64,000 bases of DNA, from NCBI GenBank assembly GCA_963971425.1, contig OZ020521.1, forward strand, positions 24,196,012 to 24,260,011. The letters run 5' to 3'. The position numbers were made by a program, and so were the translations under genes. Shown here in pieces: positions 1 to 64,000 of this stretch; within the stretch, counting starts at the first letter, position 1; each line of letters begins with the position of its first letter. Source of the DNA: Bryoerythrophyllum caledonicum (Eukaryota; Streptophyta; Bryopsida; Pottiales; Pottiaceae). Under the pieces are notes generated by a model. That model made no database searches. It was not told the DNA's origin and worked only from the letters and a program-made list of their open reading frames with translations.

Positions 1-900
1 ATTTTTGCACTATGCAAGGTCTAAATCCATTACCATTGTGTTGAGCATGATATTAGTTCCTTATACACCAATTTTTAAAGGTAGAGATGGGGTGTAGCAT
101 ATTAAAAACAAATATGCAAGAAGTAGAGGTTAAAAAATTGCAAATTTATGATATAAATTTTTGTGAACTTAACATGTTTTTAAATGATTGTCCGAATGGT
201 CAATAAGAAGTCTTACACTTAATGTTGTTGTGGAATAAATGAAAAGTAATGAAATATGAAGATCTCTAAGTTTATGTGGAAAGGAAGAAGTTTTTGGTAC
301 CTTGCCCAACAATGTGTGACAATGTGTGAAAGTGGTTGACTTGGTTTAATATGTTATTTTTCACTTAAGACCAGAATTTTTTTTGACAATATGAAAGGAA
401 ATAATATTATTTCTAGTATTGAAAATCTCACATTGAATAGAGTGTCCTAGTAAAAGTCTTAGGAGGTGCTCGATGTGTCCGCTCTCCTCGTTTGAAATTC
501 AAAACCCTGTAACGTTTTCATTGAATGTTGGATTTAGAAAAAAATGTTTCTCAGTGATGTTTTCTCACTGATGTTTCAGTAACGCATATCTTCAATAAAA
601 ATTTCAAAGAGGAATATTTGAAATTGAGACCATAAAAACCTGATTGATCCTTCAAATTGCCATTTTATGACATTTGGTCTTGTAGGGGTTAAGAAGTAGA
701 AATTGATTATGGATTTGTCAAATGATATGGGGCATGGCCTTGCCATTTGGTACCTTGGGCTTTCACACATGGACGGTCCCAAACTCCACAAATTGCATAT
801 TTAAAATAAAAAATTTGACTCAAAAACTTGGCACCTCGGTACTATGGTCCATGTGTGAAACCCCTTTAGGGCTTAACCCCTAAAAGACCACGACCTATTT
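1..900. repeat. Dispersed noncoding repeat A, copy 1
   Basis: This stretch has no credible ORF but shares ordered blocks with several other places in the window. The blocks include aaggtctaaatcca, ggtgtagcatatt, a 'gatctcta..tttatgt' block and a 'caatgtgtga' block. The same order recurs at about 960-1632, 5170-5905 and 41700-42680. It begins before the window. Copies are diverged and gapped, so this is an old repeat family. No terminal repeats or coding capacity reveal its class. Confidence 0.7.
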
Positions 901-959
901 TGCTCTAAAACCAGTCCAAAACTGCCACTGTCAAAAAGAGACATGAAAATCACATTTTA

Positions 960-2160
960 AAGTGAACTTTGGATTTTCAACCGTAAAATCTTAAAATAGA
1001 CTTCCATATAAACATGCCATCAAATTTTGGTTGTAATCCACTGCACGGATTGATAGATTTTAGTGTTTAAAGTCAAAACAATGGTTCATTTTCATCCCTG
1101 CGTTGAGTACATCAGCTGACTTTGACTTCATTTTGTATCAAATTTTTGCATTGTACAAGGTCTAAATCTTTTACCATTGTCTTAAGCATGATGTTATTTC
1201 CCTACATACCAATTTTGAGAGGTAAAAAAGGGGTGTAGCATATTAAAAACAAGTGTGCAAGGAGTGGAAGTTCAAGAATTGCCATTTCATATTTTATTTT
1301 TTTGTGAACAACGTATGTATTCAAATGATAATCCAAACGGTCAATAAGAAGGTTTTCACCACATATTGTTGTTGAAAAAATAAAAAGTGAAAAATATGAA
1401 GATCTCTAGGTTTTATGTAGAAAAGATGAAGTTTTTTTCCCCCGTTGCCCAACAATGTGTGAAAATGTTTGACTTGGAATAAAATGCCTTTTTACACTAA
1501 AGACAAGATTTTTTTTGGAAACTTTCTATATACAGAAATATTCTTTATGTGTGTGAAAAATCTCAATGTCAATAGAAACTTTTGTCAAAATTTTTGGAGG
1601 TGCCCAAAGTCCCACTTTTGGCTTTAAGTGGTACTCCCTCTGTTTCACAATAAAACCGTGGTTTCTATTTCAGAGCGGGATTAAGAACAGTGACCGGTTT
1701 TTCACCGCAATGCGCTTTTTAACCTCATAACGCGCTTTTCAAAGGCATTTAATATAATCGGTGCTTTTAAGCGCATTTAATATATGTAATCGGTGCCTTT
1801 CAAGCAGTTTTTAGAAAACGTGCTTTTCAAATAACGTGCGCTTTTCAAGTACTCCGAGTAGCAGTAACGAAACCATGGTTTTATTCTGGCACGGAGTTTA
1901 TGCAGAAACCATGGTTTTATTGTGAAACAGAGGGAGTACTAACTTTCAAACCACAAATCCAAAAAAAAATTTAAAAAAAAAAAAATAAAAAAAATAAAAA
2001 AAAATAAAAAAAAAAAATTAAAAAAAATAATATATATATATATATCTCCAGGAAGCTCTTATCAGATCCTATCTTGAAATAAAAATTCAATTAAAAAGGA
2101 TTTTTTTTCGAATTGTAGGTACATGCCCAAAATCCAAAATGACCCCGGGGGGACGTTTGG
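960..2160. repeat. Dispersed repeat A, copy 2, split by a MITE
   Basis: This second copy carries the same ordered blocks as copy 1 about 1.14 kb downstream, so the two may be an old tandem pair. The copy is interrupted at 1632-1938 by a Stowaway-type MITE. Its right part (from taactttcaaaccacaaat, about 1939-2160) resumes the family sequence and ends near the block tttaggggttaa. A related fragment at 47335-47545 is uninterrupted at the same point. An A-rich and AT-dinucleotide run occupies about 1955-2044. Confidence 0.7.
1634..1936. mobile_element. Stowaway-type MITE (Tc1/mariner-like), 303 bp
   Basis: The ends are near-perfect inverted repeats starting CTCCCTCTGTTTCACAATA and continuing as AAACC(G/A)TGGTTTC. 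They are flanked by TA on both sides (1632-1633 and 1937-1938). TA target duplication and the CTCCCTC terminus are typical of plant Stowaway MITEs. The repeat-A fragment at 47361-47380 reads taagtgaTActaactttc across the site, which is the empty site and confirms both borders. The interior has several cgcgcttttcaa-like repeats and no ORF. Confidence 0.9.
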
Positions 2161-2221
2161 TCCTTTAGGGGTTAATGAGGGTAATTAATGTTTAGGCCTC
2201 CTGGAATGGTGATGCTAGACA

Positions 2222-2885
2222 CTACACCGTTCACTGAATATAGTGTAGACTAGACTATTTGAAATTTCCTACAGTAATTTCATTAAACGCAAATTAAAGT
2301 GGTCCACTTCAATTTTCCATCCACATCAAATCATGTCCATTAGAAATAGTGTGGCTTGTTTCAAAATAAAACACTCGGGAATTGATGTGGATAAGTTTTT
2401 ACAAATCGTACTCAAAACCAAAATTATAATATAATAACATGATAATAACATAATATAATAATAAAATAATAACATAATAATATAATAACATAGTAAAATA
2501 ATAACATAATAATAAAACAACATAATAAAATAATAACATAATAATATGATAACATAATAACATAATATAACACAATAATATTATTTTATAACATAAGAAT
2601 ATAACATAAGAATATTAACATAATATTATAATATAATCTAACGTAAAATAATATTAACATAAGAATATAACATAATAAAATAATAAAATAATAAAATAAT
2701 AAAAACATAATAATAATATAATAACATAATAATAACATAAAATAATAACATATTAATATTATATACAATAACCAAAATTGATGTGGTCTACCTCAATTTT
2801 CATCCAAAACTAGAATTGATGTGGTCCACATCAATTTTCATCCACATTACCTATACCTCCACACTATATTCAGTGAACGGTGTAG
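2222..2885. mobile_element. AT-rich element with 25-bp terminal inverted repeats
   Basis: The left end CTACACCGTTCACTGAATAT is matched in reverse complement by the right end at about 2861-2885. A second pair of inverted blocks (ccacttcaattttccatccacatc and its relatives) lies just inside. The centre, about 2400-2770, is an imperfect array of ataataacat-like units with almost no G or C. Long open frames there are artefacts of the missing stop-rich composition. No clear target duplication is visible, so the superfamily is not assigned. Confidence 0.7.
2400..2775. repeat. AT-rich microsatellite-like array
   Basis: This is an imperfect array of taataacataataatat-like words forming the core of the surrounding inverted-repeat element. 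Such sequence is prone to unwinding and slippage. Nothing suggests coding. The hydrophobic Tyr/Ile/Leu-rich translations simply mirror the base composition. Confidence 0.8.
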
Positions 2886-2889
2886 AGTT

Positions 2890-3700
2890 TTCCTGAAAGT
2901 GCTTCCCGAATGGGCAAGTGAGGAGGAATATGGTGCCAAAGAGTATGAGATGTATAAACTGGAAAAAAAGAGCACGAGGAAATTTCATGTTGCCTTTCTC
3001 TGCACCAATGAAATGCTTTGCAATCAATGTTCTTGGGCCCTACCCCATGCAAGCTAAAGCTCCCCCATAGTACCCTAAGTTCTCACAGGATTGACCAATA
3101 GTTCCCCCAAACCTAAGACAACATGTGCATGTGGTCCCGGTTACTAACATAAGACCTTAAGATTCCGGGTACCTATCCAGTGTATTTTGGTGACTTTCAG
3201 GAAAACTCAAGTTTCTGCACATCATATTTTCCCCGTGCTCTAATTGGTTCATTTCTGGGGACTTTTTGAGGAATATGACATTGGAAACAGATCCAACAGT
3301 GGATGAGAGAAGGCTGCATGAAGATGGCTATCCTAGAGATCAGCCACAGATGGCTTGCATTGGGCCACAAACTTCACTTTGCATTCTTTTCTGGATCCTC
3401 TTGCAATCCATTTATCTCATACAGCAACTATAACTTACCCTGCAAAGCATATTTGATGAGTCTGTGTCTGATTATGACTAAAAAAAAGCATGTGATTGGC
3501 ACTCTAATGTACGAGAACAATGATTTCCCTGAACACAACTCATTGATATTTATTGAAATATGATGATTTCTCATTTGCTTGTGTCAAAAAAATAAAAATA
3601 ATAAATAAATATATATGATGATTTCAATTGTCACAGTAACATCACCTGTGTTACAGTGAATAAACTTTCTCAGGTTTCAACCCCACCAAAAATAAAATGA
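2890..3700. other. No feature recognised
   Basis: Unique-looking AT-rich sequence with only short, composition-driven open frames. No splice-bounded coding exon, repeat or RNA gene is apparent. Confidence 0.5.
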
Positions 3701-3759
3701 CGATAAAGTTGAGTACACACAAGCTTGTCGATTTGACAGGAAACCCCCCACACTCAGAC

Positions 3760-3965
3760 TTACCAGGTGGGGGAGGAGGTGGTGGGGCCAAAACTTGGCC
3801 CCTATTTTGTTTTTGGATGGGGCCCTAAATATAGCCAAAGGGGGACCTGAAGACTAAATTGGGACCGTAGGCCCCAATTTCGTAAAAAAAAAGCCAAAAA
3901 AAGGCTCTGACCCCACCAAAATGGGAGGGCCAGAAAAATGAGCCCATGCAATTAAGATGGGGCCC
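3760..3965. repeat. Dispersed repeat B, copy 1
   Basis: The block with tggcccctatttt, a 'ggggccctaaatatag' block and a 'gccccaatttcg' block reappears, diverged, in the small element at 6934-7157. The order is the same: G-rich start, agcccctattttt, gggccctatatag, agccccaaattt, an aaaaaagc stretch, then a ggcc-rich end. It is noncoding. Confidence 0.6.
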
Positions 3966-4230
3966 CACCTTGGGTAAGCCCGAGCTTGGGGGGATTCCTG
4001 TCCGCGCCCAAGCTTGTGGTGTTTGCATCCCATTAAATTAATGTGTGTCCATGAATCATCCACCCATGCATTTAACCCTTTAACAAGAGCAAGGCAAAAA
4101 AAAGTGACCATTTTTGTCACAGGGTTACAGGTTAAGGAACCACAAACCCTCATTTAAGATTCTTTATGAGTCAAACCAAAGGAACCCTTGTTTCGAGGCA
4201 GAAGCAGGGGCTAAACTCCTCAAGCACTAA

Positions 4231-4680
4231 GAGCATCTCCAGCGGTTCTCAAGACAAGTGGAGCTCTTTGGCAAACCTTTTTTAACCTTTTGAGAGCGGG
4301 GCCGGAGCTACCCCACCAGCTCTCTAACTTTATCCACTCTTGAGTTTTGGAAAAGTAAGTTGCTCTTTGGATAATTCCTCCATCTTCTTATGTATGCATG
4401 ATTTTGGCAAGGTAAGAACGATAAGTACAAGCCAAAGAAGGTGAAGAAAGCGCCAAAGTAGGTTATAGCTCCAATGAAGGTGCAAAAAGTGTGGATGATG
4501 ACCAATCTCCTCCTGGCGAAAAAGACCTCCAGGTCCACACCGACACCAACAACTGACCGTACGGGTTGCGGATTGGAGGCCCGCCCAGAGGGCACCCCAC
4601 TCGCTTTGGAGGTATGGAGGGCCCAATTCTCCAAGAAAATGTCGTTCCTCCACCAGTCTTAAGAACCAGTGGAGACGATC
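4231..4680. mobile_element. PIF/Harbinger-type MITE, 450 bp
   Basis: The left end GAGCATCTCCAGCGGTTCTC and the right end (reverse complement GATCGTCTCCACTGGTTCTT) form imperfect terminal inverted repeats of about 25 bp. They are flanked by TAA on both sides (4228-4230, 4681-4683). A 3-bp TWA duplication is the hallmark of PIF/Harbinger, and GAGCATCTCC-type termini are common in plant members. The inside has short open frames on both strands but nothing resembling a transposase, so it is non-autonomous. Confidence 0.8.
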
Positions 4681-4689
4681 TAATAACAA

Positions 4690-5165
4690 TGAAGTCACAC
4701 ATTGAATAAATTGGGCAATATAGAGGAGCACGTTGGACATATTTAATCAATCATGGCACTTTAGTAGCTATGATACCTTAGCTTCTGATGCTGCCAATGA
4801 AATTTGAAAGTGCACTTAAATCCTTTAGTGCCAAAATGGTTGTTTTTGGATAAATTCTAGTGCGTTCTCGGATATAGGTCCTTTTGTGTAAGTTAGATGG
4901 ACATGTTTTGCTGGGAATGTGTCTCGCACTAGTTCATGTACTTTAAATGTATCAATTCTTGGGCACATTGGTGCAAGCATTGGAGAGCTACAATGATTTC
5001 TGCGAAGTGGGGTCAACTTGAAATGTACCTTATGTGCAAATATTGTTGTGCATTATCTACTAATTGTTGTGCATGATCTAGTACACTTGTGGGTTCTCCC
5101 CTGCCTTGTGAAAACCTTCAGCATTAAAGGATTAAAGCAAAGAAAATGATAAGCACCTTTCAGCA
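4690..5165. other. No feature recognised
   Basis: AT-rich sequence with no supported ORF, repeat or RNA between the Harbinger-type MITE and repeat A copy 3. Confidence 0.5.
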
Positions 5166-5169
5166 AGTT

Positions 5170-5905
5170 GATTTTTTATAAATATTTGTAATTTTCTTGA
5201 TCAACCTTTTGAAAGTTGTTGGAAAAATATAAAGATTTCTAAGTTTTATGTGGAAATCCATTACCATCATGTTAATCATGGTTTTTGTTCCTTATACTCC
5301 ATTTTTTAGAGGCAGAGTAGGGATGTAGCATATTCAAATAAATTGTGCAGTATTGGACGTTCAAAATTTGCCATTATATATATATATATAATATATATTT
5401 TAGATTGATAATCCAAATGGTCAATAAGAAGATTTACACTACATATTGTTGTGGAAAAATAAAAAAGTAAAAAATATGAAGATCTCTAAGTTTTATGTGA
5501 AAAAGAAGAAGTTTTTTTGGTACCTTGCCTCACAATGTGTGACAATGTGTGAAATTTTTAACTTGGGTTGATATGCTATATTACACTTAAGACAAGCATT
5601 CTTTTATGACAATATGAAAGGAAATTGTTTTACTGGCTAGTATTGGAAATCTCATATTCATTAGAGTGTCCTAGCAAAAGTTTTTGGAGGTGTTCGACTG
5701 CCCATTCTTCCATTTTGAAATTCAAAACCTTATAGTTTTTTCATCAAATGTCGGATTTAGGAGAAAATTGTTCCCCCATTGAGGTTTTAGTAATGCCCTT
5801 GTGCTGTAAAAATTTCAAAGAGGAATATTAGAAATTGACACCATTGGAACTTGACCAAACTTTCAGAAGCCCATTTTTGACACTTGGTCCTTTAAGGGTT
5901 AATTT
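5170..5905. repeat. Dispersed repeat A, copy 3
   Basis: Ordered blocks shared with 1-900 and 960-1632 include aaatccattaccat, ggatgtagcatattca, gataatccaaatggtcaat and aatatgaagatctctaag. They end at cctttaagggttaa, the same terminal block as copy 2. A short (TA)n run interrupts it near 5376-5398. It is noncoding. Confidence 0.75.
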
Positions 5906-6930
5906 AATCAGAGTTTTGTAAATAGAAAGTGTTCTACAACCTTTTGATGTAATGATGTGTTAAATTTGTTGAACTATAGATTGCTTGTAGTAAGAAGAAT
6001 CTCACAATTCACCATTTAATTGCAAGTAGAAATTGAGTATCTAATAATATAAAACAATGCTTCAAAAAGAAATCATCCACCATCACATTTTCTGCTGATT
6101 TGAATTCATAGTTTAAAATTTGGAAAGAACACTATAGTTTGTCTTCTAACTATTGTAGATAAGCGACTTTATAAGTAATATTTTGATTGATTTAAATTTA
6201 GTTCTAAAATTCAAATTTTTATCAAATCACATACTATTTAATCACATCACTGTTTAAAGCATATCTAAATTCAAATTCAAATTCAAATCACATATCATTT
6301 GGATAAAACACTCTATAAGGCATGTTAAAATCATTCAATGTTAACTAACTATTGCCTTTGGAATGAAGAAATTACGTTTGAAAGGTTTACAAGTAGCTCA
6401 TTTTCATGGTTAGAGTTCATTAGCAAAGGATTAATCCTCAAGTGTTTAGGAAATGATTTCTTGGTCATGGAGTGTGTTGGATCTCAATGCACACAAAACC
6501 TCTAAAGTTTGAATTATGAAGTTCATACTTGCATGCACATTACCTACACAATCTGCAAAAATAAAGTCTTGATAAAAGGTTATAGATATCTTTGAATAAC
6601 TGTAAATACATTGCTAAGTACATCAAATACAACAATACAACAAATCTATTCTACATACTCTATAGTATTTTATAAACATGAAAAGTGGTCTAAGACTTTG
6701 ATTGAAATTTGTCTTCAAAAGATTCTTGGTTGGAATGTGCTTTTGTTCTCTCTCATCACATACATAACTTCCTTTTTATTCATGGTATCTTTGCTCTGCT
6801 TTACAAATACAATCAGCTCCATGTACAACAACTTTGTTTGTTTAAACACCATGTGCCACAACAACTCTAATTGTAAGGAAATTGAGTGTTTATAGTCGGA
6901 GTTGATTGTTGTAAAGGGATCTCCTTAAAT
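5906..6930. other. No feature recognised (AT-rich)
   Basis: Very AT-rich sequence. The longest frame, at about 6611-6895, looks like a composition artefact: low codon bias, many Thr/Ser/Asn and no recognisable domain. No gene is called. Confidence 0.5.
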
Positions 6931-6933
6931 CGA

Positions 6934-7157
6934 GTAGACGGATGGTACGGAAAGGGGGGTGTGGACAAAACCTAGCCCCTATTTTTATGTTGGTGGGGGG
7001 GCCCTATATAGACCAAGGTGGGTTTGTTGAGGGTAACTTGAGAACACAAGCCCCAAATTTGGCAATTTTTTTCCCCAAAAAAGCTTCTAGATCCCTAAAG
7101 TAAGAAGGTAGAGAAAAGAGGCCTACCTCTGGCCCACCCTCCATGACATCCGTCTAC
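6934..7157. mobile_element. Small MITE-like element carrying repeat B, copy 2
   Basis: The ends GTAGACGGATG (6934-6944) and CATCCGTCTAC (7147-7157) are perfect 11-bp inverted repeats enclosing a diverged copy of repeat B. It has no ORF and no convincing target duplication. It could be a tiny non-autonomous DNA element or a chance-bounded repeat. The perfect, same-order repeat content favours an element. Confidence 0.5.
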
Positions 7158-7159
7158 AT

Positions 7160-8090
7160 ATGGGCTTTTTTTGGCGATTTGGAGCCAGATGACGAATTTC
7201 TCACCCAAAAAAGAATATTCCCTAAAAGTGGGAAAATTGTGATTTTATATTGCCAAAATTGCATTGATGGGCATTTCCATATCACCATATTGCTACTAGT
7301 GAACAATAGGGACTCCTTCATGTCGCCAGAAAGGATGTACAAATCTATGTTTATGGAGATGGATTCTCCAAAAAAGATATTTATGGAGAAAATTTGGTTT
7401 TGAATGGTTTCAGGAGAAACTTTGTGTTGCTACATGTGTGGTCTCCAAAAAATTTGTGTCGCCACTTTGACTAAAATTGTGAAACAAATAAAAAGCCCTG
7501 GTCTACATGAAATAAAAAGGGAGGTGACTGTAATTCTAGCACATGGTTTTTTTATTAAAAGAAATTCCTTCAACAATTTTCATTTCCTACCTAAAATCTT
7601 GGAAGGGTGGTAGGATTGGGTCACTGGTTGGTTTGTGGTCGTCCTACCGTATTTGGGATCGCTCTTGTGCTCGTGCTTCTACAAGCAGCCATAACAATGT
7701 ATTGAAAGCTTCCATGCATGGACGCCACTGTATACAACACTGTAGTGCTCCTTGCCACCTACATACAGAAGCATTGGTCAACTGTGGTGGCGAACTTGAT
7801 AGCGCCTCTTGTCTCCTCAGAATCTAGTGATGTCAAAAGACCGAAGTTCAATCTATGCGGCTTTGCTTTAGACTGGTGACATGGCATTGGCAGAAACTGC
7901 ACAAGGGAATTTTTATGCAAAGCTTGAGATTTTGTGCGTTGTGCAACATGCACTGAACCTCTCTTTCATTTTGAGGAAGGCATGGTACAGCTGGAAGACT
8001 CCTGCAGAACTTTTTCACCTAACATGTGTGTTACCCATGCGTAAAGGAACTTACTGGAAAAAGCAGTCTGCCATTTCTGCATTTACATCT
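7160..8090. other. No feature recognised
   Basis: Mixed-composition sequence with several overlapping short frames on both strands, none showing a domain or a repeat partner. Nothing supportable is seen. Confidence 0.4.
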
Positions 8091-8094
8091 TTGA

Positions 8095-8720
8095 CCCTGA
8101 CGAACGCCCAGGGCGAACTGACCCCTCGTTCCCCCTCGTGGATGAAGAGGGCAGTTGCGCGTGGGATGAATCATCCCTCCCAGCCACCCAGGTGGTGAAA
8201 TCCCAACCGGCTAGCACACAAACCCTCCCCCCCTCCCAGCATGTGCCCTGGCCCGTGCACTCCTCACCCGTCGCGACACATTTCTCTACGAAATATCCGC
8301 GACGAGTACTACCGCGACATATTTCTCTCAGAAATACCCGTGACGGGTATTGCCTCTTATAAAGCTTGTATGTGTAGGAGCACGCGCAGGGTTTGCTTTT
8401 GTACCTCTCCAACTGTTTTCAAGTGCTACCCTTTGTGTCCATCTAACACTAATGTTGAATATATTATTTTCTTTCATGGTTTCCATTTTGCATATATTGA
8501 CCCTTCAAGCTCATCTTTTGTGCTTAGGTATGTTGTCATTGGGAACTAGGGTTTGAGTTTTATATTTTTGAGTTTCTTGAGTGATACAATAGTTTCTTCA
8601 ATAAGTGGTTGATTATAGTGTAGAATATGAGACATATTTCAATCATTCCATTTAGTATGACTTAGGGTTTTTAGGACACAATTTTATGCTATTTCTAGGG
8701 GTCATACCAAGTATTACTTC
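8095..8720 (+). repeat. Dispersed repeat C, copy 1 (LTR-like, with TATA box)
   Basis: About 600 bp here are matched in reverse complement by 14700-15215, including cccagggc, a block with gatgaatcatccctcc, tgtgcgctcgtgcactcc-like and 'gtatgttgtcattg' words. Upstream of a TATAAAGC box (about 8357) is the palindrome AATACCCGTGACGGGTATT, and related words (ccgcgacgagtac, accgcgacat) precede it. Palindromic repeats just before a TATA box resemble an LTR promoter. The full element is not delimited. Confidence 0.55.
8331..8365 (+). promoter_or_regulatory. Palindrome plus TATA box in repeat C
   Basis: The 19-bp palindrome AATACCCGTGACGGGTATT is followed within about 10 bp by TATAAAG. The core ACCCGTCACG/CGTGACGGGT recurs several times in the oppositely oriented copy and next to it (about 14463 and 14576). 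This fits a transcription-factor site array of a transposon promoter. Activity is inferred only. Confidence 0.4.
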
Positions 8721-8729
8721 AATTTTTCC

Positions 8730-10245
8730 ATTACATGATGTTGTATTTGGTGTGTTTTAAAATCATAATAGGAACTGGAATTTTAGAATACTCTCTTTCA
8801 TTCTTCTTTGTGCTGTGATTAGGTCTTGTATTGTTTAGAGAGGTTTGATGATGTAGGATTCTTATTTCATTCTTGCTTACGTGTAGTTTTTTCCATTCCG
8901 CGGAATAGAGTTATCCGGCTTACTACTTGCCGTTCTCGACCCGGACTACAAGGAAGTTGTCGTAGTCTAGTAGTTCGTAATTCACAAAATTTACCGAAAT
9001 TAACCTTAAGCGAGCCCACCTAACCAGATCGTTTCCAAGGATTTTTATCGTGTGTCAAACTTTCAAAATCTAAAGACAATTTACACTAAATAGGCTTTGC
9101 ACATACTGGAGGATGGCTTCCCCGGTACCTCAGTGACCGGTAACAAGTAACTACAAGTATTCAGTTTAAACTCTGTTGAACGTCAAAGTAGTTTCCCGGT
9201 AAATTTTTTACAGTGCCCAAAAAGTTATTGCCCTCCGTTCTCGCAGTCTAGAAGCCACAATATCCACAATCTAACTCTACACCTTGAAAGAGTTTAAAGG
9301 TTACAGCTAGTTTACTGGTCTTCACAATCTACCGAAAAATAGTCCCAGTAAACCGGTCACTTAAAACCAGGTTCCAACTACAACCACATCCAATGAATCA
9401 AACAAGGAAGATAGAAGAATCACAACAGTCTAATGCTAAGTAATTCACATAAGCAAGACAACCTTCCACGGAGATCAAGGGATCTCATCCACTGTAAAGG
9501 TAAAAACCCTAGACTCAGGCTTAGGCGGGATCTCTCTCAATGTACCAAGAAGAGGGATGTCTCGCCTTCTCCCCACCAATCTAAACACTTCTCACTTAAG
9601 GGATGCTATCGTAAATAATGGTGGGCTTCCCAGATCTCATCTGGTAAACAACTCTACCCAATCGAGTCGGTCTAGGGTTTGAAGTAGATCCCAGATCTTT
9701 CTCCACCATCTAGCCTGGATATCCTACACCCTCCGCAAGCCTCTACTCACCTTCAATCACATAACATTCAACAAGCCACAACCTTGTACATCCTAGCAAA
9801 GACCCAATAGAAGGATTCAACTCCCTGCCTCTCTAATCACACTAGCTCAACAATGACTCTAGACACAAGCAATGCAGGCAAGACACAAGCAAAGCAACAA
9901 GGAGAAGAGTACTTACACCAAGAGCCGAAGGCTTCTTAAGTACACAAAGGTCATTAGCTATCTTCCAAAAACTAGATTCCAAAAAGGTGGGAAACGACAT
10001 CCAGATCCTAGAATTGAGGGTTACCTAGTCACCGGCGGATTACCGGTTAGACCGGTAAACCGGAAGACTCCCGGTCCGAGACCGGGAAAACATTCTCTAA
10101 CAAAAGTAGATAGCCGGAGAAATTATTCAAGTGGTTGTGACCGGTTGCATAATGGGGCCCCATTGACATCACTACTCTCACCCTAGCGTTAATCTACCGC
10201 ACCTAGCAACATCCTATCAATGGATAGGATAAGCCCACAATTAAC
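8730..10245 (-). repeat. Probable 3' flank / LTR-like part of gag-like element G3
   Basis: The stretch lies downstream, on the minus strand, of the decayed gag-like ORFs at 10395-11900 and is rich in ACCGGT and CCGGTAAAC words. A 'caagtattca ... cgttctcgcag' block near 9160-9250 echoes the 'caagtattc ... attcgttcccacagag' blocks lying similarly downstream of the other two gag-like elements (23195-23250, 23527-23590, 27391-27465). No coding frame is convincing. Confidence 0.35.
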
Positions 10246-10250
10246 AATTA

Positions 10251-10386
10251 ACAATTAACATATAACATATAACATATAACATATGACATATAACATATGA
10301 CATATAACATATGACATATAACATATGACATATAACATATGACATATAACATATGACATATAACATATAACATGTAACATATAACA
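10251..10386. repeat. Microsatellite, 14-bp unit atataacatatgac
   Basis: About nine units of atataacatatgac alternate with shorter atataac units. It is a simple tandem array immediately downstream of the gag-like frame of G3. An open frame rich in Met, Tyr, Val and Cys crosses it as an artefact. Confidence 0.9.
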
Positions 10387-10394
10387 TAGGTTCA

Positions 10395-11900
10395 TCATGA
10401 AAACTCTTCTGGAGGAGTGGACTTATCTTCTGGTAAATCCATGGAGGGATTGATTGGAAGATTGGGAGTATCCACAAGAAAATAGTGAAGAGAATCCACC
10501 GGAAGGTTGAAAGTCTCAACCGGGAGGTCTACTGGTAGATTAGGAGTATCCACCGATATATTGGGATTATTCACCATTACATGAGAAGTCTCTACCGGAT
10601 CAATAAGCATAGCTATCAAAGATTCAACCAATAAATTTCTTTGTGAGAAAGAGAGATCAACCGGTTCCTTCTCAGGAGGTTTGACTAGGAGACCTTGTTG
10701 CCTCTTATAGACTTTTACACCCCACTCCTTGGAAAATGGAGAATCAGCTCTACTCACTAGACATTGAGTAGGTGGATCATCATCTTCTGAAGAAAGAGAG
10801 CTGATATAACAAACCTTCTCTTCTACCAGGTTGGACTCTGGTCTTGCATTGGTCTGGAAGCACTCGTCAGTCCAGCAAGTAGCTTGGTTAGTGCCACCAT
10901 AGTCTCTTCTGCCTTGACCTTTGTGTCAAAGTACTCCTTCTGGGATGTACGAAGATCCTTCTTCATCTTAGTGTAGTGTTCCCGGTCCTCCCTGGCTACA
11001 GCAAAAATGTCTCCGGTGTTTTCTAGTCCAAACACCTTTCGGAGAACCCTCTAAAGACTCTTTGCCTCCAGAAGCTCCATCTCCATCTGCTAGACATCCC
11101 GGGTCACATCCTGGTAGAACTTGGCTATGTTCTCCACTAGTGTGAGATTCTTGGATGGCCGAGGTGGTGGTGGTGGTTTTTTCCGGTGAGATCTGGATGG
11201 CCTATCCTCGTTCAAGAGTAGCTGAGATGATGATGCCTCCCATGGGTTTTTCGGTAACACCAATTGTAGCTCAGTATGTTGGAGAAAGGCCCGGGGAACG
11301 TGGTCCTGGAGAGCGATCCCTTGTCTCCAAATCCTCGTCTCTTCTGATTCCAGACAGTTATAATACTCATTCAAGTGCATGAGGTATGGAGTCAAAAAGG
11401 TCTTGGAACATCACCTTGTTAAATTGCCCAGAGCTGAGGCAAAATTGCTTCTTCCAACAAAAACTCCGAGTCCGGGAAGGAATCTTCAAAGAATGCCTGT
11501 ATGTAGGTTGTAGCCAGCCGTGTTGTGATTCATTCACGTTGGTGGGGTGGAAGATTGGTTTTAAAAACTCAACCACCCTCCTCAACTGGGTGTTTGTGAA
11601 TTGACCACTCCGGTAGCATTCCGATACATCCTTGGAATTTGATAAGTGCTTATATAACAACTCCCGGTTGATCCCAGGTATCCATCCCTCCTCCGCTTGA
11701 AAAGAATACACCTTACACCATACTTCTGTGGTCCATGTCCGAAGATTTGCCTGATAGACTCCTCGGTGTGTCTGGGGAGGTAACAACTCTTCAGCTGCAT
11801 ATTCCTTCTGGAAGACCGATGGTTTCTCCTACAATCCGAGGCAATTCATCCGGTTGAGGTCTTCTTCCAATTCTCTTCCTTGTTCCATCCCCTCCCACTT
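10395..11900 (-). pseudogene. Decayed gag-like transposon protein (family G, copy G3)
   Basis: Minus-strand fragments at 11786-11367, 11395-11090, 11035-10823 and 10757-10395 sit in two frames separated by stops and frameshifts. The first carries a W(T)TEVW..VYSFQ..G block and a downstream PIFHP block. These match WTTALWRDTYEFRAG and IFHPEKP in the better copy at 28613-30901, and HPEKPTRV in the copy at 24755-26640. The middle fragments are charged and coiled-coil-like (EDREHYTKMKKDLRTSQKEY). The last is a proline/valine repeat region (VDTPNLPVDLPVET). The layout resembles the plant-specific 'putative plant transposon protein' domain in a loose way. I infer a structural (gag-like) protein of a non-autonomous LTR-type element. 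Confidence 0.5.
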
Positions 11901-12695
11901 GTTAGGATCAATCTTGGAAAGCTTCAATGTCCCCGGTGGAGTCATGTTGTCTGGAATAGACTTTTCTCCAAGATGTGCTTGTACTTCCACCTCATGCTAC
12001 CAACTTATCACAATTTCCGGTCCAACCCGGAAAACACAAGTGTATCGGGCAACCGGTGTACTTTCTCCGGAACACTTTTCTAGATTAACTTAGATGTAGG
12101 CATCTCACATATCAAGTAACACAATTAACAAAACAACATAAAGATTAACCACTTCAAGCAAGAGAGATGATTTAGGAGAACAAGAATTTTTAAAGGGGGT
12201 TTCCTAGGTGATCGGAGAGATTGGGAAAAAGATGGAAAATCTAGGCAAGATTTAGGAAGAGGGGAAGAATAGGAAAAACACAAATGAAGACTTGCCACAA
12301 GGCCGAGATAATCGAAAACAAATGATGGGACAAAAAATAGACGCATAAGTAACAAGAACTTAAGATCTAAGACGTATGAGGTCTAAGTAGAGTCTACCGG
12401 GAGACTTTTCTCTAGACCGGAAAGAAGGCAACCGAAATTCACTTTCTTCACAATTCTTGCCACCTCCTTTTTGTGCCAGCAATCTCGTTGAAATTGTAGT
12501 CCAGTCTCTGAGTCTTCTCGCCGCCTACACGCCTAGAAATCTCCACCTCCTTTGTGTCTAAAACCCCATCCGCCACAGTCTTCCAGAAATCCTAGGTTGT
12601 AAAAATCAAAACCCTAGGTGTTTGCAAATTTAAACCCTAGGTGGTTCCGCTCTCCTTTCACCTTTCTTCTTCTTAGATTGAGTACTCGCCCCTCG
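11901..12695 (-). other. Upstream flank of G3, no gene recognised
   Basis: Read on the minus strand, this is a purine/pyrimidine-biased leader-like stretch ahead of the gag-like frames, comparable in place to the CT-rich leader of G2 (30902-31000). No frame with a domain is seen. Confidence 0.35.
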
Positions 12696-12699
12696 ATAT

Positions 12700-13008
12700 T
12701 GATGCTCTTCCTCTTCCTGCTATTGTTGATGCACTTCCTCCTCTAGTTGTTGTTGATGCTCTTCCTCCTCTTGCTGTTGTTGGTGCTCTTCCTCCTCTCG
12801 TTGTTGTTGATAATCTTCCTCCTCGCATTGTTGTTGGTGCTCTTCCTTTTCTTGCTATTGTTGATGTACTTCCTCCTCTCGCTGTTGTTGATGCTCTTCC
12901 TTCTTTTGCTGTTGTTGGTGCTCTTCCTCCTCTTGCTGTTGTTGATAATCTTCCTCCTCGTGTTGTTGTTGATGCTCTTCCTCCACTCGCTGTTCTTGAT
13001 GCTCTTAG
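12700..13008 (-). repeat. 27-bp coding-type minisatellite
   Basis: About eleven tandem copies of a 27-bp unit (plus strand: gttgttgatgctcttcctcc followed by tctcgct) lie here. On the minus strand, one frame reads the nine-residue repeat REEEEHQQQ and another ARGGRASTT, both open. Period 27 keeps the frame. This is either a relic of a Glu/Gln-rich repeat protein or simply a minisatellite. A compositionally similar 30-bp array near G1 at about 27000-27140 encodes EHDEQGEQQE on the plus strand. Confidence 0.75.
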
Positions 13009-13009
13009 T

Positions 13010-13543
13010 ACCCAGGCTGTGCCGGTACGCGGGTTTTGCCCGGGTATCAACTAACGTACCTATATATATATGTATTTTTTAAAAAAAAATCTTTTATTTC
13101 TATAAACGTAAATTTTTTATTCTTTCAAATAAAAATTTAGGACTCTATCAATCACTTAGCTAAAAAGAGAAAATCTGAACAATTAAATTAGAAAACTAAT
13201 AAATAGTCTATCTATTCAATGAAAATTTAGATAGCTATTTTAGCCCTAAATGGTGATTTGAGCCTTTGTCCTAGAGACTCACCCGGTGATCCTTCTGTCC
13301 GAGCACTCTTTTTAAGCTTTTCTGGGCACCAAACTTGATTGTTTAAGGCCCGGTTTTAACTTTTATCACCACTATTACAATAATTATCTAGTTGAGCATT
13401 CACCTACTTTCACTAATTACTATACAACCTACTTCTATGTAATACTAACTATTTTGCCGGTTATCTAAACTAATTTAAAAAAAATTTAAGCTAATTTTTT
13501 TTGGTAGGGGCAACCAAGTGGAAGTTTCAAACTCCCACAGAAG
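13010..13543 (-). repeat. Dispersed repeat R, copy 1 (possible solo LTR)
   Basis: The reverse complement starts TGTGGGAGTTTGAAACTTCC and continues with cacttggttgcccctacc and an A-rich stretch. It runs to an A/T-rich tail and a block with acccgggcaaaacccgcg. The same sequence in plus orientation occupies 40738-41275. The shared sharp left border and the TG..GGGAGTTTGAAACT start resemble LTR termini of plant retrotransposons. No internal coding region is attached, so a solo LTR is one reading. Confidence 0.5.
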
Positions 13544-13647
13544 TTCCTTGTGCGGAGAAGCCATGGCATTGCGAGGTTGAGAATTGTGGCTTGGGTCTGT
13601 GGAAGAATTGGCGACACTTGAATAATCATCTATGACATCGCCATCAC

Positions 13648-14127
13648 ATGGAGCTCACGATTCAAACACTTGGTTGTTCGCGGAAGGTAGAACGATTTTG
13701 CAACATCAACTCCTGCCATATGAATGCAAGAATTTTAACGAAGCTGTTCAAGAGACAACGAAAGGAGTTTTGGAAAAATCTCCAAGCGTGGACGAAGGCG
13801 GCGGAGGTGTTGTGGACACGGGTGGAGATGGCGGCCACCATTGACCGTAATGCGTGGGAAAAATCTTTTATTGCTATAGCAATGGGGAAGAAGTATGCCG
13901 CTCACCTCGGGAAAAAGGAGGAAGGAGTTGGAGAACTGAATGCCCCATGCCTTGATGCACTACCGCGCCACCCCAATTTTGCCAACGCGATTACGGAGTT
14001 GAATTTGGGCCGTGGCGCGGACAAGTTGGAGATTGCGCAATTGAAGGATTTTCACCGCATTTTCAACCAGAAACAGGAATGTATGAATGCACGATTGCAC
14101 TTGCATTGCCCCATTCTTGTCTACTAG
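13648..14127 (+). CDS. Hypothetical helical protein, 159 aa
   Basis: An ATG-started frame of 159 codons ends in TAG just beyond the border of repeat R. The product looks protein-like. It is Lys/Glu/Ala-rich and predicted helical (FWKNLQAWTKAAEVLWTRV, AMGKKYAAHLGKKEEG), then DALPRHPNFANAITELNLGR. I recognise no domain and no signal peptide or membrane segment. It could be a fragment of a host exon or of a transposon protein whose start was cut by repeat R. No paralogue is visible elsewhere in the window. Confidence 0.3.
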   Translation: MELTIQTLGCSRKVERFCNINSCHMNARILTKLFKRQRKEFWKNLQAWTKAAEVLWTRVEMAATIDRNAWEKSFIAIAMGKKYAAHLGKKEEGVGELNAPCLDALPRHPNFANAITELNLGRGADKLEIAQLKDFHRIFNQKQECMNARLHLHCPILVY

Positions 14128-14129
14128 CA

Positions 14130-14695
14130 TGCTCCCATGTATTGTCATGGAATGAAATAGGTACAGGCGGAGGATTTTTGACGTTGATAGTCTTCCGTGA
14201 TTTTGGCATGTTGACTATAAGAAAAAGTTAGAATGTAAGAATGGCAATTTGAGTAATGGAAAGTAAAGTGGTGGATAGGTCAATTTGAGTACATAAATAT
14301 TCATTATCTTTAATGCGGTAGATATGAAAAGAATTTTATTTGAGTTGTGAGAAGTTTATGTAATTCTAAAGGTAGGAAAGATAAAATATTCATAGCAATA
14401 CCTTTCACGGAGATGACAACTAAAAAACATTCCCTTGGTTACTTTGTTTTTCAAGCAAAATACCCGTCACGCTACACGAATATGTAACAAAACGTCTCTG
14501 GTTTCTATCACAATATCCGTCACAAAGGAAAAAGGTCTTCGTAAATGTACTTGAGTGTGCATTTAAAAGGCATTACCCGTCACGTGCAGTAAAACTTCCC
14601 TAAAATATTCCTAGGAGCCTTTGCATACCTATCATGCACAAAATAAAATTTAAGAAATAAGTCACAATCTACATCTATGATATATCTAGCAAAAA
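14130..14695. other. Noncoding stretch with ACCCGTCACG motifs
   Basis: No ORF is supported. The word CCCGTCACG occurs at about 14463 and again at about 14576, with a related atccgtcac near 14517. These are the same core as the palindrome ahead of the TATA box in repeat C copy 1. The stretch probably belongs to the upstream part of the oppositely oriented repeat C. Confidence 0.4.
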
Positions 14696-14699
14696 GTTG

Positions 14700-15215
14700 T
14701 GCCATAAAAACCCTAAGTCACACTGTATGGAACGATTGAAATATGTCTCATACCCTAAACTATAATCAATCACTTATTGAAGAAACTAATGTATCACTCA
14801 AGAAACTCAAAAATATAAAACTCAAATCCTAGTTCTCAATGACAACATACCCAAGCACAAAAGATGAGCTCAAAGGATCAATCTATGCGGAATGGAAACC
14901 ATGAAAGAATATAATATATTCAATATTAGTGTAAGATGGACACAAAGGATAGCACTTGAAAACACTTGGGGAGGTACAAAAACGAACCCTACACGTGCTT
15001 CTACACACACAAGCTTCACAGGAGGCAATACCCGTCACGAATATTTCGTAGGGAAATGTGTCGCGATGGGCGAGAGGAGTGCACGGGCCACGGCACATGC
15101 CAGGAGGGGGGGAGGGTTTGTGTACGAGCCGGTTGGAGTTTCACCACCTAGCTAGCTAGAAGGGATGATTCATCCCACGAGGGAGAACAAGGAGGTCAGT
15201 TTGCCCTGGGCCTGA
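14700..15215 (-). repeat. Dispersed repeat C, copy 2 (inverted)
   Basis: This is the reverse complement of 8095-8720 with moderate divergence. Matching points are the block around 'gcacttgaaaacact', the 'aatacccgtcacg' motif, the 'gtgcacgggcca' block and the cccagggc-type end (here gccctgggc at about 15200). With copy 1 it forms a 7-kb-spaced inverted pair that encloses G3, the minisatellite and repeat R. Confidence 0.7.
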
Positions 15216-15560
15216 CAAACCAAGGGTTTGTTTGGGAGACAACTATATTCACTTTGACTGCAATTATCTTTTAATTGGTACAGTCAAAACTCACAAAATG
15301 TTAACCATAGTATCTCATATAAGTTTAGAAGCAAATGCTATGGTTACAATCTCAAAAAGTTCATCTTGGCAATTTCTAATCAATGGAGTAGCAATTCTTC
15401 TAAAATACCTTGGTCTTTTAAATGTTAAAACAAATAAATAAATGGAAAAGAACGAAAAAAACATGTGCTAGAGTTATCTATAAAGAGTGGCAAGGATACC
15501 ATGCGTTTTGATGTCTTTCTTCATTTCTATTTTTTTAAGTCAACTTAGCATAGCTTTAAT
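15216..15560. other. No feature recognised
   Basis: AT-rich sequence between repeat C and the transposase-like relic. No ORF with a domain. Confidence 0.4.
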
Positions 15561-15570
15561 TTTCTATAAA

Positions 15571-16545
15571 CTACAAGTTTTTCCAAACCTTGTAAATGGC
15601 AATGTATTGAGCATGGAAACTTGGGAGAATACTTGTGCTAGTGGCTTCTTGAAGGCATTTAGCCCAATGGAATAAACAAGTCTGTTCGCGGTTGTTTTTA
15701 GGCACGTCCTTCTTGCCACTACCGTAAACTTGCCAGACAACATGTGAAATTGCACCAGCACTGATAGATATTAACCATTTGAAGTTTGTAGTCTCCACCC
15801 CATGAATCTTCATGGTCTTATTCAAGTACATTTAAGACAATCCTTGTGCTTCTGCACCCTCCGATTGCATATGACACATGGCTATGGTCATAACCTCACA
15901 ATACTTATTGTTGTAGACATGGCATGTCATTATAGTCACTCCAAGACGCTCTTAAAATGATCAAACGCCAACCAATACTCTTGTAAATCTCCTCCTGGTT
16001 GCATACTCTTCACGAGGTCTATAATATAATCTGGACAATTCATTGACATCTTAAATACAAAAACTTTACCTTTTGATCGGCTGGGAAACTTATTTTCATT
16101 GATGAAGACAAACTTCAAAGAATCTTTTAGTCCATAATGTTGTCCATTATCCCCTTGTGTCCACTATAGAATCTCTTGCATGTCGCCACAAAGATTGGTA
16201 TATTTTGGAAAAAATAGAGTCTTCAATTGATCCAAGACAACATTCATACATTGTCCTTTGAGGTTGTTGTATTTTGCACCAAATACTTCGTTAAGAAATT
16301 CTTGCTTTTTGCCATAGTAATGACAAATTTTATTGCCTTAGTTGTCCGGTAGACTTTCTTTGCAACACAATCGTGCATAATGTCCATGGCGGTGTCGCAT
16401 TGTAAATTAATATATTGTGTGAAAATATTAAAGATGTTGCCTTAGACATCGGATAGAATATGAGGAGAAGGATACAAAAGGTTGGGGTCGTGGAGAAATC
16501 CACGGTTTGGTTCAATGGGGGGTAATCGAAGCTTGTTAGCATAAC
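15571..16545 (-). pseudogene. Decayed plant transposase-like sequence
   Basis: On the minus strand, several short frames in order look like one eroded protein. They are a fragment at 16118-15936 (YWLAFDHFKSVLE), a stretch reading TMTCHVYNN..CEVMTIAMCHMQSEGAEAQ, and a fragment at 15831-15571 reading NFKWLIS, VYGSGKKDVP and REQTCLFHWAKCL. From memory, the pattern 'NFKGFM ... VYGSGD.VP ... RERTCLFHW' is typical of a transposase-like protein family widespread in early-diverging land plants and possibly Mutator-related. Stops and frameshifts are frequent, so this is not functional. A search would be needed to name the superfamily. Confidence 0.4.
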
Positions 16546-16549
16546 TTGG

Positions 16550-17735
16550 AAGCCTGCATCTTGTCACTGTAGCTCAGGGAAGCATAGGTGGCCGGTTGAC
16601 TGCTTATTTCCTGCTTTTACTAGCAAGTACCAAGTTGCAACTATCCAGGCCGTTCAACGAGTTTGATAAAGCTCGAACCCGGAACCGGCAGGCAACAATC
16701 AACGGACCTTGACAGCCAACCAAGTCCGCAACTTGGCAACCATTAGTGGACTCAAGGCAGCTTTATACAACTGTTGAGGGACTGTACAATGTCGCGACCT
16801 TGTCCTTTAGCCAAATCTTTTGATGCGGTGTGAGCCAAATAAACCGCCCCCTAATGGGCTGGCTTATCTTGAACACAAGATCCTACATATGGGATGCAGC
16901 CCCTTGTGCAAACATACTTTAAGCATTCATACAAGCATGATGACCCAAGGCGTGGTCACTTAAGAGGGTTCGTTAATAATTAGTGATGTGATGGCTGAAT
17001 TGAGCCTTAGGTTGAATCCAACCTTTAGACAAGCGTAAATTCCGCCTCAAAGCTTTGTTTCCAATGTTTTAAAGCTCCATTCGGTTCAATTTTGCCTTGT
17101 GAACTTGATTAGCACCTTAACCACCAATTCCAGGCCCAAGTGCGACCCTAACAGCAGCAACCAGCAGACAGGCTCCTCTTTTTATGTTAAAAGTTTAATT
17201 CTTCATTATCTTCGTGATTATGACTCCGTTTTTTACGTTTGTTTTTTGGATTCTTACTAGTTTTTCTTGCTTAACACGATGGCAGCCTTCAATTGATCAT
17301 TTGACTCGACCCTGGACCTCCCAGCCAGCGACCAGCAGTGCACCTTCAACATATGACTTTATTCAAGATCATGCACCACATTCCTATGCATGTATCACAT
17401 TCATTCACACAAGAATCCACCCCAGCCTTACTAAGAGTGAGCCTCCAGCTGTGTTCACTTACTAATGGCGCTCTAATCGGTTATTTAGTTGAATATATAG
17501 CAAACCCTAATTCTACCAAAAAATTGGCAGCGCTTCCGCGTGGTTTTTGTATTTAGAAAATTAGGGTTCAAGTCATACACATGGAATTGAAGAGGTTCGA
17601 GGGAGAAAAGAAAAGGGGCTCCCTGAGTTAATTCGGTTCACCCTCCATCCTTAGCCTTCGACTTGCTTGGTCAGCTCGTGATCTTGGTCCTCTTCTTCAG
17701 CTCGTGATCTTGCTCCTCTTGTTGGTGCTCTTCAC
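16550..17735. other. No feature recognised
   Basis: Mixed sequence with small overlapping frames on the plus strand (17214-17556) that show no domain. Nothing supportable. Confidence 0.4.
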
Positions 17736-17740
17736 TCCTC

Positions 17741-18180
17741 AGCCCGTATCTTCGTCGTCACAGCTCCGATCCGCGCGTTCTTGAGCTTGTTGGAAAGCCA
17801 ACGTTTTAATCTATCTACTCCTAAAATCTTAGCCCAATTGGACAAGAACTCCGCTACTGACGAGGGAAAACCTGAGGCCGTATGAGATCCGCCACCGATC
17901 CTCCAGCTGGTCGTCCTCACTCCGCCGCCCGTATCTTCGTCGTCACAGCTCCGATCCCCGTGTTCTTGAGCTTGTTGAAAAGCCAACGTTCTAATCTATC
18001 TACTCCTAAAATCTTAGCCTGATTGGACAAGAACTCCGCTACTGACAAGGGAAAACCTGAGGCCGTATGAGATCCGCCACCGATCCTCCAGCTGGTCGTC
18101 CTCACTCCGCCGCCCATATCTTCGTCGTCACAGCTCCGATCCGCGTGTTCTTGAGCTTGTTGGAAAGCCAACTTTCTAAT
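17741..18180. repeat. Tandem duplication, about 185-bp unit, 2.4 copies
   Basis: A unit beginning ccgtatcttcgtcgtcacag and running through 'gagatccgccaccgatcctc' is repeated with few differences at 17741, about 17926 and, partially, about 18111. On the minus strand each unit keeps an open frame, so consecutive 84-codon frames look like near copies. High identity suggests a recent local duplication. No domain is recognised. Confidence 0.85.
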
Positions 18181-18189
18181 CTATCTACT

Positions 18190-19300
18190 CTCCTATTTTC
18201 GCAATGATTGAATCACATTCCAGCCCACAGGAGGGGGAAATCTGAACCCTACCTCTCTCTCTGCTTCCACACACCTCTCTCGGTTTCCTAGCTCCTACCA
18301 CACACCTCTCTCACTCCTACCTCCCACCCTTCGAATGAGCGCCCTCCAAGGGGGTAACCCCAAGGCCCTTGCTCCCTTCTTTGTTCCCAAGGTCGTTCCC
18401 TTCGTCGTTCACAGCCGCCATTTTGGGTGGGCACATTAATGGTCACACTAAACAACTAGTAACTAAAAGCTAATAAATCACTAGCCACCCTTGCATTTAA
18501 CACAAGTGGGTGTCCCACTAACCAAGGAATATCTAAATCTAAACTTTGACTCCATGCCACATGTGTGTGCATGATCTCAATAAGTGAGCTATTAAGCTAA
18601 ATTCAAGGATGCAAAAAAAATCTAACTCTACCTAGCTTGAATTTCCCTTGTTTGGGGGAATTCCTAATTTACTTAGTGATTGATGAGGATTCTTTTCCAC
18701 TTCTTTTTGGACCCTTCTGACTATTTTTTTTTTATGGGCTTTTAACTCCCCATTTTTTTTTCTTTTCTCCTCACCATCCTCCTTCTTCTTCTCCCATTTT
18801 TTTGGTTTCGTGATTTCTTCATCGTGACCGAATACGGTCTACAACTCGATAGGAGGTAAATTCTTCTCCACCACTACTCATTTTAATTCTTTTCTAATTT
18901 TCTTTTGTCTTTTTTCCCTTCTCTCTTTGCTTTTCTTTTCTGGTTTATTCCCCTTTTTTTTCTTCCTTTTTGGCTAACTACATAAATTCCGCGATTGCCC
19001 ATAAATGGCTCCTCTTTTAGTGAGGGGAAAGGCCACTTGGTCATTTTAATCAAAAAACCACGAGCTAGTCCATGGGATAACCCATTTTCACCACTCATTA
19101 GCCTTAATGGACCCGACGTGAGGTCCATTCATCACCGTGAGCCGTTTTTGCGGCTCACATGCGGGCTACTTTTAGTTAAAATAAAATTATTTATGGCTAT
19201 TTGAGTAATTCAGTGAAGGCAAGCTTCTTAAAGAAGTTACTGAGAGATATAAAAAAGAAAATAGTTTCTTTGCCTCACCTGATTTGCTTCAAGCCAATAG
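18190..19300. other. Pyrimidine-rich noncoding stretch
   Basis: CT-rich runs (ctctctctctg, a ttttcttt stretch at about 18890-18960) and scattered low-complexity sequence. Charged Lys/Arg-rich frames on the minus strand (18883-19128) reflect this strand bias. No gene is called. Confidence 0.4.
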
Positions 19301-19324
19301 CTTGGATAGCTTAGAGTTCATAGT

Positions 19325-19660
19325 ATGGATTCTCAAGACCCAAATGAGTGGGAGTTGTCGTTATCGCAATTACCGGAGGATCCGTTTCAATCTTCTCAGC
19401 CATCAACTTCCAGACGGCGAGTGCGAGATGGAGCGGGGCCTTCCGAGCGTCGTGTTCAACCACGTCCAGATCTAAGTCTACGGCAACTTGCATTTGTGAA
19501 TCTACAACCGGACGCGAGAGCTCTAGTGATTGTTTTGGAGGCTGAAACTTCATTGACGGGTGGCCGTCAAATGGTGTTTGAAGGGTGTTTTGAAAATACC
19601 AATGAAGGCCAAATGGTGAGTCGGTTTTCTAATGAGATGGGCCACTGTCTTTGGCTTTGA
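19325..19660 (+). CDS. Hypothetical protein, 111 aa
   Basis: An ATG-started frame ends in TGA at 19660. The N-terminus is acidic and Ser/Pro/Gln-rich (MDSQDPNEWELSLSQLPEDP), followed by an Arg-rich disordered segment and a short ordered part (LRQLAFVNLQPDARALVIVL). This looks like the disordered start of a nuclear or transposon protein cut short by a stop or an intron. No homologue is recognised. A shadow of a real exon is possible. Confidence 0.3.
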   Translation: MDSQDPNEWELSLSQLPEDPFQSSQPSTSRRRVRDGAGPSERRVQPRPDLSLRQLAFVNLQPDARALVIVLEAETSLTGGRQMVFEGCFENTNEGQMVSRFSNEMGHCLWL

Positions 19661-19664
19661 GGGC

Positions 19665-20295
19665 CGCTGACCTTTTAAAGCGATGAACGGAGAGCAAGTT
19701 ATGTTTCTGCGGTGCTCCGTCAAATTCTAGAGTTTTTATCTGGTTAGATGAAGGTAGAATCCATATAATTGTTAATACATAAATTTGTTATGTGTTTATG
19801 TTTATATTAGATCAAGATCTAAGAAAGAAAAAGAAAAGAAACTAAGAAAAAGTTTGACCGTCTTAGAATTCTTTTGGAACCACACCTTTTGAAGCCCAAT
19901 GGTTGGGGTTTCTTTCCTATCTTATCTTGGTAGACTTTAGAGTGCTTTTGGAAGGTAACCAATAGTATCTAGATGCCCATGTGGCTTAGACATGGGATGA
20001 TGTGGAAGGATAAGGGGGGGCGACTCTCCTTTCTTCTTGGTGTGTGCTTTTGGTGTGTGGGGAGTGTTGTGAAAAAATTCCCGAGAGGGAGATCGGGCGG
20101 TGTGTACTCTTTTTTAATGAGAATGTTATGAAAGGTTGTGAAGTTGTTCCTTGTGAAGTTGCGCTTCTTTGAGCGGTGTTTTTGTTCAATTTGGAGTTCA
20201 TACGCAAAAGTTATGAGAGATTGAGTGAGGAGTAGTTGGCTGCTATCCAATTAGAGGAGCAACAACTTCGGGCCTTCACCACGGCTTTGATACTT
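19665..20295. other. No feature recognised
   Basis: No supported coding frame. Minus-strand frames at about 19969-20250 are Thr/His/Pro-rich without a domain. Confidence 0.4.
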
Positions 20296-20299
20296 TGTG

Positions 20300-20745
20300 C
20301 TCGGACTTGAAATTTGATAGAAGTATACCTCATTGAACTAGCTTTCTAAGAAGCTATCACTCGACTCATTTAAGTGTGCTATGGAAAAATTATAGTCATC
20401 TAAGTAGAGGAGAGTTCTGCTGTCTTGGAAGTGGGGATGCATGAGTTTTGAGGTTACACAACTTTTAGTGAATAGATTAGTTTGAAGTGTAAATTAGAGG
20501 AGTTGTAGCTTATTAAACTAGCTTTTTATAAAGCTATTATACGGCTCATTTAGAATCGTAATATAGAAGTTATAGCCGCCGAAGTTGGAGAAGGTTTGCT
20601 GCCATCAGCATAAGAAGGCACAAACTTTGAACCTCCATAACTTTTAGAAGGTAGTTTAGAATAACCTGAGATTTTGGAGGGTGTTAGCTTATTGCACCAG
20701 ATTTCCAAAAAGTTATAGCACTTGGCATTTGGCGGCTCGAACCAT
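20300..20745. repeat. Diverged tandem repeat, about 179-bp unit, three copies
   Basis: The block 'ctcattgaactagctttctaa' (20329), then 'cttattaaactagctttttat' (20509), then 'cttattgcaccagatttcc' (20688) recurs every 179 bp or so with the flanking order kept. Words like these are common in LTRs and untranslated parts of plant retroelements. No coding is seen. Confidence 0.7.
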
Positions 20746-20814
20746 CTGTGGCATCAATCGGAAACTCACTGTTAGTGTGGTAAAGAACTTTGGGAGGTCT
20801 TTTGTGTTTTTGAA

Positions 20815-20880
20815 CACTTCAAGACTTGAAGATAAGAAGACATGAAGACTTGAAGATAAGAAGACAAGAAGACTTGCGTG
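20815..20880. repeat. Short minisatellite of gaagacttgaagata units
   Basis: Imperfect tandem gaagacttgaagataa / gaagacatgaag words. A related purine-rich run recurs at about 21224-21270. It is a simple repeat without coding support. Confidence 0.75.
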
Positions 20881-20889
20881 TTGTGGCTT

Positions 20890-23160
20890 GTGGCTTTGTT
20901 ATTCCTAGCCGGCTTTAGAGGCTCGTTGTCTTTATTTGTTATTTCTAGCCGGTTTTGGAGGCTAGTTGTTTTTCAATTCTACTTCGTAAACTTTGTTGCG
21001 GCGAAGTGGGGTTAATAGCCCATACGGTCGTGTTTATGTTGTTCCCACCGGTGAGGCGCGATTGCTCGTCACCGTGGGTTTGAAGTTTAGGAGCCAATAT
21101 TTCGGACGGTCAGCTCATGGTTTGGCCGTCCCGTTTTACCCGTCCGAGGTCGTGGTTTCTTATCACCTACCCTTACCCTTAATCCTTTAGAACCACCACA
21201 GGATAGGCCAACGGGGAGGAGTTTGAAGATTGAAGAATGAAGACTAAAGACTTGAAGACAAGAGGAATTGGTGGTCAAGACTAGAGATTTATTTGGAGAC
21301 AACCTTTGTTCTCAAACCATTTCTAGCAGCAGCTAGGATCTCCGCGATTTTCCAAAGAAAACTCTCGCTACTTGACAGCGGTTTGATTGACTTCCTAGGA
21401 GATAGGATGTTGTTGATGCCCTAGATGAATGGATCACTCAACCTCATATAATAATTGCATGCATTTCAAAGAGTTAAGCAAATACGGGATGTGACACACC
21501 TTACATGTAATCATTGAACCTTCCAATGTTGCTTCGTCAATTGCAAATGGAGTAGCTCTGTCAATCGCAGATGGAGAAAGCAAGACAAGACCATTCCATT
21601 TGATTAGTACAATCTTTATTTCTGTATTTGTAGTTACAAAAGAAGTTGGGGCAGTGAAGATGCCACGTATATGTCAATTTTTGGTATGTAAGGCCAAAAT
21701 TATTTCTGATGTTTGTCGGCATTGTTTTCTGATGTTGCCATAAGTGACAACATCGCAAAAATATTGCCTACTCATCTCAACCGTTATACTTCCAAATGGA
21801 ATCAGAATACCTTTCGGTAGTTGGAGGCAAATCAAATCTGACGTTCTATTGTACCTTCAAGGGAGATATTTCACACATGAATAACTCTAAGTTGTCGTGA
21901 TATGCATGCGATAACTTAGACCTTGAACCCTTTCAAAAAGCATTTTTGCAAACATGAAGAAAACATGTCTGAATGGATTCCTAAACTTTGCTAGGTTCAC
22001 ATAGACACTCCTCATCCTTGGTGTTATTAATGATACAGACAAATATCATCTTAATAGATGTTAAAAGAGTCATAACAACAATAGATGCGGATACTTGAGC
22101 ATCTGAAAGACCATACAATTTAGAAGCGCCACAACCTAAACTCTAAACAAATTTTGCCTCAATGTGGCCTTTCACTTGGAAAATTGACTTCAAGTGAACT
22201 CTGTATCGTTCAGACTTTGTATTCCATTTGAATCGCATCACTCCTAAATCAAAATCAAAGACAAAGCAGAATCCATTTTTTAAATTCTAAGCAGAAGATG
22301 GCTGTTAGAAAATGTAGACAAGAGAAGACATTGGTGGATTTGGCAAATATACAAGTAGAAAGTTTAGAGAGGGTCGATATATGTAGAGATTTAAAAAGTA
22401 TCTAACATACAACCGATTCAAACTAGTCAAGCATTCACGGGACGTTTTAAATTTAATATACTTGACAATACACATTAACTTTTTAGGATTGAAAGAGAGT
22501 ATATTGAGTGATAACTTTTTTCAAATCTTTCTACTTATGCAATTTCTTATATAAGTGTTCAACAACCTTGTTCATGGTGTAGAAGAGATATAGATAGGCA
22601 ACTCCGGACAAGCCTCTAAAATGGTGGATTGACAATTTGGACATGTTTGAAATTCAATGCATGGCTACAAGGTTTGGAAATTAAATGCATTTTTGAATGG
22701 TAGAGCAGAGATTTGCATACAACACAAGGGTGTCTTGAGAATTTGTACTAGTGCACTCGTATCAACATTGGTATACAACCAATGACACATTGTACGAGAG
22801 AAGAGCAAACATGGATGGGAGAGAGAGCAATACCATGTAGTGTTTTTATCAAGGTGGAGCCCACACAATCATGTAAGATATGTTTCCATCATTTATTGAA
22901 TGCATTTAAATTAATTTTTTTGCAAGTAGATACAAGAATTCTATGGTGAAGGAAGGCAATTGATAAACTAAATTGAGTCCTGACTCCTTAGATAGTTATA
23001 ACCTAGGAAAATTTGTCTCAACAATTTGAAACGTTGCAGTTGGATTAAATTTGTTTGTTCAACTTTAATAATAACCTTCAAAAATTAATTAGTGTTGATA
23101 CAAATATCTCCGCAAAGATCCAAATGGGGTTATAAATCATCTCAAGTTCATATCAAAATT
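20890..23160. other. No feature recognised
   Basis: A long stretch with no supported gene. The minus frame at 21561-21758 and the frames at 22665-22868 and 21087-21302 are short and lack domains. No inverted or direct repeat of note is seen. Confidence 0.4.
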
Positions 23161-23169
23161 TTTGTAGAA

Positions 23170-23790
23170 TCCATTGTCATAGTACGCATTGGCAAGTATT
23201 CACATCTTAACACAAAAGATACCCTAAGATATTCGTTCCCACAGAAAATCCTCGAGAACCACAAAACTAATAATATGCTTATCTCTATGCAATACTATAC
23301 ATACCACAATAAATATATAATAAGAGAGAAAAGAAAGGTTAGACTACAAAGGCTAGGTTTATCTACATCAACCACCCCGTTCACCGTTACAAGGCCTTTC
23401 CTCCATAGGATTGTCTTTGGCGGATCCTCCATGGTCCGGACGCGGTAGACTTTGCACCTATGCAAAATATAGACATCTGGGATACCTTAGTATCCAGAGG
23501 GTTTATCACTGTCGTAGTACGTGTTGGCAAGTATTCACATCTTAACACCAAAGATATCCTTAGGTATTCGTTCCCACAGAGAATCATCGAGAACCACAAC
23601 AAGTAACAACAAGTCTGGATCTGTACAAGGTCAAGTATACCACAATAAATACATTAAAAGATAGGAAAGAAAGGTTTAGATCACAAAGCTTGGGGGTTAA
23701 CTACACCGATCACCCCGCTCTCCGTACGCGTGCCGTCCCCCGGTAGGAGCCTACCTCTTATGGGATGGTAAGGACCTTCGAGTATGACCT
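23170..23790. repeat. Direct duplication of an LTR-like segment (about 335 bp apart)
   Basis: The block 'ggcaagtattcacatcttaa' followed by an 'attcgttcccacagaaaatcctcgag' stretch occurs at 23190 and again, slightly diverged, at 23524. Each is followed by an aagaaaggtt(t)aga block and a 'caccccg' stretch with CCGG words. The word attcgttcccacagag also lies downstream of G2 (27450) and in similar form near 9235. The duplication is probably part of the end region of gag-like element G1 or of nested relatives. Confidence 0.65.
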
Positions 23791-23914
23791 ACCTAGTATG
23801 TACGGTGAGGACTTTCTATTAATCAAAGTTTGGATTAGATTTGGGGCTCATCTTTACACCTATGCACACTATATACATCCAAAGTACATGAGTACCCGGA
23901 TAAAGATTATATTA

Positions 23915-24754
23915 CCACGGACGACAGTCCATGGACTCACAGAGATTGTAGTGTTTGACACAAGTAACGACTATCCTTCCTCCCATTCTCTCCTTCTACT
24001 TCTACTCATTCACTTGGATGTTTATGGTGTCACTGAGATCTCCTCAAAGGGGAGTTAGGCTCGTGTTACCAAAACTACGAGTGGCGTAATGTAAGTGAGC
24101 AGGGGGCCTACCCGCCCACCATCAGTCCTCCTCCCAGTTTCCCTCCACATCCAATGCGGCTGGAGTTAGGATGCTTCAGGGAACGATACGAGCCTTCACA
24201 ACCGACACCAATCTGATGCCGGAAGGTCACTCAAGACTCGCTATGACCCTTTCACGTCCGTCACTCCCCCCTAATCCTTCCCTAAACACTTACAATCTCA
24301 CATGTTATTCCCATCCACTCGGACTAACTCTACTTGATGGAACAAGGAAACAATGAGTCGACGGTTAATACGGACTTGAGGAGTGGACTACTTGAAATGG
24401 CACTCACAGTCATGTATGGAATCCGAGCTCTCCAACCATCGAAGGTTTTCTGAGAGTGTAGGTTTAGAATTAAACTGAAAGCTAATACACACATCAAGCA
24501 GTGAAGAGAGGTGCCACAAGACTCCTCTCTTATACTGCCAAGAACTCACACAAACGTTCAAACTCAAATGATACCTTCTAACTAAAAACGGTGGCATTAA
24601 CTACTCTTGGCAGCGGTGGCTGCCACTCCACACAACGTACACCATCAGAAGCTCATTTATTACACAAAATCCAAGGCAAAACCAAGTCCAAACCAAAGTC
24701 AACCGGGGGCCAAATCTCGGACTGAACAGTGACCTACGAATCAAGATCCTGACC
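23915..24754 (-). repeat. LTR-like segment D1 beside gag-like element G1
   Basis: This segment and 31455-32790 (D2) share the order 'accacg(g/a)acga', 'ctcactcacttggatg', a tandem 'cacatgttattcccaccc' zone, 'actacttgaaatggcact' and 'gcggcattaa(c/t)tac'. D1 abuts the stop of the G1 gag-like frame on the minus strand, and D2 stands without an ORF. An end segment present both joined to and separate from coding sequence fits an LTR and a solo LTR. Exact ends are not delimited. Confidence 0.55.
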
Positions 24755-26640
24755 CTACTTCCGGGCCAAGTCCTCGAGTCTCTTCTGCTCCTCTCTCCTC
24801 TTGCGCTTCTTGGAACTCCGGCTTGAAGTCGGGGTGGGCACGGCCGCCACAAGTGCCACCAATGGCACAAACACATCCGTAGAAGGCGTGGGTGGGGTAG
24901 TAGTTGCCCTCGGCAAGGTTTCCTTTGAAGGCAAGGAGGTATCCGGGCCATCCGGGGTGAGTGGCACGGTAGTCATGCCCGAATGAAGCCCGGACCGTGT
25001 CGGGAGGCCCAATACCTGACTCGGGGTTCCCATGATGACATCCTGTCCGGATATTGGTTTTGGAGTGTATTAGTAAGACGAACTCTCACTTGCGGTCTTC
25101 CCAAGGTGAAACTCGCTCAGCAAAGGGGCTACAATAGGTGTTGTACGAGAGGGGTCATTGAGTGACAATTGGCGAGGATGCACAGGGATTGGAGGCTCCA
25201 TCGCAACACTCGGGCGTGTCTTCCAACTGCTCTACATCTGGGTGGTGACCTTTGAAGGGGACGGTCTTGCCGATACCCTCAAACTCGGGAGTTGAGGGAG
25301 CAAATCCGGGCTGTTGAAATCCACTACTTCCTTCTCCTTTCGTGGGTCGTGATCACCTAAGCCACGCTCTTTCGGATTGGTCTCTGAGCCCGAATCTCCA
25401 TCCTTGTCCGAATTGTCAGAATCTTTCACAAACTTGGGAAGGATGTGAGTGAGATTGCCCACCAACAACCTCATGTTAGCGTAAGCCTCCTCCAACTTAA
25501 CGGTTTGCTCCACCATGAAGGCAATCACCCGTTTGCTGGAGATATGGCCATCTCTCTCCAACTTGGCATCGAACATCTTGGCCTTTGCTACTGCATCCGC
25601 CGGAAAGTGTAACGCCTCCTCCACCTGTTGTAATGCTGCCGTCGAGGCGTTGGCTTGTAGAAGAGCCTCTTGTAATTCCCCTCTGCCTCCAAGGCCCCGC
25701 TCTTCATCTTGGTCGCATCCAACCTGAGTTGGTGGACCCTCTGCTCCATGATGCAAAGGTCACCAGCCTTTCTAGTCCTTTCCTTGACCGCAACAACCAA
25801 TCCCTCAGCGGAGGGTTACCCACCAAGCCGCTCACGTGTCCCAGAGTTCTATCCACGTCCTCCACATACATCCAAAGTGCCTCTAGCAACTCAGAGGCTG
25901 GGTAAGTCTTGCCTCGGAGTTGAGCTGGCCCCGAGGTTGCAGCATGGATTGCCGCTCGGTCCTGGGTGGCAGGTGCTCTGCCTTGCCTCTGCCTTTGTCG
26001 CTTGGGTGGTGGCAAAACTTCCTCCTTTGACTGTGATGAACTGCTCCCTCCTTCCGATCCCGGCTCAGACTTGGATTCTGTCCCCTCAAACTTCTTCAAC
26101 ATGAGTTGTGTCTCATACGTAATGTCTTTTTCAGGAGTGGTTTCCTTGAAGTGATGATAGAGATGGATTAAAAAGGGGCAGATGGGGGAGCCTTTAGTGT
26201 TGTTGATGCCCTTCACTAACCTGAGCACCACTTCTCTGATGATGATGGCCCAATTCACCGTTCTTTTTCCAAGGTAGGACCCATACAGGGTGTTGGCGAG
26301 CGTGACTGTGACTCGGGTAGGTTTTTCAGGGTGTAAGATGGGTATCAAGAATGAGAAGACCCTCTTGGCTAGGGGGTCCAGACAATCTTATAGTGCATAA
26401 CCACTCTTGGCGTCCTTGGTGCCAAATCGCCCGTTAGCATACTCCTCCTTCTTTAGACTTGTCCATCCTGCCCTTTGTCTTGGAAAGCCATATACCTCCT
26501 GCCATCTTCCCATAGTCCAATGATCCGGGCAAGCCCTGATGCTATCTCCTTCTTGTGTGGGTAGACGATCTTGCCTGAGTTCCCTCAAGGTGGACTCTAT
26601 ACAAAACCCCAACAAAAGTCCAGGAGAGAATGACACCCCA
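24755..26640 (-). pseudogene. Decayed gag-like transposon protein (family G, copy G1)
   Basis: Minus-strand pieces align in order with copy G2. Piece 26636-26388 ends GYAL and is followed in frame, after a TAA, by 26348-25704 (DCLDPLAKRV, HPEKPTRVTVTLANTLYG, TVNWAIII). G2 has Ser at the TAA position. The frame then moves twice (about 25800 and 25690) through a coiled-coil region into 25756-25232, containing ALHFPADAVAKAKMF and VEQTVKLEEAYANM. The last piece, 25033-24755, is Pro/Thr-rich and ends in a basic Lys/Arg tail (SSKKRKRREEQKRLEDLARK) that looks like a nuclear-localisation-type stretch. Function is unknown; a gag-like role is inferred from context. Confidence 0.6.
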
Positions 26641-26759
26641 TGCGAAGGAGATCCTCCTTTAGTTCAGTGAGTTCTAGAGGATCCTTGGGGACAAGGGGAG
26701 AGATATCCTTGGCCATAGAAGTGGTTGGGTTGCTTGAGTTCATATTGCAAGGACTAGTC

Positions 26760-27365
26760 TAAGCACATGAGGAAGAGGGACCCTCGTGTGAACACCCCTA
26801 GAACCGAGGTGACTCTCTCTCTCGCAAGACTTCCCCCTTCGTCCAGGCTGGAGCTTCCTACTCGACCCCGACTATTTCCTCCCCTGGACACTAAGACTGC
26901 CAACATGGCAACAACACCGTCCCAGTACGAGGAGCACAAATACGTGAACCCGACCAGTAAGGTGAACAACAAGAGGAACAAAAACAGCCAAGGGAGCACA
27001 AGATGAACACGACGAGAAGGTGAACAGCAAGTGGAACACGATGAGCAAGGTGAACAGCAAGAGGAACACGACAAGCAAGGTGAACAACAAGAAGAACACG
27101 ATGAGCAAGGTGAACAATAAGAGAAACCCGACGAGCAAGATCACCTCCGATGCTGCCTGCTCGGTCCGGGCTAGAGCTCCTTGCTTGGTCCGGGCTGGAG
27201 ATAAGGTGAGCACGAGGAACGTCACCAGGATCACCAAGAGATCAAAATGAAGAAGATGAGGACAATCAAGATGACCGCCAGGGCGAGCAAGATCTCCTCC
27301 GATGCTGCCTGCTCGGTCCGGGCTAGAGCTTCCTGCTCGCTTGAGGTTCGTGATTTGCGGCTCAG
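26760..27365. repeat. 30-bp minisatellite and 150-bp duplication upstream of G1
   Basis: From about 27005 to 27140 a 30-bp unit (gaacacgatgagcaaggtga then acagcaagag) repeats 3-4 times and reads EHDEQGEQQE in one plus frame, with one copy holding a TAA. Two near-identical blocks with gatgctgcctgctcggtcc (27149 and 27300) mark a duplication of about 150 bp. Position and composition parallel the 27-bp array upstream of G3, but the strand carrying the Glu/Gln reading is opposite. Confidence 0.75.
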
Positions 27366-28612
27366 CCCTAGTAATGCAATTTGTAGAGTAAGTATTCCTC
27401 CGGATAGCACTTAGTTGGAGCTAAATGTGTCCGAAATGATCGCTCTAAATTCGTTCCCACAGAGATCTATTGTTTCTTCTTTGAATGATAAGTAAACTAT
27501 CTGCTATCCTTCTACCACGCACCAGTTAGCATTCCTATTCTACGCCTTATCTATTCATCCGGATCCTTCCGGGCGTCCGATGTGGTTTCCTACTAACTTC
27601 CGGATCCTTCCAACTTCCAGAAGGTCAGATGGAGTTTTTCTTCCGGAGTTTTTAAGCGAGTGGCCGGGTACCACTGATCCTATTTTGTATAAGTGGCTGG
27701 ATTCCCCACTGCCTCGTAATTTTAAGTGGCTAGACACCCACTGCCCCGAAACTTATAGTGGTTGGACACCCACTCTCCCTATATTGCTAATTGGTTGTTG
27801 GTTTGTTGTTTCCGGATTCACTCTCTCACATCATCCGGAAGGCCTTCCGGATACGGTCACTCAGAGGCTCACCCGGACTACAATGACATTCTGGTTGATG
27901 ATCAGTGGGTCGGTGAGGTGTGAAGGGTAGATCTGCATTTGGACTTCCTTCTAGACATACACCACAAGCTTTTCCATCTATCGTAAGGGGAAATTCCAAT
28001 CGCAACCAGAATCCGGGTTCACACGGATTCTCCGTGCCCTAGGAGCTACTAGGTCCACCACCTAAAGTACCCTCCCTCCCCCTCCAGGCTCCTTCCGGTC
28101 ACCAAGGATCGTCAGACTCTATCTAACCTCTCCTTCAGCTGTTCCGGGCGCTCTCCCACAGCAAGTCCCAACCGGTTAGACTAGATGCTTATCCGTGAAC
28201 CACTTCAGTTTCAACAACTATTCCACTAATCATCAACCACAATGGGCCCTATCCTTCATTCACAAAACAATTCACAAAACAATACACCATCAACATAATT
28301 TCAAGAAGAGAAAATATACTAACAGAAAATATCATTTGGGAGGAAGAAGGAAAAAAGACCCTAAGCCGGCTAAGACTCAGGTATTAAGAAACCGCTACGA
28401 CTGATCTAAAAAAAATGGATCTAAGAAGCTAAAAATCCGGAAAATCCTATCCTAAAAGTGAAAGGGATCTTATCCCTACAAATCCGGAATTCAAACTCAG
28501 ATCCAAAAATTTTGGATCTGAGATCCGTTTTTTTCGGATCTAACTCAAAATTAAAAGCAGGGTTTTCTTTAGTCTACCGCATGATAGCCGGGTGCAAAAT
28601 TGAGCCCCATCG
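27366..28612 (-). repeat. 3' flank of gag-like element G2, CCGGA-rich
   Basis: Noncoding sequence downstream of G2 on the minus strand is rich in CCGGAT/ATCCGG words and holds the aagtattc ... attcgttcccacagag block at about 27391-27465 shared with the flanks of G1. It ends at 28612 with the 'ccgggtgcaaaattgagccc' block, which is also found in the 3' region of the gypsy element. No LTR pair could be delimited. Confidence 0.4.
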
Positions 28613-30901
28613 TTAATCGCTATCATAGTTTAGTCCTAAAGATTCTAATCTAAGAGTTACCTGATTCCGCCTCCTACTGCTAGGGCGTGAAGGGATAACC
28701 TCTGCTGGAGCGGTGCCGGCCTCGGTTTGCGCCGGAATGGCTGCTGGTGGCTCCGGTAAGGAGGTCGGTGTCGGCATCCCTGTTCCGGATGGTGCATCCG
28801 GGTCCTCTGTTGTCACCGTCCAGCCGGATGGTGCGTCTGCTCGGTCTTCGACGTCCGGAAGGTCCCGGAAGCTACCACTGGGGCTGACCACCATGGGAGT
28901 TGCTGCCGAGCTTCCGGGTAAAGGGTCCGTCACGGGTGGCCCCGGAGATGGAGACTCTGAGGGAAGTCGGAAGGGCACAGGGGGTACTGTATGACTCCCT
29001 AGCACCTATTCCCACTTCTGCATACTCTCCGTGCTTGGAAAGGCCACCCCATTCCACCTCATATGAGAGCTGAAATCCGGCGTTCCCACGAGGTCATTGA
29101 ACTCTCCGGTGAGGGACTTTGGCATTCCAGCTGCAGGTCTGGGTGAAGAGCCGGCCGGAGGTTGGGGCGGGGAAGCAGCTGCCGGTTTGGATGGGGATCC
29201 GGACGGACCTGCAGCGGCTCCGGATGGTCCTGCGGTGGTTTCGGATGGATCAGCAGTGGTTCCGGATGGATCAGCCCTGTTTGGAGCAGGAAGTGTCGGA
29301 AATGGAGGTGGAGGTTCTAGTACTGTTGAGGTGGCCGCCACGAGATCCCTCGCTAGCTCCTGCATCTTGGTCCATGTACTCTCCATTTTCCGACTGTGAT
29401 CTACTAAGAACCGGATAATCTGTCCCCTGTTGAGCTTCTCATTCTTCTCCAAGCTCTCCGTGTAGAGCAACGCCCGGTTGACCATATCCAGCGGAAAGTC
29501 CAACGCCGTGCGGATATCGGTCAATGTCTGAGAGGCTGCCCGGACCTTCGTTTCTGCCACCACTCGGGCATGCTGTGCCGCATCCCGTGCAGCTTCCGCC
29601 TGCCAGACCTGACCCTAGAGCCGGGTGTTGATCTTGGTTATTGTGGCGTTCTCCTGCTCCAGTCTCGTGACGGAACTGTGCTTCTCCTTCATCTCTCTGA
29701 GCTGGGCGATGAGGTGAGTGGTGTCCTCCAGTCCTACTCCTTCTAGGACGGCCATGATCATGGCGTGCCTCTCCCGGATTTCTCCTTCCTGAATTCTGGT
29801 TCGCCAGACAATATGTCTGCAGAGCTCGTGAATGTCCATCGGGATGTCGCCAGTGATGGCTGGAACAAATTTGGGTCCTGGCTCGGATCCGGTCGTGAAT
29901 CGGTCGTCTTCCGGTGCCGTTTCCGGTGCGGTTGGTGGTGCTGCGGTTGGGCTCTGAGCCGGAATTGTTGACAAAGGCCGGCATGCTCCGGGGGTTTCCG
30001 GAGTCCTCTGCACCGAACGACTCCGCTTCCGGTTCGGTCTTCGAAGTATGAGGGGGGATGACAACTTCTCCGTGTCAGAGTCCGTCGATTCTTCCGGTTC
30101 CTCATCCGTTTCCATCCCTCCGTATGACTAGATGGTGAGCAGGCTATCGTACTCGGCATGCTCCTCCGTACTCAACATCTTCTGCTTTGCGTACATGTGA
30201 GCCAGGTAGGTGGAAAGGGGGGATGGGGTTTTCCGGGCTTTCGGCAGGTTCTTCACCACCCTATCAATCTGCTTGTCCATGATGGTCGCCCAGTCGACGG
30301 ATAGCTTTCCTCTCATCGAGCCCAGGATCAGTGTAGCTAGCTTGGCCACTATCCGTTTAGGCTTCTCGGGATGGAAAATGGAGTTGAAGAATGCCATTAC
30401 TAACCTGGCGTTCGGGTCGGTGAGGTCGCTGAGGACATAACCGTCTTTAGGGTTAGCCTTCGCACGGAACTCGCCCTTCAGGATGGCGTCGTCACGCTCC
30501 GCCACCTTGATCGTCCCTGCCCGGAACTCGTAGGTGTCTCTCCAGAGTGCCGTGGTCCAGACCTCCAGATGCGCCCTGACCTTCTGTGCGTACTGGCTTG
30601 GTGGCTCTCCCAAGAGCTTCGCCATCATCATTTCGCTCTGGAAGGCCCATGGTGCTCCTAAAAGACCTTCACAACCCATGATCTCGAGGAAGCTCTCTAA
30701 AACCCAACAGGTCTTGACCGGCTTCGGAATCTCCGGAGTCACCTTCTGCAGCACCAGGGTTTCGGTGGCCGGAGCCTTGCCCTTCTTGCCCGCCATCCGT
30801 GCCCACCTCTCCGTGAACTTGCGCCTCGCAATGGTGTCCAAAAATCCTGCACGCACTGACCTCACCAAGTCTCTCGTGCTAACCTAATTCTGCGCTACCA
30901 T
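28613..30901 (-). pseudogene. Gag-like transposon protein, best copy (family G, copy G2), four in-frame TAG
   Basis: From an ATG at 30901 to a TAA at 28613-28615, one minus-strand frame of about 763 codons is interrupted only by TAG, at 30884-30886, 30128-30130, 29615-29617 and 29006-29008. The N-terminal part has LEVWTTALWRDTYEFRAG, GYVLSDLTDPNARLVMAFF and IFHPEKPKRIVAKLATL. This pattern loosely recalls the plant transposon-protein domain with 'RA.LL..I..G..I..G.II' spacing. Next come an acidic Ser/Pro linker, a coiled-coil part (IAQLREMKEKHSSVTRLEQE), a helical part (ALDFPLDMVNRALLYTESL) and a Pro/Ala/Ser-rich tail. No nucleic-acid-binding knuckle or enzyme motif is seen. It is probably the structural protein of a non-autonomous LTR-type element. 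Each TAG could derive from CAG by one transition. Confidence 0.6.
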
Positions 30902-31450
30902 CCTTCACAGAGGCCGGATTCGAAACCCTAAGAGAACGCGAGGAGCGGAAAGACAAGGAGCCTGCTGAAAACCCTAAAAGATTGGCGCGCAGGGCTGCCA
31001 GTTGCGTTTTGTACCTGACATCCTTGTACGGAAAAACCGTTATGCGTCATGATGGCATTTCCGGATCCGGCTATAACCGTCATCCGATTTCGCAACTTCC
31101 GGGAAGGGTGCTGTAACTACCTCCATTAGGGATTCCGGCGCAGCACTAAAATCTTATTATGTTCTATGAACTACTTATGCTCTTATGGCTGACTAACTAG
31201 CTAATTTTTTTAAATTTTCCTTTATTTTCTTCCGGATTTGGTGTTAAGTTCCGGAAGCACGTGGGAACGCCTTCCCACACCTAGGCTTCCCCCTAGCTCT
31301 ATTAAGGTTATGAAATAACCTTTTATTCTTCCTACCTTAATTCTATCTAATGGCTACTATTTGTTTTAGAATAATTCTAAATTTTAACTATGTTGGTTAG
31401 GTATAACCACCTTATCTACCTAACTAAACTTTTTTTGAAAATTCGTGGTA
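30902..31450 (-). other. Leader region of G2
   Basis: On the minus strand the ATG at 30901 follows a pyrimidine-rich leader (about 30902-30960). Farther out is a low-complexity part with taagtaggtagataagg-like words that recurs, diverged, at about 33380-33490. Both copies border the word attcgtggtac. No other coding signal is seen. Confidence 0.4.
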
Positions 31451-31454
31451 CGAC

Positions 31455-32790
31455 AATCACCACGAACGATTGTCCGTGGACTCAAAGAGATTTTTAGTGT
31501 TTGCATGGGTGACGACAGCTCTTCCTCAGATTCTCTCCTCCTACTTGTACTCACTCACTTGGATGTTGTTGGTTTCTCTATGGTTCCCCGCAAGGGAGAT
31601 AAGGACTTAGGTCCTTAGGACTAGCGCGGTCCTCGTGGTAAGTAAGTGGCCTACCTACCTACCATCCAAAGTGATAAGTCCTTCCTTTGCCTCGGGATGG
31701 CTAAAAGAGTATTATCTAACTGATCCACATAGACATTCACACAAGGGATCACCAACTTTACTCCTTTCCGTTAGAGAACAAAGTCTTTCCTCCAGCACCT
31801 TAATAGAGATTCGCACAAACGGTTGAGTTGAATATGCTTCCTTTGCTCAAGGCGATCCGAGCTGTTAGAGTAATTCCTAGTTATAATCGCATAGATATTC
31901 GCACAAGGGATCAAACGAGGTCCTACTCAGTTCATAACCATAGACTTGGGTTTAGTCATCCTCAATAGATATTTGCACAAAGGATTGGACTAAAACTAGA
32001 GTTAATGCTAAGGTAATGTTGTGCTCCTACGAATCAACCATCCGACCAAAGGTTAGTGCATCTAAAATCTGAACTACGCCTTCACAACCGGCTACATACT
32101 GCCACCGACAGGTCACACAAGGCATACCCTGCCTCCTTCCTCACCCGTCACACCCCTTGTCATTCATTAAACATTTACTGTCTCACCTGTTATTCCCATC
32201 CTACCTTAACTAGTACTATGTGATGGCACAAGGAAACAACAACAAACGTTTAATTACAGATTCATGCCTCTCTAACCCTCTTGTTGTCTCACATGTTATT
32301 CCCACCCTATTTAACTCCTCTCACATGTTATTCCCACCCTATTTAACTCCTCTAACAACAAGAAAGTTAGAACGAACTGAGGAGCAGACTACTTGAAATG
32401 GCACTGACGGTCATGTATAGAATCCGAGCTCTCCATCCATGGAAGGCTTTGAGAGTATAGGTTTAGAATTAATTTTAAAAACAAATATACACATCAAGCA
32501 ATGAAGAGAGGTGCCAGGAGACTCCTCACTTATACTGCCAAGGACACACACAAACGCCAAAAGCTCAAGATGCCTTCTGACTAAAAACGGCGGCATTAAT
32601 TACTTTTGGCGGCCACCGTCCTATCTACTCAACGCACCAAGTCAAAAGGCATCTAAATACAAATCCCAAGGCAAACCAAGTCAAATCCAAGTTCTAATCG
32701 GGGCCTAATCCGTGAATGAATAGTGACCTACAAACAAGATTCCATGCCTACTTCCGAACCAACTCCTCAAGTCTTCTCTTCTTTGGCTCG
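31455..32790 (-). repeat. LTR-like segment D2 (possible solo LTR)
   Basis: This is a diverged, longer relative of D1 (23915-24754), with the same ordered words from accacgaacgattg to gtgacctacaaacaagat. It has inserted copies of 'cacatgttattcccaccc' (about 32285 and 32328, a local duplication). No gag-like frame follows it. A solo LTR or truncated element of the G1 family is the simplest reading. Confidence 0.5.
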
Positions 32791-32854
32791 GAACGTGCTG
32801 GTCTTTGTTGCTCGCACCTCTTGTCTTGCACCTCTGCTCAGCTGGCTTGGTTCT

Positions 32855-33065
32855 CTCGTATCGCGTTTCCGTCTCGGGCGTTCGTCTTGCGTCTCAAATT
32901 TCTATCTCAGGTTTCTGTTTCGCGTCTCGGGTTTCCTACTAGCGTCTCGGGTTTTTGTCTCGGGTTCTCGTCTCGCGTCTCCGTCTCGCGTCTCGGGTTC
33001 GCGTCTTGGATTTCTGTCTTGAGTTTTCGTCTTGGGTTCGCGTCTCCGTCTCACGTCTCGCTGGT
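32855..33065. repeat. Imperfect minisatellite of cgtctcgggtttc words
   Basis: About fifteen diverged words of the type cgtctcg(c/g)g(t/a)tt in a row. Frames across it are Ser/Arg/Leu/Phe-rich artefacts. Confidence 0.75.
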
Positions 33066-33069
33066 TTCC

Positions 33070-34035
33070 ATTTCAACTGCTTTGAGAATCAATGCACGGA
33101 CTGGTGGAGTTTCCTCCCTTCATGATCACTCTCTGGATTTCCAGACGGCCCTTCTTCCCTCTGTGGACTTCCAGCTCGCAGGTTCGTTTTCTGGACTTTA
33201 CTCGTGCTCTGTCCTGGAAGGTGTTGGTCTGCTGCCTGGTTCGTTGGCTTGTACCCTTGGGCTCGGCCCTTGAACTCAAGTCCTCGGTCTTGGGTCCTTG
33301 ACCTTGGGCTCGGGTTAAGGTGCGGACTCGGCTTAGTATTTATTCCCCTTAACGTTTTGTAAGCACTCTCTATTTTCCTTATCCTAATACTAACTAAGGA
33401 TTAACACTTAGATTCGCCCTAACCTTCCCACCTAACTATTTTCTGTATTTTAACCTCTCCTATCTAACTAACTAATTTAAAAAAAAAATTCGTGGTACAT
33501 CCATGAACCGTAAATGCATAGACGGTTTGCCTTCTCTCCCAAAACTTTGTCATCTAGGATGAATCTATGAAAAATAAGTGGAATTAGTAGCCCTAAACTA
33601 ATCAATGCATCCACGGGAGGCTCTTGTAAGGCATGATCATTTAAAAGGTCACTTCAGGTTTAAGCGGTGGTGAGCATTGTCCGTAAGCATGGTGCTATTT
33701 TTATGGTTTTTAGTGCTCACTTGAAGGTAGTGTATGCAAAGATGGATTTTGAGAGAAAGAGTACTAAGTTATTGGAGGTGCATGAGAGTGTATATGATTG
33801 CCATTAAACTCTAAAGAGAACTTGAAGAAAAGATATATGCATGCAGATGATTTATGAGAGGCAACACTTTTAGGTTGTTCATCAAATGCGTGTAAATGTA
33901 CGTATTTCAACCCCACCTCCTTGTGCTTTGGAAAAGGTCTAATAGGCTCTCATTGCCTTCAATGCGACTATAGTCTCTAGGTTTCTTCTTTTGCCTTGCT
34001 CAGGGTTGTCTACATAGACGTACAAGGGCCCAAAG
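33070..34035. other. No feature recognised
   Basis: No supported gene. The part at 33380-33500 repeats leader-like words also seen at 31330-31450. Confidence 0.4.
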
Positions 34036-34256
34036 ACAACGGACGGACGGACAGTCGGACAGACGGACAGGACGGACAACACCGTTACCAGATAGATGCC
34101 TAGAATATTCTAGAGAATATGCCTCAAATCTATAAGAATATCCCCAAATATTCCGGAATATACTAGAATATTCTCGAATATCTTCTACTAGACGGACAAT
34201 AGCCTCTATCGGACAGACAGCCGGACGGACGGACACTACCGGACGGACGGACGCCG
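34036..34256. repeat. GGAC tetranucleotide arrays enclosing heat-shock-element-like motifs
   Basis: Two runs of (a/c)GGACGGACGGAC words, about 34042-34080 and 34190-34256, enclose roughly 100 bp dense in GAA/TTC units. Inside are aGAATATTCtaGAGaat (about 34091), aTTCcgGAAt (about 34149) and aGAATATTCtcGAAt followed by TTC (about 34163). Alternating nGAAn/nTTCn units at 5-bp pitch are the definition of a heat shock element. The module may be regulatory or just a repeat. No adjacent gene explains it. Confidence 0.5.
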
Positions 34257-34259
34257 GAA

Positions 34260-34940
34260 CAACCCTGGCCTTGCTCTTGGTCTAACTCAACCTTGGTTAA
34301 AATTAAAATGGAGTAATTTCCATTTGTTGAAGAAAAAATGTATGCCTTCTAGGGGTTTCAGATCCGAAAGCTCCATCAGGGCATCTATTTCTTTTACTAA
34401 AAATGAAGATCCCCTTTTCCTTATTTCAACCATTCATGCAATAGTGACTTATGTCCTGGCAGGTTGGATTTTGGGTATGGCAAATAGCAATGCTTGTGCA
34501 CACTTCAAGCGTGTATGTATATTCATATCAATTCCACTCTTTAAGCTTAGAAAGGGATTAATGGCCATAGAGAGACACTATCGGCGCCTTTGAGGAGACT
34601 CCGCAATCTATAGGCTCGTTTTAACTTGCTCTTGCTCTAGATTATTGGTGGTCAAAATTAGAAGGGGCTGGTCAAATTTAGAGGGGTAGTCAAAATTCAC
34701 ATTTTTCTCAAGGGGCTTTTAGATTAGAAGGCCTGAGAGGCATCCATTTTCCCCCCAATAACTGGAATTCTTGCCTCTCCTAATTTTGGCCACTAATAAA
34801 TTTGCAGCTTATGTTCTCATGGAATACACTCGAGGAAGGAGAAGTAGACGTGGTTGTACTTATTTTAAGTGTGTATGTGTATGCATAAGAATCCCACCCT
34901 TCATACTTTGGAGAGGAGCAGAAAACTTTAGAGAAGAACT
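34260..34940. other. No feature recognised
   Basis: AT-rich sequence with two short plus-strand frames (34324-34593, 34771-34983) that contain weakly similar words (each has a 'tttaagcgtgta' / 'ttaagtgtgtatg' block) but no domain. Confidence 0.4.
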
Positions 34941-34943
34941 ATC

Positions 34944-36462
34944 TATCACGGGACATGGCGTCAAAGGCCTCTCCGCATCGTAGTGTTTTAGTGTAGATTA
35001 GTTTGTTACTAATCTACAAGTTTAAGGACGTCCGGCAACGCACTGCATTCATTTATGAATGATTTTTATCCACTTAGAATTGTGTTTGTTTGCGTATAGC
35101 GCCGCACACGTCCTTGACTTGAAGTCTTTGTCAAGTTAAGCTTTGTGAGTGAGTTTGAGAGTATTTACTGATACCTTTGCTTGTAAGTGATTGTTTATCA
35201 CTAATAAAGGCTCCGCATTCTATTATACTATGTGCACTAATTGATTCTCTCTTTGTGAACTACAACACGCTTGACTACTCTTGTATTTCACTAGTTATTT
35301 ACTTGACAAAGATCCTCCCACGTTCTTCTCTTTAGTTCTAGAATTTGAGAAAATTTGAGAAAATTTGGGTGACTTTAGAAAAATTCAGGTTGCTTTAATT
35401 CATGTTGTAGAATGCGTCAAGATGGAGCCAACTCAATAAACGGCGCCTAAATCGGACAATTTATGAGCAAGATGTAAGGAGCGCAGGAATTGGAAGAAGA
35501 AGAATAACTACTCAATCTGATTCTATAATTTTTCATCCACTATGCAGTTATCATCCACGACAAAATTTCATCCGTGGTCAATTTTCATCCTTTTTTTGGC
35601 AAATTCATCTGTTGCGAGCAGTTTTCATCCATAATAGACGAAGCTGTAATTTTGTGCAAAATTCACTTAGCTTTAAGCTAATATCTCCCAAAAAATAAAT
35701 TGAATTCCAACTTTGGATTTGAGCTCTCCAAAGAGGTTTCTACCTAGAAGATAGGGAAAAATTGAGTTTGTTTAAAACCTTATTTTTGTCGGTTGTTAAT
35801 AAATAAAAATAAAATATTACTATTTAAACTTTGGAGGTATGTAACTAGGGCAATTTAACTCGGTTTTGAGTGAAATTTGCACCAATATTTAGAGCATTTC
35901 ACCGTTAATTGAATTTTGATATTGGATTGGTGATAAGCGCGTTTGTCACCCAATGTGTGATTTTCATTGAAGGGACTTGTATTTATAAACGCCGCAATTG
36001 CATTAGCTCACTACCTCTTTAGTTTAAGACTTTGGGAAGGACACCTTTGGGTGTTTCCTTTGTATTGTTGTAGGTTTTTGCAACTAGTGACGATCCACTA
36101 TAGGCCTGTGCCAGTAGTTTTGGTCATTTTTTTTTATGGCTTTTATATTCTTGGAGGAGAAGATCCGATTTTGATTTCCGGATGCTTCTGCGGTACCTCC
36201 TGTGTGTTGCCGGCTTGTTGTTGGTGTTTTCCGATGGCCCCATTTTCTATTGTCCCAGATTGTGATAGGGTACCGTAGGCGTGAAGTCATATTAATGGCC
36301 AGCAAGACCTTTCTATGTGGAAGGTTAAAGTTGGACATGTGCTAGCCGAAGGTGATGACGAGTGAACCACAAAGTTTGGTGGTTTTGCAGGTGCAGGTTG
36401 TTCGTTTGTATCCTTACCTTTTAGATAATTCTCATAGATAGAACCCAAGGTGATTTTTGATT
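34944..36462 (+). repeat. 5' LTR and leader of the decayed gypsy element
   Basis: It aligns with 55372-56418. Shared words include tagattagtttgttactaat, agcgccgcacacgtccttga and several TTTCATCC motifs (about 35534-35620). In the decayed copy aataaagg near 35210 could be a polyadenylation signal. The LTR/leader border and primer-binding site are not certain in either copy. Confidence 0.6.
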
Positions 36463-39400
36463 ATGGTGAATTCCCGGAGTCGGTTATCACCAATCCAATA
36501 TGACCACCTCACCAAATCACTCGGAGAGTGTTTCCACCACAGAATTTCGGCCAGGGTTGGATACCGACGAGGCTTTTGAGCCTGTTTTGGCGTTGGATAC
36601 CAACCGTAGGCTTCAGATCTATGACGTAAGCACGTTTAACGACATAGAGGACAATCTCTATTGTATCCTACGAGACAGATCCTTGAGATGGGTTGAAGGC
36701 ATGTCTCTACTCGATTGGCCGCTCTGGTTTCAGACCTAGATGAAGGAAAGCGTCACCGAACACCGTCGTTTACCGGCTAGTATACGTTTGAGCTCTTGGC
36801 AAAGCATTTGGAGCTAGAGGCTCTGCAAACATAAGGGATGTAGACTACGCAACACGAGGCATAGGTTCGTCTGGTTGAGGAGTACTAGCGCCAACCTGTG
36901 GAATTGGTGACTCCACTCAAGGAGAGTGCGGTTGCCCAACTCTCGGCTTCCGTTGAGGAGCCCAAGGTGGAAGAAATTTTCCTCGGTGAGGACTTGAGAG
37001 GCAAGGGTGTTGCCATTGTGGGCGAACGAGCTGGCATAGGGGCCATGTCCCTTTTAGCCGTAGCCACACATGCAGCATTGGTGGCGGTTGGCAGCCGGCT
37101 AGCCTTTGATCCACCAACGCAATTTATGGCGCATCTGGAGGTGGAGTTTGGGGGATTCAGGCGTGATCAAATGTAGCGCATTTAGGATCTCTGCCAAAAT
37201 AAGGAGGATATTCCATGGAATCCATGCACTATGTATATCTGATTGGCACGGTTGTCAGTGGAGGCCGGTGATGTGTTCAAGGAGCGCCAACTGGTGAAGA
37301 TCTTTATCTCCAAGCTTGATAAGCGGATGGTGAAGTTGATTAGACGACATCTTCTTTTATGGTATCACGGATATGCGACTTTGTGAACCAAGAAGGAGGC
37401 CCTTATTAGACAGTTAGATGTAAACGGCCGTTGTTAGACAGTTAGATGAATGCTGCCACTTCTGCTAGCGCTCCCACTCCGATCCTGGTTCCACCGGTTG
37501 CTTTGACTCATAGAGATGTTGCACACACCTTGGCGTATAAGGTGTTGCAGTCGACGGTATCTACGGGTGTGGATTTTCTGACTCCAAATTTTCAACCATC
37601 AAATGAATTCCACTTGGCGGATAGTATGCTAGAGGGCAAGGTGCCCTTGCCAACGTTAAAGGTGTCGTAGGCAATGACAACTCCATCCTCCAAGGAGGAT
37701 TTGGTGGCAATGCGGGCCAAGTTGGGGGCGGAGACTATTTCCGCGTTTCAGGCCAATGCCACGTCGACACCTATGGAGCAGTCCTTCAGGGATCAGTCCT
37801 TGATATTTGAAGTGGCTTATTTGTTTGACATTGCGGCTCAATCAGCACGAGAGCGACGAGTGTGCGTCCAAGGATGGTATGTTTGGTGAATGACGGAGAA
37901 TCATGATGGTTGACCGCACAGACAACAACTTCATTCGAGCTACCCCTCTACATGTTATAATGGACTTTAGAGCTCAGCTAGTGATGATTGACAAACTACT
38001 AGCCCAAGATTTGGGTCTAGGTCCTGGGACCTTGAACATTTACGATCGTTACATCGATGACTGGCAGTCTGGCACAGAGAAGGCCATGGGATATCCTCGA
38101 CATTTGTTGCGGTTGATGTTTGACGTGAGTTCTAGTCCACTGTCCTGCCATGTATCTCCCCAGTGCGTTGTGACTGGTGCCACCAACTACAATATTTTGG
38201 TGGATCAGCAAGCACTTTATCTACTCCATTTTGAGGTGAATAACTAGACAAAGGAGGCCTGAATTATGCCTCCGTGGTCACCGAGTGATGGCAAAAAGGA
38301 GCTCATTCCAGTTGTCATTGCAGCTAGCGCGGTGGCTTCTATGGCGGATGCTATGTTTGGGTGTAGTGCCTTGGCATCCAATTTCCCATGTGGTTCTACG
38401 CTTTTGGAAAAGACATGCTTTTATGTTGGTGGTAGCGGAATCATGTCAGTATAGATCAGTGGAGATTCATGCACGTCATTGCAAGGATCAAATTCTTCCA
38501 ATGGGGACTCAGTTGGAGCTCACACGGACTCTTGGACTTTGCTATTGGCTAGTACTATTGAGTGGCGACCACCACATGTGGGTACTACCCTCGTGGAGAT
38601 ATTTTTTGGTATTGTTATGAGGCTCGCGGCTGTGTTCGAGGCCGGGCTCAAGGTACAGTGATACATCCACGTTGATAGTAGCTTTGCAGCCAACCGTGTC
38701 GTTTATCATCACATTCAACTTCTTCTAACAATGTATCCGGAGCAATTCCCACCTTTTGCGATTTGAGGATGTTTTGACACGTTGCCACATGATGTGATGT
38801 TGATCAATGAGGATGATTTGCGCCGGTTAGTTCACGTGGACTTGGTGACTATCAGATGGCCTTGCCAAGGCCACTCACGGGTGAGGAGTGGATGTGGCTT
38901 GGATGATCCACGGTTGAGGCTCTTTGCGGATTTGCTCAGACTCATCCAATGTTGGATTACCCACCAATCATGGCCACCGAGGTACATTTTTAAGAATGTA
39001 CCTTTATTGAGGAATACATGGATGACTGTGCGTGAGTATAGAGCATACATCCATCACCTTCTTGGTTCCCCGATGTTTGTAGATGATGCGCTGTTGGGAT
39101 CTTACGCCCATCCTCCACGTTGGATTTGGACCAGCATGGCATCATTGGCAACGCTCATCTCTGCACTTGCTCAAGTGCAACGGCTCGTGCGTCGTGAGGT
39201 CGACTACAACTTGAATGACGACCATGTTTCCACGGTGGTTATCAAGGATGATGGGTCACCATTGGCCATCAAAACCCGCTTTGGTTTCACTCGGGGGACG
39301 TTTTCCACGTTCATGTGCTATCCAGAGTCTTTTGCTTGCAGGACACCCGGTCTAGGCATGGTTTGGGATTCATCTTCCCTAACTTACGACGAGCTTTTGG

Positions 39401-39832
39401 GCAATGAGAGGGAGCGACCAATGGATTTTTTGACAGGCAGTGCCGCCGCACTAGATCTTTTAGACGGTTAGTGTTGTTACTTGTTGGATAAAGCTATTGA
39501 CTTCAACGCTCTAGTTTTTCTTTGTCGCCTCTCAGTCGTCATTTAGTGCAATTTGCATGACCATCCACGTGTGGTGGATCCAGACTCAGACTGACAAAGG
39601 GCAGCGGTACCACATCTTACAAGGATCGAGGAAGCAAAGCTGATTTTTTGTTTCAAGAGGCACGTAGCTGAGGAGCTTTGTGCTCAGCATGTCTTTGCAG
39701 CCTTGGCTGAGGACTTTGGACCAAAAGATACCGGAGATATCTTTTTCCGATTTTATCTCCACGACAGGGGATTTTCTATGGATCCTGGAGTAAGGAGTCT
39801 AGAGGCATGAATGCCTCTCTACTACTAAGTAG
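36463..39832 (+). pseudogene. Decayed gag-protease-DNA methyltransferase frame
   Basis: It starts at the ATG aligned with the better copy and ends at the conserved TAG (39830-39832). Stops appear at many positions, e.g. a Trp codon changed to TAG near 36737 and two TAG codons near 37173-37185. The zinc-knuckle region is deleted near 37400. The protease DSGA motif reads DFRA. The longest remaining frame, 38782-39471, covers the methyltransferase. PCQ is kept (WPCQGHSRVRSG), but motif I reads IFFGIV instead of LFAGIG and the ENV motif reads KNV. All catalytic functions are therefore lost. Confidence 0.8.
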
Positions 39833-40739
39833 CAATCACCGATCGTGTCGGTTTGCGGTGGCTCTCTTACAGTGGAGAAGAAGACGACGAAGTTTGATGA
39901 TTGGCCTTTGGATCAGTGCTCACATCTTATTCGTGTTGAGGCACGAAGGATACGAGCGTTTATACGTTCATATTGTAGCTCTTTTTCCTTTAGCTTCCAT
40001 GATTTGGAGAGCTACAAAGGCAAGCTCATTTACATTCAATTGTAGGATGACCACCCGATCTTCAAAGGACCATACAAGCTCGATTTTTCAAAGAAAAGTT
40101 GGGATTCAGACTCATTGTTTGGAGTTGTTGGCCGCTAGCTTCCAACAACTCCAAACGGCAAGTACGTTTGTTGGCTGAGCTCTCCAACGGCAAGTACGTT
40201 TGTGCACGATTATGCCATCAAATGAAAACATCTTTTGCAACTGGACGAAGAACCGGATGTGTGGGGATTATAGGCCGGTCCATCGCTAGACCAAGTTAGT
40301 CTGGTATCCCATGCCCACGCCGGAGGAGTTGTTTCATGCGGTGGGCTAACCTAGAGTATTTAGTTCTTTGGATTTGTGGACTAGATACCACCAGTTGCCA
40401 TTGATGATGGATGACCGGGTGAAGATTGCATTAATGGGCATTGATTAGGATAGAAGAGAGCAACTCTACCATTCAAAGTTTCTTCCATTTGGCATGAAGA
40501 ATGCACTGGCTAAATTTTAAAGGGTGATAGATCGGGTGTTGGCCGGTTAACCGTTTGCCCAATGCTACATTGATGATGTTATCATTTTTAGAAGCAGCCG
40601 ACAAGAGCTTGTGAAGCATCTTTAAGCGGTATTCAAGAGGTTACTCGAGTGGGGATTATGCTTGCACCATGGCAAGTGCAAGTTCTTCTACGATCAATTG
40701 CCATATTTGGGATATATGATTGTTCCAAGGGGTCTTGGT
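39833..40739 (+). pseudogene. Decayed, truncated reverse transcriptase
   Basis: The sequence directly after the TAG begins CAATCA, as in the better copy. RT blocks remain readable: MCGDYRPV, YPMPTPEELFHAVG, KFLPFGMKNA and the catalytic-loop block YIDDVIIF near 40570. They are broken by stops. At 40585-40589 this copy has five T where the better copy has four, giving the uninterrupted frame. Homology ends at about 40739. Confidence 0.8.
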
Positions 40740-41275
40740 GCGGGAGTTTGAAACTCCCACTTGGTTGCCCCTACCAAAAAAATTAGTTGAATTGTGATTT
40801 TTAGTCTTAGATATCCGGCAAAGTAGTTAGTATTACGTAGAAGTAGGTTGTATAATAATTAGTGAAAGTCAGTGAATGCTTAAGTAGCTAATTAGTATTA
40901 CAGTGGTGATAAAACCGGGCCTTAAAACTACCAAGGTTGTGCCCAGAAAAACCTAGAAAGAATGCCCAAGAAGGATCTCCGGACAAAAGTCCAAATCACC
41001 ACTTAAGACTAAACTAACTAGTCAAAGTCTTCATCAACTAGATAGTATTTTTAGTAGTCTTAGTTTTAGTAGTAGTTGTTTAGGTTTTTACGTTGTTGTT
41101 GTAGAAGTTTTAAATTCCTATTTGAGAAAATGGGCACTTAATTTTATATGAAGAGAAGACAATTTTTTTTATAAATAAATAAATAAATAAATAAATAAAA
41201 TTAAAAAAAAATAATCCATACCATGGTATCAACCAGGGTATGACCCAACACGAGTACCCGGGTATCAAACGGACC
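40740..41275 (+). repeat. Dispersed repeat R, copy 2, at the break of the decayed gypsy
   Basis: It starts at GGGAGTTTGAAACTCCCAC, a perfect hairpin-forming start directly after gypsy RT sequence. It continues through cttggttgcccctacc, an A/T-rich tail with (aaat)n at about 41176-41202, and a block with gtatcaaccagggtatgac. It is the plus-strand partner of 13010-13543. Either it inserted here and the rest of gypsy was lost, or a recombination joined the two. Confidence 0.55.
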
Positions 41276-41279
41276 AGCC

Positions 41280-41695
41280 CCCAGGCATCAACCAGCCCCC
41301 AGGCATAGCCAGCAGCCCCCCAGCCTTCCTCCGACCCTCCCTTGGCCGTCGACCCCTACCTTCCCCTCCCTCTCCTGCAACCTCCCCTTCTCTTCGTTCT
41401 CCTCCCTCATCGTTCCTCCCGCTCTCCCGATCTCCCTCCTCCCTCTCTAATTTTTTTTTCTCTCTCTCTTGTAGTCTCTCTCTCCCATTTTTTTTTAAAG
41501 AGATTAGATTCTTTTTGGATTTGAGGATCTTTGGAGGAGGGTTTGTGAGAAGAAAAAGTTGAAGAAGAAGTTGAAGGAGGCGGTTCAAGGAGATTTCAAG
41601 GTTGTTGGAGGAGGCTTTTCAAGGAGGTATTGTAGGAAGCGTGAAGCAAGGGCGCGGAAGCTAGGGTTTTTGAGGTGAGTTGGTGACACCTAGGG
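41280..41695. other. Pyrimidine-rich stretch, possible 5' end of a gene
   Basis: CT-rich runs (41340-41500) are followed by a purine-rich stretch with aaggaggc words and a possible splice donor (tttttgaggtgagt, about 41669). This can be a leader or first exon of a lost gene. The Glu/Arg/Gly-rich minus frame at 41265-41588 is a low-complexity artefact. Confidence 0.3.
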
Positions 41696-41699
41696 TTTA

Positions 41700-42680
41700 A
41701 AAATTGCCATTCGAAGTTTTATTTTTTTGTAAACTAAATTTGATTTCAAATGATAATCCAAACCTAGGTTTAGGAAAGTTTTCAGTGTTCACTACATGTT
41801 GAAAAAGCATAATGTGTAAAATATGATGATCTCTAGGTATTATGTACAGAAGACGTATATCAAATTTTACAAGTTTGGGTTCGAATTTTTGGGATAGATC
41901 ATACTGCCCATGGCACTAAATCATACATAACCTCAACCATTTTATGTTTCTTGAATATAATTTAGCATTTATAGAAATAACCCCTATTTGAAACGCCTCC
42001 TCAGGCCCGACTCCCTACTCATACAACATGTCTCCTATATCCCCAAAAATATCATAACAGTTTTGCACCGAAAACACTTCACAGTTGTTGGATTCTAGTG
42101 CAATGACCATAGAACAAAACCAAAAGTTTGATTTCTAGTTCTGACTGTTGGATCTCAATTAAGACTAATTAAAAAATATGTTTACAAAATTTCCAAAACT
42201 TTGACCGCACAGATTGAAAGATTATAGTGTGTGAAGTGAAGCCAAGAAGTCATTTACTTCACTGCGTTTAGTGGATCTGCAGACTTTGACTTTACTTGGT
42301 GTCAAAATTTTGAACTACAAAAGGTCTAAATCCACTACCTTAAGCATGATGTTAGTTCCTTAGACAACAATTTTTTGAGGTAGAGGACAAGTGTAGCGTA
42401 TTCAAAACAACTGTGGAAGTAGTGGAGGTTCAAACTTTGCGAGTTCAAACTTTTTTTCCTTCTGAACTTAATGTGTTTTGGATTACTAAACCGAATGGTC
42501 AATAGGAAAGTTTACACCACATATTAATGTGGAGAAAATAAAATGTAACAAATACAAAGATATGTAGGTTTTATGTGAAAATTAATAAGATCTTTTGGTA
42601 CCTCGCCCGACTATGAGTGACAATGTGTGAAAATGTTTGACTTGGGTTGGTATGCTGTTTTAAAAAAATTCAATAAAGAG
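41700..42680. repeat. Dispersed repeat A, copy 4
   Basis: This copy starts inside the unit (aaattgccattcg, with a 'caaatgataatccaaac' block) and continues into a second pass through the unit (aaggtctaaatccactacc at about 42319). It therefore again looks like two joined units. Conserved words match copies 1-3. It is noncoding. Confidence 0.7.
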
Positions 42681-42689
42681 AAGACTTGT

Positions 42690-43245
42690 TTTTTCAAGGG
42701 AACGGTGAAAAACATCGTTTCTCATGAGGTTTTCCATGACATAGTCATGTACATTCTTCTAAATATTTACATCTGAATCAGATGCATAGAAAAATTAAAA
42801 GTTAGATTCAAACTTTGCATGTTTAGGGTTCATGCACGCTTTGGCGACGTCCCCTTCCATCCAATTGTATTCTTTCCGTGTCCATCATACTATTGTTTCA
42901 AATGAGATTTCAAATGAGACATCTTACATGTCTTGTAAATGAATATCGCCATATATAACAAATTTGAAAACACAACCAACACTAACACTCAAAAAACATG
43001 CATGAGATCAAATGTGATGAACATATTCTCTAGCCATAATCTACATCCAAAGTTTAGTCCTTGAAATGTTATTTTTAAATACACTCCAAAATGTCAAATT
43101 TTCAAAACTTTTGTAACAATTTTTTTGCTTACCTACTAGATGAAAACGCACCTAAAAAGCCCATATCCGAAGTCGGAATTCCAAAAAAATGAATATTTTG
43201 GAAGTTATTAACTCGCTGTTAAGTTAATTCTTCCAAAAAAATAGT
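42690..43245. other. No feature recognised
   Basis: AT-rich sequence, no ORF or repeat partner seen. Confidence 0.4.
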
Positions 43246-43253
43246 TTCATTCA

Positions 43254-43470
43254 CTGTGGATGAAATTCTATGCGGCGGAAGAAAAATCTCGCAATGGATG
43301 AAAATTTCCGCAGCAGATGAAAAACAGCGCAACGAATTAAAAACAGGCTGCGGATGAAAAAAAACTGCGGATGAAAAATCAGAATGCGGATGAAAATCAG
43401 ACTGCGGTTTAAATGTTTGCAGTGGATGAAAACATTCACAGCGGATGAAAATTAGAGTGCAGATGAAATT
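43254..43470 (-). repeat. Array of about ten GCGGATGAAA-type motifs
   Basis: The word (t/g)GCGGATGAAAa, or close variants with GTGGATGAAA / GCAGATGAAA, recurs roughly every 15-30 bp. Examples lie at about 43257, 43296, 43313, 43354, 43368, 43387, 43426, 43442 and 43461. The reverse complement TTTCATCC also occurs repeatedly in the leaders of both gypsy copies (35534-35620, 55486-56030) and at about 43806-43856. The spacing is irregular, so this is a motif array more than a classic tandem repeat. Confidence 0.7.
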
Positions 43471-43497
43471 TTGAAAACCTAATTATAATATTAAACT

Positions 43498-43617
43498 ACA
43501 TTACAATGGTTGGACTAATGCGTTGCAAAGCAAGCGCCATCCGCTAGTTTGCATCTATAGAAATTTAGTAGTGGTTTGCGCTTGTTTTGCAACGCATTAT
43601 AACAACCACTTTAATGA
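43498..43617. repeat. 120-bp foldback with 40-nt arms
   Basis: The left arm (43498-43537) includes taatgcgttgcaaagcaagc. The right arm (43578-43617) is its reverse complement with a handful of mismatches, and the loop is about 40 nt. The size fits a minimal foldback transposon or a short hairpin RNA locus. There is no ORF. Confidence 0.7.
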
Positions 43618-43619
43618 AT

Positions 43620-44215
43620 TTTCTATATTATTTAATATTAAGAAAAAGATTCATTTCAAAATTACTTAAAAAAAATTGGAAGACTAGAGAAGGAGCGGGT
43701 TACAAACATTAAGTGTTTCTTAATAGTGTTCGTGATAATTCTTAACACTTAGCACTAGCCATTCGCAGACGATTTTTAATCTGGAGATTGTTTTTCGTCC
43801 AGAGACTGTTTTCATCCGCTTTTCCATCCTCTGACTATTTTCATCCGCAATGGATGAAATTGTAATTTGGCCAGATTATATTAATAATGGATATCGGCTC
43901 TCTGAGTAGGGGTTTGATTTAGTAGAAAAAATAAATTGTGTAGAAGGTTTTCCAAAAACCACATTATTGTGAGTGTTTATAAAGCATTTTAAGGAAGTTC
44001 AATGCCTAACTCTGTAGGTAGATTGCTACGACATATTTACTCGGACATCTAGAACCATAACAATTTAAAGCAATGAAGTATATGCAATCATTAATACAAA
44101 CATGCATACATTAAATTGTAGAGGCATTCCAATATGAATAGCAAAAATGCTTATAGGAAGATTTTGTTGTATTCATTGATATTGTACAATGTATTTGGTA
44201 TACCATTTCGTGTAC
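43620..44215. other. AT-rich stretch with a few TTTCATCC motifs
   Basis: No gene. TTTTCATCC words cluster at about 43806-43856, as in the leaders of the gypsy copies. Confidence 0.4.
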
Positions 44216-44224
44216 TCTATAGAG

Positions 44225-45610
44225 TAATTTCTACACACTAAAATATCCTTAGAGCAGAACTTATAGCCATACACAAAACATGACAAATCATCACAACACA
44301 ATACAACAACAAACCCGCACACATATTCACTGACTGTATCAATGCACTTTATGTACTAAACAAAAAAATAACAAACCCTATCCTCTACAATAGCCATCTC
44401 GAACAAACTATTTTAATGTCGTTGATCCACATGTTACAAAATTGAACACATATAACAATCCTTCACAAAGTTCTGCTCAAGCAAATATCGAAGGAAACGA
44501 ACAAGCAAATAAACTTGGAAAAGAGGACCGCAAAAAAACGCATGAAAATGCCAAAGACTTGTACGAACATCCACATGCTACCCCATACCACTTCCAAAAA
44601 GAATATTGGCCTCCTAAAGAGGATACCCCCGTTAAGGTTCCCGTTTTATTCCTGAACAAATATCTCAAGAAACAAGACCTCTATAACAACCTTGACACAA
44701 TCAAATAAAACTTCCCTAATATAGAATAATGGGTTGGCAACAATAAAATAGACTATGAACTCTCTAAGAATTCTTCGAAAAATCCCATCATCCCGAACTC
44801 ACAAATAACTTGCGTCATCAAATTCCGAAGTAGTTGATATTTGGGAAACGCCCGAAAACAACTCTTATTTGGAATAGAAAAATTCCCATATGTAACATGC
44901 CCCATATGCACTTTCTCAGACCCCGACAAATTACTCCATGTTCTACTGAAAATGCCAAAACCATCACATACACTCCTTAATTGTCACAAGACATAACAAA
45001 GCAGTATGGAAAATTCGAAAACTATTTACCTCCCACAAAAAATCACGATGGTTTATCCTCATGAATGCCGGCACCTTTAATAACAAGTTATAACCCACAA
45101 GGAAATACGGTCCCCCCTTGGCTACTCCCGAGTCCCGTGTACATGCGCAACATAGCGCTGTCTTTGTAACGCTAGACTCAAAGCCGACATACTTTGCATT
45201 CAGGGCCTACCATACAACGACCCTGCACCGACCACATTAACCAAGAGTATACCATTCAATTCATCGAATTCACATATTGTAATGATAGATTCTCCCCGGA
45301 AACAATTGAAAACAAAATAAATGAATACCAACCAAGCAACCCCTTATTAATGAGATTGTTGCCTTCGGATGGAAAATGGACCCGCTTATTGTAATCATTG
45401 CCGATGCTCGTGCCACCACCTTTATCCCATCTATAAATATCCTTTTGAGATACCTTTAAAATCTCCATCGAAACAATTTCACACACTTTCAATATTATTA
45501 ACACCGTTGCCATTCAGCAGGCCATGTCCATTCTACTACACCAACGCAAAATTGAAAAGAAACCAAGCCCTCCCCGACACGGTGTCTGGTGGGCATGGTC
45601 TTAGTGATGG
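44225..45610 (+). pseudogene. Decayed non-LTR retrotransposon (LINE) 3' part with RNase H
   Basis: Pieces in order but in shifting frames show an RNase H domain: ELIAIHK, FTDCINALYVLN (44330), then IEGNEQANKLGKED at 44485 (the family's G.EGNE.AD.LAK block). A C-terminal zinc-knuckle-like CPICTFSDPDKLLHVLLK (about 44900) follows, then RHNKAVWKIRKLF (about 44990) and the terminal block EFTYCNDRFSPETIENKI (45266). After that come GWKMDPLIVIIADARATTF-like words around 45370. This order is typical of the end of RNase H-bearing LINEs in plants and algae. Stops and frameshifts make it inactive. No poly(A) tail is delimited. Confidence 0.7.
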
Positions 45611-45659
45611 AACGAACAGATTCTTTATTCATGCCGGCCCCTTTGCGGACCGGTGAATC

Positions 45660-46035
45660 TTTTCTTGCTTTAACTTCTGGGTGAGAAATACTTAAGGAAC
45701 TTGAGGGGTACATGATGTAAAAAAGAATTTGTTTAACATGTAATGATATGAAATAATCTTTAACTTTTATGAGGTGAGTGAAAAGTTGGAATGTAAAAAA
45801 ATTTCTCATTGCACACATCCACTTATACTAAAAAATTATCAATAAAATTCATTTGGAAACACGTAGCATGCATTGTACATTCATCATCCACATTGACATG
45901 GCCGCAACGTAGAAATATTTAATAAACATCAACTTGAAGATCTTAAAAAATGACCTTCTAAATTTACAAAATAGTCAACATTGTTCTCGCAGGAAGACAT
46001 TATCCACATGGAATACATTACAACGTGCCCATGTA
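45660..46035. other. No feature recognised
   Basis: AT-rich stretch between the LINE relic and the minus-strand pseudogene. Nothing supported. Confidence 0.4.
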
Positions 46036-46037
46036 TG

Positions 46038-46690
46038 ATTAATCAAAATTTGAGTCAGTATCACGTCTTTGACTTGGCCCAACGCCACTTGAGTACGGCC
46101 CGCTTGAATAAACATCATACAAGTTATTGAAGTGCCTGTTCATGTAGCGAGATTCATCTTCGAGCCTGCGGATGTACTCGTTCTGGCTTTGTATTGTGGC
46201 TTCATGCATTTGTCATTCAAACTTGGCATCTCCGTTCTGACGAGGTGGAAATATTGATGGAGGTGTGTTGTCTCTCCCATCTAAGCTCTGGCCATATCCA
46301 TCGTAAGCATGGCCATATCCGTCGTAATAGACGGGTCCTGGATTTGGAGTGTCGAATTCTTCCTCTTTTCCAAGGTAATTACGACCAGACTCGTACGTAT
46401 CCCTTGGATGCGTTCGCGTATAGCTCTGAGGGATGTTGGTCCCTGTACCACATTGGCCGCCATCCAAAGAACGACCATATCCATGGTAAGAACCGCCATA
46501 TCCGTCGTAATAGACGGGTGCAAAGTGTGGGGTGTTATGTATTTCCTCTTTTCCGGGGGAATTACGATGAGACTCGTACGTACCCCTTGCATACGTTGGC
46601 ATATAGCTCTGAGGGGTGTTGGTCCCTGTACCACATTGGCCGCGTTCGTAGTAATGGCTGCCACTCCCCCACCAAATGTTACAGGCGCGG
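46038..46690 (-). pseudogene. C-terminal part of a minus-strand repeat protein, Tyr/Gly-rich
   Basis: The minus frame from about 46670 to 46213 contains two tandem units of about 56 residues, each with GTGTN.PQSY, TYES.RN..GKEE and PVYYDGYG....GYG.SLDG. A TGA at 46213-46215 interrupts it, but the same frame continues into a coiled-coil-like part (QMHEATIQSQNEYIRRLEDE) to a TAA at about 46038. The repeat corresponds to a DNA duplication of about 185 bp. An apparent frameshift in a G run at about 46670 separates it from the upstream frame of 46869-47279. The stop fits CGA to TGA. Confidence 0.45.
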
Positions 46691-46868
46691 AACCCATATC
46701 ATTGCCACGGTTGTAGACGTTGTAGTCGTTGTAGTTATGTTACCCGTACTCTTCTAAAGGTGTCTGCTGTTGTTGGTGGGCATCGGAATCGTCCCCGGAT
46801 CTTTGGTTTGACCAACGTGGCCAACAATCACTCGGTTGATTCCAGGGGGTTGGTATAAAATGGGCAGT

Positions 46869-47279
46869 TCAATCCATCAAGCTGACATTGCGGCCCGCCA
46901 CGGTGCGCCAGTCCACATCCTTGTGTAGGACGATTTCCGCCCAAACCATCGCCATGTTTGAATACAACATGATCTCCGGCCTCGAGTTGCGCACATCCAC
47001 GGCAGTTGTGACCTCATGATATTGATGGCGGAAATGGTCGCTCAAACAATTGCTCGCTAGACCTTCGCTCCGCGGCCCCGATATCCTCGCTTGTGCCCTG
47101 GGCCACAACTTCATGAGGTGCTTCATCTTCGCGTACCTCTTGCATATGGTGCAAGTCCACAACCTCTCTTCCTCATCCTGCGATCCGTACTCCGCAACAA
47201 CATCTGGATCGTCCGTTGCGTCCCAATCCATCTCGGGGGCTTTCCCCTTTGAAGCAACGCGCCGGTTGGACCTTGGCAT
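46869..47279 (-). pseudogene. N-terminal domain protein, paralogue of the 50108 gene
   Basis: An ATG-started frame of 136 codons reads, after a basic start and an acidic stretch (DDPDVVAEYGSQDEEE), WTCTICKRYAKMKHLMKLWP, then YSNMAMVWAEIVLHKDVDW. These match KTCKKYVKMYHINKLWPRD and LLSMVYTEVVLK..VDW in the 50108 gene. The CxxC pair and the LWPR block define a domain of about 130 residues that I cannot name. The frame ends in TGA, and readable sequence continues downstream in the same frame, so the gene is probably broken. It may be an old transposon-borne protein family. Confidence 0.5.
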
Positions 47280-47334
47280 CTTCCCTAACTAGAACAATCA
47301 ATAAAATGAATGAATGGGAATTAATCCCTAAAGT

Positions 47335-47545
47335 TCCTTGACAATTTCCCTCAAAAACTATAAGTGATACTAACTTTCAAACCACAAATTAAAAAAATAA
47401 AATAAAAATATGTCCACAAAGCTCTTATCGAAGGCAATCTAGAATAAAAATTTAAGAGAAAATTGATTTGTTTTTGAATTTTAGGAACCTGCCAAAAAAT
47501 CGAGGAATCCCCCCGAAGGAGACCCTGGTCGTTTAGGGGTTAAAT
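47335..47545. repeat. Dispersed repeat A fragment, copy 5 (empty MITE site)
   Basis: It matches the right end of copy 2 (1939-2160): taactttcaaaccacaaat, aaagctcttatcgaa, a 'ccccgaaggagaccctgg' region and tttaggggttaa. At 47361-47372 it has taagtgaTActaa with a single TA, where copy 2 carries the Stowaway-type MITE. Confidence 0.75.
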
Positions 47546-47679
47546 GAATTAAGAAATAATGAGCCACTCGAGGGGGCACAAGCGATTCGGAAGAATATGC
47601 CAGAGCGACCAGCTCGCCCACTAGAGAGTGGGAGAAAGGTCGGCTGTCCGCCTTTTATGCCGAACGCAAGTGGCGGACG

Positions 47680-47879
47680 NNNNNNNNNNNNNNNNNNNNN
47701 NNNNNNNNNNNNNNNNNNNNNNNNNNNNNNNNNNNNNNNNNNNNNNNNNNNNNNNNNNNNNNNNNNNNNNNNNNNNNNNNNNNNNNNNNNNNNNNNNNNN
47801 NNNNNNNNNNNNNNNNNNNNNNNNNNNNNNNNNNNNNNNNNNNNNNNNNNNNNNNNNNNNNNNNNNNNNNNNNNNNNNN
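47680..47879. other. Assembly gap, 200 N
   Basis: Exactly 200 N, a conventional placeholder, so the true distance is unknown. The left edge is GC-rich (tccgccttttatgccgaacg, then ggcggacg) and the right edge precedes a GC-rich minisatellite. A hard-to-assemble repeat is likely. Any open frame across it is meaningless. Confidence 0.98.
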
Positions 47880-47956
47880 ACATGATTTGGGCCTCCATCC
47901 ACTCCAAAAAGTGCTACGTTTGGGGGCTAGAATTAGTCGGGCAGACCCTAACAACT

Positions 47957-48105
47957 CTTGTTGAGATCCCAACAGCTATTGTTGGGGGCCCGAGCGACTG
48001 TTGTTGGGGCCCTAAGAGCTATTGCTGGGGCCCCTGCCACTGTTGTTGGAGCCCCTTTAGCTCTTGTTGGGGACCCTAATTATTATTGTTGGAGTCCCAA
48101 TTAGT
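47957..48105. repeat. Minisatellite of gttgttggggccc units (21-23 bp)
   Basis: About six imperfect units of the type (c/a)t(g/a)ttgttgg(g/a)g(c/t)cc(c/t), each ending in a variable agct/gact word, lie close to the assembly gap. It may extend into the gap. Confidence 0.8.
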
Positions 48106-48359
48106 GCGGATGAGGCATAGTATGGAATTCAATATGCAACCCGGTTTAGAAGAACTGATTCAAATTTCAATTGTTGGATGTTTTTCATTTAGAAAATCAT
48201 AACGTTCAAAGTTGAATCGAAACTTCTTTTCCCCTTTGCCGAAGAGGCAATGTCTAGATGGTGCGAAGGAGGACTTGATCATTGTTGCCCCTAAATTTTT
48301 TCTCATATTTTTTTCTATGTAGGAGACTAAGTTAACTATGAAATTCTGTGAGTACATTA

Positions 48360-49528
48360 CAGTCAAACCTCGATAAGTGTTAGGGGTTGGGAGCATACTT
48401 TTAGTTAACACTTAGGCACTAGTAACAGATAACACTTATAGAAGGTGATGCCGATGATTTGTAACACTTATAAAAAATAACACTTCGAAGAATTAAAAAG
48501 ATAAATACATAACATTTATAGAAAAAATGGATGAAATTACAAAATATTGATTCATTATTCATCTAAGTCCGTTGAAAGAATGAATCAATAGTACTTTGGG
48601 GAGTTTCTGCTACACGCCAAGATTCTACTTCCTTTTCTAGTGCTTCAACATTCTTCATAGATAACATGGTGTCATTAGGTCTTTGCTCCAAAAACTTCTT
48701 CAAAGTTTGAAGAGCACTACCTACAACTTTAAAGCCTACAACTTCTTCTACTGTATCGTGAGGATTAGCTTCATCAGGATCATTATCTTCGTGTTCACTA
48801 CCTTGTTCTTTTCGCTTTATTATTCTTCCAATATTCATCTCAGACGCGTTTACTTGAAAGTGTGCATTGGCCCACGCAATTAATGCTCTATCGGTAATCT
48901 TTCCACCACTAGCTAACACAGTCTCACAATATTCAATAATCTCTTGTTTTTGCTCTAACGTGAACTCATGACCTTTTGCCATTGCAAACTGTAGGAAATT
49001 TACATTAACAATATATCTTCTATTGATGAATTTGCAATACAAATGAAAACTTTAACAACATATAGTCTATGAGTTAGTTCACAACACAAATAATAATTCT
49101 ATAGCCTTCAGTCCCTTCTTATAGTCTTTGCTGCCTTGCCTAGTTGCCTTTTATTTTTCAGTTTATAAACTTAAAAGTACACTTGTCTTTTACTTTATGA
49201 GCTTAAAAATATATGATCTATTAACTATTGAACTTGAAAATACATGTACCTATCAGTTTGTTTCTAGAATGGACATCTAGAGTCACTTTGCAACTAGAAA
49301 CTATTACTTTACCTCAAAATTATCTCCCCCCAAGCAATGGCTCTTACAAAAAGCCTTTTTTTGGAAACTTATCACTTATCGAGGTAAAATCAACAAAGTC
49401 GGGAGCACGACATTGTGTAACACTTAACACATAACACTTAGTAGTCTTAATTTTAAGGGAGCAGAAATCTCAATAACACATATAGAGTTTTAACACTTAT
49501 CGAGGTAATACTTATCGAGGTTTGACTG
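48360..49528 (-). mobile_element. Non-autonomous pogo/Tigger-type DNA transposon, 1.17 kb
   Basis: The ends are inverted repeats starting CAGTCAAACCTCGATAAGT, flanked by TA on both sides (48358-48359, 49529-49530). TA target sites and CAGT.AAACCTC.ATAA termini are typical of pogo-like elements in plants. Sub-terminal copies of the word acctcgataagtgtta/taacacttatcgaggt recur inside both ends (e.g. 49376-49386, 49492-49506), like transposase-binding sites. The only gene is a short DNA-binding protein, and the DDE catalytic domain is missing. Confidence 0.9.
48563..48982 (-). CDS. CENP-B/pogo-type helix-turn-helix protein, 139 aa
   Basis: An uninterrupted ATG-started minus frame lies within the pogo-type element. 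Residues 5-60 read FTLEQKQEIIEYCETVLASG, then DRALIAWANAHF and MNIGRIIKRK. This is the first helix-turn-helix of CENP-B/Tigger/pogo transposases, which binds the terminal repeats. An acidic linker (EHEDNDPDEANPHD) and a helical C-terminus ending STIDSFFQ follow, like the tails of Tigger-type transposases. The DDE domain between these parts is absent, so it cannot cut DNA. It may be a deletion derivative able to bind element ends, and hence a possible repressor. The upstream in-frame TTG is not preferred as start. Clean coding suggests recent activity or selection. Confidence 0.75.
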   Translation of the reverse strand: MAKGHEFTLEQKQEIIEYCETVLASGGKITDRALIAWANAHFQVNASEMNIGRIIKRKEQGSEHEDNDPDEANPHDTVEEVVGFKVVGSALQTLKKFLEQRPNDTMLSMKNVEALEKEVESWRVAETPQSTIDSFFQRT

Positions 49529-49769
49529 TACTTACTAAGTCTTAATTGAAATCCCATGGTCAAAATTAAAAATAGAAGTTTTTTTTCCTTCTTTGTTCAT
49601 TTCACTATAATCCAATACTTTTGAAGTGTTTTTGGTGGAAAACTGTCACGGTACTTCGACATTAACACCTTCTATTACTTTTAACAAAAGAAAAAATAAA
49701 GGAGAAAAAATGGTAGAAAAAAAGGAAAAAAAAGGAAAAAAAGGAAAAAAAAAAATAGTCCGAGGAGGC

Positions 49770-49890
49770 TAGCGGACGTGAGCCCGACGGTCGGCCGTAT
49801 GGCGGACGGCCTGCCGGCGCGGTCGGCCAGGCTCGGCCGACGGCCGGTTCAGACGGCCGCCCGGTTAGGTTAGGCGGCCGTCCGCACATA
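49770..49890. repeat. GC-rich palindrome-dense patch (CGGCCG/CGGACGGCC)
   Basis: This abrupt GC-rich island in AT-rich surroundings has an inverted pair GCGGACGGCC (about 49803) and GGCCGTCCGC (about 49874), plus internal cggccgacggccgg-type palindromes. It lies about 220 bp upstream of the ATG at 50108 and could be a small CpG island, a promoter-proximal element or a foldback. A similar gcggacg word abuts the assembly gap at 47673. Confidence 0.6.
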
Positions 49891-50107
49891 CATGCGGACG
49901 ACCACTTCTTTTTTCCTCACTTCCTCTCCTCTCATGCCGAGTCGGATGTGCTGCAATTACAGTTTTCTGTACTTGCTGCTCTTACTAGGTGAGGAGACGG
50001 GGTCCTTTTATTGTGACCGGATAAACCGTTTCTTAATTTCCCAAACCATTCATTCACCAATTAATACCGGAGTGTCCGCGCTTGTTTTTTTAAAAGCAAG
50101 CGTTATC

Positions 50108-51442
50108 ATGGCGACGGAGAAGTTGATCGTGGTGGAAGATGTGAGTGAAATTGGAACGGGAGAGTCGAAGAAACGGTTCAAACAGAAAGGTGCTACTCAT
50201 GATCTACGGTGGGAGATTTTGGACAATGAAGACATTCAGGCGGAGGAAGGTTGGGAGGCTGAAATGGAGGATTACTGGGTATCCAAGACATGCAAGAAAT
50301 ACGTGAAGATGTACCACATCAATAAACTTTGGCCAAGAGATTGCCACATAAGTCATACGACTTATTTTGCTTGCAAGCCGTGGATGTGCAAAGATGATCA
50401 CTTCATTTATCGTGCGGAGGAGGTTCGGCGGGCTTTGTTTGGGAATCGCCCAAGAAGCAAAGGGTTTTTCAATTATAACCTTCTATCAATGGTATACACC
50501 GAGGTCGTGTTGAAATGAAAGGTGGATTGGAGCACATTTTCGACTACAAAACAATATCCACTTAGGATTGGGCAAAAACATAAGCATATTCCTGATTTAT
50601 TCAATCCTGAATCAACCTTGACTAAGGCTATTTTGGAGGAGTTGAAGAAAAAGCCTCGTCAGATGACCGTGGTGGATACCGTGCCGAATATACAACCATC
50701 GGTGGAGGAGGTTGCCGTTGTGATGGAGTCTGACAAACATTTGGATATTGTGGTCGACAATATATTGTCAACCACAATTCCCAAAGAGAGTTTGGAGACA
50801 ACGACCGTAGAAGACCACGTACAATCATATATTCCGAACATTGTGATTGTAGGAGGTGAAGACCATGGAAACGCGGAACGAGGGGGGGAGAATATGAATG
50901 GAGATGAAACCGTTCTTCGAAACGTTCAAACTTTGGAAGGCATGGCACCAAAGACAATGGATGCCGGGCCAAGCACTTCAACGCGGGAAGCATTGGAACC
51001 AAATTCCAATGACCCGATCATTGACAAGGGTACTTTGATTTCCAAGATTGAAGAAATGCTTCGAACAATGCCAAACAAAGATAAGTTGAAAGGCTTGCTT
51101 GACTTGAGTGTTAAGTGGGCTGAAGCGTGCGCTCAAGTAACAAAATTTGGTCATCCAGTCGATCTGCGAAGTGATTTAAACGAATGGGAACAAGTACATG
51201 GAATTGTGAGAGTGACACGTAATTTGGTGGACGGGGCCGAAATTCTTGCAGAAGTGGCTCCTCATCTTCTAGATATGGCTCATACATTTTCAACTATCAC
51301 TTCGAGTGTGCTACTAGCCGCTGATGGCTTCGACACGTTAGCTTCCTCTATAACGCCAATGTTAAAAGACAGGATCGCGCTAACTCAGAAAGTGATGGAT
51401 ATAGAGGAGGAGGTCCATAAAATTGAATTGCTCACTAGATAG
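50108..51442 (+). pseudogene. Unknown protein, about 444 codons with one in-frame TGA
   Basis: ATG at 50108 gives MATEKLIVVEDVSEIGTGES, a basic/acidic start, then KTCKKYVKMYHINKLWPRD and LLSMVYTEVVLK, followed by TGA (50516-50518). The same frame continues VDWSTF and runs to TAG at 51442. The paralogue at 46869-47279 reads EIVLHKDVDW straight across this point, so the TGA is internal. The second half has an acidic disordered region, then helices (IEEMLRTMPNKDKLKGLLDL; DGAEILAEVAPHLLDMAH). A possible coiled coil (QKVMDIEEEVHKIELL) forms the end. No known domain is recognised. It is either a pseudogene by one nonsense change (CGA or AGA to TGA), a read-through gene or a sequencing error. Confidence 0.55.
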
Positions 51443-51760
51443 CTTAAATGAGAATTGGAGGTTAACAAGTGGCAGCTGGAGTCCAATAGGAGACTCGTTA
51501 CAAGGATGTCGGAGAAGATGAATGCACAGGTTCGTGAGGTGGATGTGGTAGTCATTGAGGACAGCGCCGGAACGGGAAAAGCTCGTATGTGAGCGGAGAG
51601 TGGTGAGCGGAGAGCGGTGAGCAGAAAAAGAGACCGGAGAATCATACATTTCATGTGCACAAATTGCATTAAAGGGGCCCTATTACCGTGGTCTTTTTTA
51701 AAAAAAATTCTTTATATAGGCCAATATTTTCCTTTTTAGTTACTACATAAAAATTAGGGC

Positions 51761-51819
51761 TGACGTCATCGTGAACTATTATCAAAAGAACTCAGTGCAA
51801 AAAAAAAGTGTTGACGTCA
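51761..51819. promoter_or_regulatory. Pair of TGACGTCA palindromes
   Basis: TGACGTCA occurs at 51761-51768 and 51812-51819, in matching contexts (ctgacgtcatcgtgaac and ttgacgtcattgtaaac). This is the canonical bZIP (CRE-type) site. Both lie in the 3'-to-3' space between two convergent genes, so their role is unclear. They could serve an antisense or unannotated transcript, or be a short duplication. Confidence 0.4.
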
Positions 51820-51911
51820 TTGTAAACGAAAAATAAAAAGCCGATATCAAAATATGAAGTTCTGAAACCAGTATACAAAAATGGAATGTCAAAATTCACT
51901 CTATGTTAGCA

Positions 51912-52454
51912 CTAAGAGTAGTACTCAACATCAATGTCCGAACGCATAAGTGGTTGCCATACATTTGTGCTGCCAAGTAAAACTGGCGGCTGGCCGTTTC
52001 GTTCCTTGCGACGAGCGGCCCTCCGTAACATGACGATCAATTGGTGAAGCTGAAATGCCGACAGCGTCCGCACTGGTCGAAGCAGCGCTGCATCAAATGG
52101 CAATGGAATAACCGTCTCCGCACCCAGCAATAGAAGATTGCGATTAAAACTCCGCCGAAAGTGAGGAATCCAAATGTGTCGAAGTCCAAGGCCATCTCCA
52201 CGGCCACCATAAACCAGAGCCATGTGTAGCGAAGCTCTCACAGCTGTGACCTCCAAAGAACCCTCAATAAGTGACCACCATCGGGCACTAAGCTGCCGAA
52301 TGGAGTAAATGCAATCAACAACATCGCGGATGCCAGAATCAGGAGTGCGCTGGTTGATCATATGCACTGACCTAGCGATGTGTGGCCAAATGCATCCCAA
52401 GACAACATCGTCCTCCAAGCCCGGGATTAGCAAGACATTCAACCTGGAATCCAT
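51912..52454 (-). CDS. F-box-like protein, 180 aa
   Basis: This is an uninterrupted minus frame from ATG 52454 to TAG 51912. The start MDSRLNVLLIPGLEDDVVLG, then CIWPHIARS, looks like an F-box (LPGLPDDVAL.CL..). It continues with an insertion and RQLSARWWSLIEG, resembling the F-box core's 'vS+.W..l'. The remainder is Leu/Arg-rich (LHQLIVMLRRAARRKERNG). F-box proteins recruit substrates to SCF ubiquitin ligases; here the match is by eye and weak. Upstream of the ATG, tttttgtttgtcag (about 52463-52476) could be a 3' splice site, so a preceding exon is possible. It is not in the repeat families seen here. Confidence 0.4.
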   Translation of the reverse strand: MDSRLNVLLIPGLEDDVVLGCIWPHIARSVHMINQRTPDSGIRDVVDCIYSIRQLSARWWSLIEGSLEVTAVRASLHMALVYGGRGDGLGLRHIWIPHFRRSFNRNLLLLGAETVIPLPFDAALLRPVRTLSAFQLHQLIVMLRRAARRKERNGQPPVLLGSTNVWQPLMRSDIDVEYYS

Positions 52455-52589
52455 GCTAGGGTCTGACAAACAAAAACATTAGAAACAATTCACCACTATG
52501 AGAACTCAACACAAGTAGGAACTGAACAGAATCTTTGAAACTAAAAAGATTATAACAAGAATCGCATCCAAGGTCATTGCAATGAATGA

Positions 52590-53805
52590 GAGAGTACCCT
52601 CTCGTTTCCGAGAGGGTACTCACTATAGCTACAGGTCAAGAATCGTGTTGAAACTCTATCAATGAGGATGCATTCAGGGCAAGCCATGCCTTGAATGCAA
52701 CAACATTGACAGTTTCTCCAGGCCCTTGCTTTGGAGCTACACTACATATCCTCTCGGAAACGAGAGGGTACTCAAGTAAGATCCTGGGCAATTATCCCGA
52801 AAACAACTCTGACGATGGAGTTGCATTCAGGGCAAGCCATGCCCTGAATGCAACTTTTTGAGGTGGCATTCGGGGTGTTTGCCAAAAATTCAACTCCATG
52901 GAGTTGCATCGAGGGCAAGCCATGCCCCGGATGCAAGTCCATGAAATTGCATTCAGGGCAAGTCATGCCCTGAATGCAACTTCTTGGAGTGGCATTCGGG
53001 GTGTTTGCCAAACATGCAACACCATGGAGTTGCATCCAGGGCAAGCCATGCCCTGGATGCAAGTCCATGAAGTTGCATCCAGGGCAAGCCATGCCCTGGA
53101 TGCAAGTCCATGAAGTTGCATTTAGGGCAAGCCATGCCCTGAATGCAACTTCTTGAAGTAGCATTCAGGGTGTTTGCCAAATATGCAACACCATGGAGTT
53201 GCATCCAGGGCAAGCCATGCCCTGGATGCAAGTCCATGAAGTTGCATTCAGGGCAAGCCATGCCCTGAATGCAACTTCTTGGAGTGGCATTCGGGGTGTT
53301 TGCAAAAAATGCAACACCATGGAGTTGCATCCAGGGCAAGCGCCCCGAATGCACTCCGTCAATGAAGTTGCATCCAGGGCAAGCCATGCCCTGGATGCAA
53401 TTCCATGGACTTGCATCCAGGGCATGAGTTGCCCTGGATGCAACTCCATGGAATTTCTTTCACGGCGCTTGCCCTGGAACTTCCATGAGTTCCATGGCAA
53501 GCACTCTTGAAGCAACTCCGTTAATGGAGTTGCATTCAGGGAAAGGCATGCCCTGGATGCAACTCCACTGACGGAGTGCATTCGGGGCGCTTGCCTTGGA
53601 ACTTCGATGAGTTCCACGGCAAGCGGATTAAAAGCAACTCCGTCAATGGAGTTGCATTCAAGGCAAGCCATGCCCTGGATGCAACTCCATTGACGGAGTT
53701 GCTTGTAGAGCACTTGTTCTGGAGCTTCAAAGTGTATCTTCTCGGAAACGAGAAGGTACTCATCGAACTCCACGGCAAGCGCCCTAGATGCATCTCCAAA
53801 GACGG
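52590..53805. repeat. Dense array of about 14 imperfect hairpins
   Basis: The palindromic unit TTGCATYCAGGGCAAGCC, then ATGCCCTGRATGCAA, recurs about fourteen times, e.g. near 52667, 52821, 52901, 52947, 53026, 53074, 53116, 53199, 53242, 53328, 53365, 53412, 53528 and 53648. Four spacer copies of agtggcattcggggtgtttg are interleaved. Both edges carry a second hairpin, CTCTCGGAAACGAGAG and variants (52605, 52752, 53737), followed by ggtactca. Frames of 130-230 codons open through the array because the repeats lack stops. They have no domain and mirror the repeats, so no protein is called. Confidence 0.9.
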
Positions 53806-53809
53806 AGCC

Positions 53810-54200
53810 GCAAACCACAAAAAAAAAAACAACGGCGAACAAGAACACAACAAAAAAACAAGACTTTCAAGACCACAAAGTGCAGCTCCCGAAACTCACC
53901 TCGGTTTGCGCGAGCTTCCATGGCGGTAGAAGGCATGTCCTCCGAGAGCTTCACCAACAAACAAAAAGAATTGTCCACTGCCGCGACCGGTAGAAGACGA
54001 GAACTAGCGGCACATCAACTTATGTCATTGAAAGCGGCAAATACACCTCTACACGAACTAGCGGCAAATATACCTCTCCATGAAACTAAATGGACTAGTG
54101 ATTGTTCCAGCAAGCGTTTGAAAGGTGAGTCCGCGGCTATCAACTCATGACTTTGAAGGGTGAGTCCGTGGCTATCAACTCATGACTTTGAAAGGTAAGT
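53810..54200. other. Stretch with a 34-bp tandem repeat and splice-donor-like words
   Basis: A plus frame through 53930-54150 (ATGGCGGTAGAAGGCATG context, Ala/Ser/Thr-rich, with a duplicated ELAA..PLHE segment) might be an exon but has no domain. From about 54117 to 54200, a unit of ggtgagtccgtggctatcaa and ctcatgactttgaaa repeats 2.7 times. Each unit begins with GGTGAGT/GGTAAGT, which is identical to a 5' splice site. Confidence 0.35.
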
Positions 54201-54371
54201 CCGGGGCAATAAAATAGTTGCACCATCATGATCTCAAGTGCAATTGAAAATTTTAAAACATCAAGTAGCAAAGAACGATAAGATTTCAAATTGCCATAAA
54301 CAAAACATATACAGGTCTGGAAGGCAACTATGAACATCTTTACTCAGAAGATAGAGTACTCTGAAAACTGT

Positions 54372-54878
54372 CTAGCGGTCCTTCAAGAAAGACGGCGCGT
54401 ACATATTAGAGTCTACATCAGAGCCAGTATCGCAACCACCATACATGAACGCATGCCCATCGTCAGTTGACTCTGCTTGATCCGACTCGAATCCCAGGAC
54501 GTCTTCGAGATTCGCATCGCCATCGCCAAACTCCAGGTCGGAAGACTCCACCACATCCATCCCCGATCGCCAGTGGTCCTCCGCTTCGCGCATAACATAG
54601 TCACCGACACACTCGTCGTCGGAATACTCACGACAATAACCAAAGTAATCTACACCCTCGTCGTTAAAAATGTCAAACATGTCGGTGCAAACGAACCCGG
54701 GAGCCATCAAGTCCTTGTGACTACGGAATCCGTCAGAAACTACATCAACATTGGTTGTCGATATGTTGTCCCCTTCCTCCTTGACACCTCCCTCATCGCT
54801 AAAATCCTCGGCTTGAAGCTGCAAATCCATAGCCTCTCTCTCTCTACGAACACAAGCCATATGGCGAGTCTCTATCAT
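54372..54878 (-). CDS. Hypothetical acidic protein, 168 aa
   Basis: This is an uninterrupted minus frame with ATG at 54878 (MIETRHMACVRREREAMDLQ) and TAG at 54372. It begins with a short basic, possibly helical segment and is otherwise strongly acidic. It is rich in Asp, Glu, Gly, Ser and Tyr (DEGVDYFGYCREYSDDECVG, DLEFGDGDANLEDVLGFESD), with no membrane segment. It is likely intrinsically disordered. No homologue is recognised. Clean coding over 168 codons with consistent acidic composition makes a real gene or exon plausible, possibly with further exons upstream. Confidence 0.45.
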   Translation of the reverse strand: MIETRHMACVRREREAMDLQLQAEDFSDEGGVKEEGDNISTTNVDVVSDGFRSHKDLMAPGFVCTDMFDIFNDEGVDYFGYCREYSDDECVGDYVMREAEDHWRSGMDVVESSDLEFGDGDANLEDVLGFESDQAESTDDGHAFMYGGCDTGSDVDSNMYAPSFLKDR

Positions 54879-54879
54879 C

Positions 54880-55370
54880 TTCACTAACAACTCAAAACTC
54901 CTCGCAAAATAAAAGATGCATTAGCCATTCCGATCTTTCAATTTATACACACGGACATGCAAACCAGTCATAATTAATCTAGGCTTTCATAATTTTACAC
55001 TAGAACATCCCGTCCAAAGCAAGAGTGACGGCGTGCTTGAAAAACTTCATCATGATTGTACTAACGTGTGTGAGGGCAATGGCCGCGAGCTTGAAACATC
55101 CCATCAACGTTGTACATGAATCATTAGAAGTGCTCTAAGTGTGTCGTGGCAAATGACGCGTGCACGAAAAATTCCATCACGATTGTACACAATCATGGGG
55201 CGTCAAATGATAATCAAGCCGGTCATAAGTAGGGACTATGGCCTTGAGCTATCAAGGTACAATTAATGGTGAATTAGTTGGTTATGGCCGGGCTTAATTA
55301 AAAGCCATGACTTGAGTGTGGGGAGATTGACGGCGGCCTAAAACTTTAAATCGATGGTACAGCGTCACCT
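54880..55370. other. No feature recognised
   Basis: Intergenic sequence up to the left terminus of the gypsy element. A loosely repeated 'cttgaaacatcccatca / cttgaaaaacttcatca / cgaaaaattccatcac' word with a following gattgtac occurs three times (about 55040-55190). There is no ORF. Confidence 0.4.
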
Positions 55371-55371
55371 T

Positions 55372-56418
55372 TGTCACGGGACGTGGCATCGAGGGTCTCT
55401 CCGTATCGTAGATTTTAGCGTAGATTAGTTTGTTACTAATCTACGTGTGTTTAGGGACGAACGGCGGCGCACCGTTTTCATCCGTGGATGATTTTCATCC
55501 ACTTAGGATTGTATGCGTGTGCGTATAGCGCCGCACACGTCCTTGACTTGACGTCTTTGTCAAGTCAGGCTTTGTGAGTGTGTTTAGAGAGTGATTAGTG
55601 AGTCCTTGCTTGTTAGTGATGGTTTGTCATTAGTAAAGACTCTACATTCTCTAGTTCCACTTGCACTCGTTGATTCTTCCTTCGAGGAGTGCGAGACGCT
55701 TGACTACTTGTGATTCATACATCTTTCACTTGACAAAAGACCCTCCCACGTTTCTTGCTATAGTTCTCGAATTTGACATTGAGTGATTTGAAAAAAATTG
55801 TGGGTACTTTAAATTTACGAATAGAGCGCGTGGAGACGGAGCCAACGCCACCGACCGCGCCCAAATTCGACGATTTTTGGAGAAGTTGTGGAGATTGGAA
55901 GTTGTGGAGCAAGAAGTTCTGGAGTTTCTGGAGTTTCAGCAGTTTCATCCAATTTGCGATTTCTCATCCAATATCGACGTTTCATCCACTGCGCACGACT
56001 TCATCCATTCGGGGCAGTTTTCATCCGGGTGTTGCGACTCGGAGCCATCCACTGCAGGCGTGTGCCAGTGGCTCTGACTCTTTTGTCAATTTTGCTTATA
56101 TGTTGTTGGGGGAGAGGATCCGGTTTGGATTTTCTGGATTCTTGTGCGGTACCTCCCCCATGTTGCAGGCTTGTTGCCGGTGTTTTTCGGTGGCCCCATT
56201 TCTCGTTGTCCCAGATTGTGATAGGGTATTGTAGGGGTGAAGTCGGGTTCATGGCCGGCAAGACCTTTCTATGTGGGGGGTTGTGGTTGGACCTGTGCTA
56301 GCCGGAGGTAATGACCGGTGAACCACAAAGTTTGGTGATTTTGCAGGTGCAGGTTGCCCGTTCGTACCCTTACCTTTTAGATAGTACCCGTAGATAGGTC
56401 CCGAGGTGGTTGTTGTTT
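55372..56418 (+). repeat. 5' LTR and leader of the methyltransferase gypsy
   Basis: It is conserved with 34944-36462. Notable are tagattagtttgttactaat, agcgccgcacacgtccttga and at least five TTTCATCC/TTCATCCA motifs (about 55486-56030), including a 'ttttcatccgtggatgatttt' palindromic pair. The LTR end and the primer-binding site could not be set with confidence. No clear match to the initiator-Met tRNA 3' end was found. The second half of this stretch reads open in two frames but matches no protein. Confidence 0.6.
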
Positions 56419-59400
56419 ATGGTGAGTACCCGGAGTCGGTATTACCGCTCCCCCTCACCAGACCACTCGGAGAGTGCTTCCACCACAAATTTTGGGCCAG
56501 AGTCGGATACCGACGAGCCTTTTGAGCCTGTTTCGGCGTTGGATACCGATCGTAGGCTTCGGGTCTGGGGCGTGGGCACGTTTGACGACATGGAGGACGA
56601 TCTCCGTCATGTCGTGCGAGACAGGTTCTCGGGACGGGCTGGGGGCATCTCCCTGCCCGATTGGCGGCTCCGATTCCAAACCTGGATGAAGGAGAAGCGC
56701 CAGCGGACGCCGTCGTTTAACGACTGGTATGCGTTCGAGCTTTTGCCCCAGCATTTGGAGCTAGAAGCGCTCCAATCGTACGGGAAGTGGACTACGCAGC
56801 ACGAGGCACAGTTACGTCCGGTTGAGGAGTACTGGCGCGAGCGTGTGGAGTTGGTGACGGCGCTCAAGGAGAGTGCAGTTGCCCAACTGCCGACTTCCAC
56901 CAAGGAGCCTAAGGTGGAAGAGAGTCTCTTCGGGGAGGACTCCAGGGGCAAGGGTGTTGCCATTGTGGGCGAACGGGTTGGCATGGGGGCCATGTCCCGT
57001 TTGGCCGTTGCCACACGTGCGGCATTGATGGCGGTTGGCGATCCGCCTGCCTTTGATCCTCTAGCGCAGTTCATGGCGCATTCAGAGGTGGAGTACGGGG
57101 GCTTCAGGCGTGATCAGATGCAACGCATCCAGGATTTCCGCCGGGAGAAAGAGGATACCCCACGCACCATGTATACCCGGTTGGCACGGTTGTCAGCTGA
57201 GGCTGGTGATGTGTTCACGGAGCGCCAACTGGTGAAGAGCTTCATCTCCAAGTTGGACAAGAGGATGGTGGAATTGATTAGTCCACATCTTCTTTTTCGG
57301 TATCATGGCAACGCCACTTTGGCTCAGGCGTTCGCCGAGGTGGAAGCGCTCGATAGAGCACTGGGCATGAGCGAGGCCACTGATTTAGTGACGTCGCTAT
57401 TAGAGGCTCCCAAGCCCAAGAAGCTTGCCACCGCCACTGGTAGCTTGGCGGAGGCACAACCTGAAAAGGTTGTGCATTGTTGGGCTTGTGGGGAGGCTGG
57501 TCACACCAAGGGGGACCCCAACTGTTCCAAGAAGAAGGGGGCAGGGGCGGTGAAGGCCAAGCCCAAGACTGAGGCAGCCAAGCCTGCAGAGAAGGCTGGA
57601 GGTAAGGGGAACAAGCTTGTGACATGTTCTCACTGTGGCAAGACTGGCCACACTGATGAGAACTGCTTTTCTCTTCATCCAGAGAAGCGCCCAGGGTCTT
57701 CAGCTGTTGGATCGGATGCAATGAAGACACTGCAGGCTGAACTGGCGGAGTTGGAAAACCAGATGAGTGCGATGGCTTCTTTGGGGCAAGTGGCAGAGAC
57801 ACGGCCTCCATCGAGGAATCAGGGCTCATCTTCAGCCCTAGACCGCTACTTGTATGGCGCTTCAAGGGAGGTGGTGGCAGTAGTGGCCACTCGTGCTCAG
57901 ACTATTGCACAAGTAGTGGCACCTTCATCCTCTGTGCCGATTAGTAGTGGCCGTCCACGCCACACGGGTTTGCCGGACCACATTGGTCAGTCCCGGCTAC
58001 CACTTTCTTTTGGCATCGCGGATGCGGCTATTTCTACTCCCTCTCCCACTCCGCCCCCGGTCCCACCGCTTTCTTCCACTCATGGGGATGCCGCACACAC
58101 CTTGGCGTATAAGGTGTTGCAGTTGCCCGTGTTTGCCGGTGTGGATTTTCTGACACCGGATTTTCGACCATCTGGTGTATTCCACTTCGCAGGTAGTATG
58201 TTGGAGGGCAAGGTGCCCATGCCTTCATTGGAGGTGTCGCAGGCGGTGACGGCTCCACCCACCGAGGAGGATTTGGTGGCATTGCGGGCCAAGTTGGCGG
58301 CGGAGGCTATTTCCGTGTTTGAGGCCAATGCCACTTCCACACCTACAGAGCAGTCCTCCGGGGATCAGTCATTGATCTCTGGAGTGGCTTATTTATCTGA
58401 CATTGCAGCCCGGTCGGCACGAGAGCGCCGTAGTGTGCGTCCAGGGGTTGTACGTTTGGTGAATGACGACGGAGTCATGGTGGTTAGCCGTACGGACGGC
58501 AACCCCACTCGAGCTACCCCCTTGCGTGTTATGTTGGACTCTGGAGCTCAGCCAGTGATGATTGGCAAGCAGCTAGCCCTGGATTTGGGTCTAGGTGCTT
58601 CGGACCTCGAGCCTTGCCCATTTATGATTGTTACATCGGTTGGAGGCACGGAGAAGGCCATGGGGTACACCCGACATCCGTTACAGTTGATGTTCGGTGT
58701 TGGATCTGGTCCATTGTTCTCCCACGTATCCCTTCACTGTGCTGTGACTGGTGCCACCAACTATGACATTCTGGTGGGTCAGCAAGCACTTTATCCTCTC
58801 GGTTTTGGAGTGGATAATTGGACGGAGGAGGCCTGGATAAGGCCTGGGTGGTCTGCCGGTGATGGCAGAAAGGAGCTCATTCCGGTTGTCTTCGCAGCTA
58901 GCGCGGTGACTTCCACGGCGGACGCTATGTTTAGGTGCAGTGCGTTGGCTTCTGATTTGCCATGTGGTTCTACGCTTTTGGAGGAGACATATGCTTTTAT
59001 GTCGGGGGTAGCGGAATCAGGGGAGTACATACCACTACAGATCCCTGCACGTCATTGCAAGGATCCAGTTCTGCCTTGGGGAACTCAGTTGGAGCTTACG
59101 CGTCGGAGTCGGGAGATTGTGGATGCTTTGGATGCTCCACATCTCTTAGTGGACACTTCTACTCCGTTGTTGGCTCGTACAATTCAGTGGCGACCACCAG
59201 ATGAGGGTATTACCCTCGTGGAGCTATTTGCCGGTATCGGTACGGGGCTCGCGGCTGTGTTAGAAGCTGGGCTCAAGGTACGCCGCTACATTCACGTCGA
59301 TAGTGGCTTTGCAGCCAATCGAGTTGCTCACCACCACATTCAGCGTCTTCTGGCGTTGTACCCGGAGCAGTTACCACCTTCTGCCATTCGGGGATGTTTT

Positions 59401-60459
59401 GGCAAGCTGCCACGTGATGTGACGTTGATCAGTGAGGATGATCTGCGCCGGTTAGGTCACGTGCACTTAGTGATTGCCGGATGGCCTTGCCAAGGCCATT
59501 CACGGGCGGGCAGTGGGCGTGGCTTAGATGATCCACGGTCGGGTCTCTTTGTAGATTTGCTCAGGCTCATCCAGTGGTGGATTACCCACCAATCGACCCC
59601 ACCGAGGTACATTTTTGAGAATGTACCTCCATTGGAGGATACCCGGACAAAGGTGCGTGAGGATGGAACCTACATCCATCACCTGCTTGGTCCCCCTACG
59701 TTTGTTGATGCCGCGGCATTGGGCTCTTATGCCCATCGGCCACGTTGGATTTGGACCAACATGGCATCAGCGACCACACTCACCTCTGCACTTGCTTTAG
59801 TGCAACGGCCCGTGCGCTGCGAGGTCGATGACATCTTGGACGACCACCCTGTTTCCACGGAGGTCACCAAGGATGATGAGCCACCATTGGCCATGGTTAA
59901 CCGGGTTGGTTTCACTCGAGGGGCATTTCCCACGTTGATGTGCTATCCGGCGTCATTTGCCTTTAGGACACGCGGTCCAGGCATGGTTTGGGATTCTTCT
60001 TCCCAAACTTTCGAGGAGCCTTCTGCCGATGAGAGGGAGCGGGCGATGGGCTTTTTGACAGGCACCACCGCCGCACCGGATATCTCTGAGGGCCAACGCC
60101 GTTATTTGTTGGGTCAAGCCATTGCCCTCAACACCCTTGTTTGGATATGTGGCCTCTGTTTCGTCGCTCAACGCCGTTCGAGTGACCATCCACGCGTGCT
60201 GGGGGCAGACTCTGATGGTCAGGGGGCAGCGGTGCCACATCTCACAGAGATCGAGGAAGCGGAGTTGCTTTTTCGTTTGAAGAGGCATGCAGCTGAAGAG
60301 CTTCGTGCTCAGCGTGTCTTTGCAGCCTTGGCAGAGGACTTTGGCCGTGAGGATGCTCGGGATATCTTTTCGCAGTTTTATCATCACGACACGGGATTTT
60401 CTATAGATCCTGTGAGTGAGGGGTGTGGGGGCATTAATGCCCTCTCTGCTACCAAGTAG
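56419..60459 (+). CDS. Gag - aspartic protease - C5 cytosine DNA methyltransferase polyprotein
   Basis: It is 1346 codons from ATG 56419 to TAG 60457-60459; upstream TTG codons are not preferred. Residues about 80-340 form a gag-type helical region. Zinc knuckles are C354-x2-C357-x4-H362-x6-C369 and C403-x2-C406-x4-H411-x4-C416. The protease motif is D707-S-G-A. The methyltransferase, about 930-1250, has motif I LFAGIGTGL (936-944), catalytic PCQ with C1024, ENV at 1067-1069 and HRPRWIWTN (R1107, R1109). Near its end come ERERAMGFLT (1205) and RRYLLGQAI (1227). Order is canonical, not permuted as in DRM. PCQ is DNMT1/bacterial-like, whereas the RPRWIWTN block and the C-terminus recall DNMT3, so no subfamily is assigned. 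A charged tail of about 95 residues precedes the TAG. Confidence 0.9.
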   Translation: MVSTRSRYYRSPSPDHSESASTTNFGPESDTDEPFEPVSALDTDRRLRVWGVGTFDDMEDDLRHVVRDRFSGRAGGISLPDWRLRFQTWMKEKRQRTPSFNDWYAFELLPQHLELEALQSYGKWTTQHEAQLRPVEEYWRERVELVTALKESAVAQLPTSTKEPKVEESLFGEDSRGKGVAIVGERVGMGAMSRLAVATRAALMAVGDPPAFDPLAQFMAHSEVEYGGFRRDQMQRIQDFRREKEDTPRTMYTRLARLSAEAGDVFTERQLVKSFISKLDKRMVELISPHLLFRYHGNATLAQAFAEVEALDRALGMSEATDLVTSLLEAPKPKKLATATGSLAEAQPEKVVHCWACGEAGHTKGDPNCSKKKGAGAVKAKPKTEAAKPAEKAGGKGNKLVTCSHCGKTGHTDENCFSLHPEKRPGSSAVGSDAMKTLQAELAELENQMSAMASLGQVAETRPPSRNQGSSSALDRYLYGASREVVAVVATRAQTIAQVVAPSSSVPISSGRPRHTGLPDHIGQSRLPLSFGIADAAISTPSPTPPPVPPLSSTHGDAAHTLAYKVLQLPVFAGVDFLTPDFRPSGVFHFAGSMLEGKVPMPSLEVSQAVTAPPTEEDLVALRAKLAAEAISVFEANATSTPTEQSSGDQSLISGVAYLSDIAARSARERRSVRPGVVRLVNDDGVMVVSRTDGNPTRATPLRVMLDSGAQPVMIGKQLALDLGLGASDLEPCPFMIVTSVGGTEKAMGYTRHPLQLMFGVGSGPLFSHVSLHCAVTGATNYDILVGQQALYPLGFGVDNWTEEAWIRPGWSAGDGRKELIPVVFAASAVTSTADAMFRCSALASDLPCGSTLLEETYAFMSGVAESGEYIPLQIPARHCKDPVLPWGTQLELTRRSREIVDALDAPHLLVDTSTPLLARTIQWRPPDEGITLVELFAGIGTGLAAVLEAGLKVRRYIHVDSGFAANRVAHHHIQRLLALYPEQLPPSAIRGCFGKLPRDVTLISEDDLRRLGHVHLVIAGWPCQGHSRAGSGRGLDDPRSGLFVDLLRLIQWWITHQSTPPRYIFENVPPLEDTRTKVREDGTYIHHLLGPPTFVDAAALGSYAHRPRWIWTNMASATTLTSALALVQRPVRCEVDDILDDHPVSTEVTKDDEPPLAMVNRVGFTRGAFPTLMCYPASFAFRTRGPGMVWDSSSQTFEEPSADERERAMGFLTGTTAAPDISEGQRRYLLGQAIALNTLVWICGLCFVAQRRSSDHPRVLGADSDGQGAAVPHLTEIEEAELLFRLKRHAAEELRAQRVFAALAEDFGREDARDIFSQFYHHDTGFSIDPVSEGCGGINALSATK

Positions 60460-60465
60460 CAATCA
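60457..60465 (+). promoter_or_regulatory. Leaky stop: TAG CAA TCA read-through context
   Basis: The stop between the methyltransferase and RT frames is followed in the same frame by CAATCA. This fits the UAG CAR YYA context that permits read-through in tobamoviruses and has been reported for the plant element SIRE1. The downstream frame stays open into RT. The decayed relative at 39830-39838 keeps TAG CAATCA exactly although the sequence around it has diverged. Read-through would make the longer Gag-to-integrase product at low level. Confidence 0.8.
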
Positions 60466-63400
60466 CCGGCCGTGCCGGTACGCGGTGAGTCTTCTACGGT
60501 GGAGAAGGAGACCACGGAGTTTGATGATTGGCCTTTGGATTTGGGGCCACATCTTACTGGTGCCGAGGCACGAAGGGTACGAGCGTTTATACGTTCGTAT
60601 CGTAGTTGTTTTGCCTTTAGTCTCCATGATTTGGAGGGCTATAGAGGCAAACCAATTCACATTCAGTTGGAGGATGACCATCCGATCTTCCGACGACCGT
60701 ACAAGCTCAGTCTCTCTGAGAAAGTTGGGGTTCAAACTCGTTGTCAGGAGTTGTTGGACGCCAGCTTGATTGAGCTCTCTAATGGCGAGTACGCTTGTGC
60801 CACGGTGATGCCATCGAAGAAGGACATCTTTGGTAACTGGACGGAGAAGCGGATGTGTGGGGATTATAGGCCGGTCAATCGTAAGACCAAGTCGGATCGG
60901 TATCCCATGCCCACGCCAGAGGAGTTGTTTGATGCGGTGGGACACGCCAGAGTATTTAGTACTCTGGATTTGCGGTCCGGTTACCACCAGTTACCATTGA
61001 TGGTGGAAGACCGGGTGAAGACCGCGTTCTGGGGAGTTGATCTGAATGGGAGAGATCAGCTCTACCATTGGAAGTTTCTTCCATTTGGCCTCAAGAACGC
61101 ACCCGCTGAGTTTCAGAGGGTGATGGACCGGGTGTTGACCGGTTTACCGTTTGCCCGATGCTACATTGATGATGTTATCATTTTAGTAGCAGCCCACAGG
61201 AGCATGTGAGGCATCTTCAGGCGGTGTTTGAGAGGTTACGACAGTGGGGATTGCGCTTGCACCATGGCAAGTGCAAGTTCTTTCACGACCGGTTACTATA
61301 TTTGGGGCATATGATTGTTCCAGGGGGTCTTGGCGTACAACAGGCCAAGGTCGATGCGTTGCAGAAGATTCCAGCCCCAATCGACGTGTCACGGCTTCGA
61401 GCTTTTCTTGGCTTGGCGAATTACTATCGCCGGTTTGTCAAGAACTTTAGCTTGATTGCTAAGCCTTTGACTATTCTCACGGGGAAGGATCAGCCATGGA
61501 CTTGGGGACGGGAGCAACAACAGGCGTTTGCTACTTTGAAGCTGAAGCTCGGTTCAGCGCCTGTACTACGGCGTCCAGATGCTACACGGCCTTTCCACTT
61601 GCACACAGATTGGAGTGCAGTAGGATTGGGAGCCGTGTTGACTCAAAAGGATGATGAGGGACGGGAGTACGTTGTGGCGTTTGCTTCTAGGAGCAACAAC
61701 AACACGGAGTCCAACTATTCGTCCTATGAGGGGGAGGCCTTGGCCGCGGTTTGGGCCATAGCTCATTTTAGGCCCTACTTGTATGGGCAACGTTTTACTT
61801 TGGTGACCGACCACCAGCCTTTGAAGTGGCTCATGGAGTCTGACAAGCTTACTGGCAAGCTTGCCAGGTGGGCTTTGTTGCTCCAGGAGTATGATTTTGA
61901 GGTTGTACACCGGGCGGGCATCACAAACTTGGATGCGGATGGTCTATCTCGCAATCCAAGTCCATCGGAAGAGGATTTGACTGGTGCCAGGTGGCATGGG
62001 GATTGTGACAGAGAGTCAGTCTCGGGGTGGCATGCAGCAGCCTACCTCACATTGATGTCTGGATCCACATCGACGTTGCCTGATATGGCAGCGGATGAGG
62101 AACCGGACAAGGCCCAGGTTGTTAGCGACGTGTGGGAAGACGTTCCAGTCTTGCACAAGCTGCAACATGGCACACTTCCGCCCGCTCTTTCGGCCATGGA
62201 GCGCGATCGAGTTGGACACCGGATAGCGAGGTTCCGTTGGGAGAACGGCCTTCTATTTCGGTTGTGGCCGGATGGAACTAGGCGCATAATTCCCAGACCG
62301 GATCAGAGGGCTTCGTTGGTACGGCAGGTATACGAAGACCTTGGTCATTTTGGCGTCCGGCGGACTCATTCGATGTTGCGCAGTCAATATTGGTGGACCG
62401 GCATGTATCAACACGTTGCCACGTACGTTTCACGGTGTGAAGTCTGTGATCGGGTCAGATCCAGCTTCAACACCTTGTCACCACAGTTGCAGCCTTTGCC
62501 CATCATGGGTTTGGGCTACCGTTGGTCTCTGGATTTTGCCGGGCCACTTGTTGTCACCCCACGTGGAACGAAGTACGTGTTGGTGATGGTGGAGCACTTC
62601 AGCAAGTGGATTGAGCTTGTGGCACTACCACAGAACTCCTCGGAATTGGCGGCCATGGCATTCCTTGACCGGGTGCTCGCTCGTTTTGGAGCCCCAGCTG
62701 AGGTGTTGACTGACCAAGGGCGTGAGTTCCTTGGTGCTTTCGAGGCTTTGTGCACCAAGGCTTTGATTGACCACCGTACGACTTCTAGAGATCATCCGGA
62801 AGCGGACGGTTTGGCGGAGCGTGTGGTTCAGACCGTCAAGCGTGGACTACGGAAGTATGGATTACTTCAGGGTGGCCACCGTGATTGGGATCTGATGATA
62901 CCATGGATCGCCATGGGATACCGGTTTAGCCGGCAGGCCTCTTTGGCCGCTTTCAGTCCGTATCAGTTGTTGTACGGACGGGAGCCGATTCTACCTAGTT
63001 CTGTACGGGAGAAGTTGGCCCCAGTTGTGGACTTGGATGATCCAGAGGTCTGGATCCAGTGTCTGCGTGACCGAGCGGAGTTCTTCAAGCGGGCCATGCC
63101 AATGGCCATGGAGAATTTATCCATCGCTCAGCACCGCGACACATTACGGTACGCTCGCATTCGCAGCGGCGCTTATCGACCTCAGTTGCGGCGTTTCTCC
63201 ACTGGAGATTACGTTTATTTGCAACGTGAGGCGCCTACGACGTTAGACGTCAAGGCCGGACGCACCATTCTTCGTGTGAAGGATGTGTTGCCCAGTGGCA
63301 TCTTGTTGCTGGAAGGCAAAGATGGCCGGGAGTGTCGGGAGCACTCCAAGAACTGCGCGCCCTGCCATTTGCCCATTGATGGCTCCGTGCATCCTGAGTT

Positions 63401-63602
63401 GGCCGTTGTGCCACAGGGTCTTCCGTGTTTTGTGTGTGGTGAGAAGAAGGGTGCGGCTACTATGTTGCTTTGTGACCATTGCCAGCGTGGTTGGCATATG
63501 GCTTGCTTGACGCCGCCTCTCTCTACTCTACCGTCCGGGGATTGGACTTGCCCTCGTTGTCGGAGGTCTTCGAGTCACGTTTCACCCGATGAAACGGCTT
63601 GA
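60460..63602 (+). CDS. RT - RNase H - integrase - PHD finger (pol), with one frameshift
   Basis: It continues the gag frame after TAG. RT has MCGDYRPVNR, FSTLDLRSGYHQLPL, FLPFGLKNAPAEF and YIDD (61162-61173). At 61181-61184 the frame breaks and resumes one frame over (from HLQAVFERLRQWG) to TGA 63600-63602. RNase H carries D (TDWSAVGLGAV), E (YEGEALAAVWA), D (TDHQPLKW) and D (NLDADGLSR). Integrase has the HHCC zinc part (HFGVRRTH ... CEVCDRV) and catalytic D, D, E in LDFAGPL, LTDQGREF and HPEADGLAERV. After a basic linker with FSTGDYVYL comes a PHD finger (63424-63570): CFVC ... LLCDHC ... WHMAC ... WTCPRC, a full C4HC3 set. There is no chromodomain. As written it would give a truncated RT. 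Confidence 0.9.
61181..61184 (+). other. One-base deletion in a T run breaking the RT frame
   Basis: The run here is four T; the decayed relative has five at the homologous place (40585-40589) and keeps the RT frame. It lies three codons after YIDD. The upstream frame ends at TGA 61207-61209. It is either a real mutation of this copy or a homopolymer error in the assembly. Programmed frameshifting is less likely because the relative lacks it. Confidence 0.85.
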
Positions 63603-64000
63603 ATTCCTCATAGACTTGTCATTGTGTGGTGCGTTGCCATCCAGTTGGAGTTCCTGGTTTCGGTTCAGGGATAGGCAACGTGGAGATTGACCAAGGGATT
63701 GGCAATAAAATTGCCTAAGGCGATTAAAGATGGGGCTCACATTGCACCCGGCCTACCATCTCTTTGTTACTTCTTCATATGCTTATTGATTCGATGACGG
63801 CGACATCTTTGGCTGGATGCGTACAGTTGTTGCAGCGACATCACCGTGGCGTTTAGTCTTATTAGCGTTGTTTGGTCCTAGCTGGATAGAGGGTCTCTTT
63901 ATCCGCTAGGGGGGGCACTTGAGGGTGTATTACGTATACTTGTTTTAGTGTATGTTTTTCGTTTATTTGATGTTGGTTAGGACTCTTGATCTGTTGGGGT
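63603..64000 (+). other. 3' untranslated region of the gypsy element
   Basis: Noncoding sequence runs from the pol stop to the window edge. At about 63719-63757 is a block (gcgattaaagatggggctca, then ttgcacccggcctaccat) that also lies in reverse orientation at the end of gag-like element G2 (28575-28616). A purine run AGGGGGGG (63908-63915) is a polypurine-tract candidate. However, the sequence after it does not match the 5' LTR start TGTCACGGG, so the right LTR must begin past 64000. Confidence 0.6.

Follow-up and report, generated by a model that had tools for sequence, protein, structure and literature searches.

Introduction

Retrotransposons bearing a C5 cytosine methyltransferase (MTase) are known from earlier work on an alga and on dinoflagellates, and the phenomenon is extended here to a moss genome. 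According to the text describing it, KnitGypsy-Dnmt3 of the alga Klebsormidium nitens carries gypsy domains and an intronless DNMT3-like enzyme, which is said to lie in the Pol ORF and to be under purifying selection with a Ka/Ks under 0.2, while a figure legend calls its terminal repeats those of a DIRS element (PMC5890265). When produced in yeast, this enzyme gave no detectable methylation, in a test that its authors call inconclusive, and CG methylation in yeast was shown for the enzyme of SymbioDIRS-Dnmt3, a dinoflagellate element with A-coding-B-A-B repeats, a DNMT3-type enzyme beside the RT, a tyrosine recombinase and a DIRS-type RT (PMC5890265). Elements of the DIRS group are also reported to encode a methyltransferase domain, of the adenine type (PMC5890265), and the repeats of PAT/DIRS elements are laid out as A1-B1-A2-B2 (PMC4157794).

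We have analyzed a window of 64,000 nt from Bryoerythrophyllum caledonicum (OZ020521.1). From position 55372 to beyond its end, the window holds a retrotransposon with Ty3/gypsy-type proteins and its own DNMT3-like MTase.

Results

Organization of the element

The features of the element, and of a second copy of its family, are as follows.

55372 to 55733, plus strand: left terminal repeat A1, 362 bp, beginning with TGTC; direct repeat of C9:24260037-24260397, a stretch starting 26 bp past the window end
56398 to 60459, plus strand: ORF1, gag-protease-MTase, an open frame of 1353 aa from stop to stop, closed by TAG
57478 to 57666, plus strand: two gag zinc knuckles, read from the translation (Pfam zf-CCHC weak, E 0.096)
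58516 to 58659, plus strand: aspartic protease region with the active-site DSGA at 58537 (PF13650, E 0.0015; 19.6 bits, below the cut-off of 24.3)
59203 to 60162, plus strand: complete C5 cytosine MTase domain, DNMT3-like (Pfam PF00145, E 1.7e-10)
60457 to 60465, plus strand: UAG CAA UCA at the ORF1-ORF2 boundary, a leaky-stop context (CAR YYA rule)
60465 to 60479, plus strand: possible small hairpin after the UAG (ACCGGC CGT GCCGGT), stability not beyond shuffles
60460 to 63602, plus strand: ORF2, RT-RNase H-integrase-PHD (RT 60460-61209, frameshift, remainder 61173-63602)
62298 to 62798, plus strand: integrase, H2C2 zinc-binding part (PF17921, E 2.4e-16) and rve (DDE) core (PF00665, E 3.2e-14)
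63426 to 63560, plus strand: PHD finger at the integrase C-terminus (PF00628, E 1.4e-10)
63908 to 63915, plus strand: polypurine run AGGGGGGG, immediately upstream of B1
63923 to 64000, plus strand: repeat B1, truncated by the window end (full size about 101 bp); next come A2 and B2, outside the window
34946 to 40738, plus strand: decayed second copy of the family, in three matching stretches of 75-80% DNA identity

As an initial annotation of this locus had proposed, gag zinc knuckles, a DSGA protease and the MTase share one open frame (56398-60459). Its probable start Met, at 56419, matches that of relatives (P0002 and P0006 begin with MVSTRS). The first zinc knuckle (57478-57525) has an irregular spacing and the second (57625-57666) reads CX2CX4HX4C. 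The same annotation saw the MTase as part of a gypsy polyprotein, between protease and RT; this position holds, but the frame closes at the TAG of 60457-60459, before the RT.

The UAG CAA UCA context was found in 19 of 20 examined copies, the twentieth (L004) having no alignment, and CAR YYA after UAG is described as a readthrough context of plant viruses (PMC2754532). Since the frame ends in UAG before the RT, and in this context, the enzyme is probably made at the Gag level and pol by readthrough. Alternatively, pol could arise through re-initiation or be translated from an RNA of its own, and the stoichiometry argument would then fail. This is improbable in our view: the hairpin after the UAG is unexceptional (z -0.56 to -1.73 against shuffles in four folds, thus no extra stability) and the first in-frame Met of ORF2, codon 117, lies upstream of the Pfam RT match, as such a mode would allow, but ORF2 is in the same frame as ORF1, its first 116 codons are devoid of Met, and the window's decayed copy has retained UAG-CAR-YYA at about 78% identity.

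The order protease, RT, RNase H and integrase is that of Ty3/gypsy elements, as are the DDE integrase, the short target-site duplication and the TG...CA ends. The PHD finger that the initial annotation had paired with the MTase does belong to the same element, but it is located behind the UAG, after the integrase, and not in ORF1. Its best solved relatives are CHD4, PHF12, KDM5B and KDM5A, and its sequence resembles the PHDs of KDM5 (PHD1), CHD4, BHC80, UHRF1 and ATXR5, which read unmodified H3K4. By this similarity, the finger is a candidate reader of H3K4me0.

The ends of the element form A-coding-B-A-B split repeats, with a right end B1-A2-B2 in 18 of 19 stretches, that of the remaining one (L036) being left unresolved by our script. 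No TGG of a tRNA primer site was seen by eye behind A1, which is followed by CAAAGACC (CAAAAGACC in the window copy). A standard two-LTR element was rejected on these grounds, and the element is thus named gypsy-type by its proteins. A tRNA scan of the window returned none. Its A1-coding-B1-A2-B2 layout is that of PAT/DIRS elements, but in place of a tyrosine recombinase without target-site duplication it has a DDE integrase, and eight of the nine copies with both ends seen show TGTC...GACA ends and a perfect 4-bp target duplication; the ninth, the window copy, has no such duplication. The sequence across the B1-A2 joint, GACAGCTGTC, forms a perfect palindrome of 10 bp and reads like a circle junction.

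The methyltransferase is DNMT3-like

A profile search against C5 methyltransferase families gave a significant match to PF00145 (residues 941-1084, 41.3 bits for a cut-off of 22); NCBIfam dcm matched at E 2.8e-9, with a score under its cut-off. Using phmmer against PDB, DNMT3C (3.8e-7), DNMT3B (1.1e-6) and DNMT3A (4.4e-6) were recovered. Motifs I (ELFAGIG), IV (GWPCQGHS), VI (FENV), VIII (AHRPRW), IX and X follow each other in the canonical linear order, as annotated at the outset.

In profile comparisons, the enzyme was closest to DNMT3A (3.5e-27), followed by the DRM 4onj (3e-13), HaeIII (2.6e-10), DRM2 (3e-10), HhaI (7.3e-9), a tRNA C38 methyltransferase (1.3e-7) and DNMT2 (2.1e-7). By profile and fold, and with its unpermuted motifs, it is closest to DNMT3, but its catalytic motif is PCQ and not PCN, hence the label DNMT3-like. 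A DRM identity, which requires a permuted motif order, was rejected, the motifs being linear. Among the best 50 rows of a fold search no title named a DRM, CMT or DNMT5, a result that excludes none of these. No PWWP or ADD domain was found in the moss enzyme. Our MTase tree comprised 48 family rows chosen among those fetched, with one partial DNMT3A row and four other rows as outgroup.

These values bear on whether the enzyme could instead be an RNA methyltransferase, acting on packaged genomic RNA or on the primer tRNA as DNMT2 does on tRNA. Packaging at the Gag level would bring it alongside RNA, and for the LINE type a role in RNA methylation has been considered by de Mendoza et al. (PMC5890265), but the profile lies nearer DNMT3 than DNMT2 or the tRNA C38 methyltransferase, and we regard this role as rather unlikely.

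Residue conservation was compared across 19 copies. The catalytic Cys, ENV and RxR are invariant in all 19, as is PCQ, and the Cys is present in the 42 homologue rows (42/42) having a residue at that position. The statement that all key residues are kept is thus correct for these sites, but the window copy deviates at ORF1 residues 1243 (motif X; Ala, for Asp in the 18 other copies) and 1023 (His, for Asp in the same 18). PCQ had also been singled out as possibly new; it turned out to be the commonest form among relatives, beside ECQ (7 of 44 homologous proteins, with additional ECQ rows beyond these) and SCQ (P0036). Such changes before the Cys in some relatives could suit a domain that Gag retains without catalysis, for its structure or to bind nucleic acid, but the invariance of Cys, ENV and RxR speaks against it and makes this very unlikely.

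Copies of the family and selection on the enzyme

We obtained 88 scored matches in the 437-Mb genome, from 2545 first-look candidates. The youngest copies have an A1-A2 divergence as low as 0.29%, and the window copy is damaged, with an RT frameshift near 61190 and its two private enzyme changes. The MTase dN/dS of 0.19 is close to that of RT (0.18) and lower than that of gag (0.38). Chance is excluded by these matches and this dN/dS, and the 88 copies with the homologues in other data sets rule out a chance ORF or an assembly chimera. With its catalytic residues invariant and under purifying selection, the enzyme could plausibly methylate the element's own or host DNA. For the PHD finger, a dN/dS of 0.50 (SE 0.21, 16 variable codons) does not establish selection in the moss genome.

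Copies lacking the MTase, which would have undone the initial annotation, were rejected as far as tested: eight copies found by their RT, picked from at least 12 missing from the first MTase list, all carry MTase sequence in their upstream DNA (whole length in five, partial in three).

At CHG and CG sites, element copies have an excess of C>T changes, CHG above CG. This fits host-type methylation after insertion and is silent on which enzyme made it. The signature, like the DNMT3-like nature of the enzyme, would also agree with an action in trans on host chromatin, damping element or host expression, limiting copy-number damage or silencing competitors, and a slow-down benefit is discussed by de Mendoza et al. 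(PMC5890265). However, ordinary plant methylation accounts for CHG above CG, and fusion to Gag-protease would direct the enzyme to particles and not evidently to the nucleus; we hold an action in trans to be unlikely.

Relatives in other organisms

The six closest homologues (P0001-P0006) share 83-88% identity over 99-100% of the 341-aa MTase region. Named relatives come from Marchantia and Closterium, and many other contigs hold further ones. The 12 Marchantia polymorpha rows show 41-49% identity in the MTase region and are named only hypothetical or CCHC-type; one of them, Mp_4g09160 (P0017), unites zinc knuckles, a protease motif and the MTase in one protein. Among the papers listed by our literature searches, none was seen to describe the Marchantia MTase-bearing proteins. 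A second layout occurs among relatives, with the MTase between RNase H and integrase. The PHD finger was detected by profile in only two of the seven relatives that share the window layout and reach the integrase. A scan of IMG/VR found no relatives.

In an integrase tree, five gypsy-like rows without MTase fell far from the family; the sample was drawn by methyltransferase and RT words and is no survey, P0167 was dropped as short, and P0166 and P0198 (pol pieces close to P0021, without MTase) were left out.

Discussion

Our preferred explanation, which we put forward as tentative, is that an MTase packaged at the Gag level premethylates the element's cDNA and that the PHD finger steers integration. 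A lineage with Ty3/gypsy-type proteins and split repeats would have captured a DNMT3-like MTase long ago, purifying selection retaining the enzyme. Judging from the sequence, most ribosomes would halt at the UAG and yield Gag-protease-MTase, bringing the enzyme into every particle at the Gag level, and a minority would pass UAG-CAA-UCA and yield RT-RNase H-integrase-PHD. The MTase may then modify the double-stranded cDNA while it is inside the particle or the pre-integration complex, the PHD finger may guide this complex to chromatin with H3 tails lacking K4 methylation, and the integrase would insert the cDNA with the 4-bp target duplication observed. The new copy, methylated on arrival, would resemble resident tolerated DNA. 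Against this explanation stand the lack of detectable methylation in the yeast test of the Klebsormidium enzyme, inconclusive to its authors, the ordinary stability of the hairpin and, for the PHD finger, its dN/dS and its detection in only two of seven relatives; moreover, any MTase-less elements of this genome would do without premethylation of their cDNA.

A wider reading, possible but on the doubtful side, is that of a gypsy-type lineage that both writes and reads chromatin marks, its MTase being tied to the split-repeat mode. Beside cDNA premethylation by the Gag-level enzyme and selection of H3K4me0 chromatin by the PHD on the integrase, retroelement MTases, whether DNMT3 (SymbioDIRS, KnitGypsy, the moss family) or Dam-like (DIRS), would accompany split-repeat replication and its nuclear, possibly circular cDNA, irrespective of the integrase type.

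Cytosine methylation is one of the main marks by which hosts silence elements of this sort. With an element that carries and selects an MTase, and probably packages it too, one can therefore test whether parasites turn the silencing mark to their own use. Copies of the family are abundant and some are young, and its named relatives belong to Marchantia and Closterium, in which tests are feasible; moreover, its enzyme is linked to a repeat layout common with DIRS elements.

Comparison with known systems

Animal DNMT3A/B/C are the best profile and fold match of the enzyme, with a motif order likewise unpermuted, but they differ by PCN in place of PCQ and by an identity of 22-25% in structural alignments. 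With SymbioDIRS-Dnmt3 the moss element shares the repeat layout and the type of enzyme, but has a DDE integrase and 4-bp duplications; integrase type and target duplication likewise separate it from PAT/DIRS elements. A literature search on split direct repeats with gypsy brought up DIRS papers and general gypsy papers, and among the papers listed for a PHD combined with a gypsy integrase, or for retrotransposons with a methyltransferase, nothing relevant was seen beyond PMC12344493.

As compared with the text of PMC5890265, the moss element and KnitGypsy-Dnmt3 both combine gypsy domains, a DNMT3-like enzyme and DIRS-like repeats. No Klebsormidium-named protein was among the listed homologue matches, the likeness being one of description. 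The main text of that paper does not contain the words PHD or protease, and it has the enzyme in the Pol ORF, whereas here it lies in a gag-protease ORF before the UAG. Taken together, the kind of element is already known, its layout being as reported for KnitGypsy-Dnmt3 of Klebsormidium, and what is new here is the enzyme before a leaky stop, the PHD finger, the relatives in Marchantia and Closterium and the second layout.

Coding organization of the element

The features on which the analysis rests are listed below in window numbering; the main copy starts at 55372 and runs past the window end.

34946–40738, second copy of the family, decayed and older, 75–80% DNA identity to the main (window) copy
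55372–55733, terminal repeat A1, which recurs as A2
56398–60459, + strand, ORF1: gag, two zinc knuckles, DSGA protease and C5 cytosine methyltransferase (translation, Pfam)
60457–60459, + strand, stop codon TAG closing ORF1
60460–61209, + strand, RT, start of ORF2, in frame with ORF1 (PF00078, E 4.1e-17)
within 61173–63602, + strand, RNase H, integrase (PF00665, E 3.2e-14) and PHD finger (PF00628, E 1.4e-10)
64026–64386, beyond the window, terminal repeat A2

The initial annotation, in which gag knuckles, DSGA protease and methyltransferase share a single frame, was borne out, ORF1 matching PF00145 with an E value of 1.7e-10, above the Pfam cut-off. The methyltransferase does follow the protease and precede the RT, as had been claimed, but the TAG separates it from the latter, and the PHD finger with which it was said to be paired is present but lies in ORF2, behind the integrase. 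A frameshift near 61190 interrupts the RT of the window copy; it is absent from the decayed copy, in which the methyltransferase frame is open in part (38767–39471). Elsewhere in the window, a tandem array (52815–53699; periods of 43, 122, 126, 169 and 295 bp) is made of palindromic units, TTGCAT..AGGGCAAGCCATGCCCT..ATGCAA, a row of minus-strand open frames of higher GC (0.49–0.54) at 25232–30883 looks like another element, and 47680–47879 consists of 200 N, an assembly gap or masked stretch.

A conserved stop codon between ORF1 and ORF2

ORF1 ends with AAG-TAG-CAA-TCA-CCG in 19 of the 20 copies examined, the twentieth (L004) being unaligned, and these letters are retained in the decayed copy despite a difference of ~22% from the window copy. 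When the stop codon position was left free, the pattern returned 148 genomic sites, with TAG in 95 of the 100 listed (CAG, GAG, TAA, AAA and TTG at the other five), and the backward control pattern gave 0 sites. For readthrough of the TMV stop, a CAR YYA motif immediately 3' of the UAG is reported to be essential (PMC2754532). CAATCA agrees with this motif; with even base use, such a match would arise by chance about once in 512. In P0001–P0006, six close relatives found in other data sets, ORF1 stops at the aligned place, as judged by eye. ORF2 contains no ATG within its first 116 codons, its first Met being located 11 residues before the Pfam RT match. The conserved context, the ORF1 ends of the relatives and the ATG-free start of ORF2 suggest that the gag-protease-methyltransferase would be the main product and pol a readthrough product. 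Differences between the two window copies preserve the pairing of a small hairpin 3' of the stop, the stability of which is not beyond that of shuffled sequences.

A multicopy family retaining the methyltransferase

The genome (437 Mb, 894 contigs, window included) was searched with the methyltransferase, which led to 88 scored matches among 2545 first-look candidates, with 81–100% identity, and with the RT, which led to 150 scored matches among 4196 candidates. The exact 1353-aa frame was free of inner stops in 9 of the 88, and the 1047-aa frame in 13 of the 150. The methyltransferase-bearing element is thus a multicopy family. Loss of the domain in other copies, set beforehand as a refutation, was not found: upstream DNA was analyzed for 8 RT-found copies, out of at least 12 missing in the methyltransferase match list, and all 8 bear methyltransferase DNA (5 full length, each across two frames, and 3 partial). 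About 22 kb away and in opposite orientation, a neighboring copy (C9:24279229–24281550, minus strand) is 100% identical to the window RT query through to the last residue, so that both copies probably carry the same RT frameshift. Its methyltransferase shows only 92% DNA identity to that of the window, which indicates that the two halves differ in history and may reflect recombination or gene conversion between neighbors.

Selection was estimated on 19 copies. To the window copy were added 18 of the 19 remaining best matches; the C202 copy (L004) was left out for lack of alignment, probably owing to a wrong orientation. Pooled pairwise dN/dS values, whose jackknife errors (in brackets) are rough since pairs share ancestry, were 0.19 (0.03) for the methyltransferase, 0.28–0.29 (0.06) for its C-terminal tail, 0.18 (0.03) for RT, 0.14 (0.02) for RNase H-integrase, 0.38 (0.04) for gag, 0.35–0.36 (0.12) for protease and 0.50 (0.21) for PHD. 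The methyltransferase had no gap in any of the 19 copies and an inner stop in 3. All key residues had been described as kept; this holds for F944, C1031, Q1032, E1074, N1075, R1114 and R1116, invariant in 19/19, but not for Ala1243 and His1023, private to the window copy where the other 18 have Asp. Low dN/dS, invariant residues and these private changes indicate that the methyltransferase is under selection in the family and that the window copy is decaying. In the comparison of the main with the decayed copy, dN/dS was 0.44 for methyltransferase and 0.39 for RT, as expected if part of the divergence followed insertion.

A1–A2 divergence ranged from 0.29 to 2.93% in 9 copies (first 345 columns), the window copy having 2.93%. 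C>T accounted for 486 of the 776 single-copy private changes and, per 1000 sites summed over 19 copies, reached 177 at CHG, 129 at CG and 79 at CHH (p 7e-13 for CHG and 2e-5 for CG, each versus CHH; singletons, DNA partly coding). From this excess at CHG and CG, inserted copies look methylated in plant fashion, whoever the methylating agent.

Relatives and position of the enzyme

A first protein search recovered 44 proteins (8000 candidates scored), including Marchantia polymorpha (P0017, P0019, P0020 and others) and Closterium; a second, with a 14-row profile, gave 650 matches at E 1e-5 or better, and a third, with a query spanning methyltransferase into pol, gave 121 at E 1e-20 or better, the best 120 being listed in each of these two. 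Among 77 fetched proteins with the enzyme and RT or integrase, the enzyme lies before RT in 18 and behind RNase H in 44, the other 15 being cut or scrambled. The PHD profile matched 33 of 35 relatives of the latter kind and 2 of the 7 of the former that reach the integrase; P0043 is a third case, with a Pfam match below cut-off, and Closterium P0040 had no PHD match.

Quick trees of the methyltransferase (53 rows) and integrase (35 rows) both divide by enzyme position. The kind with the enzyme behind RNase H forms one side of a branch (support 93 and 80, respectively), and the kind with the enzyme before RT requires two changes in both trees, P0043 being left unplaced in each and P0199 also in that of the methyltransferase. 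Family methyltransferases stand apart from DNMT3A and four bacterial-looking rows (support 93, with a thin outgroup). This pattern could correspond to two separate captures of the methyltransferase; we read it as probably one old capture, then a move within the polyprotein.

To our knowledge, Pro before the catalytic Cys is near-universal among C5 methyltransferases; it is replaced by Glu (ECQ) in P0021, P0025, P0033, P0038, P0039, P0040, P0041 and further relatives, and by Ser (SCQ) in P0036. In P0190, a chromodomain joins the methyltransferase and the PHD finger within a single polyprotein. P0046, a retrotransposon methyltransferase with 76% identity to that of the window, is labelled as a bacterial MAG (Candidatus Obscuribacterales), which is probably eukaryotic contamination. 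P0094, a 392-aa EukProt gene model with methyltransferase and PHD finger without RT, is either an element in decay or a gene adopted by the host. The gypsy-like polyproteins P0236 (PF08719, E 4.6e-47, before RT) and P0238 (precomputed Pfam) carry a NADAR domain and gave no match to the methyltransferase profile.

Terminal repeats and comparison with known elements

A2 lies between two copies of a ~101-bp repeat B in 18 of 19 DNA stretches holding genomic copies, the B pair being displayed in 13 copies, that of the window among them. With A1 recurring as A2, the layout is A1 - coding - B1 - A2 - B2. The B1–A2 joint reads ACGACAGCTGTCAC in 17 of the 18 B-A-B stretches and TGTTAC in the remaining one (L030). 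Among 9 copies with both outer ends seen, perfect 4-bp duplications (ATTT, GGTT, GGAT, ATGC, AGCA, GGTG, CCAT, ACAT) surround TGTC...GACA in 8; the window copy, the only exception, has none.

In the open-access literature, most subscription journals being outside its scope, nothing was found on Marchantia copies, nor on a PHD finger or a leaky stop in methyltransferase-bearing gypsy/DIRS elements. That retrotransposons bearing a methyltransferase are not new, as initially stated, agrees with PMC5890265, which describes gypsy and DIRS elements that carry DNMT3-type enzymes, and with a 2025 survey that repeats the concept (PMC12344493). The layout resembles the A-coding-B-A-B order given for the dinoflagellate SymbioDIRS-Dnmt3 by de Mendoza et al. 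(PMC5890265), the DIRS-like repeats with gypsy domains indicated in the legend for the Klebsormidium KnitGypsy-Dnmt3 (PMC5890265), and the A1-B1-A2-B2 repeats by which PAT elements are characterised (PMC4157794).
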